In this document: piece by piece, positions 1 through 35,443 of the stretch
Position numbering within the stretch: position 1 is the stretch's first letter
Layout: every line of letters begins with the position of its first letter
From: an uncultured Bacteroidales bacterium
GTDB lineage: Bacteria > Bacteroidota > Bacteroidia > Bacteroidales > VadinHA17
NCBI GenBank assembly: GCA_937871625.1
Contig: CALMRD010000342.1
Location: forward strand, 1-35,443
Direction: 5' to 3'
Length of the DNA: 35,443 nt
Position numbers and translations under genes: made by a program
The notes under the pieces: generated by a model
Told to the model about the DNA's origin: nothing
What the model saw: only the letters and a program-made list of their open reading frames with translations
Databases searched by the model: none

Positions 1-9
1 AACGGCAGG

Positions 10-441
10 TCAGTAACAATAATTAAAGTCGGACTCAGCAGAGGCTCCTAACCCGGCAACAGCCTTTTTTGCTGCCTCAAGATGCAGGAACGGCACATGC
101 TCGTAAAATGCCTTTTCCCGTCGCAGGTCCCAGCTTTCCTGCAGCACCTGAAGGGCTTCATCATATTTCCCCATTTTGTATAATCCCCATCCTTTGGTAT
201 GCAAAAAGGAAAAATGTCCGGGACTTGCTTTAAGGGCCTCAGTGACCAGTTTCATGCCTTCATCCGTGTTTCTTTCGTTGTCGAGAAGGAAGTAAGCCAG
301 GTTGTCGATCCGTTCAGGATTACCGGGTTCCAGTGACAGGGCCTCCCGGTAATACTCCTCGGCCCTGTCAGGCATGGCTGATTCATTGAAGCCAAAAGCG
401 CGCAGTGTGGCAATGGTCGCTTCGGAAAGGGGTATGTTTCT
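10..441 (-). pseudogene. Displaced C-terminal TPR part of TIR protein A
   Basis: This stretch is in the same frame as TIR protein A and is separated from it only by the TAA at 442-444. There is no other stop from there to the TGA at 10-12. It encodes 143 residues. The segment after the stop (RNIPLSEATIATLRAFGF) runs straight into TPR-like helices such as AEEYYREALSLEPGNPERI and YKMGKYDEALQVLQESW. The first ATG, at 375, lies inside a TPR helix and makes a poor natural start. Adding this piece to A gives about 797 residues, close to D (819) and E (811), so it is best read as the cut-off end of A. A separately translated 121-residue TPR protein from 375, or stop readthrough, cannot be excluded. 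Confidence 0.75.
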
Positions 442-2403
442 TTAGAGAGAAGCAAGTTTGTCCCAATACCTGAGTGCTTTAATGGTGTCACCCATCAACC
501 CATACAGGATTCCCTGCCATCCGGCCAGTTCAATGTCATCAGGAAAATATTGTTCTGCCTTTTTGTAGACTTTTTCCGCCTTCTTATACTGACCGTTTTT
601 TTGATAAGCCTTCCCCAGGTAAATATAATTCAGAGCCCAGTCCGGGATGATATTCCATTTGTCATATATCTGCAACGCTTTCTCATATTCAATAATGGCC
701 TTTTCATATTGCTGCAATAAGAGGTAGCAGTTGCCAAGGTTAAAATAAGTGCCTGTCATCTGGTCATCAAGCTGGATAAGCTGCTTCAGGTACTTGATTT
801 GATCGTGTGGAGTTTCAAAACGACATGCATACACCCAGTTTGCATGTATTTTTTGTTGAACAGACATCCGGTCTGTTTTTTCACATGCTCTGAGGCACCA
901 TTTTTTTGCCTGCTCCAACAGGTAAAGCTTATCGTAGATTGTTGAAAACCAGAATTCAAGCTCGTACTGGTTACTGTAGGCCAGTGATGTCATGATGATG
1001 GGCAGATAGAAGTTTGAGTCAATATCTATCGCCTTTGAAAACCAGTTAATGGCTGAAAGGAAGTCCGATTTATAGAACTCGTTTCTTCCATGAACAAAAT
1101 ACCTGTATGCTTCAGGTGACCAGGTTGACAGGAGAGATGTATTAAGGAGAGGAGTGTTCATCTGCAGTTCAGACAGAATGAGAAAATCTTTCACCTGTGC
1201 TGACAATGAGTCGATCAGAAAAAAAATATTCTCCTCCCGGCAGGGGCCCTCTATCTGAAAAGACCTGTACACCTCCTCTGTTTCCGGGTCAATGATCTGA
1301 GCATAAAGACGGCTGACCGGCCCTGCCTTTTTTATGCTTCCCAGGATCAGGACATCTGCCTCAAGCTTCTGTGAGATAGAGCTGCCTACCGTGGGAGTGA
1401 TGGAGGCATAGTTAACAATCCCCTGACCTCTGACGAGGCTTTTTATCGATTCGGCCTGCCTGACCTTCAGCTCTTCCGTGTTGGAGAGTGAGGATATCAG
1501 GATATCCTGTATCCCTTCCTGCCACATATTCCATACTGTGTCACCGGTAAGGTTCTGAAACGGCATCACGGCCACGGCAATTCTTTCGCCTGACGACCTG
1601 AGACTCGCCAGCTTGTCGCGGTTGAATATTTTTGGCAAAGCAAAAATAGCTGCAATGGCCAGGAGAACAATTAATGCTGTTCCATAGTATATTTTTCTCT
1701 TCTCTGATAAGAGCATTATACCCTTGTCCGGTTTTATGGGTCCAGTGTGACCTTCCTTTGGCAATTCTCCTTTCTGAGAGCTTTCACCTGATAATGGGGC
1801 CGAAACACTCTTTAATCCTGCAACGATCTCTTTTATAGCAATGGCCACTTTGTTAATCTGGTTGCGGTACCTTGTATTGTTAATGTTACTCTTTTCGTCA
1901 TCTTCGGAGATTAAAGGTCTGTTTACTCCGGGTTCCTTATATATGAACTCAATACCGCGAAGGACTCCTCCCAGAACCGCCTCACAAAGCTTCTCATCGT
2001 CGGGGTCCAGGTCGTGGATTCTTACAGGCAGCACCCTGCTTGCCACATTGCCGTTGGGAAGCTTTACTTTCAAGCCGAACTGATCCTTTGATGCCTGTTC
2101 CACAAATGCTTTGAACTCATGTTCCCATGCATAGGAGTTCGGATCACAATAGGTGCGGGAGATGATCGGGATAAATATCAAGCATTTCAGTTTCTCCTTC
2201 AGGGATTCATCTACATCATGGGTCTCAAGCAGACCGTCATGCGGATTGATGTCGAAATAGACGCTGATCTCTTCCTTGAAGGTGGATTCAAGTTCAGTCC
2301 TGAGAGCCTCAACGAACTCACTCACCCATCTGTCGCCCTTATTGTCTTTCTGACGATAGCTGATGAATATGTCGTAATTATATCCTTCGATAATACCTGA
2401 CAT
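442..2403 (-). CDS. TIR-TM-TolB-like-TPR protein A (653 aa, probably truncated)
   Basis: This is paralogue A of the five-member family. A TIR domain occupies about residues 8-130: it opens with DIFISYRQKDN and carries W93-E-H-E96, the WxxE position of the catalytic glutamate in NAD-cleaving TIRs. A family-specific segment follows (EPGVNRPL, then YRNQINK, 157-190), then one membrane helix at about 240-256. A TolB/FlgO-like domain begins at VAVMPFQNLTGD (about 275-410), and TPRs follow from about 430. It should be a membrane-anchored sensor/effector, with NAD as the presumed substrate by family knowledge only. The ATG at 2403 lies about 24 bases after a strong promoter. The protein stops within a TPR array at a TAA, and the same frame continues to position 10. 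The TIR part is identical at DNA level to that of C. The TolB-like domain is more divergent than in B and C. Confidence 0.85.
   Translation of the reverse strand: MSGIIEGYNYDIFISYRQKDNKGDRWVSEFVEALRTELESTFKEEISVYFDINPHDGLLETHDVDESLKEKLKCLIFIPIISRTYCDPNSYAWEHEFKAFVEQASKDQFGLKVKLPNGNVASRVLPVRIHDLDPDDEKLCEAVLGGVLRGIEFIYKEPGVNRPLISEDDEKSNINNTRYRNQINKVAIAIKEIVAGLKSVSAPLSGESSQKGELPKEGHTGPIKPDKGIMLLSEKRKIYYGTALIVLLAIAAIFALPKIFNRDKLASLRSSGERIAVAVMPFQNLTGDTVWNMWQEGIQDILISSLSNTEELKVRQAESIKSLVRGQGIVNYASITPTVGSSISQKLEADVLILGSIKKAGPVSRLYAQIIDPETEEVYRSFQIEGPCREENIFFLIDSLSAQVKDFLILSELQMNTPLLNTSLLSTWSPEAYRYFVHGRNEFYKSDFLSAINWFSKAIDIDSNFYLPIIMTSLAYSNQYELEFWFSTIYDKLYLLEQAKKWCLRACEKTDRMSVQQKIHANWVYACRFETPHDQIKYLKQLIQLDDQMTGTYFNLGNCYLLLQQYEKAIIEYEKALQIYDKWNIIPDWALNYIYLGKAYQKNGQYKKAEKVYKKAEQYFPDDIELAGWQGILYGLMGDTIKALRYWDKLASL
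2022..2388. repeat. 367-bp perfect repeat, copy 1 (TIR coding region of A)
   Basis: Line-by-line comparison with 7963-8329 (constant offset 5941) shows no mismatch over 367 bases. Identity ends abruptly on both sides. The block encodes residues 6 to about 127 of A. Downstream coding sequence differs clearly at protein level (RIHDLDPDDEKLC in A, IIYDLSTADISLC in C). This is a direct repeat, suited to gene conversion or deletion. Confidence 0.95.
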
Positions 2404-2426
2404 CAGGGTGTTATTTTGTTCATTAT

Positions 2427-2459
2427 CAAAATTAAACCCTTAAAGGGCTAAATGCAAAA
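2427..2459 (-). promoter_or_regulatory. Promoter of TIR gene A (-33/-7 type)
   Basis: On the minus strand TTTTG (2459-2455) is followed by exactly 20 bases and then TAATTTTG (2434-2427), a full match to the Bacteroidota -7 box TAnnTTTG. Transcription would begin near 2420, giving a leader of about 20 bases before the ATG at 2403. Just after the box lies a mini-frame (MNKITP) whose TGA overlaps the ATG of A as TGATG. The layout is the same as at gene C. Confidence 0.7.
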
Positions 2460-2626
2460 TTTTCTTTTACCCCGTTGAACATGGTCAACCTGTCAGACCA
2501 TTAAGTCCTTAAAATCAGCCGAACTTGGATTTGAGGCCGTGCTTGATTTTGCAATTGCTTTAATACAATAAACTGTTGTATCGAAAGCAATTTATTTTTT
2601 ATTGGTTTCCTAATACGTGAAACGCC

Positions 2627-2670
2627 GCACGTGAAAAGCGAATATTGCTGCCACAATACCTAAAGGGTTA
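2627..2670. repeat. 44-bp element shared by the leaders of A and C, copy 1
   Basis: The 44 bases at 2627-2670 match 8523-8566 at 36 of 44 positions by hand count. In this copy the element overlaps the last codons of the HEXXH gene. In the other copy it is wholly intergenic. It lies about 200 bases upstream of gene A and suggests that the A and C cassettes were duplicated with their leaders. It also contains CACGTG. Confidence 0.6.
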
Positions 2671-4042
2671 AAAAATAGCCAGAATCATCTGTTCTCAGTT
2701 CGGCGTAATTCAGCTCAAGGACAATACCCTCATATTTCAGTGTTAGTTTCTTTTCCTCCAGGTTCACATCCGGAGTTTCCGGTATTCCGTTTAAAATCAA
2801 TTTTACCAGCCGGTACGAATCATCAAAACCGGTAATGCAGGGATGGTTGAATATCCTTATGTTTCCTTTCTGGTTTGCGGCTGAGAATATCACCCTGTGA
2901 AAGACAGTCCTTTCAGGAAGTATCTCTATTTCCAGTGGCTCGAATATCCTGATATTCAATGGATCTGATATTGAATTAATTTCAATTTTGTATCCAGACA
3001 GGTTTTTATAACTCTCTATTTCCTCTGCTTTTTTAATCTGCCATTCATCGAAATCCTTCTCCGAATCAAGTCTTAGCTGTCTGATATCACTTTCGCTAAA
3101 GTGTTGCTTTATAAGGGACGGGTCTATAAGGACAGATTGAAGGATGTCTTCAAGAGAAAGAGTATCATTACTTTCCAGATACGTTTTCCACTCCGGGTTC
3201 AACCTGTCAAGGATCATGGCTATCCATCTGCCCTCCCAGTAACCAAGGTCCCTGACCCCGGCCGGAGCAATTCCGTTGGTCATATTGGAGGCATTCAGCG
3301 GATCAACTCCACGGGCGATTCGTTCAATATAGTCTGACAATCCTTCGGTATGCTGCAGATCCTTTTCATAATTTCCGTATTGCACCGGAAGCCTGTTCAG
3401 CCTCTCCTTCCTGCAGTCAAGTGCAGCCAGAGCCCATCCTGCCAACTCCTCTTTGCGTTCGGACATGACAGCTCTTTTGAATGCCTCCTTTTCAGTTCTT
3501 CTGAGGAATAATGCCTCTTTTGTTTCCTCAGGATAGAAGAGGAGCACTCCGTCGTTCTGCCTCCAGCCGGGGTGTTTTGTTCTCTGGAAGACATGGAATT
3601 GTTCATGCACAATAATACCGGCCATGTCCCTGGGTGTATACCTCTCATTGGTTCTCCGCGAATAGTTGCACAGAACACTGGTCGCAGTCCAGGCTTCTCC
3701 GTAGCGGACAACTGAATTACCCCTTACAAGGGGGTACTGGCCATCATAAACATAGGCTCCGGCATAATCATCGGCCGGTTTGAAACCTTCAGGTGGCTGG
3801 TCTGCAAAGAAGAGCCAGGTATTGATACTGTCACAGATGGCGACGGGTATCTGTTCAGGATCAAAGCCGGGCCAGAGGTCATTTTCGGCAATCAGGGCAT
3901 GTTCTTTCATTACCGCCCTGATGTCAGTCACCGGCTTAACAGCAACGTGTTGTGCATCAGTAGCATAGGCAAAGCTGCAAAGTACAGTCAAAGCAATTGT
4001 GCCTATTCCAGCACGGTGAGATTTCATTGAGAAAGTGATCAT
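2660..4042 (-). CDS. Predicted secreted HEXXH metallopeptidase-like protein
   Basis: This 460-residue protein is not one I can assign to a named family. Residues 1-30 resemble a signal peptide: a basic start (MKSHR from residue 6) and a hydrophobic core (GIGTIALTVLCSFAYA), with likely cleavage before TDAQ. Residues 146-150 read HEQFH, an HEXXH zinc-binding motif in a helix preceded by AGIIV, as in gluzincin-type peptidases. The third ligand may be in the glutamate-rich stretch after it (for example TEGLSDYIE). The C-terminal 100 residues look beta-rich. It would act outside the cytoplasm as a protease or as a former one. It sits between TIR genes B and A on the same strand, 88 bases after B. 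The start could be ATG 4042 or the ATG five codons later, which fits a signal peptide better. There is no clear Shine-Dalgarno sequence before either. Confidence 0.7.
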   Translation of the reverse strand: MITFSMKSHRAGIGTIALTVLCSFAYATDAQHVAVKPVTDIRAVMKEHALIAENDLWPGFDPEQIPVAICDSINTWLFFADQPPEGFKPADDYAGAYVYDGQYPLVRGNSVVRYGEAWTATSVLCNYSRRTNERYTPRDMAGIIVHEQFHVFQRTKHPGWRQNDGVLLFYPEETKEALFLRRTEKEAFKRAVMSERKEELAGWALAALDCRKERLNRLPVQYGNYEKDLQHTEGLSDYIERIARGVDPLNASNMTNGIAPAGVRDLGYWEGRWIAMILDRLNPEWKTYLESNDTLSLEDILQSVLIDPSLIKQHFSESDIRQLRLDSEKDFDEWQIKKAEEIESYKNLSGYKIEINSISDPLNIRIFEPLEIEILPERTVFHRVIFSAANQKGNIRIFNHPCITGFDDSYRLVKLILNGIPETPDVNLEEKKLTLKYEGIVLELNYAELRTDDSGYFLTL

Positions 4043-4130
4043 TTTGATAATTCGGATTTAATTGGTCAACAGAGTCTGTGGCTGCATTAAAACTTCGGAG
4101 ATAGTTCTTCAAGTTCAGCAAATCCTGTTT

Positions 4131-6269
4131 CTATATTTTCACTTTCCCCATGATTTCGAGAAATGCAGGATCGGACCTCAGGTTCCGGTAAGATACTGTA
4201 TCCACATTCATCAATAACAGAAAAAACTCCTCCCTCTCTTCATATCCCCTCCTGAGATAATCCAGTGCTTCCCTGTTCAGGCCCACCTCTGCCATCAAAG
4301 TTCCTATCATACTCTGAGGTACAAATCCTGTCCTGTCCCTTTCTATCAATGTATCAAGCAACCTTCTGGTTTCATCCCGGGCACCTGATCTGCTGTATGC
4401 AACCCCGAGATGGGTGATCGCCAGTGGTGAGAAGCCTGAAAGTGTCTTCTCCAGCTCTTCAATCGACTTTGTGTACTCTCCCTCAAAAAGGTAAATTGCT
4501 CCCAGGTAATAGTGACAAACAGGGAGTTTTTCTGCCAGCTTCTCAAGGTGGGTTATGGCAGCTTCCCTTTGTCCTGCCTTATAAAGGTGGACAGCATATA
4601 AGCCATCTCTTGAAGAGTATGCCGGATCGAGGGCTAAGGCACGCTGGTCCCATTCAACTGCCTCTGCAAATTTTCCCTTGAAGAACGACATTTCAGCAAG
4701 GTACTTATAGACTTCGGGATTATTGGGTGCCAGTTCGAGAGCACGATTATAGTTACGCGCAGCACTCTCAATATCAAAGTAATATAACAAGTCTGCAACG
4801 CCAATACAGGCATAGGCATCAGGCAGCATGCTATCAAGTTCCAGGGCTTTATGCGCCAGTTTCACTGCCGGAGGGTAGGCCTCCGCCGGCCTCAGATTGG
4901 CATAAAACGCCAAAGTTCCGTAACAGGTTGCCAATCCGGTGTACGCCCTGGCAAATCCCGGGTCAGCTTCAATTGCTTTCTCAAACAGGGTCTTTGCTTT
5001 CCATAATGCTTCCGGAGTGCGCTGTCCGCGCAGATGCACTCCCAGGAGATAGTAATCGTAAGCTTCCAGGTTTTCAGAAGGAATTTTCTCAATCAGGTTT
5101 TTTTCTTCAGGTTTGATTACAGCTTTCAGCTCCTTTGCAACAGCCTGGGCCACCTCACTCTGAATGGCAAAAATATCAGAGATGTCTCTGTCATAAACTT
5201 CTGACCATAAATGTGCATCACTCCCGGCATCAATCAGCTGCACAGTTATCCGCACATTATTGCCCATCTTCCTGACACTGCCCTCCAGTATGGCTGACAC
5301 ATTCAACTCACGGGCTATTTCCTTTAATGACAGGGTTGTGTTTTTATAACTCATTGATGTTGTGCGGGAAATTACCTTCAGATCACCAATCTTAAAGAGG
5401 CGATCAATTATCTCATCAACCATGCCATCGGTGAAATATTCCTGCTCCGGGTCGTTGCTCAGATTGGCAAACGGAAGTACAGCGATAGATTTGTCAATTG
5501 CAGATGATATTCCCTTGGAGCTCCTGATCAGCGGGAGAAGGATCAGCAGAACGACAATCAGCGCAGATACCATTATGGCCGCAGTAACAGCTATTTTCCT
5601 CCACGGCATTTTCTTCTTTTCAGGTTTAATGCCATTGATTATTGTATCAACGGTTTGAGATTTTACACCCGGATTCTTAATCCCCTCCACAATCGCTTTA
5701 ACAGCATTGGCAACTTTATTGATCTGATTCCTGTACTTTGTCCTGTTCAGGTTTTTGTTTTCGTCATCATTCGGCGTAAGCGGCCTGTTGACTCCCGGCT
5801 CCTTATAGATGAATTCGACGCCCCGCAGCACTCCGCCTAAAACTGTTTCACATTCTTTTATATCTGAAGGGTCAAGATCATAAATGGTGACCGGCAGCAC
5901 CCTGCTTGCCACATTGCCGTCAGGCAACTTAATTTTCAATCCGAACTGATCGTGAGATGCCTGTTCCACAAACGCCTTGAACTCATGTTCCCAGGCGAAG
6001 GATTTCGGGTCGCAATAGGTACGGGAGATGATCGGGATAAATATCAGGCATTTGAGCTTTTCCTTTAAGGACTCATCCACATCGTGTGTTGCGAGCAGAC
6101 CGTCGCGAGGATTTATGTCAAAATAGACACTGATTTCTTCTTTAAAAGTAGCTTCGAGCTCCTTCTTCAGGTTTTCAACAAACTCCGTTACCCAGCCGTC
6201 ATACCTGTTGTCTTTCTGGCGATAGCTGATGAAGATGTCGTATTCATATCCGGGGATGAGGCTGGGCAT
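4131..6269 (-). CDS. TIR-TM-TolB-like-TPR protein B (712 aa)
   Basis: Paralogue B, apparently intact. The TIR domain is at 8-130 with W93-E-H-E96 retained, followed by the EPGVNRPL/YRNQINK segment. One membrane helix at about 226-248 (IAVTAAIMVSALIVVLLILL) is preceded by a basic KKKMPWRK. The TolB-like domain (about 259-395) is the textbook form of the COG5616 type: SIAVLPFANLSNDPEQEYF, later ILEGSVRK and LWSEVYDRD. TPRs run from about 410 to the end, closing with the usual LRSDPAFLEIMGKV. The TIR is predicted to face the cytoplasm, with the TPRs across the membrane if the helix is a simple anchor. The gene starts 35 bases after C. A TAACTTTA (6307-6300), like the -7 boxes of D and E, overlaps the stop of C, but the nearest TTG is 24 bases upstream instead of 20, so B may depend partly on transcription from C. 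Confidence 0.88.
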   Translation of the reverse strand: MPSLIPGYEYDIFISYRQKDNRYDGWVTEFVENLKKELEATFKEEISVYFDINPRDGLLATHDVDESLKEKLKCLIFIPIISRTYCDPKSFAWEHEFKAFVEQASHDQFGLKIKLPDGNVASRVLPVTIYDLDPSDIKECETVLGGVLRGVEFIYKEPGVNRPLTPNDDENKNLNRTKYRNQINKVANAVKAIVEGIKNPGVKSQTVDTIINGIKPEKKKMPWRKIAVTAAIMVSALIVVLLILLPLIRSSKGISSAIDKSIAVLPFANLSNDPEQEYFTDGMVDEIIDRLFKIGDLKVISRTTSMSYKNTTLSLKEIARELNVSAILEGSVRKMGNNVRITVQLIDAGSDAHLWSEVYDRDISDIFAIQSEVAQAVAKELKAVIKPEEKNLIEKIPSENLEAYDYYLLGVHLRGQRTPEALWKAKTLFEKAIEADPGFARAYTGLATCYGTLAFYANLRPAEAYPPAVKLAHKALELDSMLPDAYACIGVADLLYYFDIESAARNYNRALELAPNNPEVYKYLAEMSFFKGKFAEAVEWDQRALALDPAYSSRDGLYAVHLYKAGQREAAITHLEKLAEKLPVCHYYLGAIYLFEGEYTKSIEELEKTLSGFSPLAITHLGVAYSRSGARDETRRLLDTLIERDRTGFVPQSMIGTLMAEVGLNREALDYLRRGYEEREEFFLLLMNVDTVSYRNLRSDPAFLEIMGKVKI

Positions 6270-6304
6270 ATTTCAGAGTTCAGGTTCCATATTTAAGGTT
6301 AAAG

Positions 6305-8365
6305 TTAATACTCCAATCCCAGTTTTCTCAGCAAAGCTATAAAGCGTGGTTCCGCCCGGAGGGATTTAAATGCAGGTTCTACATTCAGGTAGATATAATC
6401 GGTATCAAATTCGTTTACACTGGCTTCGATATAGTCCAATGCTTTCCCCTTATTCCCTCTCAGGGCATATAGAATCGAAATTATTCTTTTGGATAAAGGC
6501 GAGCTGGAAAGTGCATGAAATTCAAGCTCCAGATTAATAATAAAGTCAAGAAAACCATCTATGCCTGATATGTCATAAACCTCCTTCGCTCTATTTTTAT
6601 AAGCAACCAACGACTGATTATCATCTAAAATCTTTTGATATTCATCAATTGCCTCTGTAATGAGACCTTTCATGAAATAGCTTAAGAATGTATAGAAGCC
6701 CACCACGCTTACCGGAAATTCAGGGTCTAACTCTACTGCCTTTTTGCATTGAAAAATAGCTTTATCATAGGATTCAGCAAAATAGTACATAAGCCCACAT
6801 GCTCCGTTCTTTATTGCGGATAAGGGATCAAGCTTTACAGCCTGATTCATATGTTCGGAAGCTGCGTCAAATTTCCCGAACACAGTAAGAAAGAGTCCAT
6901 ACCATTGATGGGCCGAAGCATAATTTGGATTTAATGACAGAGCAGTTTGATAATATCCTTCCGCCTTTTTATAATTGCGTTCAAAGATCTCAGTAATGTC
7001 TGCCAGGGTTGCATAAGCCTCAGCAATATTACTATCAATCGACAGACTTTTCTCTGCATATTCCCGCGCTTTTTTAAAGGATATCTCAGGCTGCATGTAA
7101 TTCCAGTCTGCACAGACCATATAAGCATCAGCCAGTCCGGCATAAGCCAGGGCATACTTATCATCTGATTCAAGGGCCTTCAGGAAGTATTCAATGCTGG
7201 CCAGCAAACCCTCCCTGGTTCTTTTATTCCAGTAGTAGCGGCCAAGCATGTAGAGATCATATGCCCTGATACTTGATGTCTGCTTCCTTTCTTCCGGGTA
7301 TAATTTTACTTTCAGGGCTTCAGTGATTGAACGTGAAACCTTTTCCTGTATCTCAAAAATATTCTCTAGGTTCTCATTATATTTTTCAGCCCAGATATGG
7401 TAATCATAGGCAGCATCTATCAGCTGGGCTGTTATACGGAGGTTATTTCCGGCCTTACGGACGCTGCCTTCAAGCACATACCTGACTTTGACTTTCTCTG
7501 CAATTTCTTTAACTGTGAATTTTGTGCCTTTGAAAGTCATCGCTGAACTCCTTGAGATTACGAGGAGCTCATGAATATGAGACAGGTCTGTAATAATTTC
7601 CTCGGTGAGTCCGTCACTAAAGTATTCCTGTTCCGTATCGGAACTCATATTCTCAAAAGGAAGTACTAAAATAGATTTCTCATTCGCAGTAGGATTGTCG
7701 CTGGTCCGGAGGTCTTTTCTCAGCAAATTCCTTTTCTGAGCCGGTTCATTTTTCAATCCGGCCAAAATTTCATTTATGGCATTGGCGACTTTATTTATCT
7801 GGTTTCTGTATTTTGTCTTGTTCTGGTTCCTCCTATCATCATCATCAGGTTTTAGTGGCCTGTTGACGCCAAGCTCCCCGTAAACAAAATCAACACCTCT
7901 CAGACCTCCATCCAGCACTGATTCACATAAACTGATATCTGCTGTGCTCAGATCATAAATTATTACAGGCAGCACCCTGCTTGCCACATTGCCGTTGGGA
8001 AGCTTTACTTTCAAGCCGAACTGATCCTTTGATGCCTGTTCCACAAATGCTTTGAACTCATGTTCCCATGCATAGGAGTTCGGATCACAATAGGTGCGGG
8101 AGATGATCGGGATAAATATCAAGCATTTCAGTTTCTCCTTCAGGGATTCATCTACATCATGGGTCTCAAGCAGACCGTCATGCGGATTGATGTCGAAATA
8201 GACGCTGATCTCTTCCTTGAAGGTGGATTCAAGTTCAGTCCTGAGAGCCTCAACGAACTCACTCACCCATCTGTCGCCCTTATTGTCTTTCTGACGATAG
8301 CTGATGAATATGTCGTAATTATATCCTTCAATTATGCTTGACAACGGAGCACGGATTTGGTTCAT
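6305..8365 (-). CDS. TIR-TolB-like-TPR protein C, no membrane helix (686 aa)
   Basis: Paralogue C. Its TIR domain is identical to that of A over the shared repeat, including WEHE. The post-TIR segment is present but divergent (ELGVNRPL, YRNQINK). Unlike A, B, D and E there is no hydrophobic helix: a short polar linker leads directly into the TolB-like domain (SILVLPFENMSSDTEQEYF, then YVLEGSVRK and IWAEKYNE). TPRs fill the second half, ending LRAEPRFIALLRKLGLEY. C should therefore be soluble. The start is uncertain. An upstream TTG at 8371 falls inside the -7 box and cannot be used. ATG 8365 begins four bases after that box and would be nearly leaderless. TTG 8344 aligns with the ATG of A and would leave a leader of about 20 bases. 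I chose ATG 8365 provisionally. Confidence 0.85.
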   Translation of the reverse strand: MNQIRAPLSSIIEGYNYDIFISYRQKDNKGDRWVSEFVEALRTELESTFKEEISVYFDINPHDGLLETHDVDESLKEKLKCLIFIPIISRTYCDPNSYAWEHEFKAFVEQASKDQFGLKVKLPNGNVASRVLPVIIYDLSTADISLCESVLDGGLRGVDFVYGELGVNRPLKPDDDDRRNQNKTKYRNQINKVANAINEILAGLKNEPAQKRNLLRKDLRTSDNPTANEKSILVLPFENMSSDTEQEYFSDGLTEEIITDLSHIHELLVISRSSAMTFKGTKFTVKEIAEKVKVRYVLEGSVRKAGNNLRITAQLIDAAYDYHIWAEKYNENLENIFEIQEKVSRSITEALKVKLYPEERKQTSSIRAYDLYMLGRYYWNKRTREGLLASIEYFLKALESDDKYALAYAGLADAYMVCADWNYMQPEISFKKAREYAEKSLSIDSNIAEAYATLADITEIFERNYKKAEGYYQTALSLNPNYASAHQWYGLFLTVFGKFDAASEHMNQAVKLDPLSAIKNGACGLMYYFAESYDKAIFQCKKAVELDPEFPVSVVGFYTFLSYFMKGLITEAIDEYQKILDDNQSLVAYKNRAKEVYDISGIDGFLDFIINLELEFHALSSSPLSKRIISILYALRGNKGKALDYIEASVNEFDTDYIYLNVEPAFKSLRAEPRFIALLRKLGLEY
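7963..8329. repeat. 367-bp perfect repeat, copy 2 (TIR coding region of C)
   Basis: This is the second copy of the block at 2022-2388, same orientation, 5941 bases apart, without a mismatch in my comparison. Identity begins and ends sharply inside the coding sequence of C, and both flanks have diverged. Confidence 0.95.
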
Positions 8366-8368
8366 TAT

Positions 8369-8401
8369 CAAATTTAAACCAATAGCAAGCTAAAAGCAAA
8401 A
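8369..8401 (-). promoter_or_regulatory. Promoter of TIR gene C (-33/-7 type)
   Basis: On the minus strand TTTTG (8401-8397), 20 bases, then TAAATTTG (8376-8369), a full TAnnTTTG. It aligns with the promoter of A, including GATAATGAAC directly after the box. The position shows that a start at 8371 is impossible and limits the leader to about 0-20 bases. Confidence 0.7.
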
Positions 8402-8522
8402 CTTTCTTCTAATGGTGGAAAAGGATGATCCCGCTCAGATTCGATTCGTTATTGTAAAGGCCGTTGTACTTTTCATCCATGAAAGAATAGTCAAAGGTGA
8501 TATTTCTGTTCTTCTTTTTGCA

Positions 8523-8566
8523 GCATGTGAAAAGTGAATGTTGCAGCCAGGATGCCTACAGGGTTA
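8523..8566. repeat. 44-bp element shared by the leaders of A and C, copy 2
   Basis: Matches 2627-2670 at 36 of 44 bases and lies about 160 bases upstream of gene C, between it and the ATPase stop. The rest of the 8366-8604 gap holds the C promoter and a short open stretch (8409-8555, minus) ending NESNLSGIILFHH with no good start. Confidence 0.6.
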
Positions 8567-8604
8567 TTCAATAGTCTGGAGGAACCGAGGGCTGAAATGG
8601 TTCA

Positions 8605-9750
8605 TTACAAAGTCAATAACCATTCTCTGAACACCGGATTGGCAAACCTGTATTCGTTTTCAGATTTATAAACCAACGCTTTTTTTTGCAAGGCTTTAAG
8701 TGCCTCAGTCAGTGAAGAACTTACAGGCAGGTCAAACATAGTTCGGACTTTGTCTGAAAAAATGCCGGAGCCTCCATTCTTTGCCAATGCCAGCAGGGTT
8801 GAACGTTGTGTTGTGGTCAACTGATCATATATGTCCTGGAAGATATCTATCTGTGAATACATCACCCTGTTCAACCAGCTATCCCTGAAATCTTCTTTGT
8901 CCTGGTCAATTCCGCTTCGTATTAAGTCAAAAACCACGGAAGCAAAAAATTGAGTATAATGTGGCTGACACTCCGATACTTCAAGGATACTTTCAACCGT
9001 ATGTTTTCTTATCTCCAGGCCATAATCATTGAACTTTTCTTTAATGAAACCCGATAGTTCTGTTTTATTGATCACGGACAATTTCATCCTGGTTGCAAAC
9101 TCGAAAAAAGGTGACTGTGCAGAAGCAAAAATATCTTCCATCATAGATTGTTTGCTCCCAAGAAATATGTACGAAACGTCACGATGTCTCTGGAACGAGG
9201 AACGCATCCAGTTCAACAGGAACGGGTCAATTCTTGAAATCTCCTGGAACTCATCAAAGGCAATGCATATCCGCTTTTTCCTTTGTTGGGAGATACTATT
9301 GGGAACGTCGAGTATTGTTTCAATATCTCGCTGCTGTTCTATCTTGTTTATATTAAGGGAAAATCCGGGATTTCCGAATTGATCAAATGATACCCCCGGA
9401 GAAAGATGCCTGAAACTATCCGACAATTTATTTGTCAGACTTTTTATTTCATCTCTCCAGTTAAATAGTTCCCTGGCAAGTATATCTGAGTATTTCCTGC
9501 TAAAATCATCCAGGGATTTAATGTTGTAGAGATCAACATAAATGCAGATAGCTGATGTCGTTTCACGGAATACCTTATCAACAAGTGATGTTTTGCCAAA
9601 TCGCCTTGGCGAAAACAGCCACGTAGAGTATCCGTTTTCAATTTGTTGCTTCAGAAACGATATCTCCTTTATTCTGTTGCAGAATGCTGTGTCATCGATA
9701 ACAACACCGAACTGGAAAGGATTGCCGTCTAATTCATTCTTTGATTTCAT
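8605..9750 (-). CDS. AAA ATPase of the archaeal-ATPase/STAND-related type
   Basis: A 381-residue predicted cytoplasmic P-loop ATPase. The Walker A is SPRRFGKTS (residues 47-55), with serine in place of the usual first glycine, as part of the PRRxGKTSL pattern typical of this family. The Walker B is ICIAFDEFQE (161-170). Residues around 190-200 (FIFLGSKQSMM in sense, YIFLGSKQ) resemble sensor 1. The last 90 residues look like a winged helix (QRSTLLALAKNG, then SSLTEALKALQKKALV). Such proteins are common in Bacteroidota and archaea and are poorly characterised. Some act as regulators or as parts of conflict systems. It opens the minus-strand cluster of TIR genes C, B and A, 233 bases before C. 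An inverted repeat just upstream of the start suggests its own control. Confidence 0.8.
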   Translation of the reverse strand: MKSKNELDGNPFQFGVVIDDTAFCNRIKEISFLKQQIENGYSTWLFSPRRFGKTSLVDKVFRETTSAICIYVDLYNIKSLDDFSRKYSDILARELFNWRDEIKSLTNKLSDSFRHLSPGVSFDQFGNPGFSLNINKIEQQRDIETILDVPNSISQQRKKRICIAFDEFQEISRIDPFLLNWMRSSFQRHRDVSYIFLGSKQSMMEDIFASAQSPFFEFATRMKLSVINKTELSGFIKEKFNDYGLEIRKHTVESILEVSECQPHYTQFFASVVFDLIRSGIDQDKEDFRDSWLNRVMYSQIDIFQDIYDQLTTTQRSTLLALAKNGGSGIFSDKVRTMFDLPVSSSLTEALKALQKKALVYKSENEYRFANPVFREWLLTL

Positions 9751-9779
9751 AGTGACATAGCTTACTGGGCAATTAAACG

Positions 9780-9812
9780 TTTCGTATAATTACGACACGT
9801 AAATATACGAAA
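9780..9812. promoter_or_regulatory. 33-bp near-perfect palindrome upstream of the ATPase gene
   Basis: Arms TTTCGTATAATTACG (9780-9794) and CGTAAATATACGAAA (9798-9812) are inverted repeats with 14 of 15 positions matching around ACA. It lies 30 bases before the ATG at 9750 and includes TATATTTA on the minus strand, one base off the -7 consensus. An operator for a dimeric repressor overlapping the promoter is the simplest reading. Confidence 0.6.
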
Positions 9813-10002
9813 TAAATATTATGACAGCATTTTTTTTGTAAGAATATTTATGCCGATAGGATTTACCACTTCATGCTGGCTTAACTGATCATTTTAAGAT
9901 GGTCGCAACTGCCGGCCAGCCTGAGTTCTGCTTTGTAATCCCGCATTTCGGTCAATCGACTAACATGCAAATAATCAATATTATAGCGAAGCCTTACGGT
10001 TG

Positions 10003-10024
10003 TTAACGCAAAATTAACGTAAAA
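10003..10024. promoter_or_regulatory. Tandem 11-bp repeats upstream of susC
   Basis: TTAACGCAAAA (10003-10013) is followed directly by TTAACGTAAAA (10014-10024), one helical turn apart, about 290 bases before susC. This could be a regulator site. Apart from this, the ATPase palindrome and a candidate promoter, I see nothing in the 562-base gap 9751-10312. Confidence 0.4.
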
Positions 10025-10110
10025 AAAATGCAACAACAGGGTCAGTTACCGGTCTTTATCTGGAAAACGGTCATGGACAGGGCCGGTTTTCGGGTACAGT
10101 AAAAAGCATC

Positions 10111-10140
10111 TTGTAACTGTTTTTTCTAGCCATGAATTTG
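10111..10140 (+). promoter_or_regulatory. Candidate susC promoter
   Basis: TTG (10111-10113), 19 bases, then TGAATTTG (10133-10140), which differs from TAnnTTTG by one base. It would give a leader of about 165 bases before the ATG at 10313. Confidence 0.35.
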
Positions 10141-10312
10141 ACGGGATGGACAGATCTCCCAAATTCTGCAATCAGTCCTTTTTTTGAATTAGTGTTAATC
10201 TTAATGCCATGGAAAGATTACATCTTCTCTTTACTGCTGTTTACGGTTTATGGCTTACAGCTTCGGCGTAGCGTTTATATTTTTTTAAAAAACTAACCTA
10301 AATGTAAAGCTT

Positions 10313-13300
10313 ATGAAAAAATTGCTTTTGTATTTGGTCTTTTTTGTGCTGGGGGCTTCTGCCCTGATAGCGCAGACGAGGGTAATTACGGGGAGAGTTA
10401 CTTCATCCACTGAAGGTGAGGGGACACTTCCTGCAGTTACCGTTATTGTAAAAGGTACTGCGATCGGCACCTCAACAGATGCTGATGGAAGGTATTCCCT
10501 GTCTGTTCCCGCAGATGCGACAACGTTGGTGTTCTCCTTCATCGGCATGAAGCCGCAGGAGGTAGCCATTGAGGGGCGTACTGTCATTAATGTTATCATG
10601 GAACCGGAGACAGTGGGCCTTGATGAGGTTGTGGTGACGGCTCTCGGTATCACCCGGGAGAAGAAATCGTTGGGCTATGCCACCCAGGAGGTCAAGGGTG
10701 ATATAATCTCCAACGTCAAGACATCCAACTTTGTGAACAACCTCTCAGGCAAAATCTCCGGAGTACAGATTCAAAGGAACCAGAATATGGGAGGTTCTAC
10801 CAACGTTATTGTCCGGGGTAGCAAATCACTGGTAAACAGTAACCAGGTTCTTTATGTTGTCGACGGGGTACCTATCAACAATCAAATTGGAAAATACACT
10901 GATGTTGGAGTTACCTCAGGCCAGGCCGCCACGGTTGCCGGTTATGACTACGGTAATGCGGCATCAGATATAGATCCTGAGAATATTGAATCAATCAATA
11001 TCCTTAAAGGAGCAGCAGCCACAGCCCTTTATGGCTCCCGTGCCTCGGCCGGTGTTATCATGATAACCACCAAAAAAGGGGCAATACTAAAAGAAGGAGA
11101 GAAGGCGCCTATAGGAATTTCACTTAGTTCCGGCTTCACTTTCAGTAAAATCGACAAATCAACTTTCCCTGTCTATCAGGATCAGTACGGTGCCGGCTAT
11201 GGTTACGGAGACCCACCTGATTTTGGTTTGAGAACGACATCAGGAAGCCTTACTACAAGTGATCCGGTCAATGACCCTCTGGTCAGATGGGTGCAGACAA
11301 CCGAAGACGCATCTTTCGGTCCCAGATTTGACGGCCAGCCTGTGTGGGGCTGGTATTCGGTTGACCCCGAATCACCATGGTATAAGCAATCAAAACCATG
11401 GGAGTTTTCAAAGAACGGCCCTATCACCTTCTTTGAAACGCCGTATACTTATACCAATACTGTTGCTATTGAAAAAGCTACCGATTTCAGTACCATGAGG
11501 CTCTCCTATACCAATTACAACGCCACAGGTTTGCAGCCAAACAGCTCCTTAAAAAGAAATAACCTGACGCTGACCGGGACCTGGAATGTCAATAAAAGGC
11601 TCACGGTTTCGGCTATAGGTAATTACATTTTACTTAAGGGTAAGGGCCGTAATACGACAGGTTATAATGGTAATATTGTAACCAACTTCCGTCAGTGGCA
11701 GCAGACCAACCTGGATTTCAAGGATCTTAAGACGGCTTATGAACTTACCGAGAGAAACTTAACCTGGAATTATAATTCCTCATTGACGTATCCTATTTAT
11801 TCCAATAACCCTTATTGGGATGCATACCAGAACTACGAGACTGATTCAAGAACCCGCTTTATCGGTAATGCCTCCGTCAATTATAAAGTTTTCGATTGGC
11901 TGAATATCTATGGACGAATAGCTGCAGATACATATTATGAAATGCAGGAAGAAAGGAGAGCAGTAGGTAGTGTCTCCATGCGTTTCGGACTTGCAAACGT
12001 GCCGGCCAGGGTCACATCCGGATATCTCCGCAGGGATAATACTTTCAGCGAATACAACGTGGATTTGATGATGAAATTCAATAAGAAAATTGGTGAGTCT
12101 CTGAGCATCAACGGAATACTGGGATTTAACGAACGAAGAACCAATAATGTATTCTTCTCCAACGCTACCAATGGCGGATTGCTCATTCCCGGAATATATT
12201 CACTGCAAAACAGTTTGCAGGCATTACCGTTGCCCCTGGAAGCTAACCAGATTGTTGGCGTAAGAAGCGAATATATAAGCCTGTCATTAGGATATAAAGA
12301 CTTCCTGTTCGTGGATGGAACATACCGTAATGATTATGCTTCTACTCTGCCTGTCAGTAATAATAAGTACCAGTATCCTTCTGTCACCGGAGCATTTCTG
12401 TTTTCCAATATTGTCAATGCGAAGTGGTTGTCAATGGGTAAACTTCGCTTGAATTATGCTCAGGTCGGTAATCTTGCCGGATTTGATCTGCTTTATGATG
12501 TTTACCTGGCAAACAGTCCGATGAATGGTGCCAATACGCAGCTTGCTGCCATTAAAAGGAATCCGAATCTGAAAAACGAACGCACAAACAGCATTGAAGG
12601 AGGCCTCGAAATGGCATTCTTTAATGCGCGCGTCGGTTTCGACCTGGCCCTTTATCAAACCAATTCAAAGGATCAGATTATCCCTGTTACCGTCAGCCAG
12701 ACTACAGGCTTTCAAAGCTTAATGCTCAATACCGGTGAAATTCAAAATAAAGGAATTGAGTTTACTGTAAGTGCCACACCGATAAGAACCGGATCATTCA
12801 GCTGGGATATGACCCTGAACTGGTCAAAGAATAAGAACGAGGTAATAGCCTTATATCCGGGAATTACAAATCTTCGCCTGAACTCGGTTAATTTACAGGG
12901 CGGCGTCACTGTGAATGCCGAAGTCGGCAGGCCTTATGGAACAATTAAGGGGAAAGATTATACCTATGATGCCAATGGGAATAAAATTATCGATGCTGAG
13001 ACCGGTACGCCTGTAATAACAAGCTCGGCCGCCATTTCTATCGGGAACTTTACCCCCGACTGGACCGGAGGTATTAATAACTCATTCAGCTATAAAAATA
13101 TGGCACTGAGCTTCCTTGTTGATGTGCAAAAAGGTGGTGATATTTTCTCACTCGATATGTATTATGGCCTGTCCAGCGGCTTGTACCCTGAGACTGCTTT
13201 TACAAATGACCTGGGTAATCCTGTTAGGGATCCGATCGTCTGGGTTGATGAGGATAATCATAGTCTGGGTTATGCCTCCACAAGTGGCGGATACATCATT

Positions 13301-13657
13301 GAGGGTGTAAATGTTATTGACGGAGTAAGCGTACCCAATAAAACCCGCGTTGATGCTACCAATGCCGACGGGTTTGGTATAGGTCTTCTGCCCCATTCAG
13401 CATTTGTTTATGACGCCAGTTATGTTAAACTGAGAGAAATTGTCTTCACGTATAACGTTCCATCCAAATTGCTGAGCAAGACATTTATCAAAGGAGTATC
13501 AGTGAGTGCAATTGCTTCGAATCCCTGGATAATACATAAGAATTTACCTTACGCCGATCCCGAATCAGGGATGACAGCAGGTAATATCCAGGGCTACACA
13601 ACCGGATCACTCCCGACTACGCGTGATTTCAGTTTCAATTTAAAACTTAACTTTTAA
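10313..13657 (+). CDS. SusC-family TonB-dependent outer-membrane transporter
   Basis: A 1114-residue SusC/RagA-type receptor, the usual length. It has a signal peptide (MKKLLLYLVFFVLGASALIAQ), then a carboxypeptidase-regulatory-like beta domain (TGRVTSSTEGEGTLPAVTV to about residue 100), a TonB-box region at DEVVVTALGI, a plug domain (LSGKISGVQI, VIVRGSKSL, VLYVVDGVPINNQ, ALYGSRASAGVIMITTKKG) and a beta-barrel ending FSFNLKLNF. It imports a bulky ligand across the outer membrane with energy from TonB-ExbBD, together with its SusD partner 11 bases downstream. No glycoside hydrolase, peptidase of the PUL type or sigma/anti-sigma pair lies nearby, so the substrate is unknown. The ATG at 10313 has an A-rich leader without a Shine-Dalgarno sequence. 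Confidence 0.95.
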   Translation: MKKLLLYLVFFVLGASALIAQTRVITGRVTSSTEGEGTLPAVTVIVKGTAIGTSTDADGRYSLSVPADATTLVFSFIGMKPQEVAIEGRTVINVIMEPETVGLDEVVVTALGITREKKSLGYATQEVKGDIISNVKTSNFVNNLSGKISGVQIQRNQNMGGSTNVIVRGSKSLVNSNQVLYVVDGVPINNQIGKYTDVGVTSGQAATVAGYDYGNAASDIDPENIESINILKGAAATALYGSRASAGVIMITTKKGAILKEGEKAPIGISLSSGFTFSKIDKSTFPVYQDQYGAGYGYGDPPDFGLRTTSGSLTTSDPVNDPLVRWVQTTEDASFGPRFDGQPVWGWYSVDPESPWYKQSKPWEFSKNGPITFFETPYTYTNTVAIEKATDFSTMRLSYTNYNATGLQPNSSLKRNNLTLTGTWNVNKRLTVSAIGNYILLKGKGRNTTGYNGNIVTNFRQWQQTNLDFKDLKTAYELTERNLTWNYNSSLTYPIYSNNPYWDAYQNYETDSRTRFIGNASVNYKVFDWLNIYGRIAADTYYEMQEERRAVGSVSMRFGLANVPARVTSGYLRRDNTFSEYNVDLMMKFNKKIGESLSINGILGFNERRTNNVFFSNATNGGLLIPGIYSLQNSLQALPLPLEANQIVGVRSEYISLSLGYKDFLFVDGTYRNDYASTLPVSNNKYQYPSVTGAFLFSNIVNAKWLSMGKLRLNYAQVGNLAGFDLLYDVYLANSPMNGANTQLAAIKRNPNLKNERTNSIEGGLEMAFFNARVGFDLALYQTNSKDQIIPVTVSQTTGFQSLMLNTGEIQNKGIEFTVSATPIRTGSFSWDMTLNWSKNKNEVIALYPGITNLRLNSVNLQGGVTVNAEVGRPYGTIKGKDYTYDANGNKIIDAETGTPVITSSAAISIGNFTPDWTGGINNSFSYKNMALSFLVDVQKGGDIFSLDMYYGLSSGLYPETAFTNDLGNPVRDPIVWVDEDNHSLGYASTSGGYIIEGVNVIDGVSVPNKTRVDATNADGFGIGLLPHSAFVYDASYVKLREIVFTYNVPSKLLSKTFIKGVSVSAIASNPWIIHKNLPYADPESGMTAGNIQGYTTGSLPTTRDFSFNLKLNF

Positions 13658-13668
13658 TTGAAAATACC

Positions 13669-15168
13669 ATGAAAAAGATATTGATATGCATTTCAGTTAT
13701 CCTGGCGCTTTCCGCCTGCACCAAACTGGAAGATTTGAATCAAAACGTAAAGGATTTTACAACCGTATCGGGAGAATCACTTTACAATGGAGCTACAAGG
13801 CAATTTATGATCCAGTTGTCCACAGAGAGTGTTAACCTCAATCTTACACTGATGTGGATGCAGCACTTTGCCAATACTACTTATCCTGATGAAAGCAGGT
13901 ACGACATGACTACGCGAAATGTACCTGTTAACACCTCGAACGCGATGTACAGGCTTGTGCTTTCGAATTATAAGGAAGCTGCAAGGGTACTGGAGACTCA
14001 ACCCCTGGCAGGCATTTCACAGGCACAGCGTGATAACCAATTGGCTATCATAGAAATAATGTCAGTTTTTGCCTGGAGTTATATCATTGAGAATTTTGGA
14101 GATATGCCATACTCTGAGGCACTCGATTTCAGTTACCCGTCTCCTGCCTATGATGACGCTCTTACTGTTTACAAGGATCTCATTAGCCGTCTTGACGCAG
14201 CAAAGGCACAACTTGACCTCACCGTGGGTGGTATGCCGGAAGGTTATGACAATATCTGCGGGAGCTCACCGGCAGGAACTGTCATGTGGGATAAATTTGC
14301 CAACACATTAAAGCTCAGGATGGGCCTGATGCTCTATGATGTTGATGCCGGATATTCCAAAACCGTTGTGGAGGCAGCCGCTCCGAACGTTTTTGATGCA
14401 GGTGATGTCATGACGATGACATGGCTGGCAGAAGCACCCAATGAGAATCAGCAGTTTCTTGACTTTGTGCAGTCCGGCCGTGATGACTATGTTGTAACTT
14501 CCAATATAATAGATGCAATGCAGCCATCTACCCCAAGGCCTGACACAAGTATATTGATTGTCACGGTCACTGATCCGCGCCTTAAATTCTATGCCATCCC
14601 TGTTGTTGGCAGTAATCCTCCTGTTTACCTTGGTGGTGCTCAGGGTCAGGCCAATGGATATCCGTCATTCTCCCATGTGCACCCGATGCACCTTGAGGCA
14701 GACAGACCATGGATAATAAGTGACTACACTGAAGCTGAATTCCTCCTGGCTGAAGCAGTGGAAAGGGGGTTCAGCGTTGGGGGCACTGCTGAAACACATT
14801 ATAACAATGCAGTAGAATCGTCTATCCTCTACTGGGGCGGAACACCTGCAGAAGCAGATGCATACCTGGCTCAGCCTTCGGTGGCTTATGCAACAGCATT
14901 CCCAAGCTGGAAACAGAAAATCGGAACCCAGGCATGGCTGGCCTACTGGCTCCGCGGGAATACTCTCTGGAATTCCTACAGGAGGCTGGATTATCCACGG
15001 CTGTTTGCTCCGCCAAACTATAAACAGAATATCAACAAGGTACCTGTCAGGCTGTTTTATCCTATTGCCGAGCAGACCCTTAACCCCGAAAATTACGAAG
15101 CTGCTTCGACGGCAATTGGTGGTGATTCACCATTGACCAGGCTGTTCTTCGACAAAGAAATGTACTAA
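13669..15168 (+). CDS. SusD/RagB-family surface lipoprotein
   Basis: A 499-residue SusD-like ligand-binding lipoprotein. The lipoprotein signal is MKKILICISVILALSAC, with the lipidated cysteine at 17. The interior has the alpha-helical TPR-like layout of SusD proteins of the SusD_2 type (IMSVFAWSYIIENFGDMPYSEAL, and DYTEAEFLLAEAVERG). The C-terminus ends in RRLDYPRLFAPP and VPVRLFYPIAEQTLNPENY, typical of the family. It caps the SusC barrel on the cell surface and supplies ligand. The gene is 11 bases after susC in the same operon and is closed by a strong hairpin at 15181. Ligand not predictable. Confidence 0.95.
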   Translation: MKKILICISVILALSACTKLEDLNQNVKDFTTVSGESLYNGATRQFMIQLSTESVNLNLTLMWMQHFANTTYPDESRYDMTTRNVPVNTSNAMYRLVLSNYKEAARVLETQPLAGISQAQRDNQLAIIEIMSVFAWSYIIENFGDMPYSEALDFSYPSPAYDDALTVYKDLISRLDAAKAQLDLTVGGMPEGYDNICGSSPAGTVMWDKFANTLKLRMGLMLYDVDAGYSKTVVEAAAPNVFDAGDVMTMTWLAEAPNENQQFLDFVQSGRDDYVVTSNIIDAMQPSTPRPDTSILIVTVTDPRLKFYAIPVVGSNPPVYLGGAQGQANGYPSFSHVHPMHLEADRPWIISDYTEAEFLLAEAVERGFSVGGTAETHYNNAVESSILYWGGTPAEADAYLAQPSVAYATAFPSWKQKIGTQAWLAYWLRGNTLWNSYRRLDYPRLFAPPNYKQNINKVPVRLFYPIAEQTLNPENYEAASTAIGGDSPLTRLFFDKEMY

Positions 15169-15180
15169 TTTTAGAATCAG

Positions 15181-15216
15181 GCCGTCTCAGTGTTATCACT
15201 GAGACGGCTCTTTTCT
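15181..15216 (+). terminator. Terminator after susCD
   Basis: Perfect 12-bp stem GCCGTCTCAGTG / CACTGAGACGGC with TTAT loop, followed by TCTTTTCT. It lies 12 bases after the susD stop. Confidence 0.85.
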
Positions 15217-15333
15217 ATATCATATTACATTCGGTGAGTCAACCTCCTTTCATGTTGTAGTTGAGGTTGGAGAATTAATTCCACACTTAACCTTTCAATT
15301 TATTTAGTTTCTGAATGCGAAAAAAACAAGGAA

Positions 15334-16044
15334 ATGAGACAAGCTGCATTGTTATTAGGTTTTTTGATTATCGCCTCCGGTTTTTCAGAGGCTTACTCGC
15401 AGAGTAACTGCAAGGTTCTGAAGCCCGGGATTGACAGTATATATACCGGAGGCTGTAAACAGGGTCTGGCTGACGGCCAGGGAGTGGCCTCCGGGATCGA
15501 TAATTACACCGGTGAGTTTAAAAAAGGTCTGCCTAACGGTATCGGAACTTATACCTGGAATACCGGTGAAAAATATGAGGGCGAATGGAAAAAAGGTCTG
15601 AGAAATGGTACCGGTACATTTACCAGTAAGCACGATGGCCGTGACTCAATTGTTACAGGCATCTGGGAAAGTGATAAGTATATCGGAGAAGAGAGTATTC
15701 CTCCATTTGTTATCCAATACCGGAGCGGTATATCAAGGGTTTCCTGTTTGAGGACGGGAGATCAGCCCCTTCGTGTATACTATAAATTCACCAGGGGAGG
15801 CGGCACCTCGGAGTATACCAGCCCGATAAGTGATCTCCTTCTCCAGGGGAGCTCAGGCAGCGAAAGCGGTTCAAGCAATAATTTCGGATTCGACACTGTC
15901 ACCTTCCCATTTGAAGGAAAAATAAAATTCTCTGCACCAAGTGCATTTAGTTCACAGGGTTCACAATCTGCCGTAACCCTCAACTATGAACTGAATCTGG
16001 TCATTAATCAGCCCGGGGCCTGGATGGTTACGATATTCTATTGA
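15334..16044 (+). CDS. Secreted MORN-repeat protein
   Basis: A 236-residue protein with a signal peptide (MRQAALLLGFLIIASGFSEAYSQ). Two clear MORN repeats follow: YTGEFKKGLPNGIGTYTW and YEGEWKKGLRNGTGTFT (about residues 50-95), with degenerate copies on either side (GCKQGLADGQGVASG before, VTGIWESDKYIGE after). The last 110 residues are a beta-rich region without a recognised domain, with a Ser/Gly-rich loop (QGSSGSESGSSNNFG). MORN repeats are structural; no enzymatic residues are visible. Function unknown, probably envelope-associated. It stands alone between a terminator and two downstream hairpins. Confidence 0.8.
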   Translation: MRQAALLLGFLIIASGFSEAYSQSNCKVLKPGIDSIYTGGCKQGLADGQGVASGIDNYTGEFKKGLPNGIGTYTWNTGEKYEGEWKKGLRNGTGTFTSKHDGRDSIVTGIWESDKYIGEESIPPFVIQYRSGISRVSCLRTGDQPLRVYYKFTRGGGTSEYTSPISDLLLQGSSGSESGSSNNFGFDTVTFPFEGKIKFSAPSAFSSQGSQSAVTLNYELNLVINQPGAWMVTIFY

Positions 16045-16068
16045 TTCAATATCTTCTGCTCCGGAAAC

Positions 16069-16107
16069 CCTGGCCGTGAGAATCTCACCAGGCCCGGACC
16101 TGCTTTT
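16069..16107 (+). terminator. Possible weak terminator after the MORN gene
   Basis: Hairpin of GTGAG/CTCAC (16076-16080, 16084-16088) extended by CCTG/CAGG across a 3-base bulge, with CTTTTATT about 10 bases later. The 318-base gap 16045-16362 otherwise holds the stronger hairpin at 16186 and a possible -7 box. Confidence 0.35.
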
Positions 16108-16185
16108 ATTGCTGCCCAATCTGTTCTCTGAGAAAGAGCTTATATCAGCAGTAAAGAACCTCCGGTTTTATGATTTTAAATAAAT

Positions 16186-16220
16186 AGGCTGTCCTGGTGA
16201 TTAGGGCAGCCTCTTTTTTT
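16186..16220 (+). terminator. Rho-independent terminator
   Basis: Arms AGGCTGTCCT (16186-16195) and AGGGCAGCCT (16203-16212) pair with one G-T wobble around a 7-base loop, followed by C and seven T residues (16214-16220). Confidence 0.8.
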
Positions 16221-16310
16221 GACAGGATATAAGGTGAAAATTCTCTTCAGCACACAACCGGGCAGTGGCCTTTACTTTTATGTGACTATGTAAAATCGAA
16301 CGATATTATG

Positions 16311-16318
16311 TAAGTTTG
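16311..16318 (+). promoter_or_regulatory. Candidate -7 box of the CPBP gene
   Basis: TAAGTTTG fits TAnnTTTG exactly, 44 bases before the ATG, but there is no TTG at the expected -33 spacing. Confidence 0.35.
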
Positions 16319-16362
16319 AGATCACCTTAAATCTCAGGTTCACGATACTGCAAAAAGTAACT

Positions 16363-17130
16363 ATGATCAATTCCCTGACTCCGGAAATGTCGTGGCAGCA
16401 AAATGATATATATTCGGTACTGCCAGTCCTGCTGACCTTTGCCTTTTTTACTCTTTACTGGTTTATCTCCCAGTCAGACAGAATAAGGCGGGAATTTTAC
16501 GACAACAATGATCCTGACGAGGCAACTGTTTATCATATCTCCTTTAACAGGATTGCAGGATTTGTGCTGATGGGGATATTCCCTCTCCTGATATGCCTGA
16601 TATTGCTCCCAGGCTATACCATTGCGGATTTCGGACTAAAATTACTCCCGGATAATTTTGCATTTACTGCCATCGCCGTTATTCTGCTCTCGCTGATAAT
16701 GATTCCGATTGTATCGGGCAGTGCAAGGAGACCCCAGATCCAGGATGCTCATCCACAGATACGGGCGAGGATCTGGACGCGTAAAACGGCAGTTATTGAT
16801 GCATTGACATGGGCACTCTACCTCCTTGGTTATGAGACGTTATTCCGGGGGGTTCTTCTGTTTCCCCTTGCAGAGTCTATTGGTGTCTGGGCGGCAATTG
16901 CCATAAACATTGCGTTGTATTCAGCCGCGCACATTCCGCATGGAAAGGCCGAAACTGTCGCTGCCGTTCCGTTCGGTTTCGTTCTCTGCATCCTGACCCT
17001 TTATTCAGGGACGATCTGGATTGCTTTCCTTGCTCATCTTGTGAATGCCCTGACGGTCAGCTTTTCTGCAATGAAGTATAATCCTGAAATGAGATACATC
17101 GGTACCTGGAGAAAGGCGGCCAACCTTTGA
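16363..17130 (+). CDS. CPBP-family intramembrane metalloprotease (CAAX protease-like)
   Basis: A 255-residue polytopic membrane protein with about six to seven hydrophobic helices (VLPVLLTFAFFTLYWFI, IAGFVLMGIFPLLICLILL, FAFTAIAVILLSLIMIPIV, then the catalytic half). The CPBP motifs are present in order: YETLFRGVLL (E and R of motif 1, with one glutamate instead of the usual EE pair), HIPHG (motif 2) and AHLVNAL (motif 3). This family covers CAAX-prenyl endopeptidase relatives and bacteriocin-immunity proteins; the substrate cannot be inferred. It is transcribed toward the radical SAM gene, leaving a 70-base convergent gap with no clear terminator. It may be active, since the conserved His, Glu and Asn remain. 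Confidence 0.85.
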   Translation: MINSLTPEMSWQQNDIYSVLPVLLTFAFFTLYWFISQSDRIRREFYDNNDPDEATVYHISFNRIAGFVLMGIFPLLICLILLPGYTIADFGLKLLPDNFAFTAIAVILLSLIMIPIVSGSARRPQIQDAHPQIRARIWTRKTAVIDALTWALYLLGYETLFRGVLLFPLAESIGVWAAIAINIALYSAAHIPHGKAETVAAVPFGFVLCILTLYSGTIWIAFLAHLVNALTVSFSAMKYNPEMRYIGTWRKAANL

Positions 17131-17200
17131 TGGAAAGGTTATCGTCATCAGGCCCGGGAAGTTTGGGGTAATCAGCGGTCAGCGGTGGCAGGCCCTCAAT

Positions 17201-18775
17201 TCAGGACAGTGCCTCTGCCCTGAGGCTTTTCAGAGTTTCGTTAAATGACCTGCAAAGGAGCTGATGATTCTCCTCAATATCTGCTTTGCTCTTCATCTTA
17301 TGTTTCTGTCCGTCTCTCAGATAGTCTCCCGATTCGTAATAGTCAAAGAATCCGGTCATGGTTTCAGCCAGGAAAAGATTGCTCTGAGCGACTGTATCCC
17401 TGTATCTTGTCCGGCACTCCTCCCTGGTAATGGTTGAATTACCAAAGTAGTCGGAGACTGCCAGCCAATTCCTCACCCATTTTGCGAGGTTAACAACTCC
17501 CTGCGAACCCCACAGCCACTCTGCAAGGCATTCTGTAACAGCTGACCAGCAGGCATCAAGTGATTCACTTCTGAGGTTATAATCGAGATACCCCGGTCTG
17601 CCCTTGAGTCTGCCCTGTTCTCTCAGCTCTCTCACAAGTTTAGTGCTGAAGTATGGCATCAGTTTAAGAAATGTTATTGGTGCAGTGCCATTGCTGCAAA
17701 CCTTCTCAAGGAATTTCAGATTTTCCCTGAGTGATTTGAAGCTTGTTTCAGGCTGGAACATCATCATGCCGTAATCATAACCGATATCAAGTCTATTAAG
17801 TGTCTCAACAGCAGCGGTGCCTGTCGTTGCTCTCATCCTTTTGTTGAGACGTGTCAGTCCTTCGTCAGTTCCGTCCTCCAGCCCCAGGAAGACCAGAAAG
17901 AGGCCATGCTTTTTCATCAACAGGAAAGTATCCGGGTCTACCTCATCAGGTCTGCAGTTAATCTTCCACATCACCTTGTTGTGTAGGCCAATACGTTCCA
18001 GCTCACTGCAAAATGATTTAATCCAGCTATTTCCGTCTGCACATTTCACCGGGAAGTCGTCATCCTGAAACAGAAACACGGTACATCTCTTTTCCGTGTA
18101 AAGCTGATGCATCTCGCGTATAACCATTTCAGGACTCCTGATACGTTTTACCGGGCCGCCTGCCTGCCGGTAGAACTCCCCCGTATTGCAGAATGAGCAG
18201 TCATATACGCATCCCCTGCCTGAAATGATAGTTGTGAACTTCCTTCCCGGTGCATACTCTCCGGGAGGCTTCCTGACAGGAAAAGGGAAGCTGTCAAGAT
18301 CCTTTTCGAGCTTCCTGAGAGGTGTCGTGACAATATGACCGTCTTCCCGGAATGCTATGTTTCTGACTCTTTTCCAATCGTTGTGAGCCAGGAGACATTT
18401 AACCAGTTCAAGGAAGGTATACTCGCCTTCAAACCGGACTATGGAATCCAGTTCCGGTATCAGCCGGAAAAGTTTATCCGGATGCAGACTGGCATAATAT
18501 CCGCCGGCAGTAAAGTGACAATTGATACCGCCTTTCCTCAGGTACCTGGCAAGATGAGCAAACTCTTCGATGAAAACCTCAAATATCACCGAGAATCCGA
18601 CAGCAACAGGATCATGTCTTCTGATGCAGGCCAGGATCTCCTCATTATCATACCTGAGATCAACCATCCTCGATTCCATGCCTGCCGTGTTCAGTACAGA
18701 CCTGAGGTATCCCACCCCCAGATTTTCTTCTTCTCCGAAGGCAACCAGAAAGACGGGATGTGCAGAGATTCTCAA
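17201..18775 (-). CDS. Cobalamin-binding-type radical SAM enzyme
   Basis: A 524-residue class B-like radical SAM protein. Residues 1-150 form a B12-binding-like Rossmann domain (LGVGYLRSVL, VGFSVIFEVF, TAGGYYASLHPDKL, VRFEGEYTFLELV). The DxHxxG cobalamin ligand motif is absent, as in many BchE-like members. The radical SAM motif CVYDCSFC supplies cysteines 189, 193 and 196, and the core continues through FLFQDDDFPV and VFLGLEDGTDEGL. The last 130 residues are a distinct helical extension. Members carry out methylations, cyclisations and other radical reactions, and the substrate here is unknown. The start codon overlaps the stop of the preceding 71-codon gene by four bases (ATGA), so the two are translationally coupled, which makes that small protein a candidate substrate or partner. 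Confidence 0.9.
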   Translation of the reverse strand: MRISAHPVFLVAFGEEENLGVGYLRSVLNTAGMESRMVDLRYDNEEILACIRRHDPVAVGFSVIFEVFIEEFAHLARYLRKGGINCHFTAGGYYASLHPDKLFRLIPELDSIVRFEGEYTFLELVKCLLAHNDWKRVRNIAFREDGHIVTTPLRKLEKDLDSFPFPVRKPPGEYAPGRKFTTIISGRGCVYDCSFCNTGEFYRQAGGPVKRIRSPEMVIREMHQLYTEKRCTVFLFQDDDFPVKCADGNSWIKSFCSELERIGLHNKVMWKINCRPDEVDPDTFLLMKKHGLFLVFLGLEDGTDEGLTRLNKRMRATTGTAAVETLNRLDIGYDYGMMMFQPETSFKSLRENLKFLEKVCSNGTAPITFLKLMPYFSTKLVRELREQGRLKGRPGYLDYNLRSESLDACWSAVTECLAEWLWGSQGVVNLAKWVRNWLAVSDYFGNSTITREECRTRYRDTVAQSNLFLAETMTGFFDYYESGDYLRDGQKHKMKSKADIEENHQLLCRSFNETLKSLRAEALS

Positions 18776-18987
18776 CCTTTGCTTTCCAGGTTCTCGATTT
18801 CCGCTATTACTCCCTCAATGAGTTTTATCTCCTCCAGGGCGCAGTTTCTAAAGTAATTAAGATTCAGGATAGCAATGGCTTTTTGCTGGGCGGCAGTGAG
18901 TTCACATTTTGTCAGGAACTGCAGCGGATTCATCAGGAATGGTCTGGGGAAGGGACTCATAAACTCCATTTCATCGCCGTTTTTCAT
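18772..18987 (-). CDS. Small protein coupled to the radical SAM gene (71 aa)
   Basis: I do not recognise a family. The product has a Pro/Phe-rich N-terminal part (MSPFPRPFLMNPLQFL) and a helical C-terminal half rich in Ala, Ile, Leu and Glu (TAAQQKAIAILNLNYF, then ALEEIKLIEGVIAEIENL), with two cysteines. Its stop overlaps the radical SAM start as ATGA, and it begins 34 bases after TIR gene D. It may be a RiPP-like precursor with a helical leader, or an accessory binding protein for the enzyme. The order (small gene first, enzyme second, coupled) fits both. Internal ATGs (residues 7, 10, 19) leave the start open. A TAACGTTA with a TTG 18 bases upstream could be a weak promoter across the end of D. 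Confidence 0.65.
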   Translation of the reverse strand: MKNGDEMEFMSPFPRPFLMNPLQFLTKCELTAAQQKAIAILNLNYFRNCALEEIKLIEGVIAEIENLESKG

Positions 18988-19021
18988 GATTTCAGTTTTT
19001 AGTTTGACACTAACGTTATTA

Positions 19022-21481
19022 TTATAATGAATTGCTCAATTTTTTGGTCATTATCTTAAACTCGGGTGTTTCTGTCATGCTTTTCCATGTGGGATCAACT
19101 TTCATGAGATTCATTGAGAACCACGAAGGATTGGTCAGCAGATATTCCACCTGTCGGATCGCATTGGGATAATCAGCGGTCATGGCATAGATCTTGGCCA
19201 GGTTGATGATCAAGTCATTTTTTACCAGGTTGTCATCACTGGCAAGCTGCACTGCGGTTTTGCCGGCTATGACTGCATCGGTTGCATTTCCCAGGCCTGC
19301 ATAGGTCAGGCCGCAGCAGCTGTATGAATACCAGTCGTCAGGATTTGACATTATCATCATCTTATAGACACGGAGGGCAGAGTCATAGTAAGACCTTGTC
19401 ATCTGTTCATTGTTGAGGAGGCTGTATGCCGTTGCTGTTGTGAGGTATCTCAGCCCGGGATACTCATAGTCACCATCTGTTGACGACAGTACTTCATTCA
19501 GGGCATTATTATAACTACCCTCGTAGATATTCAGAAGGATCTTATAATATTTCTGTCTCTCACCTGTTCTTCTAATGACAGTATCGAGCACTTCTCTGGC
19601 CTTCACAGTATTTCCGTCCTTCAGAATGAATGCTTCCATCATGTTGGTATATGGTCCGGACCAGTCAGGCATTACCTCCGTCGCCTTCCGAAAGAAGGCT
19701 ATGGCTGTGTCATAGCTGTGCATATAGGCAAAGGAGCTGCCTATGTTGATAAGTACCAAGGCGTCCTGTGGTTCTTCTTCGATAACCTCTCTTACCAGCT
19801 CCTGTGATCTGTTCCAGTCACCCATTTTACGGTATACCATAGCCATGTAGAACAGGGGATGGTAATTTGCCGGGTCCATCTCCCCGGCCATTCTGAACTG
19901 GGAGAGGGCTTCATGATAGTCTTCGATGCAGTAATAGTTATAGAATCCGAGTGCCACCCGGGCATCCGGCAGGTCGTTCTCCAGCTCCAAAGCTCTTTCA
20001 GCATCAGCCTTGCATTTGTCGACATGTGACGGATCCAGCTGTCCGGTATAGTAACCCCATGATCTTGCAATGGCACGCCTGGCATAAGCCAGGGCAAATT
20101 CAGGGTCCTCGTCTATTGCCCTGTCATACATTTCGATTGCGGCGGCAAAGCTGATAGAGTCAACAAACTTATTTCCTGCCAGCAGATAGTATAAGGCATT
20201 ATCAGACAGAACATTGGCTTTCAGGTAGTCTTTGTATGCGCCCGCGCTTCCGGTAGGATTCTTCTCAATTCGTGCCTTTTCTTCAGGTGTGAGTACTGTC
20301 TCAAGTATTGCAGCAGTTTTAATGGCAATGTCTGTCTGCATCCCGTGAAGTGCATCCCATGTCCCTTCAAAGACATCACTCCACAGTTGTTCATCCATCC
20401 TCACACTGATGAGTTTGACAGTGATCCTTACAATCTCATTGAAGATCTGATAGCTGCCCTCAATAATGTAGTTGGTTCTGAGTTCCTGCCCAATATCCGG
20501 TATTGATTTGGTGGCTGCCCGATATTTCATAACAGAGGTTCTTGGCCTGACAACAAGGTCATTGATTTTGCACAGCTGCGAGATGACCTCTTCAGTCAGC
20601 GCATCTCCCAGCCACAGATTATTTTCATCAGCACCTATACTTTCGAAGGGCAGGACGGCAATGGATTTTTCTTCCAGTTTACCTGCTGCTGACATATTGC
20701 CGATGAATTTGGACAGGGCGAACAACAAGGCAGCTGATGCCACAATTATCATGAAGGTGATAAGAGCACGGCGCGAGGCAACCGATCTTATAGTGGTCGG
20801 TTTCTCCTGAAGCCTGGCTACTGTTTCAGGTTCTTCCCATGGCTCTCTCCGTCCATGTTTTTCTTTATGTGGCGGAGGATTCTCTGACTGCAGGGCGGAG
20901 ACTATCTCCCTGATGGCATTGGCCGTTTTGTTTATCTGGTTGCGGTATCTTGTGCCGTACTGGTTTTTGTGTTCATCATCAACCGGGGTCAGGGGCCTGT
21001 TGACCCCGGGTTCCCTGTAGATGAAATCAATAGCCCGGAGTACCCCTCCGATCTCGTTTTCTATCAATTCCCTGTCTTCACTGTCGAGCTCATGTATCCT
21101 GACAGGCAGTATCCTGCTTGCCACGTTACCGCTGTGGAGGGTAACCTTCAGTCCGAGCCTGTCGGCCGAGGCCTGCCTTATATAAGCCCTGAACTCATGT
21201 TCCCAGGCGAATGATCTGGGGTCACAGTAAGTACGCGAGATGACCGGAATGAAGATCAGACATTTGAGTTTTTGCTTCAGGGATTCATCGACATCATGGG
21301 TGTCAAGCAGTCCGTCATGCGGATTGAGGTCGAAGTAGACGCTTATCTCTTCTTTGAAGGTTGCTTCAAGTTCAGCCCTGAGATGATCAACGAATTCAGT
21401 AACCCAGCCGTCATACCTGTTGTCATTCTGACGGTAGCTGATGAAGATGTCATACTCATATCCCGCTATGAGAGAAGCCAT
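19022..21481 (-). CDS. TIR-TM-TolB-like-TPR protein D (819 aa)
   Basis: Paralogue D, the longest member and intact. TIR domain at 8-130 (DIFISYRQNDN, with W93-E-H-E96), then EPGVNRPL/YRNQINK, then a long charged linker and one membrane helix at about 240-258 (ITFMIIVASAALLFAL). The TolB-like domain starts at SIAVLPFESIG (about 273) and continues through YIIEGSYQIF and LWSDVFEG to about 400. At least eight TPR-like units follow (for example AAIEMYDRAIDEDPEFALAY, TAIAFFRKATEVMPDWSG). Tyrosine is unusually frequent in the TPR part. The gene has its own promoter 20 bases before the ATG and lies 147 bases after E. The 71-codon gene follows by 34 bases, so D and the radical SAM pair may be cotranscribed. 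Confidence 0.88.
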   Translation of the reverse strand: MASLIAGYEYDIFISYRQNDNRYDGWVTEFVDHLRAELEATFKEEISVYFDLNPHDGLLDTHDVDESLKQKLKCLIFIPVISRTYCDPRSFAWEHEFRAYIRQASADRLGLKVTLHSGNVASRILPVRIHELDSEDRELIENEIGGVLRAIDFIYREPGVNRPLTPVDDEHKNQYGTRYRNQINKTANAIREIVSALQSENPPPHKEKHGRREPWEEPETVARLQEKPTTIRSVASRRALITFMIIVASAALLFALSKFIGNMSAAGKLEEKSIAVLPFESIGADENNLWLGDALTEEVISQLCKINDLVVRPRTSVMKYRAATKSIPDIGQELRTNYIIEGSYQIFNEIVRITVKLISVRMDEQLWSDVFEGTWDALHGMQTDIAIKTAAILETVLTPEEKARIEKNPTGSAGAYKDYLKANVLSDNALYYLLAGNKFVDSISFAAAIEMYDRAIDEDPEFALAYARRAIARSWGYYTGQLDPSHVDKCKADAERALELENDLPDARVALGFYNYYCIEDYHEALSQFRMAGEMDPANYHPLFYMAMVYRKMGDWNRSQELVREVIEEEPQDALVLINIGSSFAYMHSYDTAIAFFRKATEVMPDWSGPYTNMMEAFILKDGNTVKAREVLDTVIRRTGERQKYYKILLNIYEGSYNNALNEVLSSTDGDYEYPGLRYLTTATAYSLLNNEQMTRSYYDSALRVYKMMIMSNPDDWYSYSCCGLTYAGLGNATDAVIAGKTAVQLASDDNLVKNDLIINLAKIYAMTADYPNAIRQVEYLLTNPSWFSMNLMKVDPTWKSMTETPEFKIMTKKLSNSL

Positions 21482-21499
21482 GTTATTGGTTCAATTCTA

Positions 21500-21530
21500 T
21501 AAAGTTAAGAAAGAGTGAGAGGCAAGTCAA
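21500..21530 (-). promoter_or_regulatory. Promoter of TIR gene D
   Basis: On the minus strand TTG (21530-21528), 20 bases, then TAACTTTA (21507-21500), one base off TAnnTTTG and identical to the box of E. TTGCCTCT is also shared with E in the spacer. The leader would be about 12-15 bases. Confidence 0.6.
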
Positions 21531-21580
21531 GAATATTTCAATCGAAGCCGGTTGATCAATAAGAAAACTATGCCGCAAGC

Positions 21581-21590
21581 GTCACGTGAC
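21581..21590. promoter_or_regulatory. Palindrome GTCACGTGAC upstream of TIR gene D
   Basis: A perfect 10-bp palindrome about 50 bases upstream of the D promoter. A related CACGTG next to GCCGC lies in the 44-bp element upstream of A. Regulator unknown; chance occurrence is possible. Confidence 0.3.
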
Positions 21591-21628
21591 AAAAATATTT
21601 TTATCCAGTTTATGACTGCCTGGTCAGG

Positions 21629-24064
21629 TCAATGCCTATTGAAGTATTCATCAAGCAGAGCCTGGAAGCGGATGTCAAACTGCAGTGCTGACAGGTCAGG
21701 ACTGGCTTTCAGCATGTAGAGATCCCTGTACCCGTTTTTAAGGGCTAGTTCAATATTTTCAAGGGCTCCGGGGATATTACCCTGTATGCAGAAAACCCTT
21801 GCAAAGGAATAGTATTGTGAAGAATCCAGGTCTTTAGCTTTCTGAAGCATCTGCCGGGAGATGTCCATCTCGCCCATACGTGCCGTAACAGCAGCCAATG
21901 AAGTGTAGGTACCATAATAGTCAGGAAATGCCTTAGTCCATTTTCTCTCTGCTATTTCTCTGAACTTCTGAAAATTACTCTGGGCTTCCGGCTGATTACC
22001 CATTGCCTCATTATTTACCCCAAGATCATAGTATGCAGGTGCCTCTCCGGGATACCTGGTGATGATTTCTCCGAGCACGGCCATCGCTTCTGAATAATTA
22101 TCCAGTCGCAGGTAAGCATAAGCGAGCCTGTATTGATTCATTACAATATCAGGATTGAGCCCGAAAGCTTTCTGGAAATACCCAATAGCCGTAGCAATAC
22201 TATCGCGGCAAAACCATGCAGATCCCATGTAAATGTACCCCCAGGGATTTTCAGGATTATCGGAAATCATTTTTTCTGCCCAGACAATCAAAGAATCGAT
22301 TTTTCCCAGGTACTCTTCATATATCCATAAAATTGCCGCATATGACAGTGCCTGATCAGGATTAATACTGACCGCCTTCTTGTATTCTTTCAATGCAAGT
22401 TCGTAATGGCCGGACTGCTGATGATACCAGCCAAGGTTATTATGGACGGTCGGATCATCCGGATACAATCTCTTCAGAATATCCATATTGGCAATGGCCT
22501 TATCATTATCATTTTCCACATGCTCAGCATAAAACGCCGTGATGCTGTACTTTTCCCTGTCAGTAAGGTTTTCAGCATTTTCCAGCGCCTCACTGAGAAG
22601 TTCCTTACCTTTCGGATCATTGAACTTCTCGAGCAGTATGTTCCCCAGTGATGCTTTTGCCGCAGTAAAACCCGTATCAATATTGAGTGCATTCTCATAA
22701 TATTTCCTGGCGTTTTTAAAATCGGCAAATAGGTGACTCTCTATCGCCAGGGAATATTGTTGCAGGGCTTTCAGGGAAGAGGTGGTAACCTTCGCCAGAG
22801 GCTTATCCTGTAAGGATATTTGATACCTTGATTCACCAAGGTCCCGGCGGATCTTCCTGCTCAGCTTGTCAATTGCGGGCAGTATCTCATCCTGTGTCCT
22901 GGCATACAGCACCTCAGACTTCAAAAGGTCTCCGGTCTCTGTGTCAATGATCCTTGCCGTGATGGCATATTGGTTTCCGGCCTCGCTTATGCCGGGCACT
23001 ATCAACAGGCCTATCCCTTCCCTGACAGAAATTTCCCTTCCCGTTATCTCATCAACAGATATTTGATCTTTCATCTCCATTCTTGCCAGGGTCTCAATCA
23101 TTCTTGATCTCGTGAAGACATTGAGATAACGTGACTGCCCTGCACTGAGTGAGAATGCAGTATAAAGCGATTTGTCGAAAACCGGATTATCAGTAAGGTT
23201 TTCAAAATCAGTGATCAGAATCCAGTCGCGTTTGGAGAATGGCAATGTGCTTCCGCCGGTGAAGAGATAGATGGCAATAAGTGCCAGTACTATTAATGAG
23301 GAACCGGATGTAAGAGCCAGCTTCTTATTCCCATGAGAGGGGGGGGTGTCTTTGCGCAGGCTATCTGTTGAGGCATCTGGCGGTGTAGCCGGATCGGGAT
23401 CGCCTTTTCCGGAAATGTCGGGTGTGGCGATTTCAGTTTCCTGATCTTCTGTACCGGACACCGATGCACTTATCAGGCCGGAAATCACTTCATCAATTGC
23501 GTTTGCTGCCTTGTTGATCTGGTTGCGATAGCTTATTTTGTGCAAATTCTTTTCCTCTGAGTCCCTGGGTGTAAGAGGACGATTTACGCCAGGTTCGGAA
23601 TAGATAAACTCAATGGGCCTGAGAAACCCTCCCAGAACATTTTCAACAAGAGACCTGTCCTCGGCTTTCAGTTCATGAATCTGAACAGGCAGCACTCTCA
23701 TGGCAACATTGCCTCCCGGAAGTTTCACCCTGAGTCCGAACCGGTCATTGTTGGCCTGCTCCATAAATGCCCTGAACTCATGCTCCCAGGCGAATGAATT
23801 CGGATCACAGTAGGTGCGGGAGATGACAGGAATGAAGATCAGGCATTTGAGTTTTTCCTTAAGGGTAGCATCAACATCATGTGTCTCAAGTAATCCATCA
23901 TGAGGACTGATGTCGAAATAGACGCTGATCTCCTCTTTGAATGTAGCCTCCAGCTCGCTCTTCAGATGTTCGACAAACTCCGTCACCCAGCCGTCATACT
24001 TATTGTCTTTCTGGCGGTAGCTGATGAAGATGTCGTAGTTGTATCCGGGGATCAGGCTGGCCAT
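21629..24064 (-). CDS. TIR-TM-TolB-like-TPR protein E (811 aa)
   Basis: Paralogue E, intact. TIR at 8-130 with W93-E-H-E96, then EPGVNRPL and YRNQINK, then a long Pro/Asp/Thr-rich linker (about 200-247) and one membrane helix at about 250-268 (SSLIVLALIAIYLF). The TolB-like domain (about 280-400) is the most divergent of the family: it begins WILITDFENLTDNPVFDKSL and lacks the AVLPF form, resembling instead the FENLTxxxxxD-type start seen in serine/threonine-kinase-linked TPR proteins. TPRs run from about 420 to 790 (ALKEYKKAVSINPDQALSY, EAMAVLGEIITRYPGEAPAY), ending LQFDIRFQALLDEYF. It has its own promoter inside the 119-base gap after the RyR-SpoIIE gene. The divergent sensor part beside a nearly invariant TIR suggests a different input for the same output. 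Confidence 0.88.
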   Translation of the reverse strand: MASLIPGYNYDIFISYRQKDNKYDGWVTEFVEHLKSELEATFKEEISVYFDISPHDGLLETHDVDATLKEKLKCLIFIPVISRTYCDPNSFAWEHEFRAFMEQANNDRFGLRVKLPGGNVAMRVLPVQIHELKAEDRSLVENVLGGFLRPIEFIYSEPGVNRPLTPRDSEEKNLHKISYRNQINKAANAIDEVISGLISASVSGTEDQETEIATPDISGKGDPDPATPPDASTDSLRKDTPPSHGNKKLALTSGSSLIVLALIAIYLFTGGSTLPFSKRDWILITDFENLTDNPVFDKSLYTAFSLSAGQSRYLNVFTRSRMIETLARMEMKDQISVDEITGREISVREGIGLLIVPGISEAGNQYAITARIIDTETGDLLKSEVLYARTQDEILPAIDKLSRKIRRDLGESRYQISLQDKPLAKVTTSSLKALQQYSLAIESHLFADFKNARKYYENALNIDTGFTAAKASLGNILLEKFNDPKGKELLSEALENAENLTDREKYSITAFYAEHVENDNDKAIANMDILKRLYPDDPTVHNNLGWYHQQSGHYELALKEYKKAVSINPDQALSYAAILWIYEEYLGKIDSLIVWAEKMISDNPENPWGYIYMGSAWFCRDSIATAIGYFQKAFGLNPDIVMNQYRLAYAYLRLDNYSEAMAVLGEIITRYPGEAPAYYDLGVNNEAMGNQPEAQSNFQKFREIAERKWTKAFPDYYGTYTSLAAVTARMGEMDISRQMLQKAKDLDSSQYYSFARVFCIQGNIPGALENIELALKNGYRDLYMLKASPDLSALQFDIRFQALLDEYFNRH

Positions 24065-24082
24065 GCTGTCAATTCATTTTGA

Positions 24083-24113
24083 TAAAGTTACGAAACAGAC
24101 AGAGGCAAATCAA
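24083..24113 (-). promoter_or_regulatory. Promoter of TIR gene E
   Basis: On the minus strand TTG (24113-24111), 20 bases, then TAACTTTA (24090-24083). The box, the spacing and TTGCCTCT in the spacer match the promoter of D, with a short leader before the ATG at 24064. Confidence 0.6.
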
Positions 24114-24183
24114 ATAAATTATAGTCTGAGGGTTATCTCCGGTTTTCGACGGATTGAGGAGAGTCGCCGTCCTTTGCATACTC

Positions 24184-26013
24184 TCAGATCCTGATTCCTA
24201 TGATGGTAATGTCGTCAGTCTGGTCTTCATCTTTCTCCTCACGCCATCGGTCAAATTCTTCATAAAGAATGTCACCCTGCTCAGGCATGGGATATTTATT
24301 GATCTTCAACAGCAGATCACGGAGTCTTTTCCAGCTATACCGCCGGTGACTGCCGCCCCCGAACTGGTCGGCAAACCCGTCAGAACATATATAGAGTGCG
24401 TCATGCGTGTTCAGGCAAAGAGTTTTTGTTGAAAAGCTGTAAGTGCCATTTTTGAAGTGATCTTCCGAAACAGTGCCTGAAAGATTGCCGGAGATCTTTC
24501 CGTCGGAAACATGAAAAATGGCATTACCTGCACCCGAATATGTCAGTTTCCCGGTGTTGGTATCAAGATTACACAGGATGATTGTCATGTCGTCTGACAC
24601 GGCAAGTTCTGCGGTATCCTTCCGCAGGAATCTGCGGATGCCTGAATAGAGATGGCTGAGGGCTTCAGCAGGGTCGGTTATCCTAAGGATATTTACTGTC
24701 TGATCAAGTATTCCATATCCAATTGTGCTTATAAGTGCAGCCGGGATGCCATGTCCGGTACAGTCGGCGAGGCCAAAAATCACATGACCATCATGTCTGC
24801 TGAAGAAGTAGAAATCGCCACTAACAATATCCTTGGGTTCAAAGAGCAGGAAGCTTTCAGGGAAGCACTCCCTGATTGACAGATTGTCAGGAAGGAACGC
24901 TTCCTGTATGTGCCTTGCGTAGTTGTAGCTGCCCTCCACCTCACTCAGAGAAAGCCTGATCTTCTCGTCAATTGAGGTGAGTTTTTCACTGATCAGCGGG
25001 GAGTTTTCAGCCAGCAGGTTAATACCGGCACTAAGTTCATTTGTGCCTGAAAGAAGCTTATAGATGCTGCTCTGGGGTTTGATGGCATACGACAGCTTGC
25101 TGATCCGGTCAGGTGAGACAGGGTAGGCTTCATATCTGATATCCCGGAGTATGGCAGGTGTCAGTCGCACCAGCTCACGGTCCTTTTCTTTCTCGTCTTC
25201 ACTGAGCTCTGCATAAGGCACCAGGCTGGGGTGTATCTTCTTTCGTTCGTCCCTTTTTATCCCGGTCTTCCATCCGTTAAGCCTTTTCTCCCAGCTCCAC
25301 CTCAGATGCTCGACCCTTGCCATTGTCTCAATCTCCTGATCATTAAGATGGAGAGCCCGTGGTTTGTAGCCCTTCCTGACCGGTCTTATCCTGTAACCTA
25401 TGGCCAGTAATCTCGTTGGTATATGAAAGGCATTGTCAATGTTTGACCGGAGGATCTCATCCGGCAGATCATCAAACTCAGTCATGCCTGGGAGGATGGT
25501 GCCGGATGTGCCGGCCCCCTGTTTCTTTATCTCGCGAAGGTAACTTGCATGAACAGCCCTGGCGATTTTCATTAAAAGGGATTTGTTCACACCTGCAATC
25601 TCTTCCTGCCTGATGATCTCGTATCCGGCTTTTTTAAGACTGGCAGGGATCAGATAGTTCAGTTCGCGGAAAAATTGCCTTCTGTCAGCGGTATGAGACC
25701 CACCGGGCAGGCTGTCAAGATCCATCTCAACAAGAGTGGTTATCTCCTCCTCAGTGATTATGCATGTCCGGCAGAAGTCCCGGTACAGCCTGAGATGCAA
25801 TCCCAAAGCCTGGAGTTTTTGAGGTATCCCTGCCGCATAGTTAATCCAGAACTGCCTATCTGCTTTCCATGGATCTGCAAGTTTCCTGTGCTGAGCGGCG
25901 GCGGCCTGTATTATGTTAGTCCTTCTGCAATCATTAAGAAGACTCTGCGCAACACTTTTGGCCTGAAACTTTATAAAATCTGCCTGATCGGTAAATCCGT
26001 CTTCAGGTTTCAT
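24184..26013 (-). CDS. RyR domain-SpoIIE PP2C-type phosphatase fusion
   Basis: A 609-residue predicted cytoplasmic signalling protein. Residues about 175-290 match the RyR domain first defined in ryanodine receptors and known in bacterial ligand-sensing and conflict proteins: ARVEHLRWSWEKRLNGWKTG, then HPSLVPYAELSEDEKEKDR. Residues about 365-609 are a SpoIIE/PP2C phosphatase with the metal ligands in place: SGDFYFF (D400), ADCTGHG (D417), CSDGFAD (D545) and DDITIIG (D600/D601). A helical connector (LISEKLTSIDEKIRLSLSEVEG) joins them. Its likely substrate is the phosphorylated SiaC protein encoded by the preceding gene, which it overlaps by four bases. RyR in place of the usual HAMP or PAS input suggests control by a nucleotide-like ligand, which is inference. 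No kinase of the SiaB type is visible in the window. Confidence 0.88.
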   Translation of the reverse strand: MKPEDGFTDQADFIKFQAKSVAQSLLNDCRRTNIIQAAAAQHRKLADPWKADRQFWINYAAGIPQKLQALGLHLRLYRDFCRTCIITEEEITTLVEMDLDSLPGGSHTADRRQFFRELNYLIPASLKKAGYEIIRQEEIAGVNKSLLMKIARAVHASYLREIKKQGAGTSGTILPGMTEFDDLPDEILRSNIDNAFHIPTRLLAIGYRIRPVRKGYKPRALHLNDQEIETMARVEHLRWSWEKRLNGWKTGIKRDERKKIHPSLVPYAELSEDEKEKDRELVRLTPAILRDIRYEAYPVSPDRISKLSYAIKPQSSIYKLLSGTNELSAGINLLAENSPLISEKLTSIDEKIRLSLSEVEGSYNYARHIQEAFLPDNLSIRECFPESFLLFEPKDIVSGDFYFFSRHDGHVIFGLADCTGHGIPAALISTIGYGILDQTVNILRITDPAEALSHLYSGIRRFLRKDTAELAVSDDMTIILCNLDTNTGKLTYSGAGNAIFHVSDGKISGNLSGTVSEDHFKNGTYSFSTKTLCLNTHDALYICSDGFADQFGGGSHRRYSWKRLRDLLLKINKYPMPEQGDILYEEFDRWREEKDEDQTDDITIIGIRI

Positions 26014-26420
26014 TGCATCTCTGATTCAATGAATTCGAAAGGCAGGTCAACAATCTGTGCCATTTCCCTGCCGGCTTCAAGCATGTCATCATCATCCTTT
26101 ACGTAATACCATCTGGCGGAAGCCTTAATATTTTGGGCATGCAACCTTGCCAGTATCTTGCAGATATCAAGTATGCACTTTGCTGATCCGGAATTGAAAT
26201 AATTGAAATTAAAATTGATCATAACTGGCTTGCTGTTGTCATCCGACCTCAGCAGAGACTCACTGAAATCGTTCAGCCAATCAAGTATCGGGTAGTAAAA
26301 CTCCCTTACATCCTGTGGCCTGGACTCACCCTCAATCTCCAGAAAATGCTCCTCGTGGTCAAGGATGACCCTGGGTGTAAAGACTGTGGGGCTTATGATC
26401 AGCTTTTCCATGGGGGTCAT
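26010..26420 (-). CDS. siaC: SiaC-family regulatory phosphoprotein (DUF1987)
   Basis: A 136-residue STAS-like protein. The family hallmarks are FTPRVILDHEEHFLEIEGESRPQDVREFYYPILDWLND near the start (read in two parts: ILDHEEHFLEIEGESRP and REFYYPILDWL) and FNYFNSGSAKCILDI, whose Ser/Thr-rich turn corresponds to the phosphoacceptor region. In Pseudomonas aeruginosa SiaC is phosphorylated by SiaB, dephosphorylated by the PP2C phosphatase SiaA and activates a diguanylate cyclase. Here only the phosphatase partner is adjacent, with an ATGA overlap, so the output must be elsewhere or different. Starts at 26420 or 26411 (MEKL) are both possible; neither has a clear Shine-Dalgarno sequence. The gene is divergent from the TerB-ABC gene across 191 bases. 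Confidence 0.88.
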   Translation of the reverse strand: MTPMEKLIISPTVFTPRVILDHEEHFLEIEGESRPQDVREFYYPILDWLNDFSESLLRSDDNSKPVMINFNFNYFNSGSAKCILDICKILARLHAQNIKASARWYYVKDDDDMLEAGREMAQIVDLPFEFIESEMQ

Positions 26421-26533
26421 CCGGCATGTATGCGGAGAAAGGACATGCAGTTATCTTCAGACTTGTTTAAAGGAGCGATAATCTGAAAATATTTCTCCGG
26501 ATACATTTTAATTACTAACTTGAAATTCTTAAA

Positions 26534-26541
26534 CAAAGATA
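26534..26541 (-). promoter_or_regulatory. Candidate -7 box of the siaC operon
   Basis: TATCTTTG on the minus strand fits TAnnTTTG exactly, about 115 bases before siaC, but no TTG lies at the usual -33 distance. The 191-base divergent region must also contain the promoter of the ABC gene, which I cannot place. Confidence 0.35.
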
Positions 26542-26611
26542 ACATTCTGATTTAATTTTAGAAGTCAGAGTTTTAAAAGAGCATTTGCTGCCAACATAAA
26601 CTCCCCGAAGA

Positions 26612-29600
26612 ATGAGCGAGCCCATTCTGAAAGCACTGATCCGTTTATTTGCCCTGATAAGTGATATTCACCCTGACCGGGAGATATCGAGCAGGGGACG
26701 GGATGTGGTGAGGCTGTTCCTGTCAAAGCACCTTAACAATGAGCAGGTGGCAAAATATCTGACAATGTTTGATGAATATCTCAGGCTATACTATCCTGAC
26801 GTTATTTCGAAAGACAGCATCAGGGACAGGAAGCGGACCTCGCTGACAGCAATGAGGATCCTTGCCATCTGTGAGAAGATTAATGAGGAGCTCGAGCAGA
26901 AGCAGAAGATATATGTGCTGGCACAGCTGATGGACTTTATCTCTTTCAGTGCCGAGATCACCGGGAAGGAGATGGAGTTTCTTGAGACAGTGGCTACGGC
27001 ATTTAATATTCACCAGACTGAATACAATGATATTCTGGGCTTCATCCTCGAACCCCACCAGGTCAGCATCAGAGATGAGAGGCTGCTGATCATCGACAGC
27101 CGGGAAGCATCTGACAGGCAGAAGATTAAGCACCTTTGCAATGAGAACCTCAAGGGCCGACTGCTTTTCCTGAATGTTGCAAGCACCAATACCCTTCTGA
27201 TGAAGTTTAATGGCAGGGAGGATCTTGTGCTGAACGGGCAGAATATTTTTCCGGAACAGACTTATGTGTTTGACCACGGGTCAACAATCAGGGGTGCCTC
27301 TCTGAATGCTATTTACTATAACGATGTTGCAGAGGTCTTTACAGGGGCGGAGTTCAAGCTCAGGGTTGCCCTCGATGCCACGGATATCAGCTTACGGTTC
27401 AGAAACAGTGAAAACGGTGTACAAAATCTGACTATCCACGAGGAATCGGGGAAGCTGGTTGGGATAATGGGAGGGAGCGGCGTCGGGAAATCGACCCTGT
27501 TGAATCTCCTTAGCGGAATTTTCATGCCGGAGACGGGGAACGTGCTTATCAACGGGTATGATATTCATACATCCGAAGGTAAGGATCACCTGAAAGGGGT
27601 AATAGGGTTTGTGCCCCAGGATGATCTTCTTTATGAGGAACTGACCGTCTTCCAGAACCTCTGGTACAATGCCCGCATGTGTCTCAACAATTACGGCGAG
27701 TCTGCGATCAGGGAGGAGGTTGAAAGCATACTGAAGGATCTTGACCTTTATGAGATAAAAGATCTGAAAGTGGGCAGTCCTGTCAACAAGATAATCAGCG
27801 GGGGCCAGAGAAAAAGACTGAATATTGCCCTTGAGCTTATCAGGGAACCGACCATACTTTTTGTCGATGAACCCACTTCAGGGCTTTCATCGGTTGATGC
27901 GGATACGGTAATGACCATGCTCAAGGAACAGACCTACAAGGGGAAGCTGGTTATTACAACGATACATCAGCCGGGATCGGATATCTACAAGATGTTTGAC
28001 CGTATAATGATCCTTGACAGGGGTGGCTATTTGATTTTCTATGGCAATCCCAACGAAACTGTAACCTGGTTCAAGACCCACACTAACCTGGCCAATGCTC
28101 TTGAAGATCAATGCATCAACTGTGGCAATGTGGATACCGACCAGCTGCTTCGTATCATTGAATCCAAAGTGGTCAACGAGCATGGCAGGCCCACTCATCT
28201 GAGAAGAGTCTCACCAGCAGAATGGGCCGACCTGTACGAGGCAGAGAAAGGCAGCAAACAGCGCGGAAAAACAATAACCCGTGACCCGTTGCCTGAAAAT
28301 AAATATTCTATTCCCGGGCTGGCAAAACAGTCGGCAATCTTTTTTATGAGAGATCTCTTATCCAGGATTGCTGACAGGCAATATATGATTGTCACACTGC
28401 TTGGAGCGCCTCTTCTGGCAGTCCTGCTTGCCTTTTTTACCAGGGATGTATCGGGGCAGGCCTATAGCTTAAGTGAGAACGAAAACCTGCCGGCATATAT
28501 GTTCATGTGTGTTGTTACGGCGTTTTTCATGGGACTGATCCTGAGTGCCGAGGAGATCGTTAAAGACCGTAAGATCCTTAAGCGGGAGTCTTTTCTTAAG
28601 CTCAGCTGGTTCAGCTATATCAATTCCAAGGTAATGATGATGTTCATTATCTCTTCGTTACAGACGATAGCTTTCGTGCTGGCCGGGAACCTTATTCTTG
28701 GGATTAACGGGATGACTCTCACATACTGGATTGTACTGTTCAGTTCCTCCTGTCTTGCCAATCTGATAGGCCTGAACATCTCATCTGCATTCAACTCGGT
28801 AGCCACGATCTACATTCTCATACCCTTTATAATCATACCGCAGCTTCTGTTCAGCGGCGTCCTGGTCAAGTTCGACAATCTCCACAGGAGGGAGGGCACT
28901 GTCAATGAATATGTGCCTGTTCTTGGTGATCTGATGCCTGCCCGCTGGGCATACGAAGCTCTTGCCGTGGAGCAGTATAAAAGCAACAGGTTTGAAGAGA
29001 AGTTTTTCATGTATGATATGGAGATCAGCCAGAACAACTGGTATGCATCATTTCTGACAGAGGCTCTCCGGAGAGATCTTTGGGTGTGCCGCAATTATTA
29101 TGACAGTTCTGAGTACAGGGACGTTGTTACGGACAACTTTGGGAAAATCACACGGTACATTCAGAAATTGTCTGTTCTTGCCGGTTTTGATCCTCCCCCC
29201 AATGAGCTTATCAGATCACTGAACAGTGACGGGTTTGATCCTTCTGTAGCTGAGATGATGGAACATTTGCTTGACAGCCTGGCAGACAGATTTAAAACTG
29301 TCAGGAACATCAACATGGCTAAAAAAGACTCAGTTACCGCAGTACTGATAGCAAAAATGGGCAAGAGCGCATTCCTGGAGCTTAAAGAAAATTATACCAA
29401 CAAGAGGCTCCGGGAGATACTCCTTGATGAGTACAATACGACCAAGAGTATTGAAACCAGGGGGAAGATCATTCAGAAGTATGAGCCTGTTTACATGAAG
29501 CCTGTATCCGGGAACGGCCGTGCGCATTTTTATGCACCGTACAAGAAGATAGGGAACATATTGGTTGACACCTTCCTCTTCAACATCATTGTACTCTGGC

Positions 29601-29695
29601 TTGTCTCCCTGGTACTTTACCTTGCCCTCTACCTGAAGGTTTTAAAGAAGATTACCGGCTCCGGGTTCGCTATCAGGAATGTCAGGAGGCGGTAG
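26612..29695 (+). CDS. TerB-like domain-ABC transporter fusion (ABCG-like half-transporter)
   Basis: A 1027-residue protein. Residues 1-145 are helical and resemble the TerB/tellurite-resistance fold (LKALIRLFALISDIHPDREIS, then LAQLMDFISFSAEITGKEMEFLETVATAF). A region of about 100 residues (150-250) looks FHA-like or beta-rich. The ATPase has Walker A GGSGVGKST (287-295), Q-loop FVPQDD, signature ISGGQRKRLNIA (395-406), Walker B ILFVDEPTSGL (415-425) and the switch TIHQPG. The ABC2-type membrane domain follows from about 590 (MIVTLLGAPLLAVLLAFF, FMCVVTAFFMGLILSAEEIV, IYILIPFIIIPQLLFSGVLV), with a large soluble loop before the last helix (IIVLWLVSLVLYLALYLKVL). The architecture is ABCG-like, with ATPase before permease. 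Substrate unknown. It is divergent from siaC. Confidence 0.88.
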   Translation: MSEPILKALIRLFALISDIHPDREISSRGRDVVRLFLSKHLNNEQVAKYLTMFDEYLRLYYPDVISKDSIRDRKRTSLTAMRILAICEKINEELEQKQKIYVLAQLMDFISFSAEITGKEMEFLETVATAFNIHQTEYNDILGFILEPHQVSIRDERLLIIDSREASDRQKIKHLCNENLKGRLLFLNVASTNTLLMKFNGREDLVLNGQNIFPEQTYVFDHGSTIRGASLNAIYYNDVAEVFTGAEFKLRVALDATDISLRFRNSENGVQNLTIHEESGKLVGIMGGSGVGKSTLLNLLSGIFMPETGNVLINGYDIHTSEGKDHLKGVIGFVPQDDLLYEELTVFQNLWYNARMCLNNYGESAIREEVESILKDLDLYEIKDLKVGSPVNKIISGGQRKRLNIALELIREPTILFVDEPTSGLSSVDADTVMTMLKEQTYKGKLVITTIHQPGSDIYKMFDRIMILDRGGYLIFYGNPNETVTWFKTHTNLANALEDQCINCGNVDTDQLLRIIESKVVNEHGRPTHLRRVSPAEWADLYEAEKGSKQRGKTITRDPLPENKYSIPGLAKQSAIFFMRDLLSRIADRQYMIVTLLGAPLLAVLLAFFTRDVSGQAYSLSENENLPAYMFMCVVTAFFMGLILSAEEIVKDRKILKRESFLKLSWFSYINSKVMMMFIISSLQTIAFVLAGNLILGINGMTLTYWIVLFSSSCLANLIGLNISSAFNSVATIYILIPFIIIPQLLFSGVLVKFDNLHRREGTVNEYVPVLGDLMPARWAYEALAVEQYKSNRFEEKFFMYDMEISQNNWYASFLTEALRRDLWVCRNYYDSSEYRDVVTDNFGKITRYIQKLSVLAGFDPPPNELIRSLNSDGFDPSVAEMMEHLLDSLADRFKTVRNINMAKKDSVTAVLIAKMGKSAFLELKENYTNKRLREILLDEYNTTKSIETRGKIIQKYEPVYMKPVSGNGRAHFYAPYKKIGNILVDTFLFNIIVLWLVSLVLYLALYLKVLKKITGSGFAIRNVRRR

Positions 29696-29820
29696 CCGGG
29701 ATCCGGCGACAGCTAACTCCCCTGAGGGTGATGTGGATCGCCTGATCACCTTTCAGCGGGCAGAAACGCTTGTCCCAATTTCCACCCTGTGGTTCTGTAT
29801 AGCCTCCCTGGCCCTACCTG

Positions 29821-29877
29821 TTAAAAGTCTTTATTAAAAATTTGTACATGGCCAGCCAAATTTTATAAAGTCTTTAT
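29821..29877. promoter_or_regulatory. Paired direct repeats upstream of the KdpD-like gene
   Basis: AAAGTCTTTAT occurs at 29824-29834 and 29867-29877, 43 bases apart. The second copy has TTTAT 11 bases upstream of its own TTTAT (29862, 29873), the one-turn direct repeat typical of OmpR/KdpE-family sites. The 270-base gap 29696-29966 shows nothing else I can assign. Confidence 0.45.
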
Positions 29878-29966
29878 GAAAGCATTGTCAAATTTGTTTG
29901 GTTATCAGGCGGCCAGTTGCGTCCAATAATAAAAGCATAAATTTGGTATCGCTTAAGAATAAAAAA

Positions 29967-31496
29967 ATGAAAGGCACCTTGCTATTATTGCGTCTGCCAT
30001 TATTTACAAAAATCTACCAGTATTTCCTGGTTGTCATAATAATTGGGCTGACAACCTTGATTCTCAGTCCGCTTTCAAACCCGCAGAGTTATCATATTGT
30101 TTCATTCATTCTTCTGTTCGTTGTTGCCATGCTTGCGGTCTTTATGGGGATAGGGCCCGTTCTGCTGGCTTCAACTATAAGTGCCATTTCCTGGAACTAT
30201 TTTTTCATTCCGCCTTATCACACTTTTCATATTGAGAAGACCGAAGACAGGCTGATGTTTATCTCCTTCTTTATCATTGCGCTTCTGAACGGCATCCTTA
30301 CCAACAGGATACGCAGGCAGGAGAGGCTGGTCAGAGACCGGGAGAATCAAACCAATGCCCTGTTTCAGCTTACTGAGGAGCTTTCAAAAGCCAGCGGGAT
30401 TGACAGCGTTCTTGAAGTAGCACGCAATGATTTCAGGAAACATTTCAATGCCGAATGCTGGTTCATAATTCAGGATGGCAACAACAAACTTGATTTTGCG
30501 TCACCTGGCAAGGGCATAAATGAAACACCTGACATAGATAAACAGATAGTTGAAATGGTCTTCCGGGACTCGGTCAAAGCGGGCAGATATACAGACTCTT
30601 CAGAAGAAGCCGACCTGACCTATCATCCGCTTACGGGAACCCGTCTAAATCCCGGAGTCATCGCCATCAGCATCGACAGGCCGGCATATATTAACAGGGG
30701 AGCATTCTGGGACACTTATTTTACACAGATTTCCAACGCTCTTGAACGTGAGTTTCTCGCTGAACTGGCAGTGAAAGCGAGGATACTGGATGAGTCGGAC
30801 AAGCTGTATAAGACCTTGTTCAATCTCATCTCTCATGAATTCAGGATCCCGATCGCTGCGATAATGGGGGCATCCGACACATTGATGATTTCAGAGACCT
30901 CCCTCAAAAGCCGGAAAGAGTTATACAGTGAGATATTCAAGGCATCAGCGAGGCTCAATCATCTGATCGAGAATCTTCTGAATATGTCACGTCTTGAGAG
31001 CGGTAAAATTGCATTGCACCCCGACTGGTACGATGTTAATGATCTTGTAAACAAGGTTTGTCAGAATCTCAAACAGGATCTGGATCAGTTTAATTTCAAA
31101 ACGATCATACCTGAAGATATGCCCCTGGTCTGGATCGATTTCGGTCTTATGGAGCATGTCCTGTATAACCTTTTACTTAACTCGTGCCAGCACTCTCCCG
31201 CTTCGGGTGATATTGAGCTGGAGGCAGAGTACGTTAACGGAGAGTTTATTCTGAAGGTGACTGATAGCGGTCCCGGTTTTCCTCCGCGTCTCCTGCCCAA
31301 TGTTTTTGATAAATTTTTCAGAGTGGACGGATCCAGGGCAGGAGGCCTGGGTCTGGGTCTGTCGATAGTAAAAGGGCTGGTTGAGGCTCATAACGGTAAT
31401 GTAAGGGTAGAGAACAACCCGGGCGGAGGCGCCGGATTTACTGTCTCAATACCTTCCGGGGTACCTGATATGCATGAATTAACACAAGCAGAATGA
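29967..31496 (+). CDS. kdpD: KdpD-like sensor histidine kinase lacking the KdpD/Usp input domains
   Basis: A 509-residue kinase equivalent to the C-terminal half of KdpD. It has a DUF4118-type four-helix membrane domain (HIVSFILLFVVAMLAVFMGIG, TISAISWNYFFIPPYHTF, LMFISFFIIALLNGILTN), a GAF-like region (about 140-265), a HisKA domain with H290 in ISHEFRIPIAAIMGASDTL, and an HATPase with NLLLNSCQHSP, VTDSGPGFPP and GLGLGLSIVKGLVEAHNG. The N-terminal KdpD and universal-stress domains of standard KdpD are absent. A TTG at 29898 could extend it by 23 residues, but the ATG at 29967 directly precedes the first helix. It overlaps the response regulator by four bases. It probably senses potassium or osmotic stress. 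No KdpFABC genes are present; the likely target is trkH downstream. Confidence 0.88.
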   Translation: MKGTLLLLRLPLFTKIYQYFLVVIIIGLTTLILSPLSNPQSYHIVSFILLFVVAMLAVFMGIGPVLLASTISAISWNYFFIPPYHTFHIEKTEDRLMFISFFIIALLNGILTNRIRRQERLVRDRENQTNALFQLTEELSKASGIDSVLEVARNDFRKHFNAECWFIIQDGNNKLDFASPGKGINETPDIDKQIVEMVFRDSVKAGRYTDSSEEADLTYHPLTGTRLNPGVIAISIDRPAYINRGAFWDTYFTQISNALEREFLAELAVKARILDESDKLYKTLFNLISHEFRIPIAAIMGASDTLMISETSLKSRKELYSEIFKASARLNHLIENLLNMSRLESGKIALHPDWYDVNDLVNKVCQNLKQDLDQFNFKTIIPEDMPLVWIDFGLMEHVLYNLLLNSCQHSPASGDIELEAEYVNGEFILKVTDSGPGFPPRLLPNVFDKFFRVDGSRAGGLGLGLSIVKGLVEAHNGNVRVENNPGGGAGFTVSIPSGVPDMHELTQAE

Positions 31497-32176
31497 ATGA
31501 GAAAAAAAACATACTGATCATTGATGATGAGGTCCAGATCCGCAGATTGCTGGAGATTTCACTGTCGGCATACGAATTCAATACATTTTTTGCTGAGACC
31601 GGACAGCAGGGACTGGTGGCAGCTGCAACCCACCATCCTGCGTTGGTAATTCTGGACCTGGGTCTCCCGGATACTGATGGCCTGCAACTGCTACTCAGGT
31701 TACGGGAATGGTTTACCAAACCTGTTATTGTCCTTTCAGTTCGCAGTTCGGAGGAAGATATTGTGGCAGCATTGGATAATGGTGCAAATGACTACCTGAC
31801 CAAACCTTTCAGGAGCGGTGAATTGATCGCCAGAATCCGTGCAGCAATCAGATCGAATGAGGAGAGAAAGGATAGTCCAATGATGGAATTCGGGTCACTC
31901 ACTATTGATATGATCAGTCATGTGGTACGCAAGGACGGCGAGATAATCAGGCTTACGACAACAGAATTCGCCTTGCTGGCTCTCCTGGCCGGAAACAGCG
32001 GCCGTGTGCTTACTCATCAGTTCATCCTTAAAGAGATATGGGGTTATGGCTACCGGGAACAGACACAATATCTGCGCGTTTTTATTGCCCAGCTCAGAAA
32101 GAAGATCGAGGACAATCCTTCAAAACCTGTACTGCTTGTTACTGAGTCGGGCATAGGATACAGGTTTGGTAATTAG
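31493..32176 (+). CDS. kdpE: KdpE-like OmpR-family response regulator
   Basis: A 227-residue regulator. The receiver domain has DD near the start (LIIDDEVQIRR), the phosphoacceptor in ILDLGLPDTDGL, and the conserved T/S and K positions in VLSVRSSEED and YLTKPF. The winged-helix domain (about 130-227) has the KdpE-like signature QTQYLRVFIAQLRKKIE and ends TESGIGYRF. It is translationally coupled to the kinase by ATGA. Direct repeats of the type AAA(G/A)TCTTTAT upstream of the kinase and of trkH are candidate binding sites, suggesting autoregulation and control of trkH. Confidence 0.9.
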   Translation: MNEKKNILIIDDEVQIRRLLEISLSAYEFNTFFAETGQQGLVAAATHHPALVILDLGLPDTDGLQLLLRLREWFTKPVIVLSVRSSEEDIVAALDNGANDYLTKPFRSGELIARIRAAIRSNEERKDSPMMEFGSLTIDMISHVVRKDGEIIRLTTTEFALLALLAGNSGRVLTHQFILKEIWGYGYREQTQYLRVFIAQLRKKIEDNPSKPVLLVTESGIGYRFGN

Positions 32177-32320
32177 CACAATTACACTGATTGTATTCCA
32201 GCCGATGCCGGCATTCAGTGCCCGGGACTAGCCTGATTCTGTTCTACGGCTTAACTAATTTGTCATCCCACGGGTACCGTCATTCTGTGCCCGTGGCTGA
32301 TCCGCCCCTGTCCTGTCACA

Positions 32321-32339
32321 TCTTTACAAAATCTTTATA
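32321..32339. promoter_or_regulatory. KdpE-type direct repeat upstream of trkH
   Basis: TCTTTA at 32321 and again at 32332, 11 bases apart. The second half (AAAATCTTTAT) resembles the AAAGTCTTTAT copies before the KdpD-like gene. It lies 75-90 bases before the trkH ATG. Confidence 0.45.
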
Positions 32340-32412
32340 ACCCCGGGGCAATTCTTTACTTAATGCTTACGGTTCCTGGCTCAATTTTGTGCAGGAAATT
32401 CATTTTGCACTG

Positions 32413-33858
32413 ATGAGATTGATAAATCCATTGACAATCCTCAGGATTCTGAGTACCATTCTGCTGATTGAGACTGGGTTCTTCCTGCTCTGCCTTCCGG
32501 TAACCTTCATTTACAGAGAGCCACTGCAGCCGTTTCTCATATCCCCGGCAATCAGTGGAGTGTTGTATCTGTTTCTCCGTTTTATCGGCAGAAAGGCTGA
32601 CCCAAGGGTGGTAAGCAACAGAGATTCATTTCTAATCGTGATTATCGCGTGGATCTCATTTTCACTTTTGGGTTCGCTGCCCTATCTGATCAGCGGTAGC
32701 ATACCATCATTTGTTGATGCCCTCTTCGAATCAACGTCAGGATTCACGACGACAGGCTCTTCAATCCTGCAGGATGTTGAAGCGCTTCCATATTCAATTC
32801 TTTTCTGGAGAAGCCTTACGCACTGGATCGGGGGAATTGGAATAATAGTATTGGTCATACTCGTACTTCCGTCTCTTAAAATTGCCGGATACCATCTCTT
32901 CAGCCTGGAATCTTCGCTTAAGGAAAAAATCCACCCGAGAACCAGGGGGGTAGTATACCGGGTTCTCTATATTTATGTTGGTCTCACTGTTATTGAGATA
33001 CTTTTTCTGGTACTCGGAGGCATGAATCTATTTGACAGTGTCTGCCATGCCTTCGGAACAGTTGCTACGGGAGGCTTCTCACCAAAAAATACCAGCCTGG
33101 CAGAGTACTCGTCATATATTCAATATGTTGTTGCTGTTTTTATGTTTTTATCAGCAACAAGCTATGTGGTATTTTATTATGCTTTGAAGGGGAGTTTCAA
33201 GAAGGTTTTTAAAAATGATGAATTCTGGGCCTATCTCTTTATTGTTACTGCGAGTGTGGTCTTTGTCACTCTCACCTTATATTTTAAAACGGAACGTAAC
33301 TTTGAGCTCTCTTTCCGGCATGCATTCTTCCAGGTTGTCTCCCAGATAACATGTACAGGATATGCAACATCAGATTACACGGCGTTTCCATCAATCGGGA
33401 TGTTTTTTATGTTCCTGATCATGTTTTCCGGGGGGTCAACAGGATCAACCACCGGAGGAATAAAGATTGCACGGCATCTGGTATCCATGAAGAATCTCAG
33501 GAACACATTTATCAGGATCCAGCATCCCAATGCAGTCATCCCCATCAGGCTGAACGGGAGGATTGTCCCGGAGGGGTATGCAAACCAGATGACGGTCTTT
33601 ATTCTGCTCTATCTTTTCATTTTTGTAACCGGTAATATAATCATGCAACTGACGGGCATCTCCATTTTAGAGGCCTCCGGAGCCTGCGCATCGTGTATGG
33701 CAGGCATCGGCCCCGGGTTGGGAGCCTCAGGAAATATGGGCAATTATGCTCATTTCAATGACGCTGCCAAGATCACCATGATGCTCCTGATGCTGATTGG
33801 TCGTCTTGAGCTATTCACCTTCCTGACCATCTTCACCCGTACATTCAGGAGAAACTGA
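32413..33858 (+). CDS. trkH: TrkH-family potassium uptake transporter
   Basis: A 481-residue polytopic membrane protein of the Trk/Ktr type. The four pore-loop filters are visible in order: STSGFTTTGSSI, FGTVATGGFSP, ITCTGYATSDY and GLGASGNMG. Between filters 3 and 4 is GGSTGSTTGGIKIAR, the characteristic intramembrane loop. It takes up potassium with a cytoplasmic TrkA-type NAD-binding subunit, which is not encoded here. A GTG at 32389 would add eight residues (MQEIHFAL); I prefer the ATG at 32413 because RLINPLTILRILSTILL looks like the natural TrkH beginning, though AGGAA lies 15 bases upstream. It is separated from kdpE by 236 bases with its own candidate operator, and is convergent with the prolyl oligopeptidase. 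Confidence 0.92.
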   Translation: MRLINPLTILRILSTILLIETGFFLLCLPVTFIYREPLQPFLISPAISGVLYLFLRFIGRKADPRVVSNRDSFLIVIIAWISFSLLGSLPYLISGSIPSFVDALFESTSGFTTTGSSILQDVEALPYSILFWRSLTHWIGGIGIIVLVILVLPSLKIAGYHLFSLESSLKEKIHPRTRGVVYRVLYIYVGLTVIEILFLVLGGMNLFDSVCHAFGTVATGGFSPKNTSLAEYSSYIQYVVAVFMFLSATSYVVFYYALKGSFKKVFKNDEFWAYLFIVTASVVFVTLTLYFKTERNFELSFRHAFFQVVSQITCTGYATSDYTAFPSIGMFFMFLIMFSGGSTGSTTGGIKIARHLVSMKNLRNTFIRIQHPNAVIPIRLNGRIVPEGYANQMTVFILLYLFIFVTGNIIMQLTGISILEASGACASCMAGIGPGLGASGNMGNYAHFNDAAKITMMLLMLIGRLELFTFLTIFTRTFRRN

Positions 33859-33918
33859 CAATATCACCTTTAGGGATAGACATACGCTGGTGAATATTAG
33901 AACCGGCAACAGAAAGAT

Positions 33919-33946
33919 CAGCCCGCTGCAGAGATGCAGCGGGCTG
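33919..33946. terminator. Bidirectional hairpin between trkH and the peptidase
   Basis: Perfect 12-bp stem CAGCCCGCTGCA / TGCAGCGGGCTG with GAGA loop in a convergent gap. Flanking A-rich DNA on one side gives a short T tract for the minus strand, while the plus-strand tail is weak. Confidence 0.7.
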
Positions 33947-33991
33947 AAAAATATGCGTGATCTGGTTCTGTTACTGTTCCGTAACCGGCAG

Positions 33992-35443
33992 CTATCTGAG
34001 TTTCTTTATACCCATATTCCACAGGGTGAAGCTGTAGAGGTCGGAGGTCACCTCAATGCGCTTGTTTACCGGGGTGCCGGCGCCGTGACCTGCGCTTGTC
34101 TCGATACGGATGAGCACCGGGTTTAACCCTGCCTGCTTCGCCTGCAGATGGGAGGCAAACTTGAATGAGTGTGCCGGTACCACCCTGTCGTCGTGGTCGG
34201 AGGTCGTCACCAGCGTTGACGGGTAGGCGGTGCCTTCCACAACGTTGTGCACGGGGGAGTATTTCAGCAGGTAGCTGAACATCTCGGGACTCTCGTCGGC
34301 GGTGCCGTAGTCATAAGCCCATCCTGCTCCGGCAGTGAACCTGTGATACCTGAGCATGTCAAGCACACCGACAGCCGGGAGGGCTACCATGAAGAGGTCA
34401 GGCCTCTGTGTCATGACCGCCCCGACGAGCAGTCCGCCGTTGGAGCCGCCCTGCACGGCAAGATGCTCTGATGATGTGTAGCCGTTTTCAATGAGATATT
34501 CTGCAGCAGCTATGAAATCGTCAAACACGTTCTGCTTGTTCATCTTTGTTCCGGCCAGGTGCCATTCCTCACCGTACTCACCTCCGCCGCGGATGTTCGG
34601 CACTGCATATATACCACCCATCTCCAGCCAGCAGGCCACTGAGACCGAAAAGCCCGGAGTCTCACTTATTCCGAAACCGCCATAGCCATACAGGAGAGTT
34701 GGGTTCTTTCCGTTGAGCACGGCATCCTTGCCATGGGTAATGATCATGGGTACCCGGGTGCCGTCCTTCGAGGTGTAGAATACCTGTTCCGAGACATAAT
34801 CTTCACTCCTGAAAAGAACCGCCGGCTTCTTGTATTCCGCAGTCTCTCCGGTCTGAGGATCGAGCTTATAGATCGTAGAAGGATTGGTATAGTTGCTGAA
34901 CGAGAAATAGATGTCCCTGTCTTCCTTCCTGCCGTAGAATCCATCGGCTGAACCTATACCCGGCAGTTCAATCTCCCTTACCAGCGCGCCGCTCATGTCA
35001 TATTGTTTCACGTCTGATATGGCATCCTTCAGGTAATGAGCAAAAAGGTAACCGGCGCCTGTTGAAGGCTGGAGAACGTTCTCTGTTTCCGGAATGACAT
35101 CGATCCAGTTCTCAGGCCCGGGTTTCGAGGCATCAGCGGTGACTACCCTTCCGTTGGGAGCATTCATGTTTGTGTAGATGAAAAGCCTGGAACCGTCACT
35201 TTCAATAACCTGACTTTCGCTGTCGAAATCAGGCACTATCACGGTGAAGTCACGCTGGTTACGCTTCAGATCCTTGATATATAGTTCATTACCAGTTGTG
35301 GATATCTGTGCGGTCACCACCAGGTAACTCTGGTCGTCGGTTACATAGCCACGAACATACCTTCTTTTGGTGTCGCCTCCGAAGATGATCTGGTCTTCAG
35401 ACTGTGGGGTACCCACCTTATGATAAAAAAGCCTGTGGTGATC
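33992..35443 (-). CDS. Prolyl oligopeptidase (S9A), N-terminus beyond the window
   Basis: The C-terminal 483 residues of a prolyl oligopeptidase (normally about 700); the frame is open to the window edge, reading DHHRLFYHKVGTPQSEDQ. The visible N-terminal half is beta-propeller (YVRGYVTDDQSYLVV, LYIKDLKR, IYKLDPQTGET). The alpha/beta-hydrolase domain begins near KDGTRVPMIITHGKDAV, then GYGGFGISETPGFSV and NIRGGGEYGEEWH. The catalytic serine is in QGGSNGGLLVGA, the aspartate in SDHDDRVVPAHS and the histidine in SAGHGAGTP. It cleaves short proline-containing peptides after proline. Its signal peptide, if any, is out of view. The stop is 45 bases from a strong hairpin. Confidence 0.93.
   Translation of the reverse strand, partial: DHHRLFYHKVGTPQSEDQIIFGGDTKRRYVRGYVTDDQSYLVVTAQISTTGNELYIKDLKRNQRDFTVIVPDFDSESQVIESDGSRLFIYTNMNAPNGRVVTADASKPGPENWIDVIPETENVLQPSTGAGYLFAHYLKDAISDVKQYDMSGALVREIELPGIGSADGFYGRKEDRDIYFSFSNYTNPSTIYKLDPQTGETAEYKKPAVLFRSEDYVSEQVFYTSKDGTRVPMIITHGKDAVLNGKNPTLLYGYGGFGISETPGFSVSVACWLEMGGIYAVPNIRGGGEYGEEWHLAGTKMNKQNVFDDFIAAAEYLIENGYTSSEHLAVQGGSNGGLLVGAVMTQRPDLFMVALPAVGVLDMLRYHRFTAGAGWAYDYGTADESPEMFSYLLKYSPVHNVVEGTAYPSTLVTTSDHDDRVVPAHSFKFASHLQAKQAGLNPVLIRIETSAGHGAGTPVNKRIEVTSDLYSFTLWNMGIKKLR

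Follow-up and report, generated by a model that had tools for sequence, protein, structure and literature searches.

The window analysed here, a stretch of 35,443 nucleotides, is contig C342 of a 93%-complete MAG of an uncultured Bacteroidales bacterium, which was assembled in 411 contigs and is the one assembly of its species; its close relatives are also Bacteroidales MAGs. Five genes of the window, A to E (Table 1), belong to a Bacteroidales family whose proteins combine a TIR-fold head, usually one transmembrane (TM) segment, a CsgG/FlgO-like domain and TPRs. Another contig of the genome (C11; L129 in G000) breaks off within a sixth head of the family (1–199). For gene A, residues 1–783 of a protein from a relative (DIKJ L057) match positions 2403–55 in one frame in a single tblastn match; the homology of A thus runs on in frame for ~115–130 codons past its single in-frame TAA, to about position 55, so that A is either truncated or affected by a base error. 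An AAA ATPase gene (Pfam ATPase_2, 8605–9750) adjoins the TIR cluster, and a gene with RyR and SpoIIE-phosphatase domains lies beside a SiaC-family gene at 24184–26420. The gene order radical SAM – D – E – RyR is conserved genus-wide; in the RyR loci of three genomes (G016, G017 and G018), D directly adjoins the RyR gene with no E between them. In G021, a genome of the same genus, a 45-kb span of one contig carries about nine genes of the family or remnants of them (C43, 5–62 kb; L114, L115 and L116).

Table 1. Positions of the family genes and associated features in the window
Feature	Position	Strand	Description
Continuation of the gene A tail past the in-frame stop (TPR)	10..441	-	Single tblastn match
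Gene A	442..2403	-	TIR head, TM (~234-259), CsgG/FlgO-like alpha/beta domain, TPR; ends at in-frame TAA (442-444)
Block copy 1	2022..2388	-	Codons 6-127 of gene A, TIR head; exact match, sharp edges
28-bp repeat, inner block edge	2027..2054	-	Same sequence in B (5893) and C (7968) as in A
Promoter-like leader of A, TAnnTTTGATAnTGAA class	2404..2470	-	Homologous to, and diverged from, the C leader (8345-8410)
Gene B	4131..6269	-	TIR head, TM, tail; ortholog of G021 C43:24430-26578
Gene C	6305..8365	-	TIR head joined to TPR tail without the usual TM; start ATG 8365 or TTG 8344, in frame
Block copy 2	7963..8329	-	Codons 6-127 of gene C, TIR head; exact match
Gene D	19022..21481	-	Conserved member of the family with genus-level synteny; without strong sign of a swap
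Gene E	21629..24064	-	Family member; like G021 E' in its coding sequence and like G021 F' in the DNA upstream
Approximate exchange zone, E-type/F-type	24000..24115	-	From about -50 to +60 relative to the E start; three-way site comparison

The family was sampled as 144 members from 37 genomes. A hydrophobic TM-like segment follows the head in 129 of 136 members and is missing in C; since nearly all relatives possess it, the TIR-TPR protein of gene C is probably soluble. The heads score below the cut-off of the Pfam TIR_2 profile (PF13676; E 0.0003–0.01, 17–22 bits against a cut-off of 28), which is matched at E<=0.1 by 70 of the 74 heads, and a PDB profile search with the heads returned weak plant TIR matches only (E 0.33). 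When the head was modelled alone, the pLDDT was 81.8 and the top PDB matches of the model were the TIR domains of SARM1, RPP1, RUN1, L7 and MyD88, with AbTir further down; a flavodoxin-like TIR fold is predicted for the head on this basis. In the full-length model of A, the tail is good and the TIR head is poor. A YDIFISYR motif lies at the first strand of the head, and the head protein is highly conserved (mean column identity 79%). All 74 heads have E96, a candidate for the catalytic glutamate of TIR NADases; its alignment with the glutamate of SARM1 was judged by eye. Judging from this anatomy, the family members would be membrane receptors with a cytosolic TIR effector. The PADLOC models gave no match better than E 0.008, and a literature search retrieved no description of the family or of conversion among bacterial TIR genes, which does not prove that none exists.

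Two classes of promoter-like leaders were identified, each absent from shuffled sequence: TAnnTTTGATAnTGAA in 23 of 141 members and TTTG-N16-24-TAACTTTAT in 27 of 141. Both resemble Bacteroidetes -33/-7 promoters. Besides the leader of A, examples in the window are located at 8345–8410, 21482–21560 and 24065–24140.

Two segments of identical sequence lie in A and C. The sequence-only reading of this DNA had described them as matching at every base with sharp edges, and this was confirmed: all 367 bases are equal, extension by one base fails on either side, and the next-longest exact repeat in the window measures 28 bp. A stretch of that length common to A, B and C, located at the inner edge of the block, is possibly an old exchange point. 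The same reading spoke of a TIR block, which is correct in that the exact identity falls in the head, but the block takes in only about two thirds of the ~187 codons that make up the head module. Within the block, none of ~74 synonymous sites differs between A and C, whereas the other head codons (1–5 and 128–187) are saturated at pS 0.78. Likewise, codons for the same amino acid are identical in 120 of 120 cases inside the block versus 39% outside it, and the chance odds of such identity are 0.39^120 ~ 1e-49. This excludes both chance and protein-level selection, the latter having already been judged insufficient in the sequence-only reading. On the promoter side, the adjacent stretch and the start region can be aligned between A and C, yet are diverged, and codons 128–187 show about 60–78% nucleotide identity. 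Since both flanks are homologous but diverged, a homologous head pre-existed in both genes.

Identity at silent sites over a bounded tract, within two paralogs that are otherwise diverged, is the classical mark of gene conversion. The block in A and C is best explained by a recent event of this kind, or by an equivalent ectopic recombination, and in our judgement this explanation is very probably correct. It had been proposed from the sequence-only reading, together with a synonymous-divergence plot and a comparison in related strains; the plot gave silent-site identity in the block and saturation outside, the relatives provided further tracts and recombinants (in G021 and PMIJ), and both support the proposal strongly. 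Under this scenario, A and C would be old paralogs, and about 367 bp of the TIR head would have passed from one to the other in a recent, non-reciprocal recombination, the copied tract replacing the diverged homologous head of the recipient gene. Conversion tracts in yeast and rodents average 200–500 bp, which is the usual experimental size (PMC3924818). As for the donor, the promoter of A resembles that at G021 C43:35195, and B', the G021 ortholog of B, is the sequence closest to the block; neither affinity crosses the block edges, so that either A or C may have been the donor. A test of the A/C clade over codons 128–187 gave an AU p of 0.49. No close ortholog of A or C was found among the relatives examined, and the tail of C reaches 41% at best.

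Other members of the family bear traces of comparable exchanges. The tails of B and B' are 82% identical, and at silent sites the two genes differ by pS 0.6–1.1 in codons 1–105 (0.64 inside the block stretch) versus about 0.2 in codons 105–300. A B/B' clade was rejected for codons 1–75 (AU p 0.030; 0.057 with a quick tree), this group having been picked after the silent-site plot was inspected, whereas codons 128–187 support B+B' at 100/99. In the tree, a paralog from the G021 genome lies closer to the 5' head of B' than the ortholog B does, and pS between A and B' is 0.44. On these sequence comparisons, the 5' head appears to have been replaced either in B or in B'. In a second MAG, PMIJ, and hence in a different assembly, two paralogs (L053:43 and L053:5201) share a tract of 100 codons that falls just short of identity, with 0.96 identical codons in codons 75–174 versus 0.55 outside. 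Gene E, compared with the G021 genes E' and F', has a mosaic start: from -400 to about -50 the informative sites support F' over E' by 163 to 14, and from +80 on they support E' over F' by 275 to 37, placing the switch between about -50 and +80. Relative to E' and F', E thus reads as a promoter/head recombinant. Among the syntenic loci examined, F' is present in G021 only, and in G005, G011, G013, G020 and JAKLIJ, E directly adjoins the RyR gene. The confinement of F' to G021 among these loci, combined with the recombinant character of E, indicates that gene gain was accompanied by exchange at the heads.

The alternative that survives best is an assembly artefact, in which two near-identical heads were collapsed or the tail of C was joined to the head of A via a shared k-mer, for instance the 28-mer. 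The source MAG is fragmented, the 28-bp stretch that A, B and C have in common sits at the inner edge of the block and contig C11 ends within a family head, all of which would suit such an error. A chimaera, however, needs two false switches, because A and C differ in their upstream regions, each of which is of the family type, and a direct repeat of the form X-R-Y-R-Z should, by our reasoning, yield one linear path in the assembly graph. A collapse of heads above ~95% identity would still need a recent conversion given the background of ~80% nucleotide identity; it would turn "identical" into "nearly identical" and leave the conversion inference unchanged. Moreover, the graded, non-identical tracts found elsewhere (PMIJ, A/B') are unlike collapse products, and the occurrence of tracts of differing age in other assemblies speaks for a real process. 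We therefore consider an artefact unlikely. The end of C11 was also examined as an unresolved copy of the block and rejected, as it shares no exact match longer than 29 bp with the window, and that match is to gene E.

In a second alternative, a head fragment was newly duplicated or inserted beside a new tail, giving birth to a gene by fusion, and no existing head was converted. The missing TM segment of C, the lack of a close ortholog of its tail and the gene insertion with exchange at the heads seen in G021 are compatible with such a history. The block flanks in A and C (the promoter side and codons 128–187) nevertheless consist of family sequence at normal paralog divergence, indicating that the head was already in place, and we regard a fusion as very improbable. 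Finally, strong selection on the DNA, RNA or protein sequence that would hold the block identical is scarcely credible despite the conservation of the head protein, because in the same stretch the comparisons of A or C with the remaining heads of the window are nearly saturated (pS 0.61–0.75 for A against B, D and E; 0.66 between the heads of A and B), and because the B/B' orthologs differ there too (pS 0.64). Selection at the nucleotide level was refuted by the silent-site saturation between other heads.

The family was scanned for further tracts. At 2dlnL>=25, tracts were detected in 24 of 443 within-genome pairs versus 5 of 443 random between-genome pairs, the latter unmatched for relatedness (Fisher p 0.0004), and A/C ranked at the top of the within-genome pairs. 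The within-genome tracts were enriched among neighbours (13/24 vs 72/419, p 8e-5). By location, nine of them fall in the head, ten in the tail and five span both; some of the tail tracts may represent recent duplications with swapped heads and not conversions. Many homologous tails at pS 0.24–0.4 bear heads at pS 0.7–0.87, and such non-orthologous heads on orthologous tails are best read, from sequence, as swapped heads. In the D and E lineages, head and tail agree in most comparisons across the genus. The sequence-only reading had further suggested that the TIR module is homogenised while the sensor modules diverge. As a rule this is not supported: tail tracts are as common as head tracts and heads are swapped on orthologous tails, which points to mosaic shuffling and not to one-way TIR homogenisation. 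Head-only homogenisation was rejected on the same grounds, and pervasive recent homogenisation of heads was rejected because the run test gave p<=0.001 in only 4 of 467 within-genome pairs.

The A/C block would accordingly be the most recent visible instance of a process that recurs: clustered paralogs recombine ectopically, by homology, at their conserved stretches, and tracts of heads or tails are copied between them. The same recombination would sometimes gain or lose whole genes, and signalling heads and sensor tails would be re-paired. The enzymology would be of the RecA type, and the benefit may lie in keeping heads compatible, or the shuffling may be neutral. As a broader and more tentative proposal, to which we give somewhat less than even weight, Bacteroidales keep many related TIR-TPR proteins that resemble membrane receptors, and recombination within each genome, acting in gene clusters, continually joins their signalling heads to other sensor tails. 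The family would then be a bacterial counterpart of evolving TLR/NLR clusters, and the A/C block a freshly made event. A sharply bounded, very recent event alongside graded older ones makes head/tail shuffling of bacterial immune-like receptors testable, the cases for comparison being animal TLR and plant NLR clusters. It also carries a warning that whole-gene trees and short-read assemblies of such families can mislead.

Among known systems, TIR-domain NADases and signalling TIRs (SARM1, plant RUN1/L7 and AbTir) resemble the family in the predicted fold of the head, the YDIFISYR motif and possibly the invariant E96. They differ in that sequence matches to the family heads are weak and that these heads, known here from sequence and models, are fused to TM, CsgG/FlgO-like and TPR parts. 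The conversion of domain 3 between RF1 and RF2 in Bacteroidia and Chloroflexi is similar in being a partial-gene event between bacterial paralogs that affects a domain of shared function, with one case in the same class (PMC4530459). It concerns two translation-factor genes and ancient events (PMC4530459), whereas A and C belong to a large paralog family and their exchange is very recent. The conversion mechanism as such is already known, and its closest precedent is TLR1/TLR6, where gene conversion between mammalian paralogs was detected from identical codon use (PMC2077338). In both cases, neighbouring TIR-receptor paralogs share a sharply bounded tract over most of the TIR domain while their sensors differ. 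The mammalian tract is ~900 bp long, recurs with nearly identical boundaries in nine species and includes the TM segment and LRRs (PMC2077338); in the bacterial family of A and C, by contrast, the boundaries are not the same in every case and exchange extends to the tails.

Follow-up and report, generated by a model that had tools for sequence, protein, structure and literature searches.

A RyR-SpoIIE phosphatase gene linked to TIR genes in Bacteroidales and a proposed TIR-driven partner-switch circuit

The closest described relatives of the locus reported here are the SiaABCD switch of Pseudomonas aeruginosa and the TIR-based Thoeris systems. In the former, SiaB phosphorylates SiaC on Thr68 and SiaA dephosphorylates it (PMC7278518); input reaches SiaA through membrane segments and a HAMP domain (PMC7647112), and the output is the diguanylate cyclase SiaD. 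In Thoeris, phage infection prompts a TIR protein to produce an ADPR-type signal, and an adjacent effector with a nucleotide-sensing SLOG or Macro domain responds to it. Two further systems bear on the comparison, namely, the phage RyR-fold protein RyDEP, which is used against TIR and cleaves 2'/3'cADPR (PMC13232231), and the Swarozyc/DUF4062 TIR-like NADases, which act by NAD+ depletion (PMC13174449).

The window, by which we mean the whole stretch of DNA analyzed, comprises 35,443 nucleotides from an uncultured Bacteroidales bacterium (contig CALMRD010000342.1). With SiaABCD it shares a SiaC protein, a SiaA-type PP2C phosphatase and, fused to SiaC in a sister genus, a SiaB-type kinase. In contrast to SiaABCD, the phosphatase carries RyR in its N-terminal region, a Ser stands in place of Thr68, no cyclase is found among the window proteins scanned, and the constant partner is an ABC exporter, with TIR genes attached; the window proteins also stay short of the curated equivalog cut-offs for SiaA and SiaC. 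As in Thoeris, a TIR gene lies beside a gene for a protein with an effector domain and a likely sensor of ADPR nucleotides, but the candidate sensor is RyR, the effector is a partner-switch protein phosphatase, and the TIR-TPR proteins are mostly membrane receptors. PADLOC and NCBIfam named no window protein as Thoeris. The locus resembles Thoeris in its layout and Sia in its switch, yet it lacks defining features of both, with no Thoeris family match, no SiaD, and no HAMP input. RyDEP has the same RyR fold and the same four ligand residues with the same spacing, but here the RyR protein is bacterial, phosphatase-fused, and encoded beside TIR genes. Genes of the Swarozyc type neighbor other RyR effectors in related bacteria, whereas the TIRs of the window are of a different type.

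Layout of the locus and the proposed circuit

The features of the locus are as follows.

442..2403, minus strand: TIR-TPR copy of the same TIR type (TIR region 73% identical)
4131..6269, minus strand: TIR-TPR copy of the same TIR type (TIR region 74% identical)
6305..8371, minus strand: TIR-TPR copy 3, same TIR type (TIR region 72% identical; no clear membrane segment by hydropathy)
17201..18775, minus strand: B12-binding radical SAM gene (Pfam; position conserved)
19022..21481, minus strand: TIR-TPR protein 2, paralog of TIR-TPR protein 1 (74% identity over the first 200 aa)
21629..24064, minus strand: TIR-TPR protein 1, with TIR, one hydrophobic segment near aa 249, and TPR repeats (fold, hydropathy)
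24184..26013, minus strand: RyR-SpoIIE (PP2C-type) phosphatase, 609 aa (Pfam RyR and SpoIIE above cut-offs; orthologs in 19 genomes)
24184..24984, minus strand: SiaA-like phosphatase portion of PP2C/SpoIIE type, about aa 344-609 (NCBIfam SiaA, 6e-47; motifs)
25114..25584, minus strand: Repeat12-like tandem RyR region, about aa 144-300, holding H236, W239, H261, and D278 (alignment; fold match to RyR Repeat12 structures)
26010..26420, minus strand: SiaC family phosphoprotein (Pfam SiaC; candidate phosphosite Ser77)
26421..26611, no strand: intergenic spacer separating SiaC from the divergent ABC gene (layout; presumed promoters)
26612..29695, plus strand: divergent ABC exporter with ATPase and ABC-2 membrane domain (Pfam; proposed SiaC-controlled output)

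An earlier note on this DNA had placed SiaC and RyR-SpoIIE, coupled by ATGA, upstream of TIR genes on the same strand, and its coordinates proved exact: the ATGA overlap joins the two genes on the minus strand, and the gene for TIR-TPR protein 1 begins 120 bp downstream of RyR-SpoIIE, followed by that for TIR-TPR protein 2. Five TIR-TPR copies lie in the window, and a B12-binding radical SAM gene is the regular neighbor after the TIR-TPR genes. Promoter and terminator scans were near chance level, with no promoter identified in 26421..26611.

The phosphatase has Pfam RyR (PF02026) at aa 228-284 (E 7e-15; 55.5 bits versus a cut-off of 27.4) and Pfam SpoIIE at aa 408-608 (E 1.9e-18). The best match of aa 344-609 is NCBIfam SiaA (6e-47) at 160 bits, against a cut-off of 700 for full-length SiaA, and the PP2C motifs SGD, DCTGHG, SDG, and DD are intact in the window protein and largely kept in its orthologs. 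The earlier note's reading of RyR in place of a HAMP-type input, with no visible cyclase, agrees with these domains.

We lean, with moderate confidence, toward reading this locus as a TIR-driven partner-switch circuit that runs from a TIR nucleotide through RyR, the PP2C phosphatase, and SiaC to the ABC transporter. The TIR-TPR proteins, mostly single-pass membrane receptors, would answer a cue and turn NAD+ into an ADP-ribose-type messenger. Binding of this messenger by the RyR region would alter the activity of the attached phosphatase, which would take the phosphate off SiaC Ser77 against a SiaB-type kinase, and dephosphorylated SiaC would then engage its target, for which the divergently transcribed ABC exporter is the likeliest candidate. 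The gene layout, the domains, the intact motifs, and the conserved linkage are observed, and we infer TIR catalysis, the identity of the messenger, the sign of regulation, SiaC as the substrate, and the exporter as the target. Of the models considered, the complete chain as far as SiaC and the exporter has the best support and is offered as a proposal.

If it holds, a TIR pathway would act by dephosphorylating a protein reversibly, and not by depleting NAD+ or killing the cell. RyR would be named as a bacterial sensor for TIR-made nucleotides. That RyR domains should be examined together with cADPR signals is urged in the phage RyDEP work (PMC13232231). The circuit is small, such that rebuilding it in vitro would need three or four proteins. 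We did not find such a use of TIR signaling in the literature examined, which stops short of a 2025 preprint by Yirmiya et al. that surveys TIR systems and might include RyR effectors, and its novelty is provisional.

The SiaB/SiaC switch and its exporter

The SiaC protein of the window, one of 8 encoded in its genome, matches Pfam SiaC with an E value of 2.2e-31 (108 bits; cut-off, 24.5) and scores 60.7 in the NCBIfam SiaC equivalog model, below the cut-off of 150. Its Ser77 aligns with Thr68 (in NTSS) of P. aeruginosa SiaC and is conserved across all orthologs, all of which also keep a YFNSxSxK stretch. On this alignment, Ser77 is a candidate phosphosite.

The earlier note saw no SiaB kinase, and the window indeed holds no SiaB gene, but the kinase belongs to the module. 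At seven loci of the sister genus (L081-L087), SiaC is about 300 aa long, and its N-terminal extension is a SiaB-family kinase; the four fused SiaB domains scored all exceed the curated cut-off of 85 bits, at 92-110 bits. Such a fusion places kinase and substrate in one protein. A search for a SiaB-like kinase elsewhere in the genome, as the note had proposed, found SiaB-family sequences on two contigs: on C128, a SiaB-family gene adjoins a canonical SiaC, and on C14 (L065 826-2118), a 4.7-kb contig without SiaC, one protein carries two SiaB-family domains in tandem. Given the SiaC fusion in the sister genus and these sequences in the window's own genome, both kinase and phosphatase are part of the module, and in the window's genus a SiaB-type kinase presumably acts in trans. 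The note's interpretation is partly supported: it stands as regards the co-occurrence of TIR and RyR, but the SiaB kinase has to be added to the module, and it made no mention of the divergent ABC exporter.

That exporter is the most constant neighbor of SiaC. In the two genera, each RyR-SpoIIE locus that extends far enough has it beside SiaC; the exception is locus L088 of genome G024, where ABC, SiaB, and SiaC stand together as a unit of their own more than 100 kb from RyR-SpoIIE and TIR. Exporter paralogs also adjoin SiaB/SiaC without RyR on the window genome's own contig C128 and in G065, G078, G024, and G094; in G094, which belongs to another family, a separate SpoIIE phosphatase is also present. 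About 10 other loci with the ABC gene had no SiaC beside it. Because SiaB/SiaC travel with the exporter without RyR, the exporter is the best candidate for the SiaC output, a role assigned from its neighborhood only. These arrangements suggest an older SiaB-SiaC-exporter switch onto which the RyR phosphatase and the TIR receptors were added.

We had also considered the ABC gene as a TIR-specific effector and dropped this idea, as the SiaB/SiaC-ABC unit occurs without TIR or RyR. A specific ABC exporter of 1000 aa is seen with SiaB/SiaC, with or without RyR, at window 26612-29695, at L058 8815-11889, and at L245, L247, L250, and L252, which makes it a candidate output of Sia switches in Bacteroidales.

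Linkage of RyR-SpoIIE with TIR genes and the TIR-TPR proteins

Co-occurrence was sampled in 147 related genomes. RyR-SpoIIE was found in 19 of them, all from one Bacteroidales family, and 17 of these 19 have a TIR gene within 2 kb of it, usually in the order ABC transporter, then on the other side SiaC, RyR-SpoIIE, and TIR-TPR. Among 393 genomes across the order, no full-length RyR-SpoIIE was found outside the family, and a scan of the contig collection found only 8 loci, all in Bacteroidales MAGs. Throughout the window's genus this order, continued by the B12-radical SAM gene, is kept on every contig of sufficient length, while the outer flanks vary. Of the two remaining loci, one (L084) reaches the end of its contig 1.2 kb on, inside a truncated TPR protein resembling the C terminus of TIR-TPR, and around the other (L087) about 9 kb are free of TIR genes, which lie elsewhere in that genome. 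The earlier note had called for just this search and held that a lack of co-occurrence, or constant company of ordinary stress genes around the pair, would speak against the proposed TIR link; neither pattern emerged, and other RyR effectors also proved to lie beside TIR genes.

Within the genus, the TIR type is present in 11/11 genomes with RyR-SpoIIE and missing from 10/11 without (Fisher p 3e-5, inflated by shared ancestry), and the family-wide counts are 17/2/8/61 (Fisher p 2e-10, likewise inflated by shared ancestry). In 8 genomes of the family, TIR-TPR genes are present but RyR-SpoIIE is not; 2 of these have weak matches only. Better controls than these counts are two cases. In G024 (L088), the gene 62 bp beyond a RyR-SpoIIE that is about 39% identical encodes a different TIR (Pfam TIR_2) with TPRs. 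In G718, from another family, the window's TIR-TPR type lies directly behind a TrkA_N-RyR protein. Some of the search profiles were derived from the counted loci; the Pfam matches (TIR_2 in G024, the other RyR effector loci) are independent of them. Gaps of about 110 bp between RyR-SpoIIE and TIR were counted against assuming co-transcription, and part of the sister-genus loci encode TIR on the other strand.

One alternative is that RyR senses a common adenine nucleotide (ATP or ADP) and that the TIR genes are a separate matter, the cluster being held by descent and chance. Most RyR-SpoIIE orthologs do share ancestry and belong to two genera. In addition, structures of the human RyR3 Repeat12 contain ATP or ADP. 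However, TIR genes are rare, with a few hundred across the 147 genomes, each of about 3.3 Mb, and the share expected by chance within a 20-kb neighborhood is about 1%, an approximate value in which DUF4062 is not counted. The pairing also recurs with different TIR types and with different RyR effectors, and we regard this alternative as very unlikely. The genetic linkage of RyR-SpoIIE and TIR is well supported and all but certain.

The TIR domain itself is divergent. Neither Pfam nor PADLOC gave a TIR match for TIR-TPR protein 1, and searching the PDB by sequence yielded no relative of the domain. Its AlphaFold model (pLDDT 84.9), by fold comparison, matches the TIR folds of RUN1, PdTIR, SARM1, and BtTir. 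E96 is invariant in 29 TIR-TPR sequences, and we propose from this alignment that it may be the catalytic Glu. It lies three residues after a conserved Trp, as against four in several TIR_2 neighbors, and with so divergent a domain this spacing means that NADase activity is not assured. Most TIR-TPR proteins have one hydrophobic segment near aa 225-260 by hydropathy, which is absent in some (copy 3 of the window, both copies of L082). The chassis that follows is known to NCBIfam from cyclase proteins, so that TIR occupies the place of the cyclase in related proteins.

Another alternative is a TIR without enzyme activity that works by protein contact, with SiaC binding TIR-TPR as it binds SiaD in Pseudomonas and TIR serving as the output. 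In the known system SiaC targets SiaD, a nucleotide enzyme encoded along with it (PMC7278518), and here the SiaC and phosphatase genes precede the TIR-TPR genes. Against such an output stand RyR-SpoIIE and TIR in G024, which sit more than 100 kb from SiaB/SiaC, the pairing of TrkA_N-RyR with the same TIR type, and the occurrence of TIR-TPR genes without RyR-SpoIIE. We consider it distinctly improbable.

RyR as a candidate sensor of TIR products

The AlphaFold model of the region before SpoIIE (pLDDT 80.8) has the tandem Repeat12 fold of ryanodine receptors, and its best fold matches include a human RyR3 complex with ATP. H236, W239, H261, and D278 are invariant in the alignment of 20 RyR-SpoIIE orthologs, with spacings from H236 (+3, +25, and +42) that equal those of H75, W78, H100, and D117 in phage RyDEP, the residues that contact the ligand in the RyDEP structure (PMC13232231). 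A TIR nucleotide product is likely to be what RyR senses, which fits both the conserved ligand residues and the RyDEP biochemistry.

As RyDEP cleaves its ligand, the RyR region might instead degrade or mop up TIR products and so end the signal, with regulation of the phosphatase indirect or nil. The catalytic pair of RyDEP, H75/D117, is conserved as H236/D278. Yet when 8 other phage RyDEP homologs were tested, 6/8 bound 2'/3'cADPR and 0/8 cleaved it (PMC13232231), showing that proteins with the same residues bind without cleaving, and the fusion of RyR to many different effector domains in related bacteria fits a sensor. Degradation in place of sensing has, in our estimate, only a slim chance of being right.

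Those fusions extend the linkage to TIR beyond the phosphatase. At all 12 other RyR effector loci found in the relatives (TrkA_N-RyR, RelA_SpoT-RyR, AAA-RyR, and others), a TIR gene or a gene for DUF4062, a TIR-like NADase (PMC13174449), lies within 0.7 kb. Phylum- and order-wide samples add about 15 further RyR-TIR/DUF4062 loci, some up to 3.6 kb apart, and the four ligand residues are retained in most RyR domains of the other effectors. The adjacency of such varied RyR proteins to TIR/DUF4062 suggests that RyR is a general sensor of TIR products. Two groups differ: nearly all loci of an AAA-RyR clade (about 890 aa) lack a TIR neighbor, one having DUF4062 1.8 kb away, and a small RyR class (about 100 aa) has no TIR nearby (L232, L235-L238, L243).

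The same neighbors raise the possibility of a Thoeris-like anti-phage defense, in which TIR-TPR would sense infection and its nucleotide would activate RyR-SpoIIE, leading to growth arrest or cell death. SiaC and the exporter would be the route to that end, so that the molecular steps are those of our main model and the purpose differs. TIR/DUF4062 genes beside TrkA_N, RelA_SpoT, and AAA effectors look like defense operons, and one TIR neighbor of another RyR effector has weak Thoeris matches. Nevertheless, PADLOC gave no Thoeris match among the window proteins, the SiaC-exporter unit exists without TIR, and many TIR-TPR copies with one RyR gene per genome fit a signaling hub. Sister-genus genomes hold up to about 20 TIR-TPR copies, and the window's own genome has only one RyR gene. 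Many TIR-TPR receptors with one RyR hub fit signaling at least as well as a simple defense operon, and we judge a defensive purpose unlikely. Returning to the signaling circuit, a broader version appears possible and is put forward tentatively: several TIR-TPR receptors would feed an ADP-ribose-type messenger to one RyR phosphatase and thereby to the SiaB/SiaC switch, with RyR as a general bacterial sensor of TIR products serving many effectors. This broader version would also provide a bacterial parallel to the animal ryanodine receptors and their long-disputed connection with cADPR.

NCBIfam and PADLOC named none of the scanned RyR effectors as Thoeris parts. Across Bacteroidota, RyR is joined to TrkA_N, RelA_SpoT-SLOG, or AAA beside TIR/DUF4062 at L155-L166, L177, L186, L189, L190, L225-L228, and L240. 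The AAA-RyR clade (L178 and relatives) has two RyR repeats and comes from one Bacteroidota genus. The small RyR proteins adjoin proteins of 660-740 aa with a C-terminal RyR, and the one scanned has a weak RCK-like match. At L165 (6474-10770), genes for a TIR_2-TPR protein, TrkA_N-RyR, and a PD40 propeller lie in a row with short gaps, possibly a compact TIR-RyR defense operon.
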